From NCBI RefSeq assembly GCF_028369105.1, contig NZ_JAQNDO010000001.1:4680501-4744500 (forward strand): a DNA stretch of 64,000 nucleotides, given 5' to 3'. Below, piece by piece: positions 1-64,000 of the stretch. A program made the position numbers and the translations under genes. The notes under the pieces were generated by a model. The model saw nothing but the letters and a program-made list of their open reading frames with translations. It was not told the origin of the DNA and did not search any database. The DNA comes from Polyangium mundeleinium. Its GTDB lineage: Bacteria > Myxococcota_A > Polyangia > Polyangiales > Polyangiaceae. Position 1 is the stretch's first letter. Each line of letters begins with the position of its first letter.

Positions 1-1625
1 GCCTCCTCGTAGCGCCGCTCGTCGAACGCGATCCGCGCCAGGATCGCGCGCGCTTTCCCGTCGGGATCCTCGTCGCGTCGATCCGCCTCCGCCGCGATCT
101 CCCGCGCCGCGCCGAGCTCTCCTGCGCGCCGCAAAATCTCCGCCGCCAGCGCATCCGCCCCCTTCGCGCGGCGCTCCCTTGCGCGGAGCGCGAGGCTCCT
201 CGCGCGGCCGAGCTCGCCTGACAGCCGCAGCGCATCCGCAGCTGCCACGAGCAGCGACGCGGGCGCGTTTTCCCCTCGCTCCACGCGCTCGATTGCCATC
301 GGATCCGGCGGCACGGCGGCGATCGCGATCGACAGCCGCGCCACCTCTTCGATGTCGAACGGCGCCGACGTTGGACGCTCGGGCGTCGTCGCCGTGGGCG
401 TTCGTCCGAGCGCGGCGCCCTCCACGTCCGCGAACGTCCATGCCGCGGGGGGCAGCTTCCGCGCGAGATCCACGAGCGCTGCGGCGATCGAAGCTTCTCC
501 GATCTTTCCGAGCGGACCCGTCGGCCATGCCGCGGCCGGGCTCCCGACGAGCGACGTCATCCACCGCGCGATCCCCTCCGGGCCGAGCGGACCGATCTCG
601 CCTGCGCCCGCGTTCGCTGCGGACGACGTCTCCTCGTCGACGAGCGATCGCGCGCGTCGCGCCCACGCCAGCGCGTCGCCGAGCCACGGTGCCGTCGCCG
701 CGCCTGCCGAGGCGCGCGTCGCGAGCTCGTCGCGTCGCGCAGACAGATACGCCGCACGCACGCGCCGCGCGTCGCGTTCTCCACGCTCTTCCCGCTCGCG
801 GCCCGATCCCGCATCCCGCGCGGCGAGCGCGGCCCGCGCCGTCTCGGCGACCCACGACGCAGGCGGACGCGCGCCCGGGCTCGGCGAGAGCAGCGCCGCG
901 CAGAGCAGCGCGATCGGCTCGGGGAGACGCGCCGCCCGTGCGGCCTCGATCGGATGCTCGGCGGCTGCCACCGCGTCGTCTACGAGCTCCGCGAGCAGCG
1001 CGCCGAGCGCCACGAGATCCCGCGCGCGCGCGTCGCCCAGATCGGAATCCCCGCGCGCCAGATAACGCGGCGTTCCTCCTTCGATGCGCGCCGTGTACAC
1101 CGGGCACGCGAGCCCGAGATCGATCACGTGCGCGCGTCCGCCCCAGCCGAGCAGGACGTTCTCCGGCTTGATGTCGCCGTGCGCGAGCCCGACCTCGTGC
1201 AGATCCGAGAGCGCCTCCCCCGCGTCACGCGCGACGGCGAGCGCGAGCGTCGTTCGATCCACGCCTGCCTCGCGTGCCCGCTCCCGCAGCGTCGCGCCCT
1301 CGACCCAGCGCAGCGCCACGAACGCGAAGCGCTCGCCGTCTCCCTCGTCGTCCGCCTCGATCGCGCGTGCGATGTCGCCTTCCCGCACGAACCACCCGAC
1401 GTCGACGAGCTCGGGCAAACGTGGCGAGAGTGCGAAGATCGCGTGTCTCGCTTCCCGCGCGATCGCCTCCCGCGCCGCCGCGTCGCGCGCGACCTTCAGC
1501 GCCACGAGCGTCCCGTCGCGCCGCGCGCGCGCCCTCCACACCTCGCCTGCGCCGCCGCTTCCGGCCGGGGCGAGGAACTCGAAGCTTCGTTCCGTCAACT
1601 CCGATGACGATCCGTGCTCGTTCAT
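1..1625 (-). CDS. Serine/threonine protein kinase, C-terminus cut by window edge
   Basis: The minus-strand frame opens with ATG at 1625-1623 (MNEHGSSSELTERSFEFLAP) and stays open to the left edge, so about 541 codons are visible and the C-terminus is missing. It shows a glycine-rich loop (GSGGAGEVW) then VALK with the ATP lysine near residue 42, a catalytic loop HGDIKPEN and a metal-binding DLG in place of DFG. This is the Hanks-type kinase fold, predicted to phosphorylate protein Ser/Thr. The catalytic loop has HGD rather than HRD, so it is a non-RD kinase and may not depend on activation-loop phosphorylation. The part after about residue 270 is Ala/Arg-rich, probably helical and unassigned. 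It lies downstream of the DUF3105 gene on the same strand with a 111-nt gap. Confidence 0.85.
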   Translation of the reverse strand, partial: MNEHGSSSELTERSFEFLAPAGSGGAGEVWRARARRDGTLVALKVARDAAAREAIAREARHAIFALSPRLPELVDVGWFVREGDIARAIEADDEGDGERFAFVALRWVEGATLRERAREAGVDRTTLALAVARDAGEALSDLHEVGLAHGDIKPENVLLGWGGRAHVIDLGLACPVYTARIEGGTPRYLARGDSDLGDARARDLVALGALLAELVDDAVAAAEHPIEAARAARLPEPIALLCAALLSPSPGARPPASWVAETARAALAARDAGSGREREERGERDARRVRAAYLSARRDELATRASAGAATAPWLGDALAWARRARSLVDEETSSAANAGAGEIGPLGPEGIARWMTSLVGSPAAAWPTGPLGKIGEASIAAALVDLARKLPPAAWTFADVEGAALGRTPTATTPERPTSAPFDIEEVARLSIAIAAVPPDPMAIERVERGENAPASLLVAAADALRLSGELGRARSLALRARERRAKGADALAAEILRRAGELGAAREIAAEADRRDEDPDGKARAILARIAFDERRYEE

Positions 1626-1736
1626 CGGAAATCGAGTCTTCGACCTCTGCCCTCGGGTGTCAACGTTGGTGGCACAGGCGCGTCTTCAAAGCGCCGCGGG
1701 GCAGGGGAGGGGAGGGCGGGGACCACGAACGGGAGC

Positions 1737-2405
1737 TCAGCTCCCCCCGCAATTCGGAGGGGCTGTCTCGATGTCGACGCCGTCGTAGCAGATGTCCTCG
1801 GGCCCCTTGCCGTACGCCTCCGCCACGAACGCCGCGAGCGACGCCTTGTCGAGGCACGTCGCCGTGTACGTCGCGCCCCACGCGGCCGCCGCGATCGGCG
1901 TGTCGAGATCCGCGTCGGGCGTGAGCACGAGCCGCGCCTTGGGCCCCGCGCCTGCCGACAGGCACAGCGGATCCGCCGCGGCCTCGTCGAACACCTCCTC
2001 GAGCGCCTCCACGACCTCCGGGCACGCCCCGTCGCAGCGATGCGCAAGCACGACCGCGCCGTGCTCCAGATCGTGGACGTACATCTCGCGCGGCACGGGC
2101 GTCGTGTACTTCTTGAACGCCGCCCACTGGCCCCAGTGATTCCCTCCGCTCGGCGGGTTCGTCTCGTACGAAACGTCCGTGCAGAGAGCCACGTGACTCG
2201 CCGACGCGACCGGGATGTTCGTCGTCTTCACCACGCGGCACTCCGTCTCCCCGGGCAGCGGCGTCGCGTCGGGCGTCAGCACCTCGGTCTGCGCCGGGCC
2301 CGTGGGCCCCACCGGTGGCGCGTCCTCGCCGCACCCCACGACACCAAGCGACACCAGGACAAGCGCGCAGGTCAGCGCGTCACGCGAAAAGAGCTCGGAA
2401 GGCAT
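1737..2405 (-). CDS. DUF3105 family lipoprotein
   Basis: 222 residues. The N-terminus is a lipoprotein signal ending in a lipobox (LGVVGC, Cys near residue 25) followed by a Pro/Thr-rich spacer. The body carries the DUF3105 hallmarks NPPSGGNHW and HDLEHGAVVL and several cysteines likely to form disulfides (ECRVV, ALCTD, RCDGAC, PLC, TATC, DIC, NCGG). DUF3105 has no firmly established biochemistry. The gene starts 31 nt after the cytochrome-domain lipoprotein on the same strand and is probably co-transcribed with it. Start ATG at 2405-2403 fits the signal peptide. Confidence 0.8.
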   Translation of the reverse strand: MPSELFSRDALTCALVLVSLGVVGCGEDAPPVGPTGPAQTEVLTPDATPLPGETECRVVKTTNIPVASASHVALCTDVSYETNPPSGGNHWGQWAAFKKYTTPVPREMYVHDLEHGAVVLAHRCDGACPEVVEALEEVFDEAAADPLCLSAGAGPKARLVLTPDADLDTPIAAAAWGATYTATCLDKASLAAFVAEAYGKGPEDICYDGVDIETAPPNCGGS

Positions 2406-2436
2406 GGCGTGAACCTACCACGCCGAAGGTGGTCTC

Positions 2437-3564
2437 TCAGGGGCAGGCCGGCGTCGCGGCGCCCGTCGTGATCCACGCGCTGAGCGCCTCCAGGCTCGAC
2501 TGGGGGGCCGCGTAGAGGTCGTACGGGGGCATCGGCAAGCCCACCACGACCGACGCGCGCAGCCTGTCGATCTCGCCCGGCGCGAGCCCCTGCGCGGCAT
2601 CCATGCGCGTGTAGATCGGGCCCGCCAGCATCTTGTAGAGCAGGTAGCTGTTGCCCGCGTTGCCCGGGTCGACGTGCGGCATCGCCCGTCCGAAGCGGCG
2701 CGGCTTGATCTCCGCCTCGTCGGCTTGCTCGCCCGTCTGCGTCTGGTTCGCGACGCGCCCGATCATCGCCGGGAACCGCTCCGCGCCCGAGAGATCGAGC
2801 CCCATCGCGGCGGAGCCGAACTCGAGCGGCCCATGGCAGCCGCCGCAGCCGACGATCAAGCTCTTCGAGACGGGGCACTTGTCGATGCAGAGCTGATCAT
2901 CCACGGCGCACGACGCCACGCACGCGCTCGCCGTGCAGAAGAGCTCCTCGGACGCCGCGCGCCGCGCCGCCTCGTCGAGCGCCGGATCCACCGGCCCGCC
3001 GGCCGGATCCATCGCGGCCGTCGTGAACTGCAGGACCACGTTCGCCTCGAGCGGCGCGCCGTCGAACGCGCGCACGCCGAACGGCGACGCCTCTGTCGGC
3101 GCGAGTACCGTCAGCCAGTACTTCGTGTCGGGCGCGAGCGCCGTCATCACCGGCAGCCGGTACGTGATGCGACGATGCACCGGGTCGTAGCTGGGCTCCA
3201 GGAACACCTGAAGCCTGCACTGCTGCAGCGTCGGCACCGGATCGGAGCTCGGCTGCAGGCAGATCGCTTGCCGGACCGCCTCACCGGGCATGAGGAACCG
3301 ATCGAACGTGAGGCGCACGCTCGTCGTCGAGAGCGCGACGCTCCCATCGGTGGGCGCGGGCGCGCTCGGCGTCAGCGTCAACGTCGTCGGCTGACCGCCG
3401 GCGTCGAGCCCGGACAGCTCGACTTCGACCAGGTGGACGGGGGGGGCGTCGATGGCCTCGCGCTCGGGGCTGCCCACGTCACAACCGACGAGGGGCAGGG
3501 AGGCGGCGAGCAGGGCAGCGCGGAGGGCGCGTGGGGCGAAGGAAAGGCCTCTCGGGCCGATCAG
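2437..3564 (-). CDS. Lipoprotein with Ig-like domain and C-terminal monoheme cytochrome c domain
   Basis: About 375 residues. No ATG, GTG or TTG lies between the preceding gene and the signal peptide in this frame. I take the CTG at 3564-3562, which overlaps the TGA of the 84-residue ORF (CTGA) and gives a signal peptide ending LPLVGC. Residues about 60-210 look like an SbsA-type Ig-like domain (LTFDRFLMPGEAVRQ, ALAPDTKYWLTVLAP). The C-terminal 150 residues hold CGGCH, a c-type heme attachment site, and a late GLPMPPYDL followed by LSAWITTGA, where the Met could be the axial ligand as in class I cytochromes c. Predicted lipid-anchored electron carrier downstream of the 13-heme cytochrome. An internal start would remove the lipobox, so CTG is favoured but unproven. 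Confidence 0.7.
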   Translation of the reverse strand: MIGPRGLSFAPRALRAALLAASLPLVGCDVGSPEREAIDAPPVHLVEVELSGLDAGGQPTTLTLTPSAPAPTDGSVALSTTSVRLTFDRFLMPGEAVRQAICLQPSSDPVPTLQQCRLQVFLEPSYDPVHRRITYRLPVMTALAPDTKYWLTVLAPTEASPFGVRAFDGAPLEANVVLQFTTAAMDPAGGPVDPALDEAARRAASEELFCTASACVASCAVDDQLCIDKCPVSKSLIVGCGGCHGPLEFGSAAMGLDLSGAERFPAMIGRVANQTQTGEQADEAEIKPRRFGRAMPHVDPGNAGNSYLLYKMLAGPIYTRMDAAQGLAPGEIDRLRASVVVGLPMPPYDLYAAPQSSLEALSAWITTGAATPACP

Positions 3565-3815
3565 CTCTCGGCGTAGGTCGAGAGTTGTTCGCGGACGACC
3601 TTCTCGTTGATGCCGTTCTGAATGTGCTCTTTCAAACAGTCGGCCAGGGTGATGAGCAGGTCCTCGACCCCCTTCTCCTCGATGAGCTTCGCGAGCAATT
3701 GCCGCGCTTCCCGACCGTCGTCCTCTCGGAGGAAGCCCCGCACGGTCTCCAGCGTGATTTCGCCCTGGAAGTCGAGGTAAAGATTGTCGAGCAGGTACTT
3801 GATCAGCTCCTTCAC
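3561..3815 (-). CDS. Small acidic helical protein of unknown function
   Basis: 84 residues starting at GTG 3815-3813, preceded by AAGGAG with a 7-nt spacer, which supports translation. No signal peptide, membrane segment or cysteine pair; one Cys. It is Leu/Glu-rich and predicted all-helical (MKELIKYLLDNLYLDFQGEI). Its stop overlaps the proposed start of the Ig/cytochrome lipoprotein by the CTGA arrangement, implying translational coupling. I do not recognise the family. It sits between two heme protein genes, so a cytoplasmic accessory role is possible but is only inference from position. Confidence 0.65.
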   Translation of the reverse strand: MKELIKYLLDNLYLDFQGEITLETVRGFLREDDGREARQLLAKLIEEKGVEDLLITLADCLKEHIQNGINEKVVREQLSTYAES

Positions 3816-3989
3816 ACCCGTTCTCCTTGACGACGCGCGCGACCACCGCGGGAGAGGAAGCGCCCCGTCGCTCTTCGCTATACCCGTCGCCAGAAGGGGT
3901 GTGCAAGGAATATGTAGGAGGTTTCGGGAGCGCTGCTCCGTCCGCCTGAGCGGAAGCCCCGAGCGCAGGCCGCGATCGATGCTGGGAGC

Positions 3990-5405
3990 TCATTGGCATG
4001 CCCTCACGAACGGGTCGTTCGACTGGTGGCACACGAGGCACGGACGCGGGTTTCTCGCGAAGGCCGCGCCGCACTTGTCCCGGAAGCCGATCGGGTGCGG
4101 GTTCACGCCGTGCCCGCCGGAGAGGCCCTTCGTCGCATGGCACGTCGCGCAGTCACGTTCCGTGTGACAGGACACGCAGGCGTTCAGGTTCCGCATCGCC
4201 TCCCACGCGTGATGGTTCGGCCCGCGCGGCGCGGTCGTGAACTCCGCGGCGGGCGGATGGAAGCGGCGGCCCGTGAGGCGGTTGCCGCTGCCGGTGTCGC
4301 GCGCGACGCCGACGCGGCGGTGGCAGTCGCCGCAGAACGTCTGGGCCTGATGGCAGCTCGCGCAGCGCGGGTTGTCCTGCCGCGCGGACTGGGCGTGGAT
4401 CGAGAGCCAGTCGTTCGGGTGGACCTTGCGGGGACGGACGCGGCCGTCGTGGCAGTCGGTGCACTCGTTCGTCGTGTGGCAGCTCCCGCAGAAGGCGCTG
4501 TCGTTCGCCGCGACGCTCTTGTGCCGCTCGATGAAGTCGGGCGTGTGCGCCGCGTTGTGCATCCACTGCGGCGGCACGAGGTTGCCCGTCGTGAAGCTCG
4601 TGATCATGCGGCCGTCGTTCCGCGCCGTGTGGCACGTCGTGCACGCGCCCTTCGCCTGCCCCTGCGCCGCGCCGCTCATGTTGTGGCACGCGAAGCAGCC
4701 GGCCATGCGCGGGAGCTGATCCCGCGTCGCGAGCTCGAGCTCGCCCACCTGCCCGTGGCACTGCCCGCACTGGATGTTCCGGTCGAGGTGCTTCTTGTGC
4801 GTGAACACGAGGTTCGCGTTCGGCAGCACCATCGGCGCGACGGAGCCCTTCTCGCCCGCCTTGTCGCCGATGTGGCAGAAGACGCACTGCCCGTTCGCGT
4901 CCGTGCCCGCCTTCACGTCGTGCAGGTCCGAGTGATCGACGTCGTGGCAGGCATCGCACTGCTCGGCCTTCGGCATGAGCCGATCGGCGACCTTGTCGCT
5001 CGTGTACGCGGCCGCGTGGCACGACTTGCAGGTCTGCTTGAGATCCTTCGTGTGCTTCTTGTGGTTGAAGCGGATCGTGATCGTCTGCGGCGGGTAGATC
5101 TCTTCGCTCGGCACGGGGGTCGCGGCGCTGCCCGGAGGCATGAACGCGAGCGGCGTCTCCGCGTCGTTCGGCATCGGGTAGAGCCCGCTCTTGTAGCCAC
5201 CCGGAGGCGGCGCCGGCGGCGGTGCGGCGGACTCTGCGGGCGCCGCGTCGTCGGCGGCCTGCGCGGAGGCGTCGGGGCCCACGAGGCCGAGCACGAGGGC
5301 GGACAGGCACGCCACGAAGGCGAGCCATCCCGGTAGCGGTCGGCCGCTCGGCCTGCGCGTCTTGCGTGCGCTCACGGAGCTTCGCTTGGAGGCGTTCATC
5401 ATCAT
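3990..5405 (-). CDS. Multiheme (13 CxxCH) c-type cytochrome, secreted
   Basis: 471 residues from the first of three in-frame ATGs (5405-5397). The signal peptide is LPGWLAFVACLSALVLGLVG ending near ASAQA, followed by a Pro/Ala-rich stretch. I count 13 CxxCH heme-attachment motifs in order: CKSCH, CDACH, CVFCH, CGQCH, CFACH, CTTCH, CGSCH, CTDCH, CASCH, CGDCH, CVSCH, CATCH, CLVCH. The N-terminal half has two FxHKKH...CxxCH units typical of cytochrome c7/c3-type domains, implying bis-His ligation. No lipobox is visible, so the mature protein is likely periplasmic. The ATG overlaps the stop of the outer-membrane barrel gene (ATGA), so the two are translationally coupled, the arrangement expected for a porin-cytochrome electron conduit. 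The electron partner is unknown. Confidence 0.88.
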   Translation of the reverse strand: MMMNASKRSSVSARKTRRPSGRPLPGWLAFVACLSALVLGLVGPDASAQAADDAAPAESAAPPPAPPPGGYKSGLYPMPNDAETPLAFMPPGSAATPVPSEEIYPPQTITIRFNHKKHTKDLKQTCKSCHAAAYTSDKVADRLMPKAEQCDACHDVDHSDLHDVKAGTDANGQCVFCHIGDKAGEKGSVAPMVLPNANLVFTHKKHLDRNIQCGQCHGQVGELELATRDQLPRMAGCFACHNMSGAAQGQAKGACTTCHTARNDGRMITSFTTGNLVPPQWMHNAAHTPDFIERHKSVAANDSAFCGSCHTTNECTDCHDGRVRPRKVHPNDWLSIHAQSARQDNPRCASCHQAQTFCGDCHRRVGVARDTGSGNRLTGRRFHPPAAEFTTAPRGPNHHAWEAMRNLNACVSCHTERDCATCHATKGLSGGHGVNPHPIGFRDKCGAAFARNPRPCLVCHQSNDPFVRACQ

Positions 5406-7048
5406 CCGCCGAGCCTCAAGTTGAGGAGCGCCACGATGCGGAAGCGCTGCCCCACGAGCCGGTTCATGTCGTGCTCCCACTCGATCCGCAGGTCGGCTTG
5501 TTGCACCGGCCGGACGCCCGCGCCGAGGACGTACCCGAACGACGTCGCGTCGCGATCGGGCCGCAGCGGGTCGTTCCAGTCGTAGACCGAGACACGGCCG
5601 CCGACGCGGTAGCGCCCGCCGTCGAAGCGCTTCTCGCCTGAGAGATCCGCGCCCCCGGTGTGCCCACGCGCGCCGGCCTGCATCATGCCGCGCAGCCCGA
5701 CCTCGCCCGTGCCGAAGCGATACCGCCCGGACACGTTCGCGAGCGCGTCGATCGTCGTGGAGATCTCACGGTTGTCAGGATTGCGGGTGAACGTCTTCGA
5801 GTTCGACGGATCGATCTCCTGGTCGCCGCTGCAGAGGCCCGAGGCCCTGCACTGCTCCGTGCCGAAGGTCTCGGGATCGCCGTCGGCCATCCAGATCCGC
5901 ACGCCGCCGTAGGCCGAGAGATCGAGCCGCTGCGTCGGCGCGACCCACACGCGCGCCGTCGCCGTCGTGATGGGGCTCTTCGTGAACCAGTTGAAGATCG
6001 AGTCCGCGTCGAAGGTCGGCACGAAGTAGTCGATGTCCGCGCCGACGGTCGCGCGTTTGCCCAGGTACGCCTCGACGCCGCCGTAATACGAGCCGACGAT
6101 CTGGTTGTAGAAGTCGTACGTGACGCCGCCCTTGATCGCGCCGAGGTCCGACTTGTTCAGATCGAGCGCGTACCCGAGCCGATCCTGCGACACGCGCAGG
6201 CCCTTCGCCGTGCGATAGCCGCCCGTCGGATCGGGAAACTGCTGCGTCACCGACGTGCCCGTGTTGTAGACGCGTCGATACGAGAGCCGCCCGTGGATCC
6301 AGCTCGGGCCGTTGCTCTCGAGCGAGACGCCGAACGCGGGCGCGGGCTGCGTGTACTGGTACGAAGGATAATCCGTCACGCTCGGCTGATCCCCCGCGGT
6401 GCCGAAGCCTGCGTGGTTGCCGCGCCAAACGCCTGGTCGCTCGTACCGCGATGTCGAGAGCGGTAGCCCCCCGCGCTGCTCGAGACCGCCGTAGAGCTCG
6501 GCCTGCACGAAGTAGGGCGTCGTCACGCGCGCGAGCGCACCGTCGAACGACCACCAGCCAAGCGAGTCGACGACGTACTGCCGGCCCGCGCGGAAGCCGA
6601 GCCAGCCGTTCAAGAGGTTCCGGCCCTCGACGTACGCGTACATCAGGTCGACCGGCGCCTGCTGCAGGCCCGGCACGAAGCGCACGCCGGGCCCTGCCTC
6701 CGTCTGGTAGCTCGTCTCGCCGCCGCGATCGGCGTCGCCGAGGTGGCCGTTGATCCCGAAGTCGGCGTCGAGGCGAACCCGCAAGACGACCGCGAAGTCG
6801 GCGCGCCCCGGGACGTGATCGCCCTGCAGGTTGTACACGCCGAGCGACAGCGACTGCATGAGGCGACGCCGATCGAGGATCGTGTCGCCCCACGGGCTCG
6901 CGACTTGGTACGCCTGTGCTGCCGTGTCGCTCTGCACCTCGAAGTCGAGGGCACGCGCGTCACGCGGATGCGCGGTGATCGCCGTGGCAAGAGCGGCGAG
7001 CCCGGAAGCAACCACGCGCGAAAGGCGCGTCGATCGATGTCCCCTCAC
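5402..7048 (-). CDS. Outer-membrane beta-barrel porin-like protein, partner of multiheme cytochrome
   Basis: 548 residues starting at GTG 7048-7046 with an N-terminal signal (VVASGLAALATAITA). The rest is rich in alternating aromatic/Gly/polar strands (YDFYNQIVGSYYGG, YRVGGRVSVYDWN) and ends in RIVALLNLRLGG, typical of a large transmembrane barrel with about 20 or more strands. There is no N-terminal CxxC pair of the MtrB type, so I do not call it MtrB. Its stop codon overlaps the ATG of the 13-heme cytochrome, and the neighbourhood has a second heme lipoprotein. By analogy with porin-cytochrome conduits it could host the cytochrome across the outer membrane. An alternative is a substrate porin that merely shares the operon. 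Confidence 0.75.
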   Translation of the reverse strand: MRGHRSTRLSRVVASGLAALATAITAHPRDARALDFEVQSDTAAQAYQVASPWGDTILDRRRLMQSLSLGVYNLQGDHVPGRADFAVVLRVRLDADFGINGHLGDADRGGETSYQTEAGPGVRFVPGLQQAPVDLMYAYVEGRNLLNGWLGFRAGRQYVVDSLGWWSFDGALARVTTPYFVQAELYGGLEQRGGLPLSTSRYERPGVWRGNHAGFGTAGDQPSVTDYPSYQYTQPAPAFGVSLESNGPSWIHGRLSYRRVYNTGTSVTQQFPDPTGGYRTAKGLRVSQDRLGYALDLNKSDLGAIKGGVTYDFYNQIVGSYYGGVEAYLGKRATVGADIDYFVPTFDADSIFNWFTKSPITTATARVWVAPTQRLDLSAYGGVRIWMADGDPETFGTEQCRASGLCSGDQEIDPSNSKTFTRNPDNREISTTIDALANVSGRYRFGTGEVGLRGMMQAGARGHTGGADLSGEKRFDGGRYRVGGRVSVYDWNDPLRPDRDATSFGYVLGAGVRPVQQADLRIEWEHDMNRLVGQRFRIVALLNLRLGG

Positions 7049-7251
7049 GCCTGGGATGCTCGCTTTCCGTCGAATGGTGCCGGGGAGCGTGCGTGGATCA
7101 CGCGCGGCTGCCGCGGGGCGGTCGACACACCCCGAACAAGTCGGGGCAGCACGGATCCTCTTTCAGCGTGGCCCGCGCTGTCAACACGGACGAGGGGCGA
7201 GCTTGCTGCTCGAGCGCGCCGGGGCGGCGCGCAATCCGCTACGCGTTTCGA

Positions 7252-8031
7252 TCAACCGAACCGGAGCGAGCGTTTCACGATCTTGCCACCTTCGCCGACC
7301 GTGTAGCCGCCGGTGTCGCCGAGCGCGTCGGCGACGGCGTCCCTACGGTCCTCGGGGATCGTCCACCCGCGAACGAGCAGGCCTTCGGCGACCTTGTTCT
7401 TCACGCGGACCGACTCCTCGTTCACGAGCAAGTCGAGCATCGGCTTGACGCTCTCGGACATCGCCTGGGCGAACGTCGTTTGCACCGCGTGGAACCGCAC
7501 GGTCTCGTTGACATCCTCGAAGAAGCGCTCCACCGCCGTGCGCACGTCCTCGTGCACGACCTCTTCGAGCGCCTGGATGATCTGGATCTTCGGCTCGACG
7601 TTGCGCGCGTACTCGGTGTCGAAGCCCTCGAGCAGATCGAGCAGCTCCTCGCGATACGCGTCGTCGTCGAGCACGGCTTCGAGCACCTTGAGCGGCCACG
7701 TGAGCGCCTCGGCCCTCGTGCAGAACTCGATGACCGCGGGGACGACATCCTTGCCTGCGGCGACGATGCCCCGGAACGCGAGGTCTTTCTCTTCTGCGTC
7801 CGTGATCGACGGATCGATCGTGAAGTTGAAGCGCTTGAGGAGAGCGGCGGCCGCCTCCGGCGTCTTCATGTCGACGAGGGCCTGGATGGCCTCCAGGCGG
7901 TCATAGGTCTGGGCGCGTTTGTCCGCGACGACCTTGGCCGGCCCGGCGATCTTCTTGTCGACGGCGGGCGTGTTGCCCGACGGAGGCGCGCTCTTTGCGC
8001 CCTTGCTACGGAGGAAGTCGAAAATGCCCAC
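7252..8031 (-). CDS. HEAT-repeat domain protein, cytoplasmic
   Basis: 259 residues from GTG 8031-8029 (MGIFDFLRSKGAKSAPPSGN). No signal peptide or membrane segment. After a 40-residue low-complexity lead it is entirely helical with HEAT-like repeats (RLEAIQALVDMKTPEAAAAL, PKIQIIQALEEVVHEDVRTA, VKPMLDLLVNEESVRVKNKV) ending GKIVKRSLRFG. HEAT solenoids bind proteins; no catalytic motif is visible. It lies on the same strand between the outer-membrane barrel genes upstream and the porin/cytochrome genes downstream with gaps of about 200 nt on both sides, so operon membership is unclear. Confidence 0.8.
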   Translation of the reverse strand: MGIFDFLRSKGAKSAPPSGNTPAVDKKIAGPAKVVADKRAQTYDRLEAIQALVDMKTPEAAAALLKRFNFTIDPSITDAEEKDLAFRGIVAAGKDVVPAVIEFCTRAEALTWPLKVLEAVLDDDAYREELLDLLEGFDTEYARNVEPKIQIIQALEEVVHEDVRTAVERFFEDVNETVRFHAVQTTFAQAMSESVKPMLDLLVNEESVRVKNKVAEGLLVRGWTIPEDRRDAVADALGDTGGYTVGEGGKIVKRSLRFG

Positions 8032-8158
8032 CTCTACCTCGCGCTCCGGCCCGGCAGGGGTGGGGCTGGAGCAGGCTTCGCATAGGCCCTCGCCAGGGAC
8101 AAAGCAAGTGCAAGGCCTCGTTGACGAGCGCGCTGCCCCTGCCAGCGGGGCTTCGAAA

Positions 8159-8189
8159 GCGACACGCCCCGTGATGCCTGGGGCGTCGC
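8159..8189 (-). terminator. Hairpin downstream of outer-membrane barrel gene, possible terminator
   Basis: On the minus strand GCGAC-GCCCC pairs with GGGGC-GT-GTCGC around a 9-nt loop, followed by TTTCG. It sits about 80 nt past the stop of the barrel gene ending at 8267. The U-run is short, so efficiency is uncertain; a second hairpin (GCCCC/GGGGC, 8135-8151) follows. Confidence 0.4.
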
Positions 8190-8266
8190 GGAGCTCTTGG
8201 TCTCCGTCTCGGCCGTCCGCATCCCGGGGCGTGTCATCGGCTGTGGTGCAGCCGGCTTCGTCTTCG

Positions 8267-9199
8267 TCAGTCGCTGCTCTTCACCTTCATCGGGAGGGAG
8301 AACATCAGGTTGACGGAGACCATGCTGTTGAAGCGGAACTGACGGTCCTTGTTGTTGACCGCCGTGTCGGGGAAGGCCTCGTCGTTGCCCGAGCCGGCGT
8401 TGTCGAAGCCGGACGTGTTCCACGCGAAGGGAAGCGCCCTCCACTCCGCGCCGAAGCCGAAGAACGACGTCGGGTAGAAGTTCCAGCCGACGCCGAACGT
8501 GGGCGCGATGGCGATGCGGCTCTCGAGCTGGAACGAGCTCTGGGCCGCGCAGGGGCGGTCGGTGAGCGTGTTGCCGTCGTTGTCCTTGCCGCAGGGCGCG
8601 CGCTCCTGCACGCCGATGACGGCGGGACCAACGAAGAAGCTGATGTCGGTGTCGACGAAGAGCGTCGCGAACAGCGCCAGCTTCCCGCGGAACGGAACGA
8701 CCGTGACCTGCGGGGCCGCGACCCACTGCATACGGCCGAGCTGATCCTGGGCGAGGTTGCCGCGGGTCAGGTTGACGGCCGTCAGCTTGCAGGCTGTGTC
8801 GGTCGCCGTGTTCGAGTCCGTGGGGCAGTTACGCTCGTCGATCGCCTTCACCTGCAGCTCGTCGGTGAGCGACGTCGTCGTCTGGATGCCGTAGCCGCCC
8901 CAGACGCCGAACCCGAGCCAGTCGGTCGGGTGGTACATCACGCGCAGACCGGGCATGATCGTGCGCTGGTACTCGTCGAGCAGGGTGAAGGACGCGCTCG
9001 GCGTAATCTCGATGCGGCCCGCGCGATGCAGGCGCAACTTCCGCACAGCCGGGGCCCCCGCGAGGGGACCCGTGAGCTGAATCTCCTGCGCTTCGGCGCC
9101 CGCGCTCATGGCAAGCGCTGCACATCCTGTGAGCGCCGCGAGCATGCCCCTGCGGAGCAGGCGAGACGCGCAAAGGCTATTCACGAATCGACGCATCAT
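8267..9199 (-). CDS. Outer-membrane beta-barrel protein, GltA/GltB-like candidate
   Basis: 310 residues from ATG 9199-9197 (a second ATG follows directly); an upstream GGGGAC could serve as ribosome site. The signal peptide includes GMLAALTGCAALAMSAGAEA. After a short linker the sequence has the myxobacterial small-barrel pattern (GRIEITPSASFTLLDEYQRT, LRVMYHPTDWLGFGVWGG) and ends in a beta-strand-like LMFSLPMKVKSSD. It follows a second barrel gene by 63 nt. In M. xanthus, tandem barrels GltA and GltB are encoded next to gltC; here gltC is about 7 kb away and divergent. The Glt assignment rests on this context and domain type, not on a recognised signature, so no symbol is given. Confidence 0.7.
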   Translation of the reverse strand: MMRRFVNSLCASRLLRRGMLAALTGCAALAMSAGAEAQEIQLTGPLAGAPAVRKLRLHRAGRIEITPSASFTLLDEYQRTIMPGLRVMYHPTDWLGFGVWGGYGIQTTTSLTDELQVKAIDERNCPTDSNTATDTACKLTAVNLTRGNLAQDQLGRMQWVAAPQVTVVPFRGKLALFATLFVDTDISFFVGPAVIGVQERAPCGKDNDGNTLTDRPCAAQSSFQLESRIAIAPTFGVGWNFYPTSFFGFGAEWRALPFAWNTSGFDNAGSGNDEAFPDTAVNNKDRQFRFNSMVSVNLMFSLPMKVKSSD

Positions 9200-9262
9200 G
9201 CATGTCCCCGTACTTGGCTGAATCGTCCCGGATGTTCCTTGCACGCCACGCTGCCCCTCGGC

Positions 9263-10234
9263 TCACTTGGGCAGCCGGTATTCCCAACTGAACGGTAGGA
9301 AGACCGAAAAGCCGACCTGCGCCTGGACGTTGTTGGTGAAGCTCGTCTCGGGCGCGGTCCAGGTCGTCGGATCCTGTGCCTTCGGATTGCCGTTGGCGTC
9401 GTTGCCGATCGGGATGCCCGGGTTCTCGAGCTCGTCGAAGAAGATGTAGTCGCTGAGCTCCGCCACGACCGCGAACCAGCGGTTGAAGAAGATGCGGAGC
9501 CCGCCGCCGACGTGGAACGACAGCCGAGGCTTGTACTCGAACGTGCGGTTGTCGGGATCGACGACGGCGATCGGACGCGTCGCGATCGCACCCACGCCGC
9601 CGAGCACGTAGAAGTCGTAGTGGAAGATGAAGTCGCCGAACCCGGCGAACTTGCCGTACGCAGGCACGTACGAGAAGTTCGCGTTCGCGTTCCAGGCGTA
9701 CTCCGTGATCGGAATACCGACGCGCGCCGCGCGGCTCGTCTGGAAGTTGAAGTTCGAGGGCGAGTTCAAGGCGGCGTAGAAGTTGCCGTTGACCCCGACC
9801 GCGAGCACGTTCGTGATGTAGAAGTTGAGACCGAGCCCGGGCGCGGGGTGCGCGACGAACTGGTCGTTCATCGTGATCCCGAAGTAGGGCGTGATCTCGA
9901 AGCGGAACCGGCGCAGCGCGTAGATCTGCTGCACCGCGTACATCTCTGCGTTGATGTCCCGCTTCGCGGCCTCATCCATGTTGATGCTCGGGCAGGCCGA
10001 CGGGTCGATCTTACAGATGTCCCCGAGCCCTTCGCCCTCGCCGCTAGGAGTCTCGCCCTCGCCTTCGGCGGCGCCGGCGCCCTCGCCCTCGGTGGGGGCT
10101 TCAGCAGGCTTCTCGGCTCCCTCCTCGTCGAGGTTGATCTCCTTCGGTTGTGCCTTCTTCGGTTGCGCTGCCGCCGTCAACGGCATGGCCAGCAGCGCAG
10201 CCGCCACGAGGAGCCCCACGCGAACCTGGTTCAT
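9263..10234 (-). CDS. Outer-membrane beta-barrel protein with acidic linker, GltA/GltB-like candidate
   Basis: 323 residues from ATG 10234-10232, chosen because GGAAGGG ends 6 nt upstream; an alternative ATG at 10240 abuts that site. Signal peptide VRVGLLVAAALLAMPLTAAA, then a 60-residue Glu/Gly/Pro-rich linker (EGEGAGAAEGEGETPSGEGE). The barrel part starts with YALRRFRFEITPYFGITMND, a pattern I associate with the small myxobacterial OMP family, and continues with strands such as FIFHYDFYVLGGVGAI to a terminal SWEYRLPK. First gene of a minus-strand unit with the second barrel and served by a sigma70-like promoter at 10347-10376. Possible GltA or GltB; a paralog from the sporulation Nfs system is an alternative. 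Confidence 0.72.
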   Translation of the reverse strand: MNQVRVGLLVAAALLAMPLTAAAQPKKAQPKEINLDEEGAEKPAEAPTEGEGAGAAEGEGETPSGEGEGLGDICKIDPSACPSINMDEAAKRDINAEMYAVQQIYALRRFRFEITPYFGITMNDQFVAHPAPGLGLNFYITNVLAVGVNGNFYAALNSPSNFNFQTSRAARVGIPITEYAWNANANFSYVPAYGKFAGFGDFIFHYDFYVLGGVGAIATRPIAVVDPDNRTFEYKPRLSFHVGGGLRIFFNRWFAVVAELSDYIFFDELENPGIPIGNDANGNPKAQDPTTWTAPETSFTNNVQAQVGFSVFLPFSWEYRLPK

Positions 10235-10606
10235 CGCCATCCCTTCCGCAGTCCGTGCGACGTGAGCATCGATCGGTCCGGTCCGTCCGTACAAGTCTAA
10301 CTGCGCGACTTCATTCAAAAAAACGGTCTACCGACAAGCGGGACGGACTATATCACGCGTAAAATCCGGGAATCAACAACCAAATCGGTTTCTCTCTCGG
10401 ATCTGGAGCGGGCAGGACCGTCCCGACTGCTCGCGCAGCGACACGATCCACGCCCATTCCACCACGAGACGCTCGCGTACGAGCAAGAAAATCAAACGAA
10501 ATCCACACTTTTTGCGCCGTCCGTCCGAAACGTGCACGACGCGGCCCCGTCTCCGATCCCGGTCGGGGTCCCGTCGCGCCCACTTCGTGCTCATCGGCGC
10601 AGAGGT
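10235..10606. other. Intergenic region between ftsY end and outer-membrane barrel gene start
   Basis: 372 nt with locally lower GC. It holds the promoter listed at 10347-10376 and the ribosome site of the barrel gene. The open frames here have no ribosome site or protein-like composition. No clear ftsY terminator was found. Confidence 0.6.
10347..10376 (-). promoter_or_regulatory. Sigma70-type promoter for the outer-membrane barrel genes
   Basis: On the minus strand TTGATT (10376-10371), an 18-nt spacer and TATAGT (10352-10347). This is 4/6 and 5/6 to consensus and lies about 110 nt upstream of the barrel ATG in a locally AT-rich stretch. Confidence 0.6.
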
Positions 10607-12016
10607 TCACGCCGCCGCGTCCGTTGACTCGTCAGCTTGACCGAGCAGCGCTTCGACAAACTCTTCGCCGTTGAAGTCACGCAGCTCGTCGGGGCGCTCG
10701 CCGATGCCGATGTAACGCACCGGGAGCGCGTGCTCCGCGCAGACGCCGAGGACGACGCCGCCCTTCGCAGTGCCGTCGAGCTTCGTCAGCACGATGCCCG
10801 AGAGCGGCAGCGCCTCCTTGAACATCGCCGCCTGTTGCAGCGCGTTCTGCCCGTTCGTCGCGTCGAGCACGAGGAGCGTCTCGTGCGGAGCTCCCGGCAG
10901 CGCCTTGTCGATCGTGCGCGCGACCTTCGTGAGCTCGTCCATCAGGTTCGTCTTCGTGTGCAACCGACCCGCGGTGTCGGCGAGCACGACGTCCGCGCCG
11001 ATCTCCGCAGCCTTCTGGATCGCGTCGTAGATGACCGCGCCCGGGTTCGCTCCATCCTTGCCGCTCACGACTTCACAGCCGACGCGCTTGCCCCACACGA
11101 CGAGCTGCTGCACCGCCGCAGCGCGGAACGTGTCGCCCGCGGCGAGCACAACGGTCCTGCCCTCGGCCTTGAGCTTGGTCGCGAGCTTGCCGATCGTCGT
11201 CGTCTTGCCCGCGCCGTTGACGCCCACGAACATCACGACCGTGGGACGCGCAGGGAACTTGATGCCGCCACCGCTCCCGCCGAGCAGCTCACGCGCACGA
11301 CGACGCAAGGCATCCCAAACCTGCTCGTCCTTGACGAGCTTCTTCTCCTTGATGCCTGCGCGGATCTCTTCGAGCAGCGACTCGGTCGTCTTCACGCCGA
11401 CGTCGGAGGTGAGAAGCACTTCTTCGATCTGATCGACGAGCCCGGGATCGACCTCGCTGCGCCCGACGAAGAGCGCCTTCAGACGACCGAAGAAGCCCTC
11501 GGTCTCACGCGCCTTCGTGAGGCCGCGGCGCAGCCCCTCGACGTCCTTCTTGCGCGGAGCCGAAGGTGCAGGCAGCTCGCGCGCCGCGATCGACACGGGC
11601 TTGATCGCGCCTGCCTCTGCGGGCTTCGGCGCGGGCTCGGCCACCGGCGTGGGAGCTTGCGCGGGCGCGGGCTCGGGCTGCTTGGCCTCGGGCTGCTTGG
11701 CCGCGGGCGCGGGCTCGGGCTGCTTCTCCACGACGGCCGGCGCAGGCTCGGCAGCAGGCTTCTCCTCCTTCTTCTTGGCCTCCTTGGCCTCTTCGGCCGG
11801 CTTGGCCTTCGCCGGAGCAGCCTGCTTCGGCTCCTCCTTCGCGGGTTTCCCCGCGGCCTTGGCCGGCTCTTCACGCTCGGACGCCTTTTTCTCCGGGAGC
11901 TTCTTCGGCTCCTGCGGCGTCTCGAGCTTCTTGGGCGCTTCCGGCTTCCTGATGAACAGGAAGTAGACGGCCAGCGCCACGACCACGAGACCGATGACGA
12001 TGTAGAGGGGGTCCAC
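10607..12016 (-). CDS. ftsY: Signal recognition particle receptor FtsY
   Basis: 469 residues from GTG 12016-12014, preceded by GGAGAA; upstream in-frame ATGs would add a non-conserved leader. FtsY is the SRP-docking GTPase for co-translational membrane targeting. Order: N-terminal transmembrane helix (YIVIGLVVVALAVYFLFI), a roughly 160-residue Lys/Glu/Pro/Ala linker, the N domain with LTKARETEGFFGRLKALF, and the G domain with P-loop GVNGAGKTTTIGKLA near residue 261, DTFRAAAVQQL, DTAGRLHTKTNLMDEL and TKLDGTAKGG. The C-terminus is intact (GERPDELRDFNGEEFVEALL). The true transmembrane anchor differs from amphipathic-helix FtsY such as that of E. coli. A promoter lies directly upstream. Confidence 0.97.
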   Translation of the reverse strand: MDPLYIVIGLVVVALAVYFLFIRKPEAPKKLETPQEPKKLPEKKASEREEPAKAAGKPAKEEPKQAAPAKAKPAEEAKEAKKKEEKPAAEPAPAVVEKQPEPAPAAKQPEAKQPEPAPAQAPTPVAEPAPKPAEAGAIKPVSIAARELPAPSAPRKKDVEGLRRGLTKARETEGFFGRLKALFVGRSEVDPGLVDQIEEVLLTSDVGVKTTESLLEEIRAGIKEKKLVKDEQVWDALRRRARELLGGSGGGIKFPARPTVVMFVGVNGAGKTTTIGKLATKLKAEGRTVVLAAGDTFRAAAVQQLVVWGKRVGCEVVSGKDGANPGAVIYDAIQKAAEIGADVVLADTAGRLHTKTNLMDELTKVARTIDKALPGAPHETLLVLDATNGQNALQQAAMFKEALPLSGIVLTKLDGTAKGGVVLGVCAEHALPVRYIGIGERPDELRDFNGEEFVEALLGQADESTDAAA

Positions 12017-12053
12017 GATGTGCGTTCTCCAGCGGTCCGCGAACTGGTTCGCG

Positions 12054-12081
12054 ACTATATGGGACGGTACCCGTACGTCAA
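12054..12081 (-). promoter_or_regulatory. Sigma70-type promoter for ftsY
   Basis: TTGACG (12081-12076), a 16-nt spacer and TATAGT (12059-12054) on the minus strand; the predicted transcript start is about 30 nt upstream of the ftsY GTG. The -10 hexamer is the same as in the promoter at 10347-10352. Confidence 0.62.
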
Positions 12082-12144
12082 CGTGTGTGCTCTGCGCGCG
12101 AGGGCAAAGGGAGCGCACGGGTGGGGGTTCGGGGGCGGTTCACG

Positions 12145-13938
12145 TCATGCCGCCGGCTTTCGGCCGCCCCTGGGTTCGTCGTTGAGGAGCGACGCCTCGA
12201 CCCCCTCGTCGACGACGGAGGGGCCGTAGGCGGCTTGCTCGAGGGCTCGCGCCCAGGACTCGATTTCCGCGTTGTTCGCGCGGAAAGCCGCCCGCCGTAC
12301 GTGCCCGGGGGTCGGCTCGGGTTGCATGTCGAAGGGCGCTCCGGTGCGGCGCGCCCACTTCACAAGCCGTTCGAGCAGCGTGCGGCGGCGGGTGATCAGG
12401 GCAACGCGCAGCACCCCCGGCGGAGGGAGCGTCTGCTCGTACCTGCTGTGCTCCTCCGCTTCGATCACGAGACGCGCGTCGCTGCGGTAGGGCACATCCA
12501 GCACGAAGGTTCCACGTTCGTCGGCGGTCGCGCGCGCGACGACACCGTCGCCCTGGAACGCGGGCGCCACCACGGCGAGCCGTGCGCCGGCGATCGGGGT
12601 TCCATCATGTGCGTCGAGCACCGCGCCACGATAACCACCCTGTCCGGTCGACGCTCGCACGACCTCGACACCGGCGCGCCCCGAGGGCACGGGATGCGCT
12701 TCGTCGTCCTCGTCTTTTTTCGGCGGCATCGGCGCGCGCCGCCAGCCGAAGACGATCCACGCAGTCACCGCAAGCACCACGATGGCGATCAAGATCTGCC
12801 GCGCGATGCCAGGCCCCTTGACGTTCACGTCGACCTGGAGGTTCGCCCCCGACTTGTAGAAGGGCGCGGCGGGCACGTACCGAAGCGTCAAGGGTACGAC
12901 GCCCGCGCGCTCGAGCGCGAACGACGCGATGACGTGCGCCTTCCCGCCTTGCACCGTACCTGCGCCCACGCTCTCGCTTCCGCGCAGCGCCTCGACCACG
13001 CCGCCCGTCACCGGTCCTCGCGACGTCGTGACATCCACGTCGATGCCGACGCCGTCTTCGGGATCCCCCGCGTCGACGGGGTGCGCGAGCGCGAGACGCA
13101 CCTCGGCGCGCCTCACGATCGGCTGTGTGGTCGTCGCCTTCGCGAGCGTCGTCGTGCCCTCGAAGCGCAGACGCAGCTCGCCCGAACCGGGACCGGGGAA
13201 CGACGCGCTCGGGATCTCGAAGCGCACGCGCCCGTCGCCGCCCGTCTGCCCTTCGGCGATGCGCTCGCCACGCTCGTCCTCGACCCGGATCGCGAGCCCC
13301 TCGCGCCGCGCGGCATTGGATCGAGACGATCCGGTGCGATCAACGCGCAGCGATCCTGTGAGCAGGACGGTCTCACGATCCAGATCGATCACATCGGGTG
13401 CGGGTTCGAATCGGAGGATCGTGCGCGCGAGCGGTGCGTCGGCTGCATCGAGGCGGACCACGCTCTCGGCAGGATCGCGCAGCTCGTCGCCGTCGAAGCG
13501 GAGCTTGATCGACGCCTGCCCGATCGCCGCACCGGCGCGCACACAGAACGCTCCACGATCGTCGGTCTGCACCTCGTAGGCGTCCGTGCCGACCAGGCGA
13601 ACGGAGCGTCGAGACCTCCGTGCCGTCGCGTCACACGTCGAGGGCGTCGGCAGGTTGACGGCAGCGCCGCCTTCCGCGATCGCACGGAGGGAGATCGTCG
13701 CGCCGGCCACGGCGGCGCCTGCGTCGTCGAGGAGCTCGCCTCGGACGATCGTGCCGGACGGCTCGACGGTCGCGGCTGCGCTGATCTGCGCGCCGCCTCG
13801 CACCTGGATGCGAATCGCGCCTCCGGATCCTCGTGTCTGCGCCGTGACGGGCGCCGCGAGGAGCAGGACGAGCAAGGCGACGAGCGTGCACAGCGGGCGC
13901 GACGAGGCTCTCGCCTTGGCACCTCGGCTGCGGGACAT
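12145..13938 (-). CDS. Membrane protein with carboxypeptidase-regulatory-like (Ig-fold) domains
   Basis: 597 residues from ATG 13938-13936, with AGGAAGGGG immediately upstream; an earlier ATG at 13992 is less likely. Signal peptide LCTLVALLVLLLAAPVTAQ. The extracytoplasmic part has repeated beta-sandwich units of the CarboxypepD_reg/Big type (GELLDDAGAAVAGATISLRA, DDRGAFCVRAG). One transmembrane helix (ILIAIVVLAVTAWIVFGWRR) lies near residue 390 and is followed by a Lys/Asp-rich segment and another regulatory-like domain (GAVLDAHDGTPIAGARLAVV, DERGTFVLDVPY). No catalytic zinc motif is visible, so it is not a peptidase. It probably binds or supports an envelope structure. The function is unknown. 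It ends 129 nt upstream of ftsY on the same strand. Confidence 0.8.
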   Translation of the reverse strand: MSRSRGAKARASSRPLCTLVALLVLLLAAPVTAQTRGSGGAIRIQVRGGAQISAAATVEPSGTIVRGELLDDAGAAVAGATISLRAIAEGGAAVNLPTPSTCDATARRSRRSVRLVGTDAYEVQTDDRGAFCVRAGAAIGQASIKLRFDGDELRDPAESVVRLDAADAPLARTILRFEPAPDVIDLDRETVLLTGSLRVDRTGSSRSNAARREGLAIRVEDERGERIAEGQTGGDGRVRFEIPSASFPGPGSGELRLRFEGTTTLAKATTTQPIVRRAEVRLALAHPVDAGDPEDGVGIDVDVTTSRGPVTGGVVEALRGSESVGAGTVQGGKAHVIASFALERAGVVPLTLRYVPAAPFYKSGANLQVDVNVKGPGIARQILIAIVVLAVTAWIVFGWRRAPMPPKKDEDDEAHPVPSGRAGVEVVRASTGQGGYRGAVLDAHDGTPIAGARLAVVAPAFQGDGVVARATADERGTFVLDVPYRSDARLVIEAEEHSRYEQTLPPPGVLRVALITRRRTLLERLVKWARRTGAPFDMQPEPTPGHVRRAAFRANNAEIESWARALEQAAYGPSVVDEGVEASLLNDEPRGGRKPAA

Positions 13939-14264
13939 CCCCTTCCTATATGCGGGAACGCCCCTCGCGACCAGCGCTTCTGCCGATGTCATGGTCTGGC
14001 CGCGCGTTGAAGCGAGCTCGGGCGAGGCACGTCCAAGTCCTCACGGCTCCTCCGCGCGTGACAGTTGCGGCGGATCTCGGATGGCCGAGTTCGCCATGGG
14101 TCTTTCTGGGCGGAGCAGAACGAGTCGTGCCGCTCTGCGTCGAGGTACGGGTGAGGTGCAGGATGAAGAAGACGGGTGATCGCGTGTTCGAGAATTCCAC
14201 GACCTCCGAGCTGGCGCGAGCTCGCTCCATTCGCACGCGGACCTCGTGTATCTTCGGAGCTCGA
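13939..14264. other. Divergent intergenic region
   Basis: 326 nt between the minus-strand membrane protein and the plus-strand HEAT protein. It must hold both promoters, but I find no confident -35/-10 pair, repeat or RNA gene. The long in-frame extension of the HEAT ORF into this region has no ribosome site at its start. Confidence 0.5.
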
Positions 14265-15068
14265 ATGCGAAAGAGCGTCCCCGTCGTCGCGGCCCTCTCG
14301 TTGTTCGTGCTGACCCCCGAGGTCGTGCGAGCGGATCCTCGCACCGGTTATCTCGTCCAGCAGCTCAAGACGAGTGAAGACTTCCGCGTGCGAACGCAGG
14401 CAGCACTCGCGCTCGGCGCGTCGGGCGATGAGGCCGCCGTCAAGCCTCTCTGCGATGCGCTCACGGATGGCAACGAGTCGGTGAAGGTCGCCGCGGCGGC
14501 CGCGCTCGGCAAGCTCGGCAAGCCTGCAGGCCTGCCGTGTCTGCAGACCGCGATCAAGAACGAAAAGGGCGCCTCCACGAAGACGCAGATGCAGAAATCG
14601 ATCGACACGCTGAAGAGCGGCGGCGTGGCTGCGCCTCCTCCGCCCGGCCCCGACACGAAGTACTACGTGGCGATCGAGATCTCGAACAAGACGAAGCGGC
14701 CTGCGGCCGAGGTCGAGACGATCGTACGTGCGGCGATGCAGACGAAGCTCCTCGGCAAGGCGGGATATGCCGTCGCGCCCAAGGGCGAGACGGCTGCACA
14801 AGGCGGCAAGCTCGTCAACTCGAAAAAGTTGAAGGGCTTCTATCTCATCGCCAGCGTCGAGCCGCCGGTGTACGAAAATGGAAACCTCACGCAGATCGTA
14901 CGCGTGAGCATGTGGACGTACCCGGGCAAGGCGCTGCAGGGCGAGTTCTCGCCAAAGCTCACGCAGTCCGACACGCCCAAGACCGACGTACAGAGCGAAA
15001 ACGTGCTCATGAAGATGTGCGTGGAGAACGCCATCGACAGCTTCGCGAAGATCGTCGCGTCAATGTGA
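14265..15068 (+). CDS. Secreted HEAT-repeat protein
   Basis: 267 residues starting at ATG 14265, with GGAG 8 nt upstream; this start gives a clean signal peptide (VPVVAALSLFVLTPEVVRAD). Residues 25-110 form about three HEAT repeats (RVRTQAALALGASGDEAAVK, SVKVAAAAALGKLGKPAGLP). A Pro-rich hinge (GGVAAPPPPGPDTK) leads to an alpha/beta C-terminal domain of about 150 residues (YYVAIEISNKTKRPAAEVET) that I cannot assign. Likely periplasmic. The HAMP protein gene follows 88 nt downstream on the same strand. Confidence 0.8.
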   Translation: MRKSVPVVAALSLFVLTPEVVRADPRTGYLVQQLKTSEDFRVRTQAALALGASGDEAAVKPLCDALTDGNESVKVAAAAALGKLGKPAGLPCLQTAIKNEKGASTKTQMQKSIDTLKSGGVAAPPPPGPDTKYYVAIEISNKTKRPAAEVETIVRAAMQTKLLGKAGYAVAPKGETAAQGGKLVNSKKLKGFYLIASVEPPVYENGNLTQIVRVSMWTYPGKALQGEFSPKLTQSDTPKTDVQSENVLMKMCVENAIDSFAKIVASM

Positions 15069-15156
15069 TATCGCAGCGAGGGGGAGCGGATCCGGCGCGC
15101 CGCGACCCACTCGGGCAAACACCACGCGCCGTGGCAAGAGACGCGCAAGGTCCCCG

Positions 15157-15987
15157 ATGAGCGAGGCTTCTGTCACCCCGCCCGCCGCCACGAGCGGCCG
15201 CCAGCAGCGCCGCATCCGCAACTTCCTCCTCGATAAGCGCTTCCAGCTCAAGTACGCGGGTTTTCTCGCGGCGATCGCGCTTGTCGTTTCCCTCCTCCTC
15301 GGCGCGGTCCTCTGGTGGACGAGCAACAAGCTGATCGATCAGAGCCGCCAGGCCGTCGTGCAGCAGAAGGCGCTCGTCACGCAAGGACAGGAGACCGTCA
15401 AGCGCGGTCAGCTCGCGCTCGCCGAGCGGAAGAAGAACGACGAGCTCGTCAAGATGAACATCGCGAAGGCGTACGAGGATTCGCCCGAGCTCGCGAAGCA
15501 GTTCAACAAGGACGCGGAGAACGACGCCTCGAGGCTCAAGGACGAGCAAGCGAGCCTCGAGAGGGACGCGGACTCCTTGAAGCAGCAAGCCGCCGAGCTC
15601 GAGCGCCAGGCCGCCGCGGTGGAGGAGCAGCAGCGCAACTTGATCCTCGGTCTCGTGCTCGCGCTCGGCTTCCTCGTCGCGTGCATCTGGAGCGCGGGGA
15701 TCGTCGTCACGCACAAGATCGCGGGGCCCGTCTTCAAGATGAAGCGCATGTTCGGTCGTGTCGGCGAGGGCCACCTCGGTCTGCGTGAGCGCCTGCGCAA
15801 GGGCGACGAGATGCAAGACTTTTTCGAGTCGTTCGATCAGATGCTCGGCAGTCTCCGTGCGCAGAAGACGCGCGAGATCGAGCAGATCGACGCCGCGATC
15901 GCGCGCGTGGAGGCGGACGCCTCGAGCGACGGCGTGGCGATGTTGAAGAAGCTGCGCGCCGAGATGCAGTCGCAGATCGACGGCTGA
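15157..15987 (+). CDS. Two-TM HAMP-domain signalling protein lacking an output domain
   Basis: 276 residues; AAGG lies about 7 nt before ATG 15157. Order: short cytoplasmic tail, TM1 (about 33-54, GFLAAIALVVSLLLGAVLWW), a roughly 105-residue extracytoplasmic coiled coil rich in Lys/Gln/Glu, TM2 (about 161-183, LILGLVLALGFLVACIWSAG), then a HAMP linker (HKIAGPVFKMKRMFGRVGEG) and a terminal helix that ends at residue 276. There is no MCP signalling tip, kinase or cyclase domain. It may modulate a partner receptor through its HAMP/helix. Convergent with yraN; a long hairpin lies between the two. Confidence 0.82.
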   Translation: MSEASVTPPAATSGRQQRRIRNFLLDKRFQLKYAGFLAAIALVVSLLLGAVLWWTSNKLIDQSRQAVVQQKALVTQGQETVKRGQLALAERKKNDELVKMNIAKAYEDSPELAKQFNKDAENDASRLKDEQASLERDADSLKQQAAELERQAAAVEEQQRNLILGLVLALGFLVACIWSAGIVVTHKIAGPVFKMKRMFGRVGEGHLGLRERLRKGDEMQDFFESFDQMLGSLRAQKTREIEQIDAAIARVEADASSDGVAMLKKLRAEMQSQIDG

Positions 15988-16001
15988 CGTTCCCATCCTT
16001 T

Positions 16002-16039
16002 GCGGCGTCGACGTGACCCCGTGGATCACGCGACGCCGC
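16002..16039. terminator. Hairpin between convergent genes, possible bidirectional terminator
   Basis: GCGGCGTCG plus CGTGA (one bulged A) pairs with TCACG plus CGACGCCGC around a 9-nt loop: 14 base pairs between the HAMP gene and yraN, which are convergent. No U-run follows on either strand, so it may instead act in RNA stability. Confidence 0.45.
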
Positions 16040-16055
16040 GCCTCCTGCACTCCGA

Positions 16056-16496
16056 TCAGAACGCTGCTTTGACGTGCTCGACGAGCGGCTCGCCTTCGGG
16101 CGTGAACGCGACGGCGACGGCGTCGAAGCGCATGCGCTCGATCCTCTCGTCGCGCGCGAACTTCGAAGTCCAGAGCCGCTGTCCAGCAGCGCGCAGGCGC
16201 GCGCGCTTCCGTGCGTCAATGCTGTCGAGCGCACGCTGGTAGCTTCGTGGCCCGCGTGTGCGGACCTCGACGACCACGATCACGACTCCGTCGCGCAGGA
16301 GCAGATCGATCTCGGCACGCCCCACGCGCACGTTGCGGCCGAGGATCGTGCATCCCGCACGAACGAAGTGATCTGCGGCCGCATCTTCGGCGCGCGCGCC
16401 TGCGCGATGACGCGCATCGCGCGGCGAGTTGACTCGGGCATTGACAGAAGGAATTACTTCGGAAGAGGCGGGCGGGGGACGAGGAGGACGCGTCAC
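16056..16496 (-). CDS. YraN/UPF0102 family nuclease-like protein
   Basis: About 146 residues from the GTG at 16496-16494; the conserved part starts near RHRAGARAEDAAADHFVRAG. Characteristic UPF0102 features are the GRNVRVGRAEIDLLLRDG motif and VVVEVRTR, together resembling the PD-(D/E)xK nuclease core with Arg in place of the usual Lys, and the C-terminal RMRFDAVAVAF. Family members are thought to act on DNA or Holliday-junction-like substrates, but no reaction is established. No ATG, and no strong ribosome site, is available, so the start is uncertain. It follows the cysteine-rich lipoprotein gene by 25 nt. Confidence 0.82.
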   Translation of the reverse strand: MTRPPRPPPASSEVIPSVNARVNSPRDARHRAGARAEDAAADHFVRAGCTILGRNVRVGRAEIDLLLRDGVVIVVVEVRTRGPRSYQRALDSIDARKRARLRAAGQRLWTSKFARDERIERMRFDAVAVAFTPEGEPLVEHVKAAF

Positions 16497-16521
16497 GGGC
16501 GCGAGCGCGTCGCAGCTCGTT

Positions 16522-17181
16522 TCAGGAGTCGGTCGTGAAGCCGACGCCCTTGCACTGCTGCGCGTTGTAGTGACCCTTGACCGTGCCGCAGGTGCCTTCG
16601 GTGACGAACTTCGTGTCCTGCTTGATGCAGTACTTGCCCGTGAGCAGCGGATCGCCGAGCCCAACGTTGGGCCGGATCTGCTCGCACGAGTAGCCGGTCG
16701 GGCACTCGCAGAAGTTGAAGTTCGGATCCGGCGGCTCGCCATCGGCCACGCCGCACCGGCAGGAGCAGTACACGGCTTGCGCCGCGTCACGCTGCGAGTC
16801 GGGCGCGCACTGGCCGCAGACCTCAGCCTCGATCACCGTGTCGGTGCCGGGGATGCAGCAGGCCTTGTTCGCGTCGTCCGCCGTCGAACCGGCCGTCTGG
16901 CAGCCGTTCGTGGCGGCGCCTCCGGTCGTGGGCTTCGTCTGCCCGTAGGGGCAGCTCACGCGGCCTTGGAAGTGGTTCACGAGGCAGATACGGGTCTGGC
17001 ACTGGAAGGAGCGCGACTCGATGTTCTCCTCGGTCACTTTGAAGCCGGCGAAGTCGGTTTTGTACTCGTCTTCGGGGATGCAGGGGTCGCCGACGCCGCC
17101 GCTTTGACAGGCGACCGGAAGGCCGCCCAGGGCGAGTACGCTGATCAGACCAAGCATGCCGGACAGGATCGAACGGGTCAT
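16522..17181 (-). CDS. Cysteine-rich lipoprotein
   Basis: 219 residues with AAGGAG 9 nt before ATG 17181-17179. The N-terminus LISVLALGGLPVAC is a lipoprotein-type signal, although Pro occupies a lipobox position. The mature part has about 18 more cysteines in clusters (CQTRIC, ACCIPG, VCGQC, YCSCRC, FCECPTG), implying many disulfides and a compact secreted fold, and lacks CxxCH heme sites. This is a common style of myxobacterial surface lipoprotein of unknown function. A GCGCCCCT/AGGGGCGC hairpin (17205-17228) lies in its 5' leader. Confidence 0.78.
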   Translation of the reverse strand: MTRSILSGMLGLISVLALGGLPVACQSGGVGDPCIPEDEYKTDFAGFKVTEENIESRSFQCQTRICLVNHFQGRVSCPYGQTKPTTGGAATNGCQTAGSTADDANKACCIPGTDTVIEAEVCGQCAPDSQRDAAQAVYCSCRCGVADGEPPDPNFNFCECPTGYSCEQIRPNVGLGDPLLTGKYCIKQDTKFVTEGTCGTVKGHYNAQQCKGVGFTTDS

Positions 17182-17715
17182 CAGATCGTGCTCCTTGGGC
17201 CGGGGCGCCCCTGCTCCATGAGGGGCGCGCGAGCGCGACGCGCCGCCCGCGCGTCCACGTCGAGGACAGCGAACGACGCCAGCAGCGAGGACGCTAATCG
17301 AAGGGGCGACGGACCGTCAACCTCTCGATGCACAACTCGACGGACTGCCGCCGGTTTTCGTCCATGGGGGGTGTCGGTCCGGGTATGACTCGGGATCGAC
17401 CCGCGACCCCGCCACGTCCTTGGCGTGCCCCCAAGGCACTCCCTGGAGAGGTGTCGGAAGCGGCACGTGGACCGCGCTGCGCCCGGAAACCGCCGCTTGA
17501 CAAGCCAACCGTCATAATTTTACCATCCGCGGCCAGACGCAAGTATCCGCTGATTCTCATTGAAGTTTTTGGTCATCGCTCCCGGTCACGTAAACACGGG
17601 GAGCTGCGACTGCGAAGGGCCCCGTCCACTGCGGATCTAGCCGCTGACGAACGGTACCTGGGCCGGTTCGGGTCGCCTTCATCGACCTCAACCTCCGAAC
17701 GACGAGGAACGACGA
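17182..17715. other. Divergent regulatory region upstream of gltC
   Basis: 534 nt without a credible gene. It holds the 5' leader of the cysteine-rich lipoprotein gene with a hairpin at 17205-17228, an unusually AT-rich island around 17510-17580, and the promoter-like pair at 17497-17526. It separates the minus-strand block on the left from the plus-strand glt cluster and is the main candidate control region for gltC-D-E. Confidence 0.6.
17497..17526 (+). promoter_or_regulatory. Sigma70-like promoter for gltC
   Basis: A perfect TTGACA at 17497-17502, an 18-nt spacer and TACCAT at 17521-17526, in a locally AT-rich stretch. The leader to the gltC ATG would be about 185 nt, long enough for additional control. 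Confidence 0.5.
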
Positions 17716-19431
17716 ATGCGGAAAGGGCTGGCTACTCTCTGTCTTCTTGCTTCTGCCATGCTCGCGGCGCCGACGGCGTTTGCCCAGCAGGGCAAGGCTC
17801 CGGCCGCGCCGGCAGCCAAGGCTGGCGACGCCAAGAAGAACGACAAGAAGGCCGCTCCGAAGGAGATCGAGCTCGAGGACGAGGCCGACGGCCCCGTGAC
17901 CGCGGGCCAGATGACCGAGGAAGCGGCGCAAGCAAAGCGGCTGTTCGACGCGGAGCGATGGAGCGAGTCCGCGCTTCTCCTGAAGCGCGTCGTCGACGGC
18001 GAGACGGGTGACGACGAGGGCAACAAGCAGATCGCGCAGTATCACCTCGCGATCGCGCTCTATCGCCTTCAGTTCTACCAAGCGAGCTACGCGATCTTCT
18101 CCGAGATCGCGGACAAGACGAATCACCTCAAGTTCAACGAGACGCTGCTCTGGCTGTCGAAGCTCGCCACGCAGCTCCCCGAGCCTGCCGACATCATCGA
18201 GCGCGTCGGCAAGTACAAGAGCGAGCAGGTCGCGCGGTTCAACAACCCGCAGCAGCGTGATCTCTACTGGCAGCTCAACTACCTGCTCGGCCGGTACAAG
18301 TACCGCAACCGCAACTACGAGGAGGCCATCAGCCTCTTCGAGAAGGTCGACGCGAAGAGCAAGTACTACGTTCAGGCCCAGTTCTTCACGGGCATCTCGA
18401 ACGTGCAGCTCCGCAAGTCGGTGCCCGCGGTGAAGTCGTTCCAGCGCATCGTGCAGGCGCTCGACGAGGGCGTGGAAGGCGTCGAGGACGAGAGCCGCAT
18501 GCGCGATCTCGCGTTCCTCTCGATGGCCCGCACGTACTACTCGGCGTCGGTCCGCCTCGACGACAACAGCGTTCCGAAGATCGACGGCAACAAGCTCAGC
18601 GCTGCCGTCAAGTACTGGAACCGCGTCGACGTGGGCAGCGAGTACTGGCTCGACGCGCTCTTCGAGCAGTCGTGGGCGTACTTCATGGCCGGCGACTACC
18701 CGCACGCGCTCGGCAACATGCACACGATCGAGTCGCCGTACTTCCCGAACGCCTTCTATCCGGAGGCGGACATCCTGAAGGCAGTTATTTCGTTCACGAT
18801 CTGCCAGTACCAGGATGCGACGACGATCGTGGCGCGCATGCGGAAGCGCTATGAGCCGATCAAGAAGGAGCTCGAGGCGATCCTCAACCGTTTCAAGGGC
18901 GAGGACGCGGAGACGAAGTTCTTCGACTTCTTGAAGGACGTGCGCGCGGGCAAGGCGGCGCTCTCGCCGACGGTCAAGCCGATCGTCGAGAACGCGCTCT
19001 CGGATCGCCAGCTGCTCCGCAACCTCGAGTACGTACGCGTGCTCGACGAGGAGGACGCTCGTTACAAGAAGGCGCCGGCTGCGTTCCGCAACTCGCCTGT
19101 CGGCGGCGACGTGACGGACGCGCTCTCGCTCGCGCGTGATCTCGCGGTGCGCAACGCCGGCACCCTCGCGCGGGAGCGCTACCAGCGTTACCTCGACGAG
19201 CTCAACGAGCACCTCCGCGACGCCTCGAAGATCCTCATCGACATCACGGCTGCCGAGCGAAACAAGCTCGATCAAGAGGTCGTGAGCGGCCAGCTCACGA
19301 AGGAAGAAGCGCTCGTGTTCGGCGTCGTCAAGCCGGACGATGAGCACGTTCTGTGGCCGTTCAACGGCGAGTACTGGCGCGACGAGCTCGGGTTCTACCG
19401 GCAGGTCGTCACGTCGAAGTGCGGCAAGTAG
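17716..19431 (+). CDS. gltC: Adventurous gliding motility TPR protein GltC
   Basis: 571 residues from ATG 17716, with GAGGAA 6 nt upstream. Signal peptide KGLATLCLLASAMLAAPTAF, then a Lys/Ala linker and acidic stretch (KEIELEDEADG), then TPR-like repeats through most of the protein (AKRLFDAERWSESALLLKRV, YLLGRYKYRNRNYEEAISLF, FEQSWAYFMAGDYPHALGNM). In M. xanthus GltC is a periplasmic TPR protein that works with the barrels GltA and GltB in the Agl-Glt gliding complex. The assignment rests on fold, length class and position directly before gltD. The Nfs paralog NfsC is the main alternative, disfavoured by the gltF and gltI neighbours. The 99-nt gap to gltD contains two hairpins. Confidence 0.78.
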   Translation: MRKGLATLCLLASAMLAAPTAFAQQGKAPAAPAAKAGDAKKNDKKAAPKEIELEDEADGPVTAGQMTEEAAQAKRLFDAERWSESALLLKRVVDGETGDDEGNKQIAQYHLAIALYRLQFYQASYAIFSEIADKTNHLKFNETLLWLSKLATQLPEPADIIERVGKYKSEQVARFNNPQQRDLYWQLNYLLGRYKYRNRNYEEAISLFEKVDAKSKYYVQAQFFTGISNVQLRKSVPAVKSFQRIVQALDEGVEGVEDESRMRDLAFLSMARTYYSASVRLDDNSVPKIDGNKLSAAVKYWNRVDVGSEYWLDALFEQSWAYFMAGDYPHALGNMHTIESPYFPNAFYPEADILKAVISFTICQYQDATTIVARMRKRYEPIKKELEAILNRFKGEDAETKFFDFLKDVRAGKAALSPTVKPIVENALSDRQLLRNLEYVRVLDEEDARYKKAPAAFRNSPVGGDVTDALSLARDLAVRNAGTLARERYQRYLDELNEHLRDASKILIDITAAERNKLDQEVVSGQLTKEEALVFGVVKPDDEHVLWPFNGEYWRDELGFYRQVVTSKCGK

Positions 19432-19444
19432 CGGGAGGCCCGAG

Positions 19445-19470
19445 GGGGCGGCGACGTGTCGCGCCGCCCC
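19445..19470 (+). other. Hairpin between gltC and gltD
   Basis: GGGGCGGCG (19445-19453) pairs perfectly with CGCCGCCCC (19462-19470) around an 8-nt loop, followed by a second small stem GCGGC-aaa-GCCGC at 19480-19492. With no U-run these look like an mRNA processing or stability element rather than a terminator, leaving gltC-gltD co-transcribed. Confidence 0.45.
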
Positions 19471-19530
19471 GGGGGGATTGCGGCAAAGCCGCCTCCGGGT
19501 TGCGAGTTATCAGTTGAGGAGATGACGACG

Positions 19531-22500
19531 ATGAAGCAGTCCAACGTGAGTGCGCTGCGACGGCTCCGTTTCGTGACGGGCGCAGCAGCACTTTTCACCG
19601 CCGCCGTCGCGACGGGCCCGGCGTCGGCCGCCGATGAATGCATCACGCAACAAGCCAAGGACTCGCTGGCGCAGTGCCCCGGCGGGTCGCTCAAGCAGAG
19701 CGCTGGCAAGAAGCCGGCGATGAGCTTCAAGTCGGCGCCGCAGGGCGTTCAGCTGAAGAAGCGGGACGACCAGCTCAAGCCGACGAATCCGACGGCGTCG
19801 ATGAACGCCGCGCAACGCGACGAGCGTCGCAACCGGCTGGCAGCGCGCTCGCGCCAGCTGCTCATCACCGAGATCCAGGGCCTCGAGAGCCTCTTCTCGA
19901 ACACCCCGAAGAACGCGCCCGATCGTCCGAAGCTGATGCGGCGTTTGGCCGAGGGGTACGTCGAGCTTGAGTCGGCCGCGTTCCGCGACAAGACCGAGCA
20001 GAGCATCAACGCCGACGAGGCGAAGCGCAAGAACCCCAAGGCAGAGAAGGGGTTCCGTGACGAGGCGGCGAAGGCCGACAAGATCCTCGTCGCCGCGAGG
20101 CAGCAGGCGATCAAGTACTACTCGCTGCTGAAGAATGGCTACCCGAAGTGGTGCCAGAGTTCGAACGCGCAGGACCCGACGAAGAGCACGGGCTGCACGG
20201 ACGAGGTGCTCTACTACCTCGCGTATGAGTACGAGCAGGCCAACCAGCTCGATCAGGCGCGCAAGGTGTACTTCGAGCTGATCCAGAACTGGCCGCAGTC
20301 GAAGTTCATCCCGAACGCGTACCTCGCATTCGGCGAGCTCTTCTTCAACGAGGCGCAGGGCGATCCCTCCAAGTGGCAGCTCGCGGAGCAGTCGTACCAG
20401 GAGGTCGTGAAGTACCCGCCGCCGGACAACAAGGTCTGGGGCTACGCGCACTACAAGCTCGGCTACGTGTACTGGAACCAGGGCGAGTTCCCGAAGGCGC
20501 TCACCGAGTTCAAGAAGACCATCGAGTACGGCATGCAGTACCAGCAGCTGCCAAACGCGAAGGAACTCGCGAACTCCGCGCGGCGCGACATCATCCCGGT
20601 GTACGCGCTCGCGGCGGCACCGAAGGCCGCGCACGACTTCTTCAAGCCGCTCTCGGGCGACACGGGCGTCAACAACGAGAAGACGCTCAAGATGCTCGAC
20701 GACCTCGGCCAGAACTACCTGGACACCGGCCACTACAAAGAGGGCATCGAGCTCTACAAGGACCTCATGGTCCGCGATCGTGGCCCGAAGTACTGCAAGT
20801 ACCAGGGCCACATCACCGAGGCCACGCTTGCCATGAAGTCCGGCAACAAGGACTCGATCAAGGGCGAGCTCGACCAGATGCTCGAGGTGCACAACAAGTT
20901 CATCAGCGAGGGGCACCCCGACGACATGAAGCTGAAGTGCTCGAACGCGACCGCGGGTCTTCTCACGGAGACCGCAATGGCGTGGCACCTCGAGGCCGTC
21001 GGATCAGGCGGCGTGCGCGGCACGGGTGACAAGAAGACGATGACGCTCGCGACGCTGCTCTACGAGCGCGTCGTGCAGAACTTCAAGCAGGAGCAGTTCG
21101 CGCGCTTCGAGTTCCCGCGCATCGTGAAGGAAGACTGGCCGAACGTCTTCAAGATCAAGTACGCGATGGCCGACCTCGCGTACTTCAACAAGGATTGGGC
21201 CAAGTGCGGCCCGGCCTTCGACTCGGTCGTCGCGGAGGATCCGAGCGGCCCGCTCGCGCCCGAGGCCGCGTTCGCAGCGGTGCTCTGCTACCAGAACATC
21301 TACACCGAGATGCACAAGGACGGCTCGGAGAAGAAGGGCACCGGGCAGCTCCCGAGTGCTGCGGATGGTGGCAAGAAGGGCGACAAGAAGGCCGACAAGG
21401 CCAAGTGGGCCCCGAAGGATTTGACCGACAACCAGAAGGGCATGCTGACCGCGTTCAACCGGTACATCTGCTACATCAAGCCGCCGGAGAACGACAAGGA
21501 AGCCCAGGAAAACTACGTCGAGGTCAAGTACGCGCGCGCCCGCACGTACTTCGAGGCGCAGCACTGGGAGGAGGCGGCGTACGCGTTCCGCGACGTCGCG
21601 GTGAACCACTCCGACAAGGACGTCGGCATCTACGCGACGCAGCTCTACCTCGAGTCGCTCAACATCCTTGGCTCGAACTCGGAGCCGGCACGGCCCTCCT
21701 GCTACGACAACATGGCCGAGGACGTGCCCAAGTTCCTCGACCTGTACTGCAAGGGCGGCAAGGAAAAGGAGAACGCCGAGCAGTGCGGGATCCTGACGCG
21801 CATCCAGCGCGACATCGAGCGTCTGCGCGCGCAGAAGCTCATCGAGTCGGCGGACGCCGGTGGCCAGGGCGTCGACACGATCAAGATGTACGAGCGCGGC
21901 GCGCAGGCCTACATGGACCTGTGGAAGAAGTACGGCGAAGCCGCGTGCGAGAAGAAGGAAGCCTCCTGCGAGAAGGGCGAGGAGATCCTCTACAACGCGG
22001 CTCGCGCGTTCCAGGCTGCACGCCTCATCGCGAAGTCGATCACGGCGCGTCAGATCCTGCTGAACCCGAAGTACAACCTCGACAAGACCGAGCTCGCGAA
22101 GAAGTCGATCTACGAGATCGGCGGTAACTACCAGGCGATCGCGGTCTACGACGAGGCGGCGAACTGGTACGAGCGGTTCTCGCGCGAGAACCCGAAGATG
22201 GAGAAGGCTGCCGAGGCGCTTCAGGACGCCGTCGTGCTTCGTCTCGGTCTTGGTCAGGAGGATCAGGCGATCAAGGACGCCGACCTCTTCAACAAGAACT
22301 ACGGGTCACAGAAGCCGACCGAGGCAGCGAAGATCGCGTTCGCCATCGGGTCGCACTACATCGACAAGGAAGATTGGGACGGCGCGCGGCGGCGGCTCAG
22401 CTCGGCCATGGGCCAGATCGATCGCAACGCGACGTTCGACGTCCAGATCCAGGCGCACGCGCTGCTCGGGCGGGTCTTCACGAAGATCAACAACCCGTCG

Positions 22501-23376
22501 AGCGCGACGCCCGAGTACAACAAGGTCCGCGGCTACTGGAAGGATCCGCAGGCTGCGCTGAAGAAGCTCGACTCCATCGGCGGCAGTGAGGAAGAGAAGA
22601 TTCGTCGTCTGGGCAAGTCGCTGACGGCCGTCGGTGAGGCGCTCTTCTTCTTCGCCGAGCTGAAGCGTAAGGAGGTCGATAAGATCCGGTTCCCCGAATA
22701 CAAGGGCTCCGGCCAGCGTGACGATGTGATGAAGCACATCAACACGAAGGTCATGGACTGGATCAAGAAGAAGCGGCCGGCGATCGAGGAAGCCTCGAAC
22801 GAGTACGTGAAGATCGTCAACCTCGAGCCGCTGCCTCCGCCTCGCTGGGTCATCGCCGCCGGTTCGCGTGTCGGTCAGATGTGGAGCAAGTTCGTCGCCG
22901 AGTTCCGTGCCGCGCCGATCCCGAAGGAGTGGAAGGGCAACGGAATGGTCCCGGGTACGGACCTCAGCTACGCCGAGCTCCGCGGCGAGTACTACGTGAA
23001 GCTCGACGAGGCGAGCGAGCCGCAGAAGTTGGCTGCGAAGGCCGCCTTCAAGAAGTGCCTCGACTACTCGGTCAAGTATCAGTTCTTCGATGAGTACTCG
23101 CGTGCCTGCGAGGTGTGGCTGTCGAAGAACTACGGCGCCGAGTACCACCTCATCGACGAGTTCCGTGGTTCGCCGTCGCGGGTGAACTCGGGTCTCAGCG
23201 ATCGCGCGCAGCCGCTCAACCTCGACGGTACGGCGTTCACGCCTGCGAGCGATGCTCCGCAAGCCGAGAACAAGCCTGCGGCGGCGCCGGCGACGGGCGA
23301 CAAGCCCGCCGAGGCGAAGCCCGGCACGTCACCCGAGAAGGCCGCCATCGAGGGCGCCACCACCAAGAAGAACTAA
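19531..23376 (+). CDS. gltD: Adventurous gliding motility TPR protein GltD (AgmU)
   Basis: 1,281 residues from ATG 19531; GAGGAG at 19516-19521 gives 9-nt spacing to it, better than the in-frame ATG at 19522 that touches this site. Signal peptide LRFVTGAAALFTAAVATGPA, then a long TPR solenoid (EVLYYLAYEYEQANQLDQAR, HYKLGYVYWNQGEFPKALTE, YARARTYFEAQHWEEAAYAF) and a Pro/Ala tail. In M. xanthus GltD/AgmU is a very large TPR protein of the gliding complex, mainly periplasmic, required for A-motility. Size, fold and order gltC-D-E-F-G fit. The gap to gltE is 11 nt, so they share a transcript. Confidence 0.85.
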   Translation: MKQSNVSALRRLRFVTGAAALFTAAVATGPASAADECITQQAKDSLAQCPGGSLKQSAGKKPAMSFKSAPQGVQLKKRDDQLKPTNPTASMNAAQRDERRNRLAARSRQLLITEIQGLESLFSNTPKNAPDRPKLMRRLAEGYVELESAAFRDKTEQSINADEAKRKNPKAEKGFRDEAAKADKILVAARQQAIKYYSLLKNGYPKWCQSSNAQDPTKSTGCTDEVLYYLAYEYEQANQLDQARKVYFELIQNWPQSKFIPNAYLAFGELFFNEAQGDPSKWQLAEQSYQEVVKYPPPDNKVWGYAHYKLGYVYWNQGEFPKALTEFKKTIEYGMQYQQLPNAKELANSARRDIIPVYALAAAPKAAHDFFKPLSGDTGVNNEKTLKMLDDLGQNYLDTGHYKEGIELYKDLMVRDRGPKYCKYQGHITEATLAMKSGNKDSIKGELDQMLEVHNKFISEGHPDDMKLKCSNATAGLLTETAMAWHLEAVGSGGVRGTGDKKTMTLATLLYERVVQNFKQEQFARFEFPRIVKEDWPNVFKIKYAMADLAYFNKDWAKCGPAFDSVVAEDPSGPLAPEAAFAAVLCYQNIYTEMHKDGSEKKGTGQLPSAADGGKKGDKKADKAKWAPKDLTDNQKGMLTAFNRYICYIKPPENDKEAQENYVEVKYARARTYFEAQHWEEAAYAFRDVAVNHSDKDVGIYATQLYLESLNILGSNSEPARPSCYDNMAEDVPKFLDLYCKGGKEKENAEQCGILTRIQRDIERLRAQKLIESADAGGQGVDTIKMYERGAQAYMDLWKKYGEAACEKKEASCEKGEEILYNAARAFQAARLIAKSITARQILLNPKYNLDKTELAKKSIYEIGGNYQAIAVYDEAANWYERFSRENPKMEKAAEALQDAVVLRLGLGQEDQAIKDADLFNKNYGSQKPTEAAKIAFAIGSHYIDKEDWDGARRRLSSAMGQIDRNATFDVQIQAHALLGRVFTKINNPSSATPEYNKVRGYWKDPQAALKKLDSIGGSEEEKIRRLGKSLTAVGEALFFFAELKRKEVDKIRFPEYKGSGQRDDVMKHINTKVMDWIKKKRPAIEEASNEYVKIVNLEPLPPPRWVIAAGSRVGQMWSKFVAEFRAAPIPKEWKGNGMVPGTDLSYAELRGEYYVKLDEASEPQKLAAKAAFKKCLDYSVKYQFFDEYSRACEVWLSKNYGAEYHLIDEFRGSPSRVNSGLSDRAQPLNLDGTAFTPASDAPQAENKPAAAPATGDKPAEAKPGTSPEKAAIEGATTKKN

Positions 23377-23387
23377 GGGAGCGAGCC

Positions 23388-24866
23388 ATGAAGAGGTTTT
23401 CGATTCTTGTGGCGACGGCTGCCCTCACTGCCGCAGTTGGTTGCGGCGGTGGGGGAGGGGGAACGGGCGGCAAGCCCGCGGTGGATCCCAAGACCGGCGC
23501 GGCGATCGTTGACAGCAAAGGCAACTCGGTCTCCGTCGCTGCGGCGAACAAGTACAAGGATGGTCTCGAGGCCTTTAACAAGCACGACAAGGCCCGTGAC
23601 TGGACCGAGGCCACTTGCCAGGAGACGGCGGCGATCTTCCTCGACGCGGCCGACGAGCAGGCCGGCAAGACGCTGGTCGAGGCGATCTACAACGCGGGCG
23701 TCTCGTATCAGCGCTGCAAGCAGGACGCGAAGGCGAAGGAGTATTTCAAGAAGGCGCTCGACGCGGATCCCAAGTTCCACCGCGCACGGGTGCAACTCGC
23801 GATTTACTCCTTCGCCGAGTCGCAGGAGAAGGCGATCGATCAGGCGATCAACGATCTGTACCAAGCGGCGGTCGTCGACGCGCGGTTCCAGAACGTCGAG
23901 GGCCTCGTCCAGCTCGGCATGTTGCACATGAAGCGCAACAACGCGCAGCCGGACAAGGATGGTCGCACGGACCTGCAGAACGCGAAGCGCTACGCGCAGA
24001 GCGCGCTGGCCGTTGATGACGGGTATCTGCCGGCGTTCAATCTGCTCGCGCTGATCTACATGGAGTCGGCGAAGGTGAAGGCGGGTCGTTCCTCCAAGAA
24101 GGGCGTCGCGACGAACGTCAGCAAGGAGAAGAAGATCGACACGCAGGCGCTGGATCTCGCGGCTCTGGTCTGCTCGCAGGCCATCCGCAAGAACCCGAAC
24201 TACGCGCCGATCCACAACACGGCCGGCATGATCCAGGTCGAGCTCAGCAACCTGAACGGCGCGGTGAGCGCGTTCAATACGGCGCGTAAGCTCGACCCGA
24301 CCTTCTACGAGGCGCAGATGAACTTCGCCGCCGTGAACCTGAGCTTCCGTGGGTTCGCGCAGGCGGAGGAGGCGTATCGCGCCGCGCTGAAGATGCGGCC
24401 GAACGATTACGACGCGCACCTCGGGCTCGCGCTCGCGCTTCGTGGTCAGATCGACGATACGAACTTCGACAAGATGGTCGCAGCGGCCGCCGCCGAGCTG
24501 GCGGAGGCGAAGAAGCTCGCGCCGGAACGGGCGGAGACGTACTACAACGACGCGATCCTCACGCAGGAGTACAAGGCGAAATCGGGTGGCAAAGATGCCG
24601 AGCCGATGCTCCTCGCGGCGAAGCAGCTCTTTGGCGAGTTCATCGCCAAGGCTGGGAGCGCGCCCGAGTATGCGGATGCGGTGAAGCGCTCGAAGGAGCG
24701 CATGGAAGAGATCCAGCAGATCATCGACTTCAACAAGCAGACCGAGGCAGAGCGCAAGGCAGCCGAGGCGGAGGCGAAGAACCGCGCCGCCGAGGCGGAA
24801 GCCAAGGGCACCGAGGAGGGCGGCGAGGCGAAGCCGCCCGAGGGTGGTGCGCCACAGCCTCAGTGA
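23388..24866 (+). CDS. gltE: Adventurous gliding motility TPR lipoprotein GltE (AglT)
   Basis: 492 residues from ATG 23388, with AAGGGAG upstream. Lipoprotein signal ILVATAALTAAVGCGGGGGG, where the lipobox Cys is followed by a glycine run. TPR-like repeats fill residues 50-430 (EAIYNAGVSYQRCKQDAKAK, LVQLGMLHMKRNNAQPDKDG, HNTAGMIQVELSNLNGAVSA) and the C-terminus is a Glu/Ala/Lys helix. The TPR-lipoprotein combination directly after gltD is that of GltE/AglT, needed for A-motility in M. xanthus. A strong intrinsic terminator follows immediately and ends the gltC-D-E unit. Confidence 0.85.
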   Translation: MKRFSILVATAALTAAVGCGGGGGGTGGKPAVDPKTGAAIVDSKGNSVSVAAANKYKDGLEAFNKHDKARDWTEATCQETAAIFLDAADEQAGKTLVEAIYNAGVSYQRCKQDAKAKEYFKKALDADPKFHRARVQLAIYSFAESQEKAIDQAINDLYQAAVVDARFQNVEGLVQLGMLHMKRNNAQPDKDGRTDLQNAKRYAQSALAVDDGYLPAFNLLALIYMESAKVKAGRSSKKGVATNVSKEKKIDTQALDLAALVCSQAIRKNPNYAPIHNTAGMIQVELSNLNGAVSAFNTARKLDPTFYEAQMNFAAVNLSFRGFAQAEEAYRAALKMRPNDYDAHLGLALALRGQIDDTNFDKMVAAAAAELAEAKKLAPERAETYYNDAILTQEYKAKSGGKDAEPMLLAAKQLFGEFIAKAGSAPEYADAVKRSKERMEEIQQIIDFNKQTEAERKAAEAEAKNRAAEAEAKGTEEGGEAKPPEGGAPQPQ

Positions 24867-24873
24867 GGGAAAG

Positions 24874-24909
24874 GCCCGCGGTGCCCAGGACGGCACCGCG
24901 GGCTTTTTT
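24874..24909 (+). terminator. Strong intrinsic terminator after gltE
   Basis: A perfect 12-bp stem GCCCGCGGTGCC / GGCACCGCGGGC with a 6-nt loop, followed by six Ts, starting 8 nt after the gltE stop codon. It separates gltC-D-E from gltF and following genes. Confidence 0.93.
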
Positions 24910-24994
24910 GGATCCTCCGGGAACCTTGGGTCGTTCGGGGTGTCTTTTCAGGCCAGGTCGAGAGAGTCTCGAACGAAACCTGGCTCGGATCCCG

Positions 24995-25024
24995 TTGACC
25001 ACGTCCCTTCGGGGACGGTACGAT
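24995..25024 (+). promoter_or_regulatory. Sigma70-like promoter for gltF with hairpin in the spacer
   Basis: TTGACC (24995-25000), an 18-nt spacer and TACGAT (25019-25024), 42 nt before the gltF ATG and downstream of the gltE terminator. The spacer contains CGTCCC-TTCG-GGGACG (25002-25017), an inverted repeat that could be a repressor or activator site. Confidence 0.6.
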
Positions 25025-25065
25025 GTGACTGAAAATACGGCGAAGACTGGCGAGGAGGCTTGAAG

Positions 25066-25338
25066 ATGAAGAGGTCAACGCGTTTGGGTGCTGCGCTGGT
25101 CGCTGGTGTCGGCGTTCTTCTCGTGTCGTCGTTTGCGTTTGCCCAGGGCAAAGCGGGCGCCGGTGGGAAGAAGGACGAGGGGTACGGATACGAGTTCACG
25201 GACGATCCCCTCAACGCCGGTGGTTTCGGGCCGACCGACGCGACGATCCGCGTTCGTCCCGGTCCGGTTCGCACGACCCTGATTCGTCCGCGCACGTCGT
25301 TCGTGCCGGAGATGCTGAAGTCGGTCGAGAATCTCTGA
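25066..25338 (+). CDS. gltF: Small exported gliding motility protein, GltF-like
   Basis: 90 residues from ATG 25066, with GAGGAGG 7 nt upstream. Signal peptide LVAGVGVLLVSSFAFAQG; the mature protein is short and basic, with a distinctive C-terminus (RPGPVRTTLIRPRTSFVPEM then LKSVENL). In M. xanthus a small periplasmic protein, GltF, is encoded between gltE and gltG; position and size match, but I have no independent signature for the family, so the symbol rests mostly on synteny. It has its own promoter and is followed by a 212-nt gap with an inverted repeat before gltG. Confidence 0.62.
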   Translation: MKRSTRLGAALVAGVGVLLVSSFAFAQGKAGAGGKKDEGYGYEFTDDPLNAGGFGPTDATIRVRPGPVRTTLIRPRTSFVPEMLKSVENL

Positions 25339-25342
25339 GGAG

Positions 25343-25469
25343 ACTCGGGGACTCGTGCGGGGGGCTCGGGCTGCGGTTTCGAGCGGACGCGGGGAACGCG
25401 ATCGCAGGGCCGCAGCGATGAATCCAAGGGCTCCATCGCCTTTTTGGGAAGGCACACGAGTCCCTGAGT
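25343..25469. repeat. Inverted repeat pair between gltF and gltG
   Basis: ACTCGGGGACTCGTG at 25343-25357 and its near-exact reverse complement CACGAGTCCCTGAGT at 25455-25469 (14 of 15 match) flank 97 nt. A further CCCCG-aacc-CGGGG stem lies just downstream (25481-25494). It could fold as an RNA leader structure or act as a paired protein-binding site. Confidence 0.5.
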
Positions 25470-25550
25470 AATATTCGATGCCCCGAACCCGGGGTTTCTG
25501 GTCGCCTCGGGCGACGGCGGGACGCAAAAGGCAGGGAAGGCTGGCTCACG

Positions 25551-27611
25551 ATGGAAGGCAAGCAGAAGGTCGCGCTCACGTTCGCGCTCTACCAGAATGA
25601 AGCGCTCGTGCGTCGAGAGACGGTGACGCAGGACATCGTCAAGGTTGGAAAGGACCCGAAGAGCCATCTGCGCGTCGACGACGAGCTGGCCTCGCGCATG
25701 CACGCCGTCATCGAGGTGGCGTCGCCCGAGGACATCACGCTGATCGACCTCGGCAACGAGCCGGGGACGCTCGTGAACGGCGCCCGGGTGAACAAAGTCA
25801 AGATCAAGGCCAACGATCAGCTGCAGATCGGCGGCACGAAGATCGTGCTCGAGAAGGCCGAGCCGGTGGCGGTCGCGGGGGGCGCGGCGAAGGCGCCCGG
25901 CAACCCGTTTGCCGCGGCTCCTGCGGCGAACCCGTTTGGCGCGGCTCCCGCGGCGAACCCGTTTGCGGCAGCGGGCGGCAACCCGTTCGCGGGCGCTCCC
26001 GCGGCGGCGCCGAGCCCGTTCGGTGGTGGCGGCGGCGACCCGTTCGGCATGAACAACCCCTTCGCGCAGCCGAAGCCGCCTGCGCACGATGAAGTGCCGC
26101 ACGACGCGCCCGAGGGCTCGTACACGTACCAGCTTGTCAAGAGCGGCCCGGACGTCCCGAACGAGGAGGTCGAGTCGCCCTCCGCTTCCGTCGAGGTGAT
26201 GATCATGTGGGATCAGATGGTCCTGCACGTCTCGCACCTGACGCCGCCGCGCTCCTTCTACGTGGGCGAAGAAGAGAGCAAGAACTTCAAGTGCGATTAC
26301 TTCGTGCCCCAAGAGAAGATCGGCACGACGCGCGCCCCGGTGGTGCTCGCGGATCGCGGCGGGTCGGTCTCGGTGGTGCTCCTGCCTCGCGCGAAGGGCA
26401 CGATCGAGTTCGCGGGCCAGCCGAAGATGACGGTGCAGCAGGCGATCGACAGCGGCAAGACGCAGCCCTGCTCGGAGCTCTCGGGCGCGTTCCAGATCGC
26501 GCTGCCGCCGGGCTCGAAGGCGCGCATCGACGTGGACGGCCTGATCTTCCAGGTGTCGACGGTGAACGCGGGCCGCGTGGTCGCGGGGCACGTGCAGTTC
26601 GACACGCAGAACTACCTCTACCACGGCCTGTCGATGGCCGTTCACCTCGGGCTCCTCGCGGCGATGGCGTTCTTCATGCCGCCGCTCGGTGCCACGGACG
26701 AGGACGGGGTCTCGGACGATCAAAAGTTCATGATCCAGCAGTTCCTCAACGCGGCCGCTGAAAAGGAGATGGAGGAGAAGGAGACCGAGCAGGTCGCCGA
26801 CAACGCCGCCGACAACAAGGAAGGCGGTACGGGCACGCGCGCGAAGGGTGAAGAGGGTTCCATGGGTAACCCGAACACCAAGTCATCGGGCAACCGGTAC
26901 GGCGTGCAAGGCCCGGCGGACAACGCCGATCCGCACATCGCGCGGCAGGCAGCGCTGCGTGACGCGGCGGAGTTCGGCATGATCGGTCTGCTCAACTCGG
27001 GCGCCGGTGGTGATCCGAACGCGCCGACGGCCCCCTGGGGTCGCGACGATTCGCTCGGCAACGACGCTCTGTCGGCCCGCGGCAACATGTGGGGCGACAA
27101 CATCGGCGACTCGTTCGGCGCGGGCGGCCTCGGTTTGTCCGGTATCGGCGAAGGCGGCGGTGGCCGCGGCGAGGGTATCGGTCTCGGCTCGATCGGCACG
27201 ATCGGCCACGGCGCGGGCACCGGCACGGGCCAGGGCTTCGGCTCCGGTCACGGCCGCTTGTCGGGGTCGCACCGCACGAAGCCGCCGCAGGTGCGCATGG
27301 GCGCCACGAGCGTGAGCGGTCGTCTCCCGCCCGAGGTCATCCAGCGTATCGTGCGTCAGAACTTCGGTCGTTTCCGCCTCTGCTACGAGAACGGCCTGCG
27401 GAACAACCCGAACCTCCAGGGCCGCGTCGGGGTGCGCTTCGTCATCGGTCGTGACGGCGCGGTGTCGAACGTGGGCAACGGTGGCTCGGACATGCCGGAT
27501 GGCGGCGTGGTGTCGTGCGTGGTCCGCGCGTTCTACGGTCTGTCCTTCCCGCAGCCGGAAGGCGGCATCGTGACGGTCGTGTACCCGATCATGTTCAGCC
27601 CCGGCGGCTGA
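25551..27611 (+). CDS. gltG: Gliding motility protein GltG (PglI-type): FHA domain, one TM, TonB-like C-terminus
   Basis: 686 residues. Order: FHA domain (about 20-105, VGKDPKSHLRVDDELASRMH), which binds phosphothreonine peptides; a 60-residue linker with repeated NPF triplets; a beta-rich domain; one transmembrane helix (about 360-380, HLGLLAAMAFFMPPLG); a long Gly-rich periplasmic spacer; and a C-terminal AgmX/PglI-type TonB-like domain (LPPEVIQRIVRQNFGRFRLC to VVYPIMFSPGG). This architecture is that of GltG, which links cytoplasmic signals to periplasmic Glt proteins, presumably coupling proton-motive force. The topology puts FHA in the cytoplasm, where the window's Ser/Thr kinases could act. 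A terminator follows. Confidence 0.88.
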   Translation: MEGKQKVALTFALYQNEALVRRETVTQDIVKVGKDPKSHLRVDDELASRMHAVIEVASPEDITLIDLGNEPGTLVNGARVNKVKIKANDQLQIGGTKIVLEKAEPVAVAGGAAKAPGNPFAAAPAANPFGAAPAANPFAAAGGNPFAGAPAAAPSPFGGGGGDPFGMNNPFAQPKPPAHDEVPHDAPEGSYTYQLVKSGPDVPNEEVESPSASVEVMIMWDQMVLHVSHLTPPRSFYVGEEESKNFKCDYFVPQEKIGTTRAPVVLADRGGSVSVVLLPRAKGTIEFAGQPKMTVQQAIDSGKTQPCSELSGAFQIALPPGSKARIDVDGLIFQVSTVNAGRVVAGHVQFDTQNYLYHGLSMAVHLGLLAAMAFFMPPLGATDEDGVSDDQKFMIQQFLNAAAEKEMEEKETEQVADNAADNKEGGTGTRAKGEEGSMGNPNTKSSGNRYGVQGPADNADPHIARQAALRDAAEFGMIGLLNSGAGGDPNAPTAPWGRDDSLGNDALSARGNMWGDNIGDSFGAGGLGLSGIGEGGGGRGEGIGLGSIGTIGHGAGTGTGQGFGSGHGRLSGSHRTKPPQVRMGATSVSGRLPPEVIQRIVRQNFGRFRLCYENGLRNNPNLQGRVGVRFVIGRDGAVSNVGNGGSDMPDGGVVSCVVRAFYGLSFPQPEGGIVTVVYPIMFSPGG

Positions 27612-27959
27612 CGTTCGATCGGACCGTGTAGCGATGCCCCGCGGGTCACGAGCCCGTGGGGCATCGTGTTTTTGTCGACGAGCATCGGCGCGCGGGGGAG
27701 CGTCTGGGTCTCCCGAGTACGGCCGGACGCTTGGCCGGCGCGTTGGGAGATGGGCACAATCCAACTGGACTTTCGGCGCGCCATCCGCCTATTCTCGGCG
27801 CGCAAGAGAACGTCTCGTCCTATGCCTGGGCGGCAATTTGGCTGCAAGTTCGAGGACTTATGTGCGTGCTTGGTGCGGGTGGGGCTACCGTGGCCCTCGA
27901 CGCGCGCGGGTGACGCGAGGAGCGGCGGAGCCGGCTCCGAGAGAAAGGTGAGCGAAGCA
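27612..27959 (+). other. Intergenic region after gltG
   Basis: 348 nt. The first 60 nt hold the gltG terminator. The remainder should contain the promoter of the TPR lipoprotein gene; a TATTCT at 27789-27794 is the best -10-like match but has no good -35. The long ORF extending through here in frame with the TPR lipoprotein has no ribosome site. Confidence 0.5.
27633..27673 (+). terminator. Intrinsic terminator after gltG
   Basis: GATGCCCCGCGGGT pairs with GCCCGTGGGGCATC (12 of 14 positions) around a 5-nt loop and is followed by GTGTTTTT, 21 nt after the gltG stop codon. Confidence 0.88.
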
Positions 27960-28871
27960 ATGAAGCTTGGCGCAATGGTGATGGCGTCCTGTCTCGTGGT
28001 CTCGAGCATGCTCGGGATGGGCTGCAGCCGGAACCGGCAGGAAGCCGTGATCCTCGCAAACCAGGCGGACAAAGAGGTCGCGCTGAACCCGGAGGGCGCT
28101 GCCACGAAGTACGAGCAGGCGACCAAGCTCGATCCCACGAACCATCGGATCTTTTACAAGCTCTCGATGGCCTTCAAGAAGAAGGAGGAGTGGGACAAGA
28201 CCGCATCGACCTTGAGCCGCGCCACGCAGCTCGCGCCGAAATTCGCGAACTACTGGTTCGAGCGCGCGTACGCGCTCGAGATGCAGGCGAAGAAGAAGAC
28301 GATCTCGTACGAAGAGGCGAAGGAGCCGTACCAGAAGTGCATCGAGAACGATCCGAACTTCGCTGACTGCTACCACCAGCTCGGCAACGTGTTCCTCTGG
28401 ACCGACGACGAGCAGAAGGCGCTCGAGAACTTCACCAAGGCGGTCGAGCACAATCCGACCGAGATCCGTTACTATACGGCGCTCGCGGATCTCTACATCC
28501 GCCTTGGATATACGAAGGAGGCCGAGCAGGTGCTCAAGGAAGCGAAGAACTTCGCGAAGCCCGGCGACAAGACTCTCTTCGGCGTGCACGTGCTGCTCTC
28601 GCAGGTTCACCAGGATCGCGGATCGCTCCCCGAGATGGTGACGGAGCTCGAGGCGGCGAAGGCGGTCGCGGGCAACGAGGGCCCGGAGTCGGTGCAGATT
28701 CTCTTCAGCTTGGGCAGCACTTACGCGCAGCTCACCCCGCCGAGGACGCAGGAAGCCGTCCAGATGCTCAAGGGTTTCACCGCCCGAGCATGCAAGGGCG
28801 CGAAGGCGGCGAGCTTCAAGACCGAGTGCGAGACCGCGCAGACGCTGGTCACGCGGCTCGGTGGCAACTAG
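27960..28871 (+). CDS. TPR lipoprotein between gltG and gltI
   Basis: 303 residues from ATG 27960; AAAGGTGA lies 12-15 nt upstream, and a GTG four codons earlier is an alternative start. Lipoprotein-like signal VMASCLVVSSMLGMGC. The mature part consists of TPR repeats (RIFYKLSMAFKKKEEWDKTA, CYHQLGNVFLWTDDEQKALE, RYYTALADLYIRLGYTKEAE). It occupies the place where M. xanthus carries gltH, an outer-membrane barrel, but it is clearly not a barrel. Probably an envelope scaffold of the gliding complex; that role is inferred only from position between gltG and gltI. The gap to gltI is 68 nt. Confidence 0.78.
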   Translation: MKLGAMVMASCLVVSSMLGMGCSRNRQEAVILANQADKEVALNPEGAATKYEQATKLDPTNHRIFYKLSMAFKKKEEWDKTASTLSRATQLAPKFANYWFERAYALEMQAKKKTISYEEAKEPYQKCIENDPNFADCYHQLGNVFLWTDDEQKALENFTKAVEHNPTEIRYYTALADLYIRLGYTKEAEQVLKEAKNFAKPGDKTLFGVHVLLSQVHQDRGSLPEMVTELEAAKAVAGNEGPESVQILFSLGSTYAQLTPPRTQEAVQMLKGFTARACKGAKAASFKTECETAQTLVTRLGGN

Positions 28872-28939
28872 TCGGGGGCGCGGTTCGTCGACGTCGTTTG
28901 CAAGGCCTTTTGTAGGTCAGGTCAGGGGCCGAGGAATCC

Positions 28940-31900
28940 ATGGATCTTGCGCAGCGTCTGAAGCATCTCGAGTCGGTTCGTGAATGGCAGGGGCTCGCTG
29001 AAGAGCTCGAGAAGGGGCTCGCCAGCGAGGCGGATGCCACGGCGAAGGCCGGTTACCACCTGCGTCTTGGGCGGCTCCTCGAGGAGAAGTTCCTCCAGGG
29101 CGTCAAGGCGCTCAAGCATCTGCAGGACGCCTTCAAGCTGAATTCGACGCTCACCGAGGCACTTCGCCTCGCGCGGCTCGTGTACTGGGACCTTGGCAAG
29201 ATCAACATGGTCCAGAGGCTCCTCGAGCTCGAGCTGAAGGGGCTCGGGGATGGCCCCGAAGCGACCGCGCTGCTCGTGGAGCTCGGGGACGTGTACTGCG
29301 ACATCGGCGAGAACGAGAAAGCCGTGTCGACGTACGCGCGCGCGCTCGGTACGTCCGGGGGCACGAGCGAGGAGGCGCGCGCCGGCCTGGCCGACGCGCA
29401 GGTCGAGCTGGAGAGCTGGGAGGCGCACGTCGCAGAGCTCCTCCAGCGCGCGAACGACGCGTCGCTCGACGGGGCTTCGCGGGCGCGCCTGTTCTTGCGA
29501 GCCGCGCGGCTCGCGCGTCGCTTCGCGCCGGCGGAGGTCGATGACCTTCTCGCGAAGGCGTACGAGGCAAACCCGCTCGATCGCCAGGTAGCCGCGCTCT
29601 ACGAGGGGATCCTCGTGGAGGAGGAGCGCTCGCAGACGCTCGTCGATGCACAGCGCCGCGTGCTCGACGCGATGAGCGGCCGTGGTCGCGCCGAGTCCGC
29701 GCTTCGGTTCGGTACGCGCTGGGCGACGCGCCATCAGAACGCGGAGCTCGGCGCGAAGCTGCTCGAAGAGGCGCTCGCGCACGACCCCGAGGCCGAGGGC
29801 GCGTTCACGTACCTGCGTGATCTTTGGGGTGCCAAGGAAGGCGATTGGGAGCGTGTTGCGGTGCTCGCCGAAAAGATCGCTTCGGACGGCGGGAACGGCT
29901 CGCCGTTCATGCTCGCCCAGGCCGGCGGGATCATCTGGCAGAAGCTCGGCAACGTGATGCGCGCGCGGCCCTGGTTCGAGAAGCTCTCGCAGGTCGCGCC
30001 GCAGCACCCGACGCTGCTCGCGTTCGAGACGCAGATCGGCGAGCGCCTCGGCGCGGCGACCTCGGTGCCCGCGGCTTCGGTGCCTGCGGCTTCGGTGCCT
30101 GCGGCTTCGGTGCCCGCCGTGTCCGAGCCTGCGCCGTCCGCTGCTGCACCCGAGGTGGAGACCGAGGTGTCCACGGAGGTCGTCGAGGAGGAGGACGCCG
30201 TCGACTGGGCGAAGATCGAAGAGCTCAAGGCGAAGGCGCAGAAGCAGGAGCAGGCCAAGCGCTTCAACGAGTACGTCAAGACGCTCGTCGAGCTCGCGGA
30301 GGCGGTGCCCGACGCGGCGGACAAGATCTCGTACTACCTGCAGGCCGCGGAGCTCTACACGGGCAAGTTCTCGAACGCGGCCGAGGCCGTGAAGTGCTTT
30401 GAGGCGATCCTCGTCATCGACGGCGAGAATGCGCAGGCGATCGAGTATCTGCAGCAGAGCTACGAGAAGCGTCGCGACTGGGAGAAGCTCATCGGGCTGA
30501 ACCGGCGCAAGGCGCAGATGATGCCGCCGGGGCCGTCGCGCGCCGAGAAGTTCCTCGAGATCGCGAAGCTCGCCACCGAGCGCGTCAAGAAGCCCGAGGT
30601 CTGCGTCGAGCTGTGGGACGAGGTCCTCGCCGACGATCCGGAGAACGTCGAGGCGCTGAACGCGCTGTCGGGCCTCCACGAGCGCTCGAAGGACTGGGAC
30701 AAACTCGCCGTGGTGCTGCAGAAGCAGGTCGAGATCACGGCCGACTTCAAAGCGAAGGAGGCGCTGCTCGGCAAGCTCGGCGCTCTCTACGGCGAGCGCC
30801 TGAACAACGACGACGCCGCGATCGACGCGTGGGAGCAGCTCCTCACGCTGAACCCGAACGAGCGCAAGGCCCAGGAGGCGCTGAAGAAGCTCTACCTGAA
30901 GGTCGCTCGCTGGGAGGACCTGCAGCGGTTCTACGAAGAGCAGGGCAAGTGGGACGAGTTCATCCGCGTTCTCGAGTCGCAGGAGGCGAAGGAGACCGAG
31001 GACAAGAACAAGATCAGCCTGCTCATGAAGACGGCCCAGCTCTGGCTCGATCAGAAGAGCAAGGCCGATCGGGCGATGAAGGCCTACGAGAAGGTGTGGA
31101 CGATCGACGCCGGGTACTTGCCGGCCGCCGAGGCGCTCATCCCGCTCTACACGCAGGCCAACAACGCGAAGGGGCTCGCGGTCGCGATCGAGGTCAAGCT
31201 CGCGAACGATCAGGACGCCGATACGAAGCTCGCGCTTTACCGTGAGGTCGCGGGCCTCTACGAGGCGAAGCTCAAGGAGCCGCAGAAGGCATTCGAGCGG
31301 TTCCTGTCCGCGTTCGAGCTCGCGCCCGGCGACGAGCAATGCGTCGAGGACGTGGAGCGCGTCGCGCGCACGACGGGAAGCTGGGACAGCCTCATCGCGT
31401 CGTACGGCAAGACGATCGCGCGCGCGGACGAGGATGTGGATCGGGATCTCGGGATCGCGCTGCGTCTCCGGCTCGGTCGTGTGCTCGTCGACGAGGTCAA
31501 GCGCGTGGACGACGCGCTCGCGCAGTTCCGCGCCGTGTACGACACGGATAGCGAGAACGCTGCGGCGATCTCGGCGCTCGAGCGTCTCTACCGCGACACG
31601 GGTCGGTTCACGGAGCTCCTCGAGATCTACAAGCGCAAGCTCGAGCTGGCGCAGGACACCGAGGAGACGAAGAGCATCCGCTACGCGATCGCGCAGCTCT
31701 ACGTGAACGAGATCAAGGATCCGGGGAGCGCGATCACGACGTACAACGAGGTCCTCCAGGACGATCCGGCCGACGCGCCGGCGCTCGAAGCGCTCGACAC
31801 GCTCTACCGCGAGCAGGAGCAGTGGGAGAGCTACGTCGACGTGCTGCGTCGACGCATCGAGCTGAACCTCGGTGACGCGATCACGGTCGACCTGAAGTAC

Positions 31901-34900
31901 CGGCTCGGCTCGACGCTCGAGAAGCTCGGCGACGCGCACGGCGCGCTCGACAACTACCGGGAGATCCTGGTCCTCGATCCGGCGAACGACGGCGCTCGCA
32001 TCGCGCTCGAGAAGCTGCTCGAGAACGAGGAGCTCCGCGCTGAGGCGGCCGGGATCCTGCAGGAGATCTACGAGACGCGCGGCGACTGGGAGAAGCTCAT
32101 CCAGTCCCTCGAGATCCTGGCGGCCGCGGAGGCGGACGTCGGGACGCGCGTGAACCTCCTGCGCAAGGTCGCCCGTACGGCGGCCGAGCACCTGACGGAT
32201 CTCGCGCGGGCATTCGAAGCGCAGAGCCGCGCGCTGAAGGACGATCCATCGAACGGCGAGACGCGCGGCGAGCTTGAGCAGCTCGCGGCGCAGGCCGGCT
32301 CGTGGGACAAACTCTTCGCGGTCTTCAGTGAGATCGCGGGGGGCCTGAGCGACGAGCGGCTCGCACGCGAGTACTGGATGCGGCTCGCGGGCATCTCGGA
32401 GAAGCTCGGTAAGATCGAGGACGCGGCGAACGGCTACAAGCGCGTGCTCGAGATCGATCCGGCGGACGGCGAGGCGCTCGCTGCGATGGACGCGCTCTAT
32501 CGCCGCACCGAGCGGTGGCAGGACCTCATCGAGGTCTTCCGCCGTCGTATCGCGCTCGCGCCGGAGTTCACGGATCGCGAGGCGCTTTTCGCGCAGATGG
32601 CCGAGGTCTACGAGGAGAAGCTCTCGCAGCCCGGCGACGCGATCGCGGCCTATCAGGAGGTGCTGCGCGAGGATCCGACGAGCAACGTGGCGCTCGCCGC
32701 CCTCGACGGGCTCTTCTCGCGGCAGAGCATGTGGGAGGACCTCGCGGACAACTTGGAGCAGCAGCTCCGGTACGCCACCGAGGACGAGCAGCAGATCCGG
32801 CTCATGCTCCGCCTTGCGGCGCTGCGCGAGTCGAAGATGAACCTGCTCGAGACCGCGATCGAGGGCTACCGTCAGGTCCTCGAGCGCGAGCCCGCGAATG
32901 CGGAGGCGCTCGGCGCGCTCGAACGGCTCGGCAAGCTGCCCGAGCACGAGGTGGCGATCGCCGAGATCCTCGAGCCGCTCTACAGGGCCTCGGGCGATTA
33001 CATGAAGCTCATCGGCGTGCACGAGGTGCAGGTCCGACGGAGCGACGACGTGAGCCGCAAGGTGGAGCTGCTCCATCAGATCGCGACGCTCTACGAGGAC
33101 GCCGGCGGTGATCTGAACTCGGCCTTCGACACGTACGCGCGCGCGCTCGGACACGACCCGGCGCTCGACACGACGCAGCAGGGCCTGGATCGGCTGGCGC
33201 GCGCAACGGGGCGGTTTGCCGACCTCGCGCGCGTGCTGGAGGAGCTCGCGGCGCAGCAGCAGGAGCCGGAGCTTTCGAGCCAGCTCTACACGATGAGCGC
33301 GCGCGTCTACGAGTCGGACATCGGCGACATCGAGAGCGCGATCAAGCACTACCGCAAGGTGCTCACGATCGACGCGCGCAACCTCGGCGCGGCCGAGGCG
33401 CTGGAGAACCTCTTCAGGGCCGCGGATCGCTTCGAGGAGCTCTCGCAGATCCTGCAGCAGAAGGCCGACATCCTCGACGAGCTTGGCGAGAAGAAGGGCG
33501 CGCTCTTCCAGGCGGCGTCGATCGAGGAGGAGATCCTCCAGCGGCACGACGCTGCGATCGCGGTGTACGGCAAGATCCTGGAGCTCGACCCGGAGGATCT
33601 CGGCGCGATCGATCAGCTCATCAAGCTCTATCTCGGTTTGTCGCGGTGGGCCGACCTTCTCGCGGTGTACACGAAGAAGGTCGATCTCGTCGGTGATCCC
33701 GAGGAGAAGAAGAGCATCTACTACCAGATGGGCGCGGTCTACGAGAGCGAGCTCAAGGACGTGCCGGCGTCGATCGACACGTACCAGCGCGTGCTTGAGC
33801 TCGATCCGGACGATCAGCAGGCGCTCGGTCGGCTCGACGTGCTCTACCAGCAGGCCCAGAACTGGCACGAGCTGCTCGGTGTGCTCGAGCACCTCTCCCG
33901 CATCTCGGCCGATCCGGCGGAGCAGATCAGCTACAACTACCGAATCGCCGAGCTCTACGAGAAGCACCTCGGCGACGTGCAGCGCGCGATCGAGCTCTAT
34001 CGCGATCTGCTGCAAGTGATGCCCGATCACGAGCCCACGCTGGTGGCCCTCGAAGGCATCAAGAGCGGCGGCGCGGCGGCGGCGCTCGAAGCAGCCCTCG
34101 TGCTCGAGCCCATCTACGACACCGCGCAGCAGTGGGACAAGCTGATCAGCGTTCTCGAGGTTCAGGTCGCGAAGGCGGAGGATCCGTACGCCAAGGTGGA
34201 GCTGCTCCACCGCATCGCGCGCCTGCACGAGGAGATGCTCGGCAACCACCAGGCGGCCTTCGATACGTACGCGCGGGCGGTGACGTTCGACATCGCGAAC
34301 CAGGATTCACTCGGCAACATCGAGCGGCTCGCGATGTACGTGACGCGGTGGAAGGATGTCGCGGCGCTCTACGATCAGGAACTCGGCAAGCTCGGTGAGC
34401 AGCCGGATCAGTTCGTCGAGCTCGGGCTCCGCCTCGCGGGGATCTTCGAGACGCAGCTCGAGGATGTCGACAGCGCGGTGGCGCGCTACCGGCGCGTGCT
34501 CGAGGTCGACGCGGAGAACTGGACGGCGATTTCCTCGCTCGACCGGCTCTTCACGATGGCCGAGCGCTGGACCGATCTCGTGCCCGTGCTCGCGCGCGAG
34601 GCCGAGTCGTCGCCGAACCCGGAGGACGCGCTCGAGTTCAAATATCGGCTCGGTCAGGTCCACCAGCTCCGCTTGAACGACCTGGCGGCGGCGATCGGCG
34701 TCTACCGCGAGATCCTGAATGCGGCGCCCGATCACACGGCGACGCTGGAGGCCCTCGAAGGCCTCTTCGCGGCGGGCGTGAAGCAGCTCGAGATCGGCGA
34801 GATCCTGGAGCCGCTCTACCAGTCGTCCGGTGACTGGGAGAAGCTCGCGGGTGTCCTCGAGGCGCAGCTCACGCACCTCACGGAGTCCGCGGATCGGCTC

Positions 34901-37900
34901 ACCATGTACTACCGCATGGCGGAGATCCACGAGGAGCGGCTCGTGGCGCTCGACGGCGCGCTCGGCGTGTACGTCCGCGTGCTCAAGGAGTACCCGGCGG
35001 ACGAGAAGACGCTCGAAGAGGTCGAGCGGCTCGGCGGCTCGACGGACGGCGGCTGGAACACCCTCGGCGACGCCTACGCCGACGTGCTCGGCCTGCACGG
35101 CGACAAGGCGGTGCAGACGAACATCGGCACGCGGCTCGCGCGCGTGTTCGAGGAGGAGCTGCGCGACATCGAGAAGGCGGAGCAGACGTACCGGTACGTG
35201 CTCGGCGTTGATCCGCTCGATCCGAAGGCGCTCGCCGAGCTCGATCGGATCTACACGGGGCTCGAGCAGTACGCCGACCTCGCGGGGATCCTCGAGCAGC
35301 GGGTCAAGGTGCCGATGGAGCCTTACGAGCACATCGAGCTCTACGGCCGCCTCGGCCAGGTGTACGAGGAGCAGCTCGGGCAGGTGGACGACGCGATCCG
35401 CGCCTTCCGCCGGCTCTTCGACGAGCTCGACCTGAACAACGAGGCCGCGATCTACGCGCTCGAGCGCCTGTACGGCAGCAAGGGTTCGTGGACCGAGCTG
35501 ATGGGCGTCTACGAGCGCGAGCTCCAGATCACGGCGAACGAGGGCGATGTGCGCGCGAAGATGGCGCGCCTGCTCTCCGAGCCGGAGATGCTCAACAACA
35601 TCCCGGCCGCGATCGACATGTGGAAGCAGGTCCTCGACATCAAGGGCGAGGACACGGAGGCGCTCTTCGCGCTCGCGAACCTGTACGAGCGCGAGCAGCG
35701 GTGGGCGGAGCTCTGCGAGGCCCTCGAGCGGCAGTTCGACGTCGAGCCGACTGACGAGGCGCGCGTGGCTGTGCTCCTCCGTCGCGCGAAGCTCTACAAC
35801 GACAAGCTGACGCGCGACGACCTCGCGCTCGACGATTACAACCGCGCGCTCGACATCGAGTACGCGAACGTCGAGGCGCTCTACGCGATCGCGGACATCT
35901 GGCGGAAGCGCAACGATCCGAACGAGCTCGTGAGCATCCTCCACCAGACGGTGGATCGCGCGGGTTCGGTGCTACCGGCCGAGAACGTGGTGGCCCTCTA
36001 CCGCGAGCTCGGGACGACGTACCAGAACGTGCTCGTCCAGGCGTACGACGCGATCGACGCGTGGCGGAAGCTACTCGCGGTCGATCCGCGCGACTTCGAG
36101 GCCATGGCGGCGCTCGAGAACCTGCTCCGCGCGGAAGAGCGCTGGGTCGAGGTGATCGACGTCAAGATGGGCCGCGCGGCGGCGTACGAGGACGGCGCGG
36201 AGAAAATCCGCGAGTACCTCGAGGTCGCCGACATCTGGGAGCACCAGGTCCAGGACAAGGACAAGGGCACGCCGGCGTACGAGAAGGTCCTCGAGATCGA
36301 GTCGACGCACGATCGGGCCTACCTCGCGCTCGAAGAGCTGCACTCGGCCGCGCACCGCGCCGAGCCGCTCATCGAGCTGTACCTCGCGCGCCTCGACTCG
36401 CGCGAGGACACCGACGAGAAGACGGACATCCTCCGCAAGGTCGCGCGCGTATTCGAGACCGAGCTCGAGGACCGGATGCAGGCGTTCGACGCACTGCTCA
36501 CGGCGTTCGAGCTCGACTTCGACAACATGGACACGGTTCGTTACCTCGAGCGCATGGCGCAGGCGACGAACCGCTGGCCGGAGCTCGTGCAGACGGTCAA
36601 CGGCTGGCTGCAGGCGCTGAACCCGGAGAGGGATCCGCTTCGCACGATCCGGCTCTGCCTGCACCTCGCGAAGTGGTACGCGGAGGACCTCGGGCACCCC
36701 GAGTACTCGCAGCCGTACTACGGCAAGGTGCTGCAGATCGACCCGAACAACGTCGACGTGCTGCGCCAGATGGCGAACTTCCACAAGAAGGGCGGCCAGT
36801 GGCAGCAGCAGGGCCAGATGCTCACGCGGGCGCTCGAGATCGCCGTCAAGGACACCGATCGCAAGGAGATCCTGACGGAGCTCGGCGAGGTGCTCGAGAA
36901 GAACGCGGGCGACGTGGAGCAGGGCCTCTCGTTCTACAAGCGCGCGCTCGACGTGGACGCGTACCACCTGGCAGCGCTCGAGGCGCTTGACCGCATCTAC
37001 ACGGATCGCGGCCTGCTCCCCGAGCTCGTCGACGTCCTGACCCGCAAGGGCAAGGCGCAGACGGAGGCCTCGCAGATCGCGGCCACGAAGCTGCGTTGCG
37101 CGGGCCTCTACGAGAAGGACCTCGGCCAGATCGAGAAGGCGGGTCAGGTCTACCGCGAGGTGCTCGAGGTGGACGCGGCAAACCTGCTCGCGATGCGCGG
37201 CCTCGAGCGCGTCTACAACCAGACGCACCAGTGGCCGGATCTCGTGGGCGTTCTCGAGATGCAGCTCGACGTGGTCACGACGGAGCGCGAGCGCATCGAC
37301 GTGCTGCTCAAGATCGCGAAGATCCAGGAGGAGCAGTTCCTCAAGCCGGATCTCGCGGCCGCGAGGCTCGAGCAGGTCGTGGACATCGATCCGCACCACG
37401 AGGCGGCGCTCGACTCGCTCGAGCGTTGCTACCGCCGGCTGCGGCAGTGGCACGACCTCATCAACACCTACGATCGCCACATCAACGCGACGATCGATCG
37501 GCAGAAGAAGATCGAGCTCTGGTCGGCGACGGCGAAGGTGTACGCCGAGGAGGTCCAGGACTTCGACCGCGCGATTGACGCGTGGCTGAACATCACGGAC
37601 CTCGACGACAAGCACATCCCGGCGCTCGAGGCGCTCGCGAAGCTCTACGAGAAGCAGGAGGATACGTCGCGCGCCATCGACTATATGACGCGCGTCGCCG
37701 ACCTGACTCCGGACGGCAAGCAGCGTGTCGAGATGTATTACCGGATCGGCAAGCAGCTCGACGAGAAGATCGGGGATCGGATCGCGGCGCGGGATCGGTT
37801 CGAGATGGCTCTCGATCTGGATCCGGCGCACCTGCAGACCCTGGCCGCGTTGCGCGTCATCGCGATCGACTCCGAGGATTGGGACACCGCTGCGCGGTAC

Positions 37901-40228
37901 CTCGATCAGGAGCAGATGAACACCGAGGCGCCGCGCCAGCGCGCCAAGCTCCTCGTGGAGCTCGGCAGGCTGCGCGACGATCGGCTCGGCGAGCACGATC
38001 TCGCGGTGCAAGCGTACGAACTCGCGCTCCAGAGCGACGGCGACAACGAGGACGCGGCGATGCCCTTGCTCGCGGAGTACGTGAGCAACGAGAAGTGGGC
38101 GAAGGCGGAGCCGCTCGGCGAGATGCTCGTCCGGAAGTCGGGCAAGCGCGAGAAGTCCGAGCAGCACCGGCTGCAGAACACGTTCGGCAAGGTGCTCGTC
38201 GCGATCGGGAAGAACGAGCAGGCGCTCAAGGCGTACCAGGCTGCCTACGCGATCGACATGACGAACCGCGAGACCATTGAGGGCCTCGCCGACGTCTGCT
38301 TCCGCTTGGGTGACTGGGCCGGCGCGCTGACGAACTACCAGAAGGTCCTCGGGACGACGGACGAGGCCGAGACCGAGGCGCGCGCGAACGTCTACTACAA
38401 GCTCGGCCTCATCAAGCAGAACCAGGGCCAGGCGAAGCAGGCGATCAACAACTTCGAGAAGGCTCTCGGCGTGGAGCCGGCCCACCGGCCGACGCTCGAC
38501 GCGCTCGTCGGCGTCTACGACGGGCTGAAGGACTGGAAGCAGGTCGCGCACTACAAGCGCCAGATCCTCGACAACATCATCGACGGCGCCGAGCGCTTCA
38601 AGCTCCTCGGCGAGATCGCCGATACGTGGGAGAAGGATCAGAACCCGACGAAGTCCGTCGAGGCGCTCGAAGAGGCGCTCGATCTGGAGCCGCAGAACCA
38701 CGTTCTGCTGCACCGGATGCTCACGCTGTACCAGAAGGTTGGTCAGTGGGAGCAGATGGTGGACACGCTCCAGCGCATCGCGGACCTCGAGACGCAGCCC
38801 GGTCGCAAGTCGCGCTACTTCTTCACGATGGCGCAGATCTACCGCGACAAGCTCGAGGAGCTCCCGCGCGCGGTGGACCTGTTCAACGACGCACTGGATC
38901 TCGATCCGGCGTTCCTCGACGCGTTCGAGCGCATCAACAAGATCCTCACGTCGCAGAGGGACTGGAAGCAGCTCGAGCGCGCCTACAGGAAGATGCTGCA
39001 CCGCGTGGCGGGCAAGGGGAACATCGACCTCGAGTTCACCCTCTGGCACGCGCTCGGTCTCATCTACCGCGACCGGCTCGAGGACGTGAACGCAGCGGTC
39101 GAGACCTTCAAGATCGCCGCGCGTCTCAAGCCGGAGGACGTGCAGGAGCACCAGATCCTGGCGCAGCTCTACACGGGCCTCGGGAACACGGAGGACGCGA
39201 TCTCCGAGTACCAGTCGCTCGTGAAGATCGACGCGACGAACGCCGACTCCTACCACGAGCTCTACCGGCTCTACGTGGAGCAGAAGTCGTACGATCCGGC
39301 GTGGTGCACGGCGGCGGCGCTCGCGTTCATCCGCAAGGCCGACGAGGACGAGCAGCGCTTCTTCGAGGACTACCGTCCGCAGGGGATGTTGCAGGTCAAG
39401 AACCGGCTCGACAACGAGCAGTGGCTCCGGAACCTCTTCCACGAGGAAGAGAACCTCTACATCGGCAAGATCTTCGAGATGATCGCCTCCGCGGCGCTCA
39501 AGGCGAAGATCGCGACGCTGGAGGCGAAGAAGGAGAAGCCGGTCCTTGATCCGCGGTTCCGCCAGGATCCGGCCACGTCGACCGTCACGTTCGCCCGTAC
39601 GTTCGGTTGGGCCTCGCAGGTGCTCGGGATCCCGTGCCCGGCGCTGTACGTGCGCAGCGACGTGCCGGGTGCCCTCGTCGCCGTTCCGGCCGAGCCGCCC
39701 TCGTCGGTTGCGGGTCAAACGGTTTTGACTGGGTTCTCGCCGCAGGAGCTGACGTTCATCATCGGCAAGCACCTCGCGATGTATCGCGGCGAGCACTACA
39801 TCAAGACGCTGTTCCCGACGGTCACCGAGCTGACGGTGCTCCTCTTCGCGGCGATCAAGCTCGTCCAGCCGGACGCGCCTTCGCCGGCGGACATCGACAA
39901 GCAGGTGCTGGCGACGGCGCAGACGATCCGTCAGTTCATGCAGCCGATGCAGATCGAAGGTCTGCGGATGGTCGTGAAGAAGTTCGTGGCGGACGGGGCA
40001 AAGGCGAACCTGAAGCGGTGGTCGCAGTGCGTGGACATCACGGCGAACCGCGCGGGGTACCTGCTCTGCGGCGACCTCGAGATCGCGAAGAAGATCATCG
40101 CGGCCGAGCCGCAGCAGCCGGGTGATCTGCCGCCGCAGGAGAAGCTGAAGGAGCTGCTCCTGTTCTCGGTGTCGGATCAGTACTTCGCGCTGCGGCAGCA
40201 GCTCGGCATCGCGATCGGCGGCGAGTAA
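28940..40228 (+). CDS. gltI: Giant TPR gliding motility protein GltI (AgmK)
   Basis: 3,762 residues, close to the size I recall for M. xanthus AgmK/GltI. GAGGAA precedes ATG 28940. No signal peptide or transmembrane helix, so it is probably cytoplasmic. After about 370 residues of TPR-like helices there is a Pro/Ala/Val linker with 15-bp DNA repeats, then some 3,100 residues of degenerate TPRs in a repeating W/L...A...Y..VLE.DP...A..AL..LY pattern. The last 300 residues are different: ELTFIIGKHLAMYRGEH and CVDITANRAGYLLCGD match the M48 metallopeptidase core with HExxH and ExxxD destroyed. GltI is expected to be a large scaffold on the cytoplasmic side of the gliding machine. Confidence 0.9.
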   Translation: MDLAQRLKHLESVREWQGLAEELEKGLASEADATAKAGYHLRLGRLLEEKFLQGVKALKHLQDAFKLNSTLTEALRLARLVYWDLGKINMVQRLLELELKGLGDGPEATALLVELGDVYCDIGENEKAVSTYARALGTSGGTSEEARAGLADAQVELESWEAHVAELLQRANDASLDGASRARLFLRAARLARRFAPAEVDDLLAKAYEANPLDRQVAALYEGILVEEERSQTLVDAQRRVLDAMSGRGRAESALRFGTRWATRHQNAELGAKLLEEALAHDPEAEGAFTYLRDLWGAKEGDWERVAVLAEKIASDGGNGSPFMLAQAGGIIWQKLGNVMRARPWFEKLSQVAPQHPTLLAFETQIGERLGAATSVPAASVPAASVPAASVPAVSEPAPSAAAPEVETEVSTEVVEEEDAVDWAKIEELKAKAQKQEQAKRFNEYVKTLVELAEAVPDAADKISYYLQAAELYTGKFSNAAEAVKCFEAILVIDGENAQAIEYLQQSYEKRRDWEKLIGLNRRKAQMMPPGPSRAEKFLEIAKLATERVKKPEVCVELWDEVLADDPENVEALNALSGLHERSKDWDKLAVVLQKQVEITADFKAKEALLGKLGALYGERLNNDDAAIDAWEQLLTLNPNERKAQEALKKLYLKVARWEDLQRFYEEQGKWDEFIRVLESQEAKETEDKNKISLLMKTAQLWLDQKSKADRAMKAYEKVWTIDAGYLPAAEALIPLYTQANNAKGLAVAIEVKLANDQDADTKLALYREVAGLYEAKLKEPQKAFERFLSAFELAPGDEQCVEDVERVARTTGSWDSLIASYGKTIARADEDVDRDLGIALRLRLGRVLVDEVKRVDDALAQFRAVYDTDSENAAAISALERLYRDTGRFTELLEIYKRKLELAQDTEETKSIRYAIAQLYVNEIKDPGSAITTYNEVLQDDPADAPALEALDTLYREQEQWESYVDVLRRRIELNLGDAITVDLKYRLGSTLEKLGDAHGALDNYREILVLDPANDGARIALEKLLENEELRAEAAGILQEIYETRGDWEKLIQSLEILAAAEADVGTRVNLLRKVARTAAEHLTDLARAFEAQSRALKDDPSNGETRGELEQLAAQAGSWDKLFAVFSEIAGGLSDERLAREYWMRLAGISEKLGKIEDAANGYKRVLEIDPADGEALAAMDALYRRTERWQDLIEVFRRRIALAPEFTDREALFAQMAEVYEEKLSQPGDAIAAYQEVLREDPTSNVALAALDGLFSRQSMWEDLADNLEQQLRYATEDEQQIRLMLRLAALRESKMNLLETAIEGYRQVLEREPANAEALGALERLGKLPEHEVAIAEILEPLYRASGDYMKLIGVHEVQVRRSDDVSRKVELLHQIATLYEDAGGDLNSAFDTYARALGHDPALDTTQQGLDRLARATGRFADLARVLEELAAQQQEPELSSQLYTMSARVYESDIGDIESAIKHYRKVLTIDARNLGAAEALENLFRAADRFEELSQILQQKADILDELGEKKGALFQAASIEEEILQRHDAAIAVYGKILELDPEDLGAIDQLIKLYLGLSRWADLLAVYTKKVDLVGDPEEKKSIYYQMGAVYESELKDVPASIDTYQRVLELDPDDQQALGRLDVLYQQAQNWHELLGVLEHLSRISADPAEQISYNYRIAELYEKHLGDVQRAIELYRDLLQVMPDHEPTLVALEGIKSGGAAAALEAALVLEPIYDTAQQWDKLISVLEVQVAKAEDPYAKVELLHRIARLHEEMLGNHQAAFDTYARAVTFDIANQDSLGNIERLAMYVTRWKDVAALYDQELGKLGEQPDQFVELGLRLAGIFETQLEDVDSAVARYRRVLEVDAENWTAISSLDRLFTMAERWTDLVPVLAREAESSPNPEDALEFKYRLGQVHQLRLNDLAAAIGVYREILNAAPDHTATLEALEGLFAAGVKQLEIGEILEPLYQSSGDWEKLAGVLEAQLTHLTESADRLTMYYRMAEIHEERLVALDGALGVYVRVLKEYPADEKTLEEVERLGGSTDGGWNTLGDAYADVLGLHGDKAVQTNIGTRLARVFEEELRDIEKAEQTYRYVLGVDPLDPKALAELDRIYTGLEQYADLAGILEQRVKVPMEPYEHIELYGRLGQVYEEQLGQVDDAIRAFRRLFDELDLNNEAAIYALERLYGSKGSWTELMGVYERELQITANEGDVRAKMARLLSEPEMLNNIPAAIDMWKQVLDIKGEDTEALFALANLYEREQRWAELCEALERQFDVEPTDEARVAVLLRRAKLYNDKLTRDDLALDDYNRALDIEYANVEALYAIADIWRKRNDPNELVSILHQTVDRAGSVLPAENVVALYRELGTTYQNVLVQAYDAIDAWRKLLAVDPRDFEAMAALENLLRAEERWVEVIDVKMGRAAAYEDGAEKIREYLEVADIWEHQVQDKDKGTPAYEKVLEIESTHDRAYLALEELHSAAHRAEPLIELYLARLDSREDTDEKTDILRKVARVFETELEDRMQAFDALLTAFELDFDNMDTVRYLERMAQATNRWPELVQTVNGWLQALNPERDPLRTIRLCLHLAKWYAEDLGHPEYSQPYYGKVLQIDPNNVDVLRQMANFHKKGGQWQQQGQMLTRALEIAVKDTDRKEILTELGEVLEKNAGDVEQGLSFYKRALDVDAYHLAALEALDRIYTDRGLLPELVDVLTRKGKAQTEASQIAATKLRCAGLYEKDLGQIEKAGQVYREVLEVDAANLLAMRGLERVYNQTHQWPDLVGVLEMQLDVVTTERERIDVLLKIAKIQEEQFLKPDLAAARLEQVVDIDPHHEAALDSLERCYRRLRQWHDLINTYDRHINATIDRQKKIELWSATAKVYAEEVQDFDRAIDAWLNITDLDDKHIPALEALAKLYEKQEDTSRAIDYMTRVADLTPDGKQRVEMYYRIGKQLDEKIGDRIAARDRFEMALDLDPAHLQTLAALRVIAIDSEDWDTAARYLDQEQMNTEAPRQRAKLLVELGRLRDDRLGEHDLAVQAYELALQSDGDNEDAAMPLLAEYVSNEKWAKAEPLGEMLVRKSGKREKSEQHRLQNTFGKVLVAIGKNEQALKAYQAAYAIDMTNRETIEGLADVCFRLGDWAGALTNYQKVLGTTDEAETEARANVYYKLGLIKQNQGQAKQAINNFEKALGVEPAHRPTLDALVGVYDGLKDWKQVAHYKRQILDNIIDGAERFKLLGEIADTWEKDQNPTKSVEALEEALDLEPQNHVLLHRMLTLYQKVGQWEQMVDTLQRIADLETQPGRKSRYFFTMAQIYRDKLEELPRAVDLFNDALDLDPAFLDAFERINKILTSQRDWKQLERAYRKMLHRVAGKGNIDLEFTLWHALGLIYRDRLEDVNAAVETFKIAARLKPEDVQEHQILAQLYTGLGNTEDAISEYQSLVKIDATNADSYHELYRLYVEQKSYDPAWCTAAALAFIRKADEDEQRFFEDYRPQGMLQVKNRLDNEQWLRNLFHEEENLYIGKIFEMIASAALKAKIATLEAKKEKPVLDPRFRQDPATSTVTFARTFGWASQVLGIPCPALYVRSDVPGALVAVPAEPPSSVAGQTVLTGFSPQELTFIIGKHLAMYRGEHYIKTLFPTVTELTVLLFAAIKLVQPDAPSPADIDKQVLATAQTIRQFMQPMQIEGLRMVVKKFVADGAKANLKRWSQCVDITANRAGYLLCGDLEIAKKIIAAEPQQPGDLPPQEKLKELLLFSVSDQYFALRQQLGIAIGGE
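30063..30119 (+). repeat. 15-bp tandem repeat inside gltI
   Basis: About four copies of a GCTTCGGTGCCTGCG-like unit encode a PAASV repeat, forming a flexible linker around residues 375-393 between the first TPR block and the main array. In-frame slippage here would change linker length only. Confidence 0.75.
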
Positions 40229-40254
40229 CCGCTCTCCGCGCGGACAAAAGCGAG

Positions 40255-40289
40255 CCGCCCTCCTCGGAAGGGGAGGGCGGTTTCGTTTT
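40255..40289 (+). terminator. Intrinsic terminator after gltI
   Basis: CCGCCCTCC (40255-40263) pairs with GGAGGGCGG (40272-40280) around an 8-nt loop, followed by TTTCGTTTT. It starts 27 nt after the gltI stop. AAAAG on the 5' side could allow partial function for the convergent kinase gene too. Confidence 0.88.
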
Positions 40290-40291
40290 GT

Positions 40292-40486
40292 GTACCAACG
40301 GCTGCGTGGAGGGGCGCTGGCGGGCCCCTCCCGTTGGTATCGGCCGCACCGAGGTCGATGCACCAAAGGTCCAGGGCTGGCCCTGGTCCGGGTCGAGGGG
40401 TGGACAGCCCCGGGGTTTGGGGCGTGGCTTGGCTTGCCGAGCTACGCCCCATCGTTGACCAGACGGGCCCGGGGTGAAACCCCGGC
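40292..40486. repeat. Array of four hairpins in convergent intergenic region
   Basis: Four stems in about 195 nt. First, TACCAACGG (40293-40301) with CCGTTGGTA (40331-40339), enclosing GAGGGGC/GCCCCTC (40309-40315/40324-40330). Second, CCAGGGC-tg-GCCCTGG (40371-40386). Third, GGGGCGTGGCTTGGC with GCCGAGCTACGCCCC (40419-40433/40436-40450, 13 of 15 paired). Fourth, CCGGGGT-gaa-ACCCCGG (40469-40485). None is followed by a U-run. It lies between gltI and the convergent kinase gene and could be a structured RNA, a transcription barrier or a repeat element. Confidence 0.6.
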
Positions 40487-40505
40487 GCCACGCCGTGGAA
40501 CTCCC

Positions 40506-43500
40506 CTAGCTTTCGGAGGGAGGGAGAGCGAGGACCTGCTCGATGGGCTTCGTGACGCAGCCGTAGGCTTCGGCGGCGGCGAGCAGGCCTGCGTTGTGCG
40601 GGAGGTTCACCAGGAAGGCGTGCGCGTAGGGCGTGCCTTCGAGGCCCTTCAGGCGGCGCTCGAGGTGAGGGACGGCGCGCTCGATCGCGTCGCGGGCGCT
40701 CTTCAGGTCGCCGATGTCGACGTAGGCGTCGTGCAGCGTCAGGTAGATCGAGGCTTCGTTGAGCAGGCTCGGCGCCCCGGATTCGACGAGGCGCGCGGCC
40801 TCGCGGGCGAGCTCGATCGCCTGGTCGGAGTTGCCGAAGCGACGCTCGGCCTCGGCCCAGAAGCCGAGCGCGACGGGCAGGACGTCACGGTTTTGCGAGG
40901 CGCGGTAGGCCTCGGTCGCCGTCTTGAGCAGCGATCGCGCGCGCGGGATGTTGCCCGTGCCGTCCGTGCGCAAGAGCTCGCAGCCGCGGTAGAAGAGCGT
41001 GCCGAGCGTCACGCGATCCTTGTGGAACCAGGCGACGGTCGCTTCGTCGGCGCTCGCGCGGGGCTCGGTGAGGGCCCCGTCGAGGCGGCTGTCGGGGCCG
41101 AACGTCGCGGCCCAGCAGAGCAGGTTCATCTGCGCGTTGCGCACCGTTCCGGGGCTGCCGATCGCGGAGGCCTTCGCGAGGCCCGCCTCGAGCTGGTGCA
41201 GGGCCTCGTGGCGTGCGCCGATCGTGGTCAGGGCGAAGCCGACGTTCGTGATGAGCATGGCCTCGCGCTCTTGCAGGCCTGCGCTCTTCGCGGCGCGGGC
41301 CGCGTTGCGCCGGGCATCGAGCGCTGCCCCGAGCTGGCCCTGCGTCTGCCGCACGACCGCGAGGGCCTGCCAGGCGTCGACGGCGGCCCAGTCGATCGAG
41401 CGGTGCTCGGTGAGGTCGAGCAGGACACGTGTCTCGCGCTCGGCGAGGTCGAGCTGGCCTGCGTAGGCGTAGAGGTTCGCGAGCGACGCCGAGCAGCGCG
41501 CCTCTTCCTCGACGAGGCCGAGCGTCGCGGCGCGATCGCGGCACTGAATGAGGCGGGCTTCGACGTCGAAGCCGGCGCCGAGCACGTAGTCGTACCGGAC
41601 GCGCGCGCCGAGGGAGCGGATCTCGCTCTCCTCGTCGAATACGTTTTCGGCCATCGCGTCGATGGCCTCCTTGCGCTCGGAGGACTTCGCGTCGAGGCGG
41701 CTGTGGGCCTCGTCGAGCAGCACCGCGCGGCCGAATGCGGTGGGTTTGTCCGTCGCGAACATGAGCGCTCGTTCGGCCATCTTCACGGCCTCTCCGAGCG
41801 AGTTCGTGGCGAGGGCGCGCCGCGCGGCGGTCTCCCAGTAGACGGCGGCCTTCTCTTGCTGCGCGCCGAGGTCGAAGTGCTGCGCGACGGTCGCGGCATC
41901 CTCGCCCATGTTGGCGAGCCATTCGGCTGCGGCGGCGTGGATCTGCTTGCGGAGCTCCTCGTTCGCCGAGGCGTAGGCGACGTCGCGGACGAGGGCGTGC
42001 TTGAAGAGGAACTCGCGCGTGCCGGCGAAGCGGCTCGCGCCGTGCTCGACGAGCAGCTCCGCGGCGATGAGCTTTTTCAAGGCGCCGTCCGCGTCCGCGA
42101 CGCCGACGGCGCTGATGCCGGAGTCCCACACGCTCAGGCCGAGGACGCTCATGCGCACGACGGCCTCGCGCGTCGCGTCGTCGAGGGCGTCGAGGCTGAC
42201 CTGGATCGCGGCCTCGATCGTGGCCGCTGTGGTGACGTCCTTGCCCGCGGCGATGACGCGCGCGAGCTCCTCGGCGAAGAGCGGCGAGCCCGCGGCTTGC
42301 TCGGCGACGCGGTTCAGCACGGCCTCGTCCGCACCCTCGCCGATGATGGCGCGGGCGATCTCGCGCGTGGCCTTCTTCGACATCGGGCGCAGGTCGATCC
42401 GCACGTGATCTCGGCCGACGAAACGCTGGCCTTGATCTCGCCAGAAGCCCGGTCGCATGACCATCATCACGAACAGGGGCAGGTTCGTGGCGCGGCCGAG
42501 CAGGTGCTCGATCCAGGAGATGCTCTCGGGGTCCGACCACTGCGCGTCCTCGAAGAGCAGGACACAGGTGCCGCTGGAGGCGGCGCCGAGGGCGAGCTCG
42601 GTCATCGAGAGGTAAAGCGAGTCGCGGGCGCCGCGCGGATCGAGGCCGTCGTCGAAGGGCTGGTTCGCGAGCAGGCGCGAGAGCAAGGTGCTGTCGCCGC
42701 TCCGGAGCTTGCGTACGCGTAGAGCTTGCTCGACCTGTTCGAGGCTCGCGCCTTTCGGAAGGCCGAGCATGGCGCGGAGGGCGTCGGTGGCGACGCCGAG
42801 GGCCTGGGCGCGGCCGAAGGATTCGCAACGCACGCGCACGAGCAGCGGGGGTTCGTCGCGCGTCGTGATGCGGTTGACGAACTCGCGGCCGAGGCGGCTC
42901 TTGCCGATGCCGGGTGGGCCCGAGATCGTGACGATGATCGGCGTGCGATCGTCGACGCAGCGCTCGTACTGCGCGAGCGCGTTGATGAGCTCGGCTTCGC
43001 GGCCGATGAACTGCTCGGTCTTGCGGCCCTCGGGCTTGGCGCGGGCGCCGACCTTGAAATGGCCGCCCGGGACCGGGTCGAACTGGAAGAAGCCCTTGTC
43101 GAGGTCCTTCGTCGTGCCGTCGCAGAGCAGGTTTGCCTCGCCCGCCTTCCGGGCGAGGGCGCTCGCGCGATCGACGACGTCGCCCGCGGATTTGACGCGA
43201 TCGAGCCGCGTGCGGCCCGTGGAGACGCCCACGCACGCGCCGAGCTCAGCGAGCCAGCGGCCGAGATCGAGGGCGTTCGTGGCCTCGTCGCCGTGCGACT
43301 GGCGCATGCCGAGGTGCGCGACGATCGAGTCGGTGCCGAGGGGCAGGGCGTCGGCGCCGCGCTCGCGCAGTCGTTCGAGGAGCTGAAGGCGTTGCTCCTT
43401 GCGCGAGCCGACCTGCAGCGCGACGAGCGTCGTGACGAGCCGCGTGTTCATGGGCGGCGGCTCGGTCGACGTGGCGAGCGCGCGCGCGACCTCGGGGACG

Positions 43501-44444
43501 GATGGATCACGGCAGAGCGCGTCGAGCTCGAGCGCGACCTCGCGCGACGACGTCGGGCGGTGCTCGCGCTCCGACATGAGCATGCGCGCGACGAGCTCGT
43601 CGAGAGCCTCAGGGACGTCGAGGAGCAGCTCGCTCAAGCGGGGCGCGGGCGTCGTGGCGAGCAGCGCGATCGTGGCGATCGAGTTCGATCCGATGTGCGG
43701 GGGCCTTCCCGTGAGCAGCTCGAAGAGCGTCGCGCCGAGCGAGTAGATGTCGCTGCGCGCGTCGGCGATGGCGTCGCCGCGGGCCTGCTCGGGGGCCATG
43801 TACGCGGGGGTGCCGACGAAGATGTCGTTGCCGGTCAGGCGCATGTCGCGCGAGGTCGCGACGCCGAAATCGACGAGCTTCGAGGTGAGCTGCTCGGGGG
43901 AAGGCTCGCCTTCGTCGCGGGTCCTGCGCGTCGTGCGCGTGGAGACGGGGGGCGAGTCGGGATCGGGGAAGCGGCTCGACAGGACGAAGATGTTCGAGGG
44001 CTTGATGTCGCGGTGGACGACGCCGGCGTCGTGAGCGGCGGCGAGCGCGAAGGCGACCTGACGCGCGATGTCGAGGGCCTGGCGCATCGTGAGCGCGGCG
44101 CGGAGCTGGCGCGTGAGCAGGTCCTCGCCTTCGAGCCACTCCATGGCGATGAAGGGCGTGCCCTCGTCGAACTTGCGGCCGAGCGCGGCGGTGTAACTCG
44201 AGTCGAGGGCGCCGTAGGCCACGACCTGGACGATCCCTGGATGATCGAGCTCGCTCAGGAGCTTGCCTTCTTGCAGGAGGCGGGTGCGCTCGCCGGGATC
44301 GGACTCGCCTGCGGCGATGATCTTCAGGGCGACGCGCCGCTGGGAGACCGTGTCGAACGCGCGGAACACGATGCCGACGGCGCCACGTCCGACCTCGCGC
44401 TCGACCTGAAATCGCCCGGCGATGAGCTGCTGGGTGCGTGCCAT
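40506..44444 (-). CDS. Serine/threonine kinase fused to cyclase-like domain, AAA ATPase and TPR region
   Basis: 1,312 residues from ATG 44444-44442. Kinase domain at about 10-310 with VGRGAVG, ATP Lys41 in VALK, HRDIKPSN at 144-151, DFG at 192-194 and MAPEQ; about 35 residues rich in Pro/Arg/Thr are inserted between the catalytic loop and DFG. Residues about 333-452 resemble a degenerate class III nucleotide cyclase (LGTDSIVAHLG, ACVGVSTGRT, GDVVDRASALARKAGEANLL). An AAA/STAND-type ATPase follows with Walker A GPPGIGKSR at 509-517 and Walker B-like CVLLFEDAQW, and then about 500 residues of TPR-like helices. This is the PknK-like stress/signal kinase layout common in myxobacteria. It is divergent from the three unknown genes. 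Confidence 0.9.
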   Translation of the reverse strand: MARTQQLIAGRFQVEREVGRGAVGIVFRAFDTVSQRRVALKIIAAGESDPGERTRLLQEGKLLSELDHPGIVQVVAYGALDSSYTAALGRKFDEGTPFIAMEWLEGEDLLTRQLRAALTMRQALDIARQVAFALAAAHDAGVVHRDIKPSNIFVLSSRFPDPDSPPVSTRTTRRTRDEGEPSPEQLTSKLVDFGVATSRDMRLTGNDIFVGTPAYMAPEQARGDAIADARSDIYSLGATLFELLTGRPPHIGSNSIATIALLATTPAPRLSELLLDVPEALDELVARMLMSEREHRPTSSREVALELDALCRDPSVPEVARALATSTEPPPMNTRLVTTLVALQVGSRKEQRLQLLERLRERGADALPLGTDSIVAHLGMRQSHGDEATNALDLGRWLAELGACVGVSTGRTRLDRVKSAGDVVDRASALARKAGEANLLCDGTTKDLDKGFFQFDPVPGGHFKVGARAKPEGRKTEQFIGREAELINALAQYERCVDDRTPIIVTISGPPGIGKSRLGREFVNRITTRDEPPLLVRVRCESFGRAQALGVATDALRAMLGLPKGASLEQVEQALRVRKLRSGDSTLLSRLLANQPFDDGLDPRGARDSLYLSMTELALGAASSGTCVLLFEDAQWSDPESISWIEHLLGRATNLPLFVMMVMRPGFWRDQGQRFVGRDHVRIDLRPMSKKATREIARAIIGEGADEAVLNRVAEQAAGSPLFAEELARVIAAGKDVTTAATIEAAIQVSLDALDDATREAVVRMSVLGLSVWDSGISAVGVADADGALKKLIAAELLVEHGASRFAGTREFLFKHALVRDVAYASANEELRKQIHAAAAEWLANMGEDAATVAQHFDLGAQQEKAAVYWETAARRALATNSLGEAVKMAERALMFATDKPTAFGRAVLLDEAHSRLDAKSSERKEAIDAMAENVFDEESEIRSLGARVRYDYVLGAGFDVEARLIQCRDRAATLGLVEEEARCSASLANLYAYAGQLDLAERETRVLLDLTEHRSIDWAAVDAWQALAVVRQTQGQLGAALDARRNAARAAKSAGLQEREAMLITNVGFALTTIGARHEALHQLEAGLAKASAIGSPGTVRNAQMNLLCWAATFGPDSRLDGALTEPRASADEATVAWFHKDRVTLGTLFYRGCELLRTDGTGNIPRARSLLKTATEAYRASQNRDVLPVALGFWAEAERRFGNSDQAIELAREAARLVESGAPSLLNEASIYLTLHDAYVDIGDLKSARDAIERAVPHLERRLKGLEGTPYAHAFLVNLPHNAGLLAAAEAYGCVTKPIEQVLALPPSES

Positions 44445-44674
44445 GCCTTGCTCGGGACTCCCTAATCGCCGGTTGCCGGCCGAGGGTGTACGTAGGCCCG
44501 TGGTACGCGGGCCCGCCCAAGGGTACACAATCGTCGCACGAGCCAAAAGGCGGCAGGTGCACCTGAGAGCGCGCTCGCTTGACGGTCTCGGGCCGAGCCC
44601 CTAGCCTCTCGGCCACGTGCCCGCCGGATTCGGGTGAACCGGCGAGCGCAGGAGACGCGAAGAGGAGCTAGCGC

Positions 44675-45358
44675 ATGCTCGAGCGGGTCGCGGTCCACCA
44701 GACGAGGCTCCGCACGCCGGGCCTCGGCCTGGACGCGCGCGGCGTGGCGCTCGGCGCGAAGGGCGTGGTCCTCCTGCCCTCGATCGATCGGCTCGTCGCA
44801 TTCCTCGCGCTCTACACGAGGCAAGGCTCGCTCGCCGACATCCTCCGGTCGCTCGCGATCGAGGTCGTGCGCTCGAAGCTCGGGGCGCGTGAGGTGACGC
44901 TCACGTTCGCGGCGGAGACGAGCGATCGCATGGACCGGATCGCCGAGATCGCGCGCCTCGCGGGCGGATACACGTTCACCGGGACGAGTCGCCACTTCGT
45001 CCAGTACCGCGACGCAGCGGCGCCCTTCGGCTACGACGTGGCGCAGATCAGCGCGGGCGACGCGACGCTCTGGCTCTACCACAACACGTTTTCGCAGAGC
45101 TACGAGGCGGAGCGGAAGATCGACGTGCGCTCGCTCGTGCTGCGCCTCGAGCCGCACGCGGATCCTTCGACGGGGCGCGAGCCCGGGCCGCGCTGGCTCG
45201 CCGCGGAGGCCGGGCTCGGGCCGGCGCTGATCCACTACTTCGTACGCTCGGGTGTCACGGCCGAGGTCGGCGTCGCCGAGTGGCCGCCGGCGTCGAGCTT
45301 CGAGACGGGCCGGTCGTCCGGTACCTGTTTCGCGTGCCCGAGCTGCCGGAGCGCATGA
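44675..45358 (+). CDS. Conserved-looking protein of unknown function, first of a three-gene cluster
   Basis: 227 residues in this frame; AGAGGAG lies 7 nt before ATG 44675. No signal peptide, transmembrane helix or catalytic motif recognised. The N-terminal part is alpha/beta (GVALGAKGVVLLPSIDRLVA, RSLAIEVVRSKLGAREVTLT) and the middle contains YTFTGTSRHFVQYRDAAAPF. The last 25 residues (SSFETGRSSGTCFACPSCRS) look out of frame relative to good coding sequence in the next frame. The true C-terminus is therefore unclear: either an authentic overlap with the following gene or a frameshift joining the two into one protein of about 500 residues. Divergent from the kinase-AAA gene with a 230-nt spacer. 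Confidence 0.65.
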   Translation: MLERVAVHQTRLRTPGLGLDARGVALGAKGVVLLPSIDRLVAFLALYTRQGSLADILRSLAIEVVRSKLGAREVTLTFAAETSDRMDRIAEIARLAGGYTFTGTSRHFVQYRDAAAPFGYDVAQISAGDATLWLYHNTFSQSYEAERKIDVRSLVLRLEPHADPSTGREPGPRWLAAEAGLGPALIHYFVRSGVTAEVGVAEWPPASSFETGRSSGTCFACPSCRSA

Positions 45359-46200
45359 TCCCGCTGCTCACGCGGACGCCGGGCCTTTCGATGTTCGTCC
45401 CGGCCGCGCCGGGCACGGCCGTGGAGGTCGGTTTTCGGCACCCCGTGAACCTCCGCGCGTGCCCCGTTTTCGCGGAGACGGGCCTCGTTCTTTTTCGCGG
45501 CCACGGGCTCGATCCGCTGGAGATCCCGAAGTTGCCCGCGCTCGGCGACGTGCGCGCCTTCGCCCGCATGGAGATGCGCAAGGACGTGGCGGCTGCGCAC
45601 GCGAGCGCCCAGCCGACGACGTCCGTCTCGGTCGCGCTGCGCCTCGTGCCCACGCTCGATCCGTGGCGGCACGTGACCGCGACCTGGGTCGAGGCCGAGG
45701 ACCTGCCGGTGCTGCGCCGCATCGCCTACGCGCTCGGGCCGGAGAGCCTGCGCGCGGCGCGCGTCGCGTTCACCGAGCGCGGCGCGATCGTTCGCCATCC
45801 GACGGGCATCGAGGGCATCCCCGTAGGGCAGTTCTTCCGCGAGGTGCACAAGCAACTCTACGTGCCCGCGGGCTACGACGTGGTGCCCGCGGTCGCGCCT
45901 GACGTGCTTTATCGCTCGCTTGGCGCGCCGCCGGGGCAGGTGCTCTTCATCGGCCGCGACGGCACCGTGCTCGGCGTGCCCGAGGAGGGGTTCGTCTCGC
46001 TCGAAGCGGCCGTGCTCGAAGCGCAGGCGTGGCTCCCGCTCGCGGCCGATCGCTTCGCGGACGCGCTCTCGTCGGCGCTGGCCACGGAGCTGCCCGAGGT
46101 GACGCTCGGCGGCGTGGGGCTCCGGCCGCTGCGGGACGTCAACGCAGGCGACGACGGCGCACTCCCCGCGCTCCCCGGGGGCGCGGGCAGCGGAGGCTAG
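45280..46200 (+). CDS. Protein of unknown function, overlaps preceding gene by 79 nt
   Basis: 306 residues from GTG 45280. An ATG at 45355 overlaps the upstream stop (ATGA) and is an alternative start, but the stretch before it (VELRDGPVVRYLFRVPELPE) reads like real protein, so coding begins earlier. No signal peptide or membrane helix. Alpha/beta sequence with segments such as PGTAVEVGFRHPVNLRACPV, LVLFRGHGLDPLEIPKLPAL and GQVLFIGRDGTVLGVPEEGF; a Gly-rich tail. I do not recognise the family. It is followed after 1 nt by the next gene, implying coupled translation. Confidence 0.65.
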   Translation: MAAGVELRDGPVVRYLFRVPELPERMIPLLTRTPGLSMFVPAAPGTAVEVGFRHPVNLRACPVFAETGLVLFRGHGLDPLEIPKLPALGDVRAFARMEMRKDVAAAHASAQPTTSVSVALRLVPTLDPWRHVTATWVEAEDLPVLRRIAYALGPESLRAARVAFTERGAIVRHPTGIEGIPVGQFFREVHKQLYVPAGYDVVPAVAPDVLYRSLGAPPGQVLFIGRDGTVLGVPEEGFVSLEAAVLEAQAWLPLAADRFADALSSALATELPEVTLGGVGLRPLRDVNAGDDGALPALPGGAGSGG

Positions 46201-46201
46201 C

Positions 46202-47131
46202 TTGGCGAGCGACGACGAACGGTTCGAAGAGCTCGTCGCAGGGATCGTCGCGCCCCTCGTTCTCGGCGGAAAATTGCATCTCGCGCGGCCGTTCGGGCAA
46301 GCCGGGACGAAGCTCGGGGAGGGGAGGCACATCGTCGACGCGGACCTGCGCTCGCGGATCGACGTCGCGCGGGTGAGGCGCGCGCGGCTCCTCGCGCCGG
46401 TCGACACGTTGCCGGAGCTCGACGAGCACGAGTGGGCCCTCGCCGCGGCGCTGAACGACGTCTTGCAGGTGACGAACCACGAGCTCGGCGGGCTCTTCAC
46501 GAAGGGGCGCTACATGCGCCTGCTGCGGAGCGTGTTCGAATTGTGTGGCCACGTTCCGCCGCCGCGCGACGTGGGCGCGGCGCTCGCCCGCCACGCGACG
46601 TTCGCGCGCGTGATGGAGCTCAACCGCGCGGATACGTCGGTGCGGTGGTGGACGGGCTCGGCGAGCTTCCGCGGCGTGCCTCCGCCGAAGCGGCTCCTGA
46701 TGTGGCAAGGCCTGCGGCGCGTGCACGTGGAGACGCAGCGGGTGCCGCTGCACGAGATGTGCGACGGTCTGCCGTCGACGGTCGCCGAGGGCTACCAGGC
46801 CGTGCTCGCGGTGTGGCTGTCGCGCTCGCCGCTCACGGATCTCGGTTCCATCACGCGCGCTGCGCCGGCCTTCGCCTGGTCGCCCGCGACGATCGCGCTC
46901 ATCGCGGTCCCCGCGGGTCGGATGCTCGCGTTTCGGGTGCTCGCGCGGCAGCGTGCCGAGCACGTGAGCGCCGCGCTGGAGAAGGCGCGCGCAGGGCTCG
47001 ACGGCGGGCTCGGGGCGCATCGAGCGGTGGTGGAAGAGTTTTCCCGGGAGGTCGTGAGCGCCTTCGAGGCGATGCACGCCAAACCGGAGAAGCGGGCTGG
47101 ATCGGGTACGTCGTCCTCGCCGCGCACCTGA
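46202..47131 (+). CDS. Protein of unknown function, third of the cluster
   Basis: 309 residues from TTG 46202, which lies 1 nt after the TAG of the preceding gene; no ATG or GTG occurs earlier in frame, so a coupled TTG start is most plausible. No signal peptide. Predicted mainly helical (ALNDVLQVTNHELGGLFTKG, RYMRLLRSVFELCGHVPPPR, ATIALIAVPAGRMLAFRVLA). The hydrophobic stretch around residues 235-250 is short and probably buried rather than transmembrane. Ser/Thr-rich C-terminus. Family unknown. It converges with lpxB, whose stop lies 19 nt away. Confidence 0.65.
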   Translation: MASDDERFEELVAGIVAPLVLGGKLHLARPFGQAGTKLGEGRHIVDADLRSRIDVARVRRARLLAPVDTLPELDEHEWALAAALNDVLQVTNHELGGLFTKGRYMRLLRSVFELCGHVPPPRDVGAALARHATFARVMELNRADTSVRWWTGSASFRGVPPPKRLLMWQGLRRVHVETQRVPLHEMCDGLPSTVAEGYQAVLAVWLSRSPLTDLGSITRAAPAFAWSPATIALIAVPAGRMLAFRVLARQRAEHVSAALEKARAGLDGGLGAHRAVVEEFSREVVSAFEAMHAKPEKRAGSGTSSSPRT

Positions 47132-47149
47132 TCATTTGGGGTCAAAGGA

Positions 47150-48292
47150 TCAGAGCCACGGCTCCAGCAGGGCCGCGACGCGCGCGCCGAACGTGCCCGG
47201 GGAAGGCGAACGGAGCCGCGCTTCGAGCTCGCGGGCGTCGGCTTGGGCGCGCGCACGGGACTCGTCGTTCGCGAGGGACGCGGCGGTCGTGGCGAGCTCG
47301 CGGGCCGAGCACGCGTCCTGAAGCAGCTCGGGGGAGGCGCGGCGGTCGAGCAGAACGTTCGGCAGGCCGATGTGCGGCGTGCGCACGAGGCGGCGCGCGA
47401 GGGCGTAGGTGAGGGGATCGACGCGGTAGCCGATGACCGTGGGCAGCCCGGCGAGCGCTGCCTCCAGACAAGCCGTGCCCGAAGCGCAAAGCGCGAGATC
47501 GAAGGCCCCGAGCAGCGGAGATGCGCCATGCTCCGCGTCGGCTTCGGTGATCCCGACGCCGGCACGGCGAGCCGCACGTTCGAGCTCGTCGCGGGCGCGC
47601 GCGTCGAGCCACGGGGCCACGAGCACGCGCGCTTCGTCCACGTCGCCGCGGGCCGTGAGCCTTGAGGCGGCCTCGCAGAAGAGTGGCGCGAGGCGCGTGA
47701 TCTCGCCGGCGCGGCTGCCCGGGAGCACGGCGACGGCGCGACCGGCGCCGAGCCCGAGCCGCGCGCGCGCGACCTCGCGGGGAAGGCGTGGCGCGTCGGC
47801 GGACGGATGCCCCACGAACCGCGCGTCGTACCCCGCGTCGCGCCAGAGCGACTCCTCGAACGGCAGGACGACGGCGAGCCGATCGACGGCATCGTGGAGC
47901 GCGCGGATCCTCCCCGCACGCCAGGCCCAGACCTGCGGCGCGACGGCCCACAGGACACGTGTCCCGCGGCGCCTCAGCGCCCGCCCGAGCCGCGCGTTGA
48001 GCTCCGTGAAGTTCACGAGCAACGCAGCGCGCGGTGGATCCTTTCGGATCCGGCCGAGCAGCGCGGCGAGCGATCGCCCGAGCGCCGGCGCCTTGCGGAG
48101 CACGTCGAGCGTGCCCATCGCGGCGACGTCCGACGTATCCGCGAGCGTCGCCATGGCCTGCGCCCTGCAACCACGTCCCCCGATGCCGAACGCGCGCACG
48201 GCCGGACCGAGCGCGCGCAGCACCTCGGCCGCGATGCGATCCCCCGAGGCCTCGCCCGCGACGACGAGCAACGGCGCGCCGGCCCCGCTCAC
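47150..48292 (-). CDS. lpxB: Lipid-A-disaccharide synthase
   Basis: 380 residues from GTG 48292-48290, which overlaps the TGA of the RNase D gene (GTGA) and has AGGAG just upstream. LpxB joins UDP-2,3-diacylglucosamine and lipid X to form the lipid A disaccharide core at the cytoplasmic face of the inner membrane. Diagnostic segments: VVAGEASGDRIAAEVLRALG at the N-terminus, VLWAVAPQVWAWRAGRIRAL, FVGHPSADAPRL, VAVLPGSRAGEI and CASGTACLEAALAGLPTVIG. Length matches the family. The window has no other Raetz-pathway gene, so it is separated from a typical lpxA-lpxB arrangement. The protein continues to PGTFGARVAALLEPWL. Confidence 0.95.
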   Translation of the reverse strand: MSGAGAPLLVVAGEASGDRIAAEVLRALGPAVRAFGIGGRGCRAQAMATLADTSDVAAMGTLDVLRKAPALGRSLAALLGRIRKDPPRAALLVNFTELNARLGRALRRRGTRVLWAVAPQVWAWRAGRIRALHDAVDRLAVVLPFEESLWRDAGYDARFVGHPSADAPRLPREVARARLGLGAGRAVAVLPGSRAGEITRLAPLFCEAASRLTARGDVDEARVLVAPWLDARARDELERAARRAGVGITEADAEHGASPLLGAFDLALCASGTACLEAALAGLPTVIGYRVDPLTYALARRLVRTPHIGLPNVLLDRRASPELLQDACSARELATTAASLANDESRARAQADARELEARLRSPSPGTFGARVAALLEPWL

Positions 48293-49524
48293 GACTCCTC
48301 GCGCTGCGCGCTCCCCCGTGCCTGCTCGCCTGGCGCCGTGAGCAGCGACGCAAGGCGCTTGCCGTACCGCTCGACCCGCTTCGCTCCGAGCCCTGGGATC
48401 GCCGCGATCCGCGCCAGCGTCGCCGCGGAATCTTCCCCCGCCGCCGTGAACAGGATGCTCGCGACATCCTGCGCGCAATGCCCCGGCAGCACGGCCTGCT
48501 CGTCGATGCCGCGGCGCTTCGCCTCGGCGCGCCGGAACGCGCTGATCTTCGCCTCGATCTCCCGCCGCCGCGCGATCTCCTTCCGATCGACCGGCGCGAC
48601 CCCGAAGAGCGCTTCCTCCTCGGGCGGCACGTTCCCTTCGGCCGCGCCACGCGTGATCGCCTCGAGCCACCTCGCCGCGTGCCTCCCCGCGCGGCCCGAG
48701 AGCGCGCCGGGCACGTGGCCGAGCTCCGGGACCGAGGTCGGACGCCTCTGCGCGAGCTCGATCAAGATCTCGTTCGTGACGATCTTGAACGGCGGCACAT
48801 CGGCGGCCTCGGCGATCGCCTCGCGCGCGGCGACGAGGCTCCGCAGCGCGGCGCGGCCCGGCGGATCGAGCTTCTGTGCGCCCTTGATCCGCACGTACGA
48901 GGGACGTGTCTCCCGCGGAGGCGCGAGCGCGGCGCGGAGCTTGTACGCGCACTCCTCCTCGATCTCGGCTTCGATGTCGATCGCCGCCGCCTTCGCGGCG
49001 AGCGCGCGATCGAGCCGCAGGAGGTACGCGACGTCGTCCCCGAGATAACGCCGTTCCGCCGATGAAACGGGCCTTCGCGACCAGTCGTGTTGCTGAAAGC
49101 GTTTGTCGAGGACGACGCCGAGCTCCGCCGCGAGCACGGACGCGAGCCCCGTCGCCTTCTGGCCGAGGAGCCGCGCCGTCACCGAGGTGTCGCGTACGCG
49201 CGCGAGCGGCGCGCCGACCTCGGCGAGCATGCGCGCGTCGAACGTGAGATCGTGCAGCACCTTGATCGGCCCCTCGGGGCCGAGGAGTGGTTCGAGCGCG
49301 GCCGCGCTCGTCGCGAGCGTGTCGACGATCAGGACGACCGTCGAATCCCCTTCCTCCCAGGCGATCTGCGCGGCGCAGAGGCGGGGGCGGTAGACGAAGA
49401 GGCCGTTCGCCTCCACGTCCACCGCGATTTCCTTCGCCTTCATGGCGCGCTCGATCGCGCCTCCGAGCGCGCGCGCCTCGTCGACCCAGACGACGTCGTA
49501 CGGCGGCGCTTCCAGGCTCGTCAT
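48289..49524 (-). CDS. Ribonuclease D family 3'-5' exonuclease with HRDC domain
   Basis: 411 residues from ATG 49524-49522, whose ATGA overlaps the stop of the metalloprotease gene. The DEDDy exonuclease core is complete: VDVEANG (Asp36, Glu38), LHDLTFDARM (Asp96) and RRYLGDDVAYL (Tyr160, Asp164). The C-terminal part contains a likely HRDC nucleic-acid-binding domain (LRSLVAAREAIAEAADVPPF) and a final helix-hairpin-helix-like stretch (ARIAAIPGLGAKRVERYGKR). RNase D trims 3' ends of structured RNAs such as tRNA precursors. Coupled by overlaps to the upstream protease and downstream lpxB. Confidence 0.9.
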   Translation of the reverse strand: MTSLEAPPYDVVWVDEARALGGAIERAMKAKEIAVDVEANGLFVYRPRLCAAQIAWEEGDSTVVLIVDTLATSAAALEPLLGPEGPIKVLHDLTFDARMLAEVGAPLARVRDTSVTARLLGQKATGLASVLAAELGVVLDKRFQQHDWSRRPVSSAERRYLGDDVAYLLRLDRALAAKAAAIDIEAEIEEECAYKLRAALAPPRETRPSYVRIKGAQKLDPPGRAALRSLVAAREAIAEAADVPPFKIVTNEILIELAQRRPTSVPELGHVPGALSGRAGRHAARWLEAITRGAAEGNVPPEEEALFGVAPVDRKEIARRREIEAKISAFRRAEAKRRGIDEQAVLPGHCAQDVASILFTAAGEDSAATLARIAAIPGLGAKRVERYGKRLASLLTAPGEQARGSAQREES

Positions 49525-50453
49525 GGACGCGCGCGCTCGGCACGCCGCTTCGCCGCGAGGCTGAGGGCGAGGGCGAGGGCCGCGAGCGCGCTTCCGCCCG
49601 CGGATCGAGGCGCGCCCGGGGCCGTCGTGCAACAGCTCCCGTCCTCGGGCGTGATGTCCGGCGGATTGCACTGCGACTCGAAGCCGCGGCGCGGCGTGGG
49701 ATCACAGGATGCGGGGATCGGATCGCCGGGCGGGTAGGCTGCGCAGATGCCCTCGATGTCGTCGTTCTCTAGCGATCGCAGGTCGGTCGAGCCCGGCATG
49801 TAGTCGGCGAACATCGTCGCGGTCCCGTCCGCGGAGTGCGACATGCCGAGGAAATGGCCCGTCTCGTGCGTCGCGATCGAGGGCAGGTCGTAGAGGACGT
49901 TGTCGATGCCGGTCGTGAACTCGACGTTCGCCCCGTTGAGCTCCATGTCGGCGTCGTAGATCTCGCCAGTGTCGACGTTGTACGTGACCGTGGTCAGCGC
50001 GAGCGTGCTCCCCGCACCGGCGTGCGGCCACACGTCGTCGTGGAACAGGATGACGTTCGCGTTGCCCGCCTTCTTGTTGTACTCGTGCGCGTGGCACTCC
50101 ACGGGGCCGAGGTTCACGACCTTGATGCGCGGATGTTTGCCGTCGCCGCAGTCCGCGTCGGTCCATTTCTTGAAGGCATCCACGAAGATCTGCGTCGCGT
50201 CGTCGAGGTCGATCTGCACCGACGCGTCCTTCTGCATGGAGAAGCCGACGCACGGGCTCTTCCAGAAGAGCTCGACGCCGCAGTCGGTGGGGCGCACGGG
50301 CGAGCAACGCGCGCCGGTCCCGACGCCCTTGCAGCTCGTCGTGCGGCAGTAGGCGGAGGCCGTTGGCGCGAGCAGCAGCGTCGCTGCGACGAGCGAGAGC
50401 CCGGCTGCGATCGGCGCGAAGCGTCCCCGGTTACTTGCGTTCACGCGGCGCAC
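49521..50453 (-). CDS. Secreted matrixin-type zinc metalloprotease with MYXO-CTERM-like tail
   Basis: 310 residues from GTG 50453-50451 (overlapping the end of the upstream gene by 23 nt). Signal peptide IAAGLSLVAATLLLAPTASA. The zinc site is HETGHFLGMSH at about residues 194-204 (HExGHxxGxxH, matrixin/metzincin type), followed after about 16 residues by ADYMPG carrying the Met-turn methionine. The C-terminus SCCTTAPGAPRSAGGSALAA plus a hydrophobic helix and Lys/Arg end is the MYXO-CTERM sorting pattern, suggesting surface anchoring or secretion by the type II route. Cysteine pairs near the N-terminus suggest disulfides. Overlaps the RNase D start by ATGA. Confidence 0.87.
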   Translation of the reverse strand: MRRVNASNRGRFAPIAAGLSLVAATLLLAPTASAYCRTTSCKGVGTGARCSPVRPTDCGVELFWKSPCVGFSMQKDASVQIDLDDATQIFVDAFKKWTDADCGDGKHPRIKVVNLGPVECHAHEYNKKAGNANVILFHDDVWPHAGAGSTLALTTVTYNVDTGEIYDADMELNGANVEFTTGIDNVLYDLPSIATHETGHFLGMSHSADGTATMFADYMPGSTDLRSLENDDIEGICAAYPPGDPIPASCDPTPRRGFESQCNPPDITPEDGSCCTTAPGAPRSAGGSALAALALALSLAAKRRAERARP

Positions 50454-51033
50454 GCTTCACCTCCTCGATGGCCACGAGCGCGCGCGAAAGCGTCGCCCCC
50501 ACGAGCACCTCACGCGCCCCGATGCTGGGCCCGGTCCGCGGCAGCATCGTCCCTGCGTCCGGGCTCGGCGCGAGCTTCAGCACGCCCCCCTCCGTGGTGA
50601 TCACGGGGTAATGCCCTTGCGCCATCGCCGTCACCACGACGGCTGTCGACGTTTTGTGCAGAAACAAAAGCGAGCGCTCTCCGGGCGGGATCACGGCCTC
50701 GCCCGAGACCCACTGCCCGACGTCCCCCACGACCCCGCCGAGCGTCCGCACCCACACCTGCGTCCCCGACTCGCCGACCACGGAACGCTCCACGTCGAGA
50801 CGCGTGTACGTGACGATCCGCCGGCCGTTCGGCGTGTCCTCCCACATGCTCTGTCGTTCAGCCGCCTTCGCGACGACGACGAACGACGAGCCCGTCACGA
50901 GCTCGTCGAGCGAGACGACCACCGAGACCGCCGCCGCAGCTTCTTGCGGGCCCGTGTGGGGCGAGTGTGGCGATACGAACAGCGCCGCCGGCAAGGCGAT
51001 CGACAGCGCAAGCATGGAGGCTCGAACACGCAT
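50431..51033 (-). CDS. Exported protein of unknown function upstream of metalloprotease
   Basis: 200 residues from ATG 51033-51031; no ribosome site is obvious. Signal peptide ASMLALSIALPAALFVSPHS. The mature part is beta-rich (SFVVVAKAAERQSMWEDTPN, RIVTYTRLDVERSVVGESGT, GERSLLFLHKTSTAVVVTAM), resembling a small beta-sandwich, and has no cysteine and no catalytic motif. It overlaps the protease gene by 23 nt, which points to joint expression; an inhibitor or chaperone for the protease is possible but is only inference from context. Confidence 0.72.
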   Translation of the reverse strand: MRVRASMLALSIALPAALFVSPHSPHTGPQEAAAAVSVVVSLDELVTGSSFVVVAKAAERQSMWEDTPNGRRIVTYTRLDVERSVVGESGTQVWVRTLGGVVGDVGQWVSGEAVIPPGERSLLFLHKTSTAVVVTAMAQGHYPVITTEGGVLKLAPSPDAGTMLPRTGPSIGAREVLVGATLSRALVAIEEVKRAPRERK

Positions 51034-51133
51034 GCAGGGAAGGATACCACCATCGCTGCGATGACGCTCCACGTGGGGGCGACGCGCGCGCTCGTGGTCC
51101 TCGTGCCGCCCGGACACGCGACGTTCGCCCCCT

Positions 51134-51176
51134 CCAAAAAACGAAGCGCCGCGGCCCTCGAAAAGGACCGCGGCGC
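51134..51176 (-). terminator. Intrinsic terminator for the repeat-rich surface protein gene
   Basis: On the minus strand GCGCCGCGG pairs with CCGCGGCGC around a 13-nt loop and is followed by TTCGTTTTTTGG. It starts about 54 nt downstream of the surface-protein stop at 51230. Confidence 0.88.
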
Positions 51177-51229
51177 TGCATCACTTCCGGGCGCGGCCTA
51201 CCGCGCTCGGAGAGCTCCCTACCTACCGA

Positions 51230-54200
51230 TCAGCCGCGCCTTCGGCGGCGGATGAGCGCCGTCCCCGCCGCGAGCGCGAGGAGGAAGCCCACGCCAGGCG
51301 TCGCATCGCTCCCGGGCCGCGCGGCGCAGAGGCCGTGGCCCGTCAGGATGGTGCCGTCCACGGCGTCGTCCGCCGGATCGAGCGGATCGCTTTCGCCCGC
51401 GTCGACCACGCCGTTCTTGTTCTTGTCCTCTTCGCCGTCCTTGAGGCCGCCGTTGTCCGTGTCCGCGTCGAGCGGATCGGTCTTCGTCTTGCCCATGTCC
51501 GCGTCGGGTATGCAGGTCTCCGCCGCCGCGTCCGTGGCCGGGTTCGAGCAGCCGAGGCCGAGCTCGGTGCCGTCGAAGAGCCCGTCGTTGTCGCTGTCCG
51601 GATCGAGCGCGTTGATCTTCCCGTCGCCGTCCGTGTCCTCGCCAGGCTTCGGCTCCTGACCGTCGGGCACGCCGTCGTCGTCCGAGTCCGCGTCGTTCGG
51701 ATCGGTCCCGAGCTCGGCCTCCTCGTCGTCCGTCAGCCCGTCGTTGTCCGAGTCCGTGGGCGGAACGACGTTGTCGTCCTGCGGATCGTTCGGATCCCGC
51801 TCGTTTGGGTCGATCACGCCGTCCTTGTCCGTGTCCTCGTCGCCGTCGGAGACGCCGCCGCCGTCCGTGTCGGCGTTCACCGGCGAGGTCGTCGTGGCGC
51901 CGTTGTCCCCGTCGGGGACGCAGTTGCCCTTGCTCGCGTCCGTGGCCGGATTCGAGCAGTTCTTGCCCATCTCCGTGCCGTCCTTCAGCCCGTCGCCGTC
52001 GCTGTCCGGATCGAGCGCGTTGATGATGCCGTCGCCGTCGGTGTCGTCCGTCGGGTTGGGCTCCTCGCCGTCGATGACGCCGTCGTCGTCCGAGTCCGCA
52101 TCGTCCGGGTTCGTACCGATCTCGTTCTCGTAGTCGTCCGTCAGCCCATCGCTGTCGTTATCGAGCTTCGTGCTGTCGTCGCTGCCGTTGTTCGGATCGA
52201 TCTCGCCCGGATCCACCTTGCCGTTGCGGTTCACGTCCTCGGAGCCGTCGATGACGCCGCCGTTGTCCGTATCCGCGTCGAGCGGCGAGGTCGTCGTGCT
52301 GGGATCCTCGTCGGCGATGCACTTGCCCTTGCTCGTGTCCGTGGCCGGATTCGAGCAGTCCTTGCCCATCTCCGTGCCGTCGAAGAGGCCGTCGTTGTCG
52401 CTGTCCGGATCGAGCGCGTTGATGAGCCCGTCGCCGTCGGTGTCCGCGCTCGGGTTCGGCTCCTGGCCGTCGAGCACGCCATCGTCGTCCGAGTCCGCGT
52501 CGTTCGGGTTCGTCCCGATTTGCTCTTCGAGATCGTCGCTCAGGCCGTCGCCGTCGCTGTCGGTCGGCGCGTTCGAATCGTCGGCCGGATCGTTCGGATC
52601 CCGCTCGCCCGCGTCGATCTTGCCGTTCAGGTTCGTATCTTCGTCGCCGTCGGAGACGCCGCCGTTGTCCGTGTCCGGATCGAGCGGGTCCGTCGTGGTG
52701 CTCGGATCGGCGTCGGGGCGGCAGCTCTGCGCGTCCGGATCCGTCGCCGGGTTCGTGCAGTCCTTGCCGAGCTCGGTGCCGTCGAAGAGGCCGTCGTCGT
52801 CGCTGTCCGGATCGAGCGCATTGATGAGGCCGTCGCCATCGGTGTCGACGTTCCAGTCCGGCTCCTCGCCGTCGGGCACGCCGTCGTCGTCCGAGTCTGC
52901 GTCGTTCGGATCCGTGCCGGCCTGGTTCTCGACGTCGTCGGGCAGGCCGTCGCCGTCGGAGTCCTGGCAGCCGACGTCGGTCACGCCGTCGCAGTTGTTG
53001 TCGATGCCGTCGCCGCAGACCTCGGGCCCGGGCATGCCGGGGACCGCGTTGCACGCCGACACGCCCATCGCGTTGCATGCGAGGACGCCCGACGCCATGC
53101 AGGCGCCGACGCCGGCTGAGCACGCCATGCCGACGTTGAAGCCGTCGTCGACGGTGCCGTCGCAGTTGTCGTCGATGTTGTTGCAGGTCTCGGTGCCGGG
53201 CTCGTCCGGGAAGGCGTTGCAGGCCGAGGTGCCGTTCGGCAAGCACGCGAAGACGCCCGAGGTCATGCAGGCGCCCTCGCCGGCCGAGCACGCCATCCCG
53301 ACGTTGAAGCCGTCGTCGATGGTGTCGTTGCAGTCGTTGTCGAGGCCGTCGCAGATCTCCGCGCCCGTTGGCACGCAGACGCACGTGTTCGTCGCGACAT
53401 CACACGACGGCGTCGCGCCGCCGCAGTGCGTGTCCGTCACGCACTGGACGCAGGTGTTCGGCGTCCCGGCCACGTTGCAGGCCGGCGTGGGCGCCATGCA
53501 GTTCGCGTCCGACGCGCACTGATCGATGTAGATCGGCGTCGGCGGCTCGTTCGGCGACGGGCCGTTGCCGTCGGTGGGCGTGTCCTCGGCCGACGCGCCC
53601 GTCTGGCCGGCGGCTGTGATGATCGCCTGGTTCAGGATCGTGCCCGTCGCGTCCGGGTTCACGGTCACGCGGAACTTCACGGTCGTCGTGTCGTTGACGA
53701 GCATCGTCCCGCCGTTCATGGCGTTTGCGCCCGTGCCGATCCGGATGAACACCGTGTTCGTGCCGGCGTCGTACTCGCCCTGATCGTCGGCGAGCGCGTC
53801 GGTCTTCGCGCCCGTGTTCGGGCCCGAGACGACCTCGATCGAGCCCGGCACGTACGTCACGCCCATCGGGAGCGGGTCCTTCAGCACGGTGTTGATCGCC
53901 GTGTCGTTGCCGGTGTTCGTCACGGCGATCGTGTACTCGACGGTGTCACCCACCAGGAGCGCGCCGCCGTTGACGTCGACGGCCGTCTTGACCGACGTGG
54001 AGAAGTCGGGCTTGTACGTCGGGATCGACGTCACGAAGCCGGCGAGCCAGTACTGCTCCTGGGTGCTCGTCGCCGCGATCGGCGCGGACTTCTGGCCCGC
54101 CGAGAGCTTGCTCGTGATGTCCACGATGTCCATGTCCATGCCCGAGAGGCTGCCGGCCGTTCCGGTGAGCTGGGGCAGGTCGCCGGCCACCGTGACCGGG

Positions 54201-55084
54201 AGGCCGAGGTTCGAGCGCGTGCGGTTGAAGAAGTTGGTCTCCGGGTTCAGCGCGTTCGAGAGCGGCGGCGCGGCGCCGAACGAGAACGAGTCGCCGGTGA
54301 GCGTCGTGTCACCCTCGAAGGCGACGACGCCGAGCCGGGCGTTCGCGAAGGCCGGAGGGACGAGGAAGCCCGAGAGCGTCACGTTCTGCGGCGCGCCGTT
54401 GGCCACGATGTCGAGCCCGTCGAAGATCGCCAGGTTGCGCGGCGGATCCGATGCGCGCTCGTAGAGCACGATCATGTACCAGCCCGCGAACGTGGTTTCG
54501 TCGTCCGTCCCTTGGCCGACCGGGTTCTCGACGTCTACGCCCGAGACGCGGTATGCGCCCGAGCCTTGCTGCTGCACGATCGTCGTGATGTTGGCGACAC
54601 TCTGGTAGGCGTTGTGCGTCGACGTCGTGTAGCTCTGGATCGACGTCAGGTTTTCGCTGAAGCCGTTCGGCCTGTCGATCGTAGCCGTGGTGTCAGCGCC
54701 CGAGGAGCTGCGCGTCGCGCCCCAGTAGAGGTACGCGTGCGTAACCGTCGCACCTGCTGGGATCGTGAGGATCGCGGTGCTCCGCGCGTTCGCGACCGTG
54801 ATGCCCGTGTTCGTCTGGGCCTGTCCGGCGCCCGGCTCCTCCGAGCGCCACAGGATGTCGACGCCGCTGTCGGTCGTCGCGTCGGCGCCGCACGTCCCGA
54901 CGGTGCCGACCACCGGTGCGGGGGGGCTCCCTGCGCAGTCGTAGCCGAGCGTGTTGCCGATGAGGAGGAAGTCGCCCCTCTGATCGACCTGCACGCGCAG
55001 GTTCTGCGCGGCAGCAGCGTCGCGAGCGCAGATCCCGAGCGCCGTCACGCTCGCGAGCCCCGCCAAAAGCCAATGTCGTCTCAT
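51230..55084 (-). CDS. Large repeat surface protein (DUF11, MopE-like and TSP3 repeats, MYXO-CTERM-like end), AgmC-like candidate
   Basis: 1,284 residues from ATG 55084-55082, with AAGGGA 9 nt upstream. Signal peptide [20 protein letters not shown]. Order: an N-terminal beta domain with [15 protein letters not shown]; a DUF11-like adhesin domain at about 370-500 ([20 protein letters not shown]); three MopE-type motifs at about 568-703 ([17 protein letters not shown]); about four copies of a 134-residue block of calcium-binding thrombospondin type 3 repeats ([19 protein letters not shown]); and a C-terminal [20 protein letters not shown] with Arg end, MYXO-CTERM-like. Likely a surface-displayed calcium-binding adhesin. 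Similar proteins are annotated AgmC in other myxobacteria, as I recall, so a motility link is possible but unproven. Confidence 0.85.
51590..52830 (-). repeat. Four tandem ~400-bp coding repeats in surface protein gene
   Basis: The same 20-odd-base string (starting CTGTCCGGATCGAGCGC on the plus strand) recurs near 51594, 52004, 52398 and 52805, a period of 394-410 bp or about 134 residues. The high nucleotide identity suggests recent duplication or ongoing recombination. Confidence 0.8.
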
Positions 55085-55316
55085 GTTCGATGTCCCTTGT
55101 CGCAGTCCATTCGGTGTCCCAACGGAATGCTCGGCGGTCCGAACGACCGCCGTCTCGTGAGGTGGCGCGGCTTCCGAAGCCGGAGCGCCAAGCAGATCTC
55201 GGCCCACACCTCGCGGGAGCGAACCGAGGCCGTGAAGACGGGGTCGCGGAGGCCCTTGCGAGCCTCCGGACCGCGGGTGATACGGAGCGCCCGCTTTCGC
55301 GGACGCCCCGCTCGCG

Positions 55317-57401
55317 TCACTTCTTGGTGGGAGCCGGCGCAGCCTTCTTCGGGGCGGCAGGCGCGGGAGCCGCGCCCTTCGGGGCCGCAGGCGCGGGAGC
55401 AGCGCCCTTCGGCGCGGCAGGCGCGGGAGCCGCGCCCTTCGGGGCCGCAGGCGCGGCGCCCTTCGGAGCAGCACCCTTCGGCGCGGCGGGCGGCGGCGCG
55501 GGCGGCGCGACGTTCTCGTACTTCTTGATCGAGCCGTCCTTCATCTTCTTCTCGAGGATGACGAACTGCACGCGGCGGTTCGCCTGGCGGCCCTCTTCCG
55601 TCGCGTTGTCGGCCGCCGGACGATCCGGGCCGTAGCCCATCGTCGCGAGGCGATCCGCGCTCACGCCGCGCTTGGCGAGCGCGGCCTTCACCGCGTCAGC
55701 GCGCGCCTGCGAGAGCTTCGTGTTGAGCTGCTTCGAGCCGCGGCTGTCGGTGTGGCCCTGCACCTCGACCTTGATGAGCTCCGGATGCTCGTTGAGCACG
55801 GCCGCGACCTCGTCGAGCAGCGTATCGCTGACCTTGCGGATCGTCGCCTTGGCCGTGTCGAACTGCACCTGCTGCAGGATGATGACCTCGGTCTCGGTGA
55901 CGCGAACCGCCTTCGGGCAGCCGTTCTGCTTCGGATCCGGATCGGGCTTGCCCTTCTCGTTCGGGCAGGCGTCCTTGTCGTCGCGGATCGTGTCGCCGTC
56001 GGTGTCGCCGGGGCAGCCGTTCGTCGCCGGATCGCTCGTCTTGATGCCGGGGATGTCCGGGCACGCGTCCTGCGCGTCGTAGACGCCGTCGTTGTCCTTG
56101 TCCGGCGGGCAGCCGTTCTTCTTCGGATCCGGATCGGCCACGCCGGGCACGTCGATGCAGGCGTCCTGCACGTCGAGGATGCCGTCCTTGTCCTTGTCGG
56201 GCGGGCAGCCGTTCTTCGCGGGATCCGGATCGGCCACGCCCTTCACATCCGGGCAGGCGTCCTTGTCGTCGTAGATGCCGTCGTCGTCGCTGTCCGGCGG
56301 GCAGCCGTTCTTCTTCGGATCCGCGTTCGCCACGCCCTTCAGGTCCGGGCAGGCGTCCTGCACGTCGAGGATCGTGTCGTCGTCGCGATCCGACGGGCAG
56401 CCGTTCTTCTTCGGGTCGGAGTGCTTGACGCCCTTCACGTCGACGCAGGCGTCCTCCTTGTCGACGATGCCGTCCTGGTCCGTGTCCTTCGCCGTCCACT
56501 TCGGCGTGTACGCGAGCGAGCCGACGACGCGGAAGTCCGGCGTACCGATGCCGGAGGCGAGGCCGGGGCCGGCGGCGACGCCTGCCTCGAAGTTGTCCGC
56601 GAAGCGGTACTTCGCGCCGACGAGCGCCTCGGCGTTGAGGCTCTGCCGCGTCGTCTCGCGCATCGAGGCGACGACGTTGAACTCGGGGCCGATCTGGAAG
56701 TTTCGCTCCTCGCCGAGCAGGAAGCCGATACCGCCGCCCGCCACGAACGTCGTGCCGAGCAGGACGTTGCCGAAGTAGTTCTGGTCGGGGCGAATCTCCG
56801 GGCCGATCGCGGCCGAGTACACGAACCGGTCGTGCTTGCCGCCGATGATCACCTGCGGGAGGCCGCGGACGCTGTTGTCCGTCACGAACGTGCCCGTGCC
56901 CGTGGGCACCCAGACGTAGCCGCCGATGGCGAGCTGGAAGAGGCTGTCGTAGTCGCCGAGCACGCGCAGGCGGAGGCCGAGGCGCAGGTCGCCGAAATCG
57001 GCGCCGCTCGGCGAGCTGATGCCGAGCGTGTTGGTGGGGTTCTCGCCGCTTTGGTAGAGCGCGACGGGGACGTCGACGTTGACGAGCAGCCGTTCGAAGA
57101 GCGCGAACGACCCGTTGAGGTGCAAATAGAGCTGGTTGCTCACGACCGAGCCGAGCGACTCGTCGTCGCTTCGGCGGCGCAGCACGAGGGGGTTGTGCGC
57201 GTAGTCGACGATGAGCGCGGCGTGCGGCGTGAGCTCCCCGTTCACGAAGGGCGACTGGACGCCGAAGAGCCGATCACCGGCCGCAGAGGGGTAGAACCGG
57301 TTGATGGCGAGATCGTCCGCACTTGCCGGCGCGGCGATGCCCGCGATCGACCCCAGCGCCGCCGCGCAGAGCAGCCACCTATATCCCTTGGAAGTTCGCA
57401 T
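55317..57401 (-). CDS. OmpA-family protein with N-terminal barrel, TSP3 repeats and OmpA peptidoglycan-binding domain
   Basis: 694 residues from ATG 57401-57399, with GAGAGGTC 9 nt upstream. Signal peptide [20 protein letters not shown]. Residues about 25-300 are a membrane beta-barrel; about 305-495 carry six thrombospondin type 3 repeats ([20 protein letters not shown] style, each with a paired CPxD...NGCP); about 500-620 are the OmpA-like domain ([43 protein letters not shown]) that binds peptidoglycan; the tail is a 60-residue Ala/Pro/Lys repeat. It probably tethers the outer membrane to the cell wall. Followed 232 nt later on the same strand by the large TSP3 surface protein. Confidence 0.93.
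55351..55460 (-). repeat. 30-bp tandem repeat encoding Ala/Pro/Lys tail
   Basis: Near-identical 30-bp units begin at 55351, 55381 and 55411, with partial copies on both sides; GCGCGGGAGC recurs at 55361, 55391 and 55421. They encode [10 protein letters not shown] units at the end of the OmpA-family protein. Confidence 0.85.
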
Positions 57402-57828
57402 CGCGTGATTGACCTCTCGAATTTTCGTGTCGGAGTCCGCCAAAGGAAGGCTCGACGGAAGACGTCGCCCTGGAGTGACCCGAGGATGTCCACCGCGTCG
57501 CTCGTGTGTCTCGGCGGCAGCGGACACGGACCTACCTATACACGGACTGTGCCGGCGACGGACCACAAACGATCGGCCGAAATCACGTTCTTCGCTCGTT
57601 CCAGTGAGGATCGTCGTCCGCATCTTCGGGCCTCAACTGAGGTCTCGGGTCCTCGGATCCGGCCGCGCCACACCCCGCTGCGGCATGCGCCGTTACGCAA
57701 CGATCCGAAACCAGACGTGTTTTCATTCGACGTCCTGGTGTTTGGCCCGACCACCTGCCGGGCGTCCTCGCCGCACGTGCTCTACACGGGATCGTTGACA
57801 GCGGAATCGGCCCGGCGACGATGCGTCT
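57402..57828. other. Divergent intergenic region between OmpA-family gene and small lipoprotein gene
   Basis: 427 nt with no convincing gene. A TATAGG at 57535-57540 (minus) is a possible -10 for the OmpA-family gene without a clear -35. On the plus strand TTGACA (57796-57801) lies just before the small lipoprotein. A short palindrome CCTCAACTGAGG is at 57633-57644. Confidence 0.45.
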
Positions 57829-58116
57829 GTGTTTCTCCCGCTCCTTCGCGCGCCGGCCGCGGCTCTGGTCCTCGGTGCTCTCGCCACGGCCCCCTTTCAA
57901 TGCGCGCGGGATCCCGACCCCGAGAAGGCCCTGGAAGAGCCTCCCGAGGACGCGCTGTATCAGCTCGCCGAGCAGTTCCGGGAGCGGGGCGACAAGGAGG
58001 CGCGCATCACCACGCTGCGCTTCCTCGCCACCCGTTACCCGTCGAGCCGCCACGCCGAACGCGCGCGTCAGGAGCTCGCCGAGCTCGGATCTCCCGTCCC
58101 TGCTCCCTCCCCCTGA
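57829..58116 (+). CDS. Small lipoprotein-like protein with TPR-type helices
   Basis: 95 residues from GTG 57829; no ribosome site is seen, and a TTGACA at 57796 suggests a very short leader. N-terminal hydrophobic signal LLRAPAAALVLGALATAPFQ ending in QC, a possible though atypical lipobox. The remainder has a helix pair typical of TPR/BamD-like units (ALYQLAEQFRERGDKEARIT, LRFLATRYPSSRHAERARQE). Located 73 nt before ileS on the same strand. Function unknown; envelope localisation is predicted. Confidence 0.62.
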   Translation: MFLPLLRAPAAALVLGALATAPFQCARDPDPEKALEEPPEDALYQLAEQFRERGDKEARITTLRFLATRYPSSRHAERARQELAELGSPVPAPSP

Positions 58117-58189
58117 ATAGGCCTGGAAACATGGGAAGCGGGCGCGCTCGACGCCCTCCCCGGGCGAAACGTGCTAAGCGCTGCCGACC

Positions 58190-61100
58190 ATGTCAGGCCG
58201 CGAATCTTCCCGGAAAAACCTCTTCAAGACCGTAAGGCCCGAGCTCGATTTCCCGAGGGACGAGGCCGAGATCCTCGCGTTCTGGAAGAGGGAGGGCATC
58301 TTCCAGAAGACGCTCTCGGCCGAGACGCGCGCCACGGGCCCTTCGAAGGGCACGTTCGTTTTCTACGAAGGTCCTCCCACGGCGAACGGCATGCCGCACA
58401 ACGGCCACGTGCTCACGCGCGCCGTGAAGGACGTGTTCCCTCGGTACAAGACGATGCGCGGCTACGACGTGCCCCGCAAAGCGGGCTGGGACACGCACGG
58501 CCTGCCGGTCGAGGTCGAGGTCGAGAAAGAGCTCCGCATCCACGGCAAGGCGGACATCGAGAAGTACGGCGTCGAGCCCTTCGTGGCCCGCTGCATCGAG
58601 AGCGTGTTCCGCTACACGGACGCGTGGGAGAAGCTGACGGACAAGATCGGCTTCTGGGTCGACCTGCCCGACGCGTACGTCACGTACCACCGGAGCTACG
58701 TGGAGAGCGTCTGGTGGGCGCTCGCGAAGCTCTACGAGAAGGGCCTGCTCTACCAGGGCCACAAGGTCGTCTGGTGGTGGGCGCAGGGCGGGACGGCGCT
58801 CTCCAGCGCCGAGGTCGGTCAGGGCTACAAAACCGTCGACGATCCCAGCGTTTTTGTGGCGTTCCCGTTCGTCGACGACCCGTCCACGTCGCTCTGCGTC
58901 TGGACGACGACCCCGTGGACCTTGCCCTCGAACATGTACGCCGCGGTGCGCGCGGACTTCGACTATGTGGTCGTCGACGCGGGCGATCGGAAGCTCGTCG
59001 TGGCCGCGGGCCTGCGTGAGGCGCTCGCGAAGAAGCTCGGCAAGGACCTGCCAGTTCTTTCGACCACCAAGGGATCGGCGCTCGTCGGCAAGAAATACGT
59101 ACCGCCGTTTGGCCTCTACGCGGCTGAAGCATCGGCGTACGAGGCCGTGCACGCGGTCGTCGCGGCGGATTTCGTCACGCTCGACGCGGGCACGGGCATC
59201 GTCCACGTCGCGCCCGCGTTCGGCGAGGACGACTACGGCGCCCACCGGCAGCTCCTCGCGGCGGGCAAGACGCCGAAGGATCCGTTCTGCGCCGTGAAGC
59301 CCGACGGCACGTTCGTCGACGAGATGGGCAAGTACGCGGGCCGCTGGGTGAAGGACGCCGACAAGGACCTGCAGAAGGACCTCGCGCAGGCGGGCAAGCT
59401 CGTGCACGCGGAGCAGTATCGCCACGAGTACCCGTTCTGCTGGCGCGCGGACGATGACCCGCTCATCCAGTACGCCCGTCCGGCCTGGTACATCCGCACG
59501 ACCGCGCTGATCCACAAGGCGATCGAGAACAACCAGACGGTCAACTGGCTGCCCGAGCACATCAAGACGGGCCGGTTTGGCGACTTTTTGGCGAACAACG
59601 TCGACTGGGCGCTCTCGCGCGAGCGCTACTGGGGCACGCCGCTGCCGATCTGGGTGAACGACCAGACGGGCGCGATGGAGGCGATCGATTCGGTGAACAC
59701 GCTGCGCGCGCGGCCTGGCAACAACGTCGCCGAGGTCGAGCGTGAGCTCGCGGGCGCGCACCCGAAGACGGCCGAGCACCTGCTCGTGCACAAGCCCTGG
59801 ATCGACAAGATCACCTACCAGAAGCCCGGCGAGCCCGGCACGTACCGGCGCGTCTCCGAGGTCATCGACTGCTGGTTCGACTCGGGCGCGATGCCCTTCG
59901 CGCAGTGGGGATTTCCGCACGCGGCAGGGTCGAAGGAGAAGTTCGATCGCGCCTTCCCGGCCGACTTCATCAGCGAGGCGATCGATCAGACCCGCGGCTG
60001 GTTCTACTCGCTGCTCATGATCTCGACGCTCGTCTTCGACGAGGAGACGCAGAAGTCCCTCGGCCTCTCGCGCGTCCGCAGCTACCCGCACCCGTACCAG
60101 ACCTGCGTGGTGCTCGGGCACGTCGGCGATCGCGAGGGCAAGAAGGAGAGCAAGTCGAAGGGCAACTACACGCCGCCCGAGGTCATCCTCGAGCGCGTCC
60201 GCATGGAGTTTGCCGTCTGCTCGGACGTGCAGGATCCGCTGAAGGATCAGCCCGTGCAGAAGGGGGTCGCCCGCATCGCCCGCGAGGACTACGAGGGCCT
60301 CGATCTCCAGGGCGACAGCGCCAAGGTCAAACTCTACCGCGCGGATCGACCGAACGAGGCGCTCGAGATCACGCTCCGGCCGACGTCGGGCATGGGCAAG
60401 TTCCCGCGCCGCGTCATCGTAATGCACACGTCGGACATCGAGGCCCTCGGCCTCGCGCCCGCGCCTGAGCCGCTCCGCGTCATGCCGAACGACGTGCCGC
60501 GCCTCGCCCAGAACCTCCGCGTCTTCGTCGAGGATCCTTCGACGCCCGCGCCCGGTGCCGACGCGTTCCGCTGGTTCTTCTACGCGTCCTCGCCCCCGTG
60601 GACGAACACGCGTCACTCGCTGACGAACGTGCGCGCGGTCCAGAAGGAGTACGCGATCAAGATCCGGAACGTGTGGTCGTTCTTCGCGATCTACGCGAAC
60701 ATCGACGCCTTCGATCCGGCCCGCGGAAACCCGGACGCCCGCGGTGTCTCGCCCGCGGATCTCGCGAAGAGCGAGGGCTACCGGCCGGCACGCGAGCGCA
60801 GCTTGCTCGATCGGTGGCTGCTCTCCGAGCTCGCCCTCACGACGCGCGAGGTCACGCAGCACCTCGACAACTACCGCCTGTACGAGGCGGCGCAGCGGCT
60901 CGTCGACTTCGTGGACGCGCTCTCGAACTGGTACGTCCGGCGGAGCCGCGCGCGCTTCTGGTCGCCCGCGGAGAACGTCTCGGCCGAGGCCCTCGCCGAC
61001 AAGCGCGACGCGTACTTCACGTTGTACGAGGCGCTCGTGGTCATCGCGCACCTCACGGCCCCGTTCACGCCCTTCCTCGCCGAGGAGCTCTACCAGACCC

Positions 61101-61942
61101 TCGTCCGTGGCCCCTGGGCGAGCTCGCAACCCGAGAGCGTGCACCTCGCGAGTTACCCCGCGCCCGACCTCGCCGCGATCGACGAGAGCCTCGCCGCCGA
61201 GATGCGCGCCGTCCGCGAGCTCGTGAGCCTCGGCCTCCAGGTCCGCACGCTGAACAAGCTGAAGGTCCGCCAGCCCCTCGCGCGCGCCGACGTCATCGTC
61301 TCGAACCAGGCCATGCGCCGCGCGCTCGCGCAACACGAGGCGCTCATCGCCGAGGAGCTCAACGTCAAGGAAGTGCGCTTCCTCGAACCGGGGCAGGAGG
61401 GCGAGGCCGTTCGGTACGTGCTCAAACCGAACTTCCGCGCCCTCGGGCCGAAGCTCGGCAAGAAGGTGCAGCTCGCCAAGCAGGTCCTCGCCAAGGCCAA
61501 TGCCGCCGAGCTACGCACCGAGCTCGTGACGCGCGGCGCGATCGAGCTCGACCTCGACGGCGAGAAGGTCTCGCTCGGGCCCGAGGAGATCGAGGTCGTC
61601 GTGGAGGCCGGCAAGGACTTCGCCGCGGCCGGCGGCAAGGCGGGCGTCGTCGTGATCCACACGGCGCTCACCGACGCACTGCGCGACGAGGGCCTCTCTC
61701 GCGAGATCCTCTCGCGCGTGCAGGGCCTGCGCAAGGACCTCTCCCTCGGCTTCACCGACCGCATCGCGCTCGCGGTCGAGGGCAGCGAGCGCGTCCTGCG
61801 CGTCACGCTCGCGGCCCAGGACGAGATCGCCCGCGAAGCGCTCGTCCGCTCGTTCGAGATCGGAGCCTCCACGTTCAGCGGCGAACGTCGCGAGCTCAAC
61901 GTCGACGGCGAGGCGCTCGTCCTGACGATCGCGCGGGCCTGA
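58190..61942 (+). CDS. ileS: Isoleucyl-tRNA synthetase
   Basis: 1,250 residues from ATG 58190. Charges tRNA-Ile with isoleucine in the cytoplasm. Class I signatures: HNGH at 70-73 within PPTANGMPHNGH (HIGH motif) and KESKSKGNYTPPE (KMSKS motif with Met replaced by Glu). The CP1 editing domain is present (TTPWTLPSNMY, YKTVDDPS, PAFGEDDYG). About 100 residues are inserted between the KMSKS loop and GADAFRWFFYASSPPWTNTR, which normally follow closely. The C-terminal 200 residues correspond to the DUF5915-type extension rather than a zinc-binding tail, typical of the longer, eukaryote-like IleS class. No T-box leader is visible. Confidence 0.97.
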   Translation: MSGRESSRKNLFKTVRPELDFPRDEAEILAFWKREGIFQKTLSAETRATGPSKGTFVFYEGPPTANGMPHNGHVLTRAVKDVFPRYKTMRGYDVPRKAGWDTHGLPVEVEVEKELRIHGKADIEKYGVEPFVARCIESVFRYTDAWEKLTDKIGFWVDLPDAYVTYHRSYVESVWWALAKLYEKGLLYQGHKVVWWWAQGGTALSSAEVGQGYKTVDDPSVFVAFPFVDDPSTSLCVWTTTPWTLPSNMYAAVRADFDYVVVDAGDRKLVVAAGLREALAKKLGKDLPVLSTTKGSALVGKKYVPPFGLYAAEASAYEAVHAVVAADFVTLDAGTGIVHVAPAFGEDDYGAHRQLLAAGKTPKDPFCAVKPDGTFVDEMGKYAGRWVKDADKDLQKDLAQAGKLVHAEQYRHEYPFCWRADDDPLIQYARPAWYIRTTALIHKAIENNQTVNWLPEHIKTGRFGDFLANNVDWALSRERYWGTPLPIWVNDQTGAMEAIDSVNTLRARPGNNVAEVERELAGAHPKTAEHLLVHKPWIDKITYQKPGEPGTYRRVSEVIDCWFDSGAMPFAQWGFPHAAGSKEKFDRAFPADFISEAIDQTRGWFYSLLMISTLVFDEETQKSLGLSRVRSYPHPYQTCVVLGHVGDREGKKESKSKGNYTPPEVILERVRMEFAVCSDVQDPLKDQPVQKGVARIAREDYEGLDLQGDSAKVKLYRADRPNEALEITLRPTSGMGKFPRRVIVMHTSDIEALGLAPAPEPLRVMPNDVPRLAQNLRVFVEDPSTPAPGADAFRWFFYASSPPWTNTRHSLTNVRAVQKEYAIKIRNVWSFFAIYANIDAFDPARGNPDARGVSPADLAKSEGYRPARERSLLDRWLLSELALTTREVTQHLDNYRLYEAAQRLVDFVDALSNWYVRRSRARFWSPAENVSAEALADKRDAYFTLYEALVVIAHLTAPFTPFLAEELYQTLVRGPWASSQPESVHLASYPAPDLAAIDESLAAEMRAVRELVSLGLQVRTLNKLKVRQPLARADVIVSNQAMRRALAQHEALIAEELNVKEVRFLEPGQEGEAVRYVLKPNFRALGPKLGKKVQLAKQVLAKANAAELRTELVTRGAIELDLDGEKVSLGPEEIEVVVEAGKDFAAAGGKAGVVVIHTALTDALRDEGLSREILSRVQGLRKDLSLGFTDRIALAVEGSERVLRVTLAAQDEIAREALVRSFEIGASTFSGERRELNVDGEALVLTIARA

Positions 61943-61951
61943 ACATCCCCG

Positions 61952-61996
61952 AAAAAAGCCCCACGAAGCGGGCCGCCGCGGCTCGCCTCGTGGGGC
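61952..61996 (-). terminator. Intrinsic terminator for the small KGG-like protein gene
   Basis: GCCCCACGA (61958-61966) pairs with TCGTGGGGC (61988-61996); inner GC pairs extend the stem, and six Ts follow on the minus strand (61952-61957). Located 26 nt past the stop of the small gene. It may also stop ileS readthrough, although no U-run follows on the plus strand. Confidence 0.85.
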
Positions 61997-62021
61997 GTGG
62001 GGAGGTTCCCGACAAACTCTC

Positions 62022-62216
62022 TCAGCGGTTCTGGTTTCCTCGGCCGCCCTGCGGCTGGTTCCCGCCGGCCGCCTCTCCGCCCTGCTCGCCCTCGGCCTGC
62101 TTGCCCTCCTCGACGAGCTCGCGCACGCGCTGACCGCCCATCCGGCCGGCTTCCTCCACGGTCATCGAGCCTTTCTCCTCGGTGCCCTGGTTCCCCTGGT
62201 TCTTGTTCTGTGCCAT
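62022..62216 (-). CDS. Small hydrophilic KGG-motif-like stress protein
   Basis: 64 residues from ATG 62216-62214, with a very strong GGAGGAGGG 6 nt upstream; an upstream in-frame ATG at 62270 would skip this site. Entirely hydrophilic, Gly/Gln/Glu-rich and without Cys (MAQNKNQGNQGTEEKGSMTV, EEAGRMGGQRVRELVEEGK). The EEAGRMGG...EEGK stretch resembles KGG/Em-type stress repeats found in desiccation- or starvation-related proteins. Strong ribosome site and own terminator imply high expression. The role is inferred from composition. Confidence 0.75.
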   Translation of the reverse strand: MAQNKNQGNQGTEEKGSMTVEEAGRMGGQRVRELVEEGKQAEGEQGGEAAGGNQPQGGRGNQNR

Positions 62217-62366
62217 GACGAACCCTCCTCCTGGGGGACGAGCACCGGGGAAAAACCCCGCCGGCCGCATCGCCGCTCCCTCCCATCACGTGGGGCCAAG
62301 CAGGTCCTCGTCGAGGGGGCCGCTGTAAATTTGGTTTGTCCGAGTACCTATGGCCGCGCCGGCTCG

Positions 62367-63089
62367 TCACGCCTTCGTTTCGGGCAAATAACGCGTGCGA
62401 TTTCGCTCGAACTCGTCCTGCGCCTCGGCGAAGTCGTCGCTGCGCCCGATGTCGAGCCAGTGCCCGCGGAACGGGTGCGTCTGGATGGGCACGCGCGCCG
62501 CGAGCAGCGCGTGCATGAGCTGATCGAAGCCAAACGGCACGCCCTCGGGCACGAACCGGAGGAGCGTCTCGCGGCTCATCGCGTAGATGCCCATGCTCAC
62601 CCAGAACGAGTACGTCGGTTTTTCCCGGAACCCGGTCACGGAGCCCTCGGGGTCGAGCTCGAGCACGCCGAGATCGATCTTCGTGGCGCGCTCGAACACG
62701 CAGACCGTGAGCGGCGCGTTCGCCTCGGCGCTCGTCCGCGCGAGCTTGGCGAAGTCGAGGTCGGAGAGGATGTCGCCGTTCATCACGAGGAACCGCTCCG
62801 GCAGCTCGTGCGCGATCGCGCGGAGCGGACCGATCGTACCGAGCGGCTGCTCCTCGCGCCGGTACGAGAGCTCGACGCCGTAACGGCTGCCGTCGCCGAG
62901 CACGGCCTCGATCAGCCCGGCCTGATGGCCCGTGCACAACGTCACGTCCCGCGTCCCGTAATGCGCGAGCTGGCGGAGGAGGATCTCCACGATGGTCTGC
63001 TCGCCGATCGGCATGAGCGGCTTCGGGATGAGCGCCGTGTACGGCTTGAGGCGGCTGCCCTTGCCCCCGGCGAGAACGATGGCCTTCAT
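62367..63089 (-). CDS. Sugar-phosphate nucleotidyltransferase
   Basis: 240 residues from ATG 63089-63087. NDP-sugar pyrophosphorylase fold: LAGGKGSRLKPYTALIPKPL carries the nucleotide-binding GGxGxRLxPxT..xPKP signature, MNGDILSDLDF has the metal-binding Asp, and GFREKPTYSFWVSMGIYAMS is the substrate region followed by WLDIGRSDDF. It activates a hexose-1-phosphate with an NTP. Length matches the short mannose-1-phosphate guanylyltransferase/glucose-1-phosphate transferase group, but the sugar and nucleotide cannot be read from sequence. Separated by 28 nt from the Sel1 lipoprotein gene upstream on the same strand. Confidence 0.92.
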   Translation of the reverse strand: MKAIVLAGGKGSRLKPYTALIPKPLMPIGEQTIVEILLRQLAHYGTRDVTLCTGHQAGLIEAVLGDGSRYGVELSYRREEQPLGTIGPLRAIAHELPERFLVMNGDILSDLDFAKLARTSAEANAPLTVCVFERATKIDLGVLELDPEGSVTGFREKPTYSFWVSMGIYAMSRETLLRFVPEGVPFGFDQLMHALLAARVPIQTHPFRGHWLDIGRSDDFAEAQDEFERNRTRYLPETKA

Positions 63090-63117
63090 CGCCGGCGACC
63101 GTACCACGCGAGGGCGT

Positions 63118-63840
63118 TCACTGACGCGGAGGCGCGACCTCGCCCGAGGGATCGGCCGTGAGGCACCCCTCGTCGAGCCCGAGCTGGCAGGCCTTCGTGA
63201 AGAGCGCCGTCGCGCGGGCCGGATCCTTGCGCACGCCGTGGCCGCGATTGTAGAGCCGGCCGAGCTCGAGGCAGGCCTCGGCGTTGCCGCGCTCGCAGAC
63301 GCGGGTGAAGAGCGTCGCCGCGAAGACCGGGTCGACGCCGACGACGCGCCCCTCCAGGTAGGCCTTGCCCGCGGAGAGGCAGCCGCGGTTCGCGCCCGCG
63401 TCGCAGGCCTTGCGGTAGAGCGTGACCTCCTCGGTCGGGTCGTCCTTCAGCGTGCCGTCGTGGTAGAGATCGCCGAGCTTGATGCAGCCGCGCGCGCTGC
63501 CGCTCGTGCAGGCGCCGCGGAAGAGGTCGACGGCCCGCGTCGGGTCCGTGCGCACGACATCGCCGCGCAGGTACATCGCGCCGAGCGTGACGCAGTCCTC
63601 GACGACCGCGTCGTTGCAGCCGTTCGTGCAGCCCACGAGATCGTCCTCGGCGCATGGCAGGCGCAGCTTGGGCGGCTCGGGCGCGGGCGCGACGGGCGCG
63701 GCCGCGGGCTGCATCTCACCCATGTCCTCGGCCGCGAGATCCTCGCTCGGCGGGGCCTTCGGCGCGGGCGCAGGGCCGCAGGCGGCGAGCGCGAGCGTCC
63801 CGAGCGTCCAGAAGGCGGCGCCGTGGTGGAATGGGCGCAT
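63118..63840 (-). CDS. Cysteine-paired Sel1-repeat lipoprotein
   Basis: 240 residues from ATG 63840-63838. Lipoprotein signal AAFWTLGTLALAACG, then a Pro/Ala/Glu linker and four to five Sel1/TPR-type repeats of about 36 residues, each with Cys pairs (DCVTLGAMYLRGDVVRTDPT, GCIKLGDLYHDGTLKDDPTE, ACLELGRLYNRGHGVRKDPA). The disulfide-linked helix pairs resemble the Helicobacter cysteine-rich Hcp proteins. Probably a periplasmic or surface protein-binding scaffold. Upstream ATG at 63993 would add a non-signal leader and is rejected. Confidence 0.87.
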   Translation of the reverse strand: MRPFHHGAAFWTLGTLALAACGPAPAPKAPPSEDLAAEDMGEMQPAAAPVAPAPEPPKLRLPCAEDDLVGCTNGCNDAVVEDCVTLGAMYLRGDVVRTDPTRAVDLFRGACTSGSARGCIKLGDLYHDGTLKDDPTEEVTLYRKACDAGANRGCLSAGKAYLEGRVVGVDPVFAATLFTRVCERGNAEACLELGRLYNRGHGVRKDPARATALFTKACQLGLDEGCLTADPSGEVAPPRQ

Positions 63841-63961
63841 CCATGAAGGATGACACACGGCCCGCCCTCGCCGGTGTTTTTCCTCGTTCCGGACGTCCGG
63901 GGCGATCGGGGGCCTTTTCAGCGGTCTTTTGGCCTCGGCGAGGACGGTGTAGGAAAGGGGC

Positions 63962-64000
63962 ATGGCGCCCATCTCCCTGCGATCCTCGCACACGCTCGAC
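63962..64000 (+). CDS. Possible start of a gene cut by the right edge
   Basis: AGGAAAGGGG at 63951-63960 directly precedes ATG 63962, and 13 codons (MAPISLRSSHTLD) are open to the edge. The ribosome site resembles that of the membrane protein gene starting at 13938. Nothing about function can be said. Confidence 0.4.
   Translation, partial: MAPISLRSSHTLD

What the first reader, a model, noticed from the sequence alone, without database searches (positions are those of the whole stretch)
39730..40228. C-terminal pseudo-M48 metallopeptidase domain in GltI
The last 300 residues leave the TPR pattern. ELTFIIGKHLAMYRGEH aligns by eye with the M48 motif ELxFxxGHELGHxxxGH, and CVDITANRAGYLLCGD with ELSADRAGLLxxGD. 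The zinc ligands are replaced: HExxH becomes KHLAM (Lys3610-His3611), and ExxxD becomes Asp3699...Asn3703. A dead protease fold on a giant TPR scaffold recalls TPR-M48 fusions such as BepA and could be a peptide-binding module in the motility machine. I know of no description of this.
Basis: partly seen in the sequence, partly recalled or inferred. Interest (0 to 1): 0.75.

Follow-up and report, generated by a model that had tools for sequence, protein, structure and literature searches.

The report
Dead-protease cap on gliding scaffold GltI
The tail of GltI, a giant scaffold protein of the myxobacterial gliding machine, is an M48-type protease fold that has lost its catalytic parts; the same tail is found on TPR-containing protein kinases across the phylum, so it looks like a reused docking or capping module rather than an enzyme.

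Summary
The last ~285 residues of the 3762-aa GltI-type protein are homologous to M48 metallopeptidases. The link runs through a myxobacterial M48 subfamily with intact HExxH, present in the same genome. Profile-profile comparison gives P = 7e-12 (score 89; best of 100 column-shuffled decoys 27), and profile searches agree in both directions. Two confident AlphaFold models (pLDDT 94 and 95) match M48 structures first, though with modest scores. No Pfam or NCBIfam model covers the domain.

Loss of catalysis is family-wide. Of 141 distinct sequences none has HExxH. Lys/Arg replaces the first zinc His in 129, the third-ligand position stays acidic in 136, and the HP 'plug' is gone. The dead motifs are the best-conserved segments. 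The domain is in 144/145 genomes of the order and 133/237 of the phylum; all copies form one group in the tree.

New here: the same cap ends Ser/Thr-kinase-TPR proteins. I propose a zinc-free cap or docking module in which a Lys/Arg-Glu/Asp ion pair stands in for zinc. Partner and function are untested, and M. xanthus GltI itself could not be checked.

The parts
28940..40228 (+). GltI/AgmK-type giant TPR protein, 3762 aa, carrying the C-terminal pseudo-M48 cap
   Evidence: GltG-family gene upstream; GC3 0.93
39299..40225 (+). Conserved C-terminal region used for all searches (residues 3454-3762), last TPR-like helices plus pseudo-M48 domain
   Evidence: AlphaFold pLDDT 94.3
39455..40216 (+). 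Pseudo-M48 fold (model residues 53-306)
   Evidence: VIA-align range to M48 chain 3c37; hhalign range 105-304 of the region
39746..39796 (+). Degenerate zinc helix ELTFIIGKHLAMYRGEH: HExxH replaced by KHLAM (Lys3610-Met3614); the His of HExxHxxxxH kept as His3619
40028..40075 (+). Degenerate third-ligand helix CVDITANRAGYLLCGD: Glu to Asp3699, Asp to Asn3703
40085..40132 (+). Shortened segment after the third-ligand helix; the HP active-site plug loop of M48 enzymes is absent
   Evidence: hhalign gap opposite SHPYLPKR; 0 of 141 caps have HP in the aligned C-terminal segment
40163..40210 (+). Conserved C-terminal helix SVSDQYFALRQQLGI, aligned with ESELYKKHIG of the HExxH relative
25551..27611 (+). 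GltG-family gene (FHA domain, AgmX/PglI C-terminal domain): cluster context
   Evidence: NF033760 304 bits, below its cut-off of 650; NF033768 over cut-off; PF00498
27666..28871 (+). TPR lipoprotein-like gene between gltG and gltI: cluster context
19456..23376 (+). TPR protein in the gltD position: cluster context

Best explanation
The C-terminus of GltI is a catalytically dead derivative of a myxobacterial M48 metallopeptidase, joined to the end of a TPR superhelix, probably once in the phylum's ancestry, and kept as a non-enzymatic module. Shown by computation: homology, fold prediction, family-wide loss of HExxH and plug residues. Inferred: it binds no catalytic zinc; the Lys/Arg at the first-His position pairs with the acidic third-ligand residue and holds the former active site together; the domain then works as a rigid cap of the TPR array and as a docking surface. 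In GltI it would anchor one end of the scaffold to a partner in the motor-cytoskeleton assembly; in kinase-TPR-cap paralogues it would place the kinase in the same way.
For: hhalign of two cap alignments with HExxH-bearing M48 relatives: P 6.9e-12 and 9e-12; decoys far lower. Reciprocal HMM matches, 44.8 and 29.9 bits against at most 10.2 for decoys. Cap HMM finds HELGH proteins in genomes without the cap. AlphaFold pLDDT 94.3 and 95.3, best structural matches M48 enzymes. 0/141 HExxH, Lys/Arg at His1 in 129, acidic third ligand in 136. Former active-site helices are the best-conserved segments, 2.74-2.75 bits against mean 2.24. Caps form one group, 100/100. Same cap on kinase-TPR proteins.
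Against: Function is inferred only; no partner is known. Foldseek E-values are not significant (best 0.1) and VIA Z is at most 8.2. Match to generic M48 is weak. The ion pair was not measured (no coordinates) and its association (Fisher p 0.004) is not corrected for phylogeny. Three short cap proteins show no TPR by Pfam, so the cap is not always tied to a recognised TPR array.
Confidence: 0.6

Rival explanations
1. The cap is M48-derived but purely structural: it ends and stabilises a very long TPR superhelix and has no ligand of its own.
For: It lies at the C-terminus of TPR arrays in GltI, kinase and SIR2-like proteins with unrelated N-termini; many conserved positions are aromatic or glycine, as in a fold core.
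Against: The most conserved segments are the former active-site helices, including charged and polar residues (Lys/Arg3610, Arg3616, Glu3618, His3619); some cap proteins have no recognised TPR.
Confidence: 0.25
2. The domain still binds a metal or acts chemically through changed residues (for example His3611, His3619 and Asp3699).
For: His at the Glu position in 85 of 141, His of HExxHxxxxH in 105, acidic third ligand in 136.
Against: Both zinc histidines and the catalytic Glu are lost in all, a Lys/Arg sits where zinc should be bound, His3611 is replaced in 56 of 141, and the plug His is gone.
Confidence: 0.07
3. The resemblance to M48 is accidental: a helical domain of another fold with two chance motifs.
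For: Pfam, NCBIfam and PDB sequence searches find no significant M48 match for the domain; Foldseek E-values are above 0.001.
Against: Reciprocal profile matches far above reversed and shuffled controls; M48 and other gluzincins fill the top of the structural lists for two models.
Confidence: 0.04

Closest known systems
Myxobacterial ~320-aa M48 metallopeptidase with intact HExxH (own genome C1:1852436-1853380; alignment A3)
   Same: Homologous over the sheet, both active-site helices and the C-terminal helix; same RAGLLCxxDLE signature
   Different: Has HExxH, ExxxD and the HP plug, and no TPR array; Pfam M48 3e-25. The cap has none of the catalytic residues
BepA (E. coli periplasmic M48-TPR protease, PMC7950410)
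   Same: M48 fold joined to TPRs; among the best structural matches (Z 7.1, rmsd 4.7, 154 aligned)
   Different: BepA is M48 then TPR, periplasmic and zinc-dependent with an HP plug; here a giant TPR array comes first and the M48 part is dead
GltI/AgmK of Myxococcus xanthus (MXAN_4863, 4132 aa; PMC3169522)
   Same: Giant TPR protein encoded near gltG in a G1-type cluster; no signal peptide or membrane segment reported
   Different: Only TPRs are annotated there; whether its C-terminus carries the cap could not be checked here
Other pseudoproteases used as binding or regulatory modules (iRhoms PMC6451368; MamO PMC4794232; CspC PMC6636752)
   Same: Protease folds kept without catalysis for another use
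   Different: They derive from rhomboid and serine proteases, not M48; no held paper found describes a pseudo-M48 on TPR scaffolds

Membership tests
Peptidase family M48 (homology and fold) | Significant sequence homology to M48 proteins | tested here: met
   hhalign P 6.9e-12 to HExxH relatives that match PF01435 at 3e-25; direct Pfam match absent and generic M48 match weak
Peptidase family M48 (homology and fold) | M48/gluzincin fold | tested here: met
   Predicted models only: best matches Ste24p Z 8.2, 3c37 7.6, BepA 7.1 and, for a second model, 6.8, 6.7, 6.5
Peptidase family M48 (active enzyme) | HExxH zinc-binding and catalytic motif | tested here: not met
   KHLAM in the window; 0 of 141 distinct relatives have HExxH
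Peptidase family M48 (active enzyme) | ExxxD with Glu as third zinc ligand | tested here: not met
   Asp3699 and Asn3703 in the window; first position acidic in 136/141, Asp kept in only 16/141
Peptidase family M48 (active enzyme) | HP active-site plug (H-P-x4-R) | tested here: not met
   Present in A3 as SHPxLPKR, gapped out in the caps; motif definition from PMC7950410
Peptidase family M48 (active enzyme) | Zinc binding and proteolysis | not testable with these tools
   Needs purified protein
BepA-type M48-TPR proteases | N-terminal M48 followed by C-terminal TPR | tested here: not met
   TPRs precede the M48-like part
GltI/AgmK gliding scaffold | Giant TPR protein encoded beside gltG in a G1-type cluster | tested here: met
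   3762 aa TPR ORF after a GltG-family gene; same order in distant genomes
GltI/AgmK gliding scaffold | Sequence orthology to M. xanthus MXAN_4863, including the C-terminal domain | not testable with these tools
   No named Myxococcus genome could be reached; the one genome-contig scan returned Myxococcota MAGs without species names

The most novel reading that the evidence does not exclude
The pseudo-M48 cap is a shared docking code of Myxococcota: the gliding scaffold GltI and a widespread family of Ser/Thr-kinase-TPR proteins carry the same dead-protease cap because they bind the same partner or peptide class, so that kinase signalling and the gliding machine meet at one site.
Probability: 0.15. 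Interest if true: 0.75.

Novelty: new variant of a known kind. Interest (0 to 1): 0.55.

Why it matters
GltI is the largest and one of the least understood parts of the gliding machine; the papers found describe it only as a TPR scaffold. A conserved domain at its end, with defined key residues, gives a small target for deletion, point mutants and pull-downs. The cap also marks a class of myxobacterial proteins, including kinases, that neither Pfam nor NCBIfam labels, and it is a pseudoenzyme branch of M48 that I found no description of.

Tried and rejected
Pfam, NCBIfam and PDB sequence searches with the domain gave no useful match; the PDB hits were mainly designed proteins. Foldseek alone is not significant (best E 0.1). 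Generic HtpX/BepA-type M48 profiles give only a weak match. Chance resemblance was tested with reversed and shuffled sequences and shuffled alignment columns and rejected. A BepA-like architecture was rejected because the domain order is opposite. Attempts to reach M. xanthus GltI by name failed: A2 has no stretch conserved enough for the collection scan, the scan with A4 returned only MAGs, and no genome of the phylum sample passed the GltG cut-off of NCBIfam. The ion pair could not be measured because model coordinates are not exposed.

Full report
What is in the sequence. The window holds a gliding-motility G1-type cluster: a TPR protein in the gltD position (19456-23376), a TPR lipoprotein-like ORF in the gltE position (23115-24866), a GltG-family gene with FHA and AgmX/PglI C-terminal domains (25551-27611), a TPR lipoprotein-like gene (27666-28871) and the 3762-aa giant TPR gene 28940-40228. 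Pfam finds TPRs upstream and nothing in the last 309 residues; NCBIfam also has no model there.

Conservation. The C-terminal 309 residues find relatives in 144 of 145 genomes of the order, the best ones mostly at the end of ORFs of about 3300-4100 aa, and in 133 of 237 genomes of the phylum at E <= 0.001; ten of those 133 are weak matches, and of these some are HExxH M48 proteins or other degenerate relatives rather than caps. GltG-family matches lie about 12-16 kb before the cap on the same contig and strand in distant genomes (for example G271:C1, G324:C36, G236:C44, G151:C1 and G217:C1), as expected for gltG followed by gltI.

Homology to M48. The own genome has seven Pfam M48 matches. One, a 322-aa HExxH protein (L077), was hit weakly by the cap in a small tblastn set. 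Its orthologues (alignment A3) carry HExxH, an AEITCDRAGLLCC-type motif and a SHPxLPKR plug. A second cap alignment, A5, made of distant and kinase-type members, gives 97.4, P 9e-12. Column-shuffled A3 scores at most 26.6 against 89, and reversed A3 scores 13.6. Reversed or shuffled sequences reach at most 10.2 bits with either HMM, against 44.8 bits (cap HMM on an M48 protein) and 29.9 bits (M48 HMM on the window's cap). In genomes without a full cap, the cap HMM lands on HELGH proteins (L231, L235, L238) and on a separately degenerated M48 group that keeps an AEITxDRAG-type motif (L229, L232-L234, L236). In the whole own genome the HExxH protein is the sixth of seven matches. Against a generic set of 31 HtpX/BepA-type M48 domains the match is weak (score 28.3, decoys up to 19.1), while A3 matches that set at 99.6%. 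So the bridge is the myxobacterial M48 subfamily, which explains why Pfam does not see the cap.

Fold. AlphaFold2 gives pLDDT 94.3 and pTM 0.91 for the window's cap, and 95.3 and 0.92 for a kinase-type cap with a separate alignment. VIA-align lists M48 enzymes first for both: Ste24p Z 8.2 (rmsd 7.8, 183 aligned), 3c37 7.6 (5.4, 184), BepA 7.1 (4.7, 154); and Ste24p 6.8 (8.4, 185), 3c37 6.7 (5.4, 180), BepA 6.5 (5.1, 160). BlaR1 and the minigluzincins follow, then other gluzincins. The Z values are middling and Foldseek E-values are not significant, so the structural evidence supports rather than proves the fold; it agrees with the profile evidence and comes from two models.

Degeneration. Among 141 distinct caps none has HExxH. 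The first His is Arg in 66 and Lys in 63. The Glu position is His in 85. The second His is mostly Tyr, Met or Leu. The third-ligand position is Glu in 83 and Asp in 53. The Asp of ExxxD survives in 16. The last His of HExxHxxxxH is kept in 105. Lys/Arg and Asp/Glu occur together in 127; the association has Fisher p 0.004 without correction for phylogeny. The two dead-motif segments are the best-conserved parts of the domain (2.74 and 2.75 bits against a mean of 2.24), which suggests a new role rather than drift. In a tree of 101 sequences all 83 caps fall on one side of a branch with 100/100 support, consistent with one loss of catalysis before the cap spread; the root of that tree is not established by the data.

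Other carriers. In the own genome the closest paralogue (59% identical) is a protein kinase-TPR-cap protein; another kinase-TPR gene is followed at once by its cap in another frame. Five intact ORFs of 1790-1929 aa from other genomes have a protein kinase domain, TPRs and the cap, and one of 1636 aa has a SIR2-like domain, TPRs and the cap. Three shorter cap proteins (524-902 aa) have no recognised TPR or other Pfam domain. The cap is therefore a general C-terminal module of mostly TPR proteins in Myxococcota, of which GltI is one.

Mechanism. Shown by computation: homology, fold prediction, loss of catalytic and plug residues, strong conservation of the former active site, position at the end of TPR arrays. 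Inferred: no catalytic zinc; a Lys/Arg-Asp/Glu ion pair in its place; a role as cap and docking surface. [quoted passage not shown] I found no paper describing an M48-like domain in GltI or on TPR kinases; the library is partial, so absence there is weak evidence.

Noticed in passing
L250:3739-8211 (+); L255, L256, L257, L261, L262: Ser/Thr protein kinase - TPR - pseudo-M48 cap proteins of about 1500-1930 aa, in the own genome and across the order and class.
   Followed up: partly
L251:3145-8477 (own genome C1 about 6993144-6998476): Kinase-TPR gene whose cap lies directly after it in another reading frame: an apparent frameshift, by sequencing error or decay, in this genome.
   Followed up: no
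L229, L232, L233, L234, L236: A separate M48 group that lost HExxH but keeps the AEITxDRAG-type motif, in genomes of family f24 that lack a full cap; a second, independent pseudo-M48 lineage.
   Followed up: partly
L266:286-5193 (-): SIR2-like domain - TPR - pseudo-M48 cap protein, 1636 aa.
   Followed up: no
L253 (own genome C1:1973000-1987000): Two neighbouring long ORFs each end in a very degenerate relative of the cap (RRSLDRMAVIAAGDVS type).
   Followed up: no
L252:4970-7138 (+) and 7181-10531 (-): A TPR-cap gene lies tail to tail with an M3 peptidase gene; possibly coincidence.
   Followed up: no
window 28922-34249 (-) and 36071-40366 (-): Very long open frames (1775 and 1431 aa) antisense to gltI; probably a by-product of high GC at third positions.
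   Followed up: no
own genome C1:8680861-8682879 (+): A second full-length GltG-family gene (297 bits) far from the window, hinting at a further Glt-like system.
   Followed up: no
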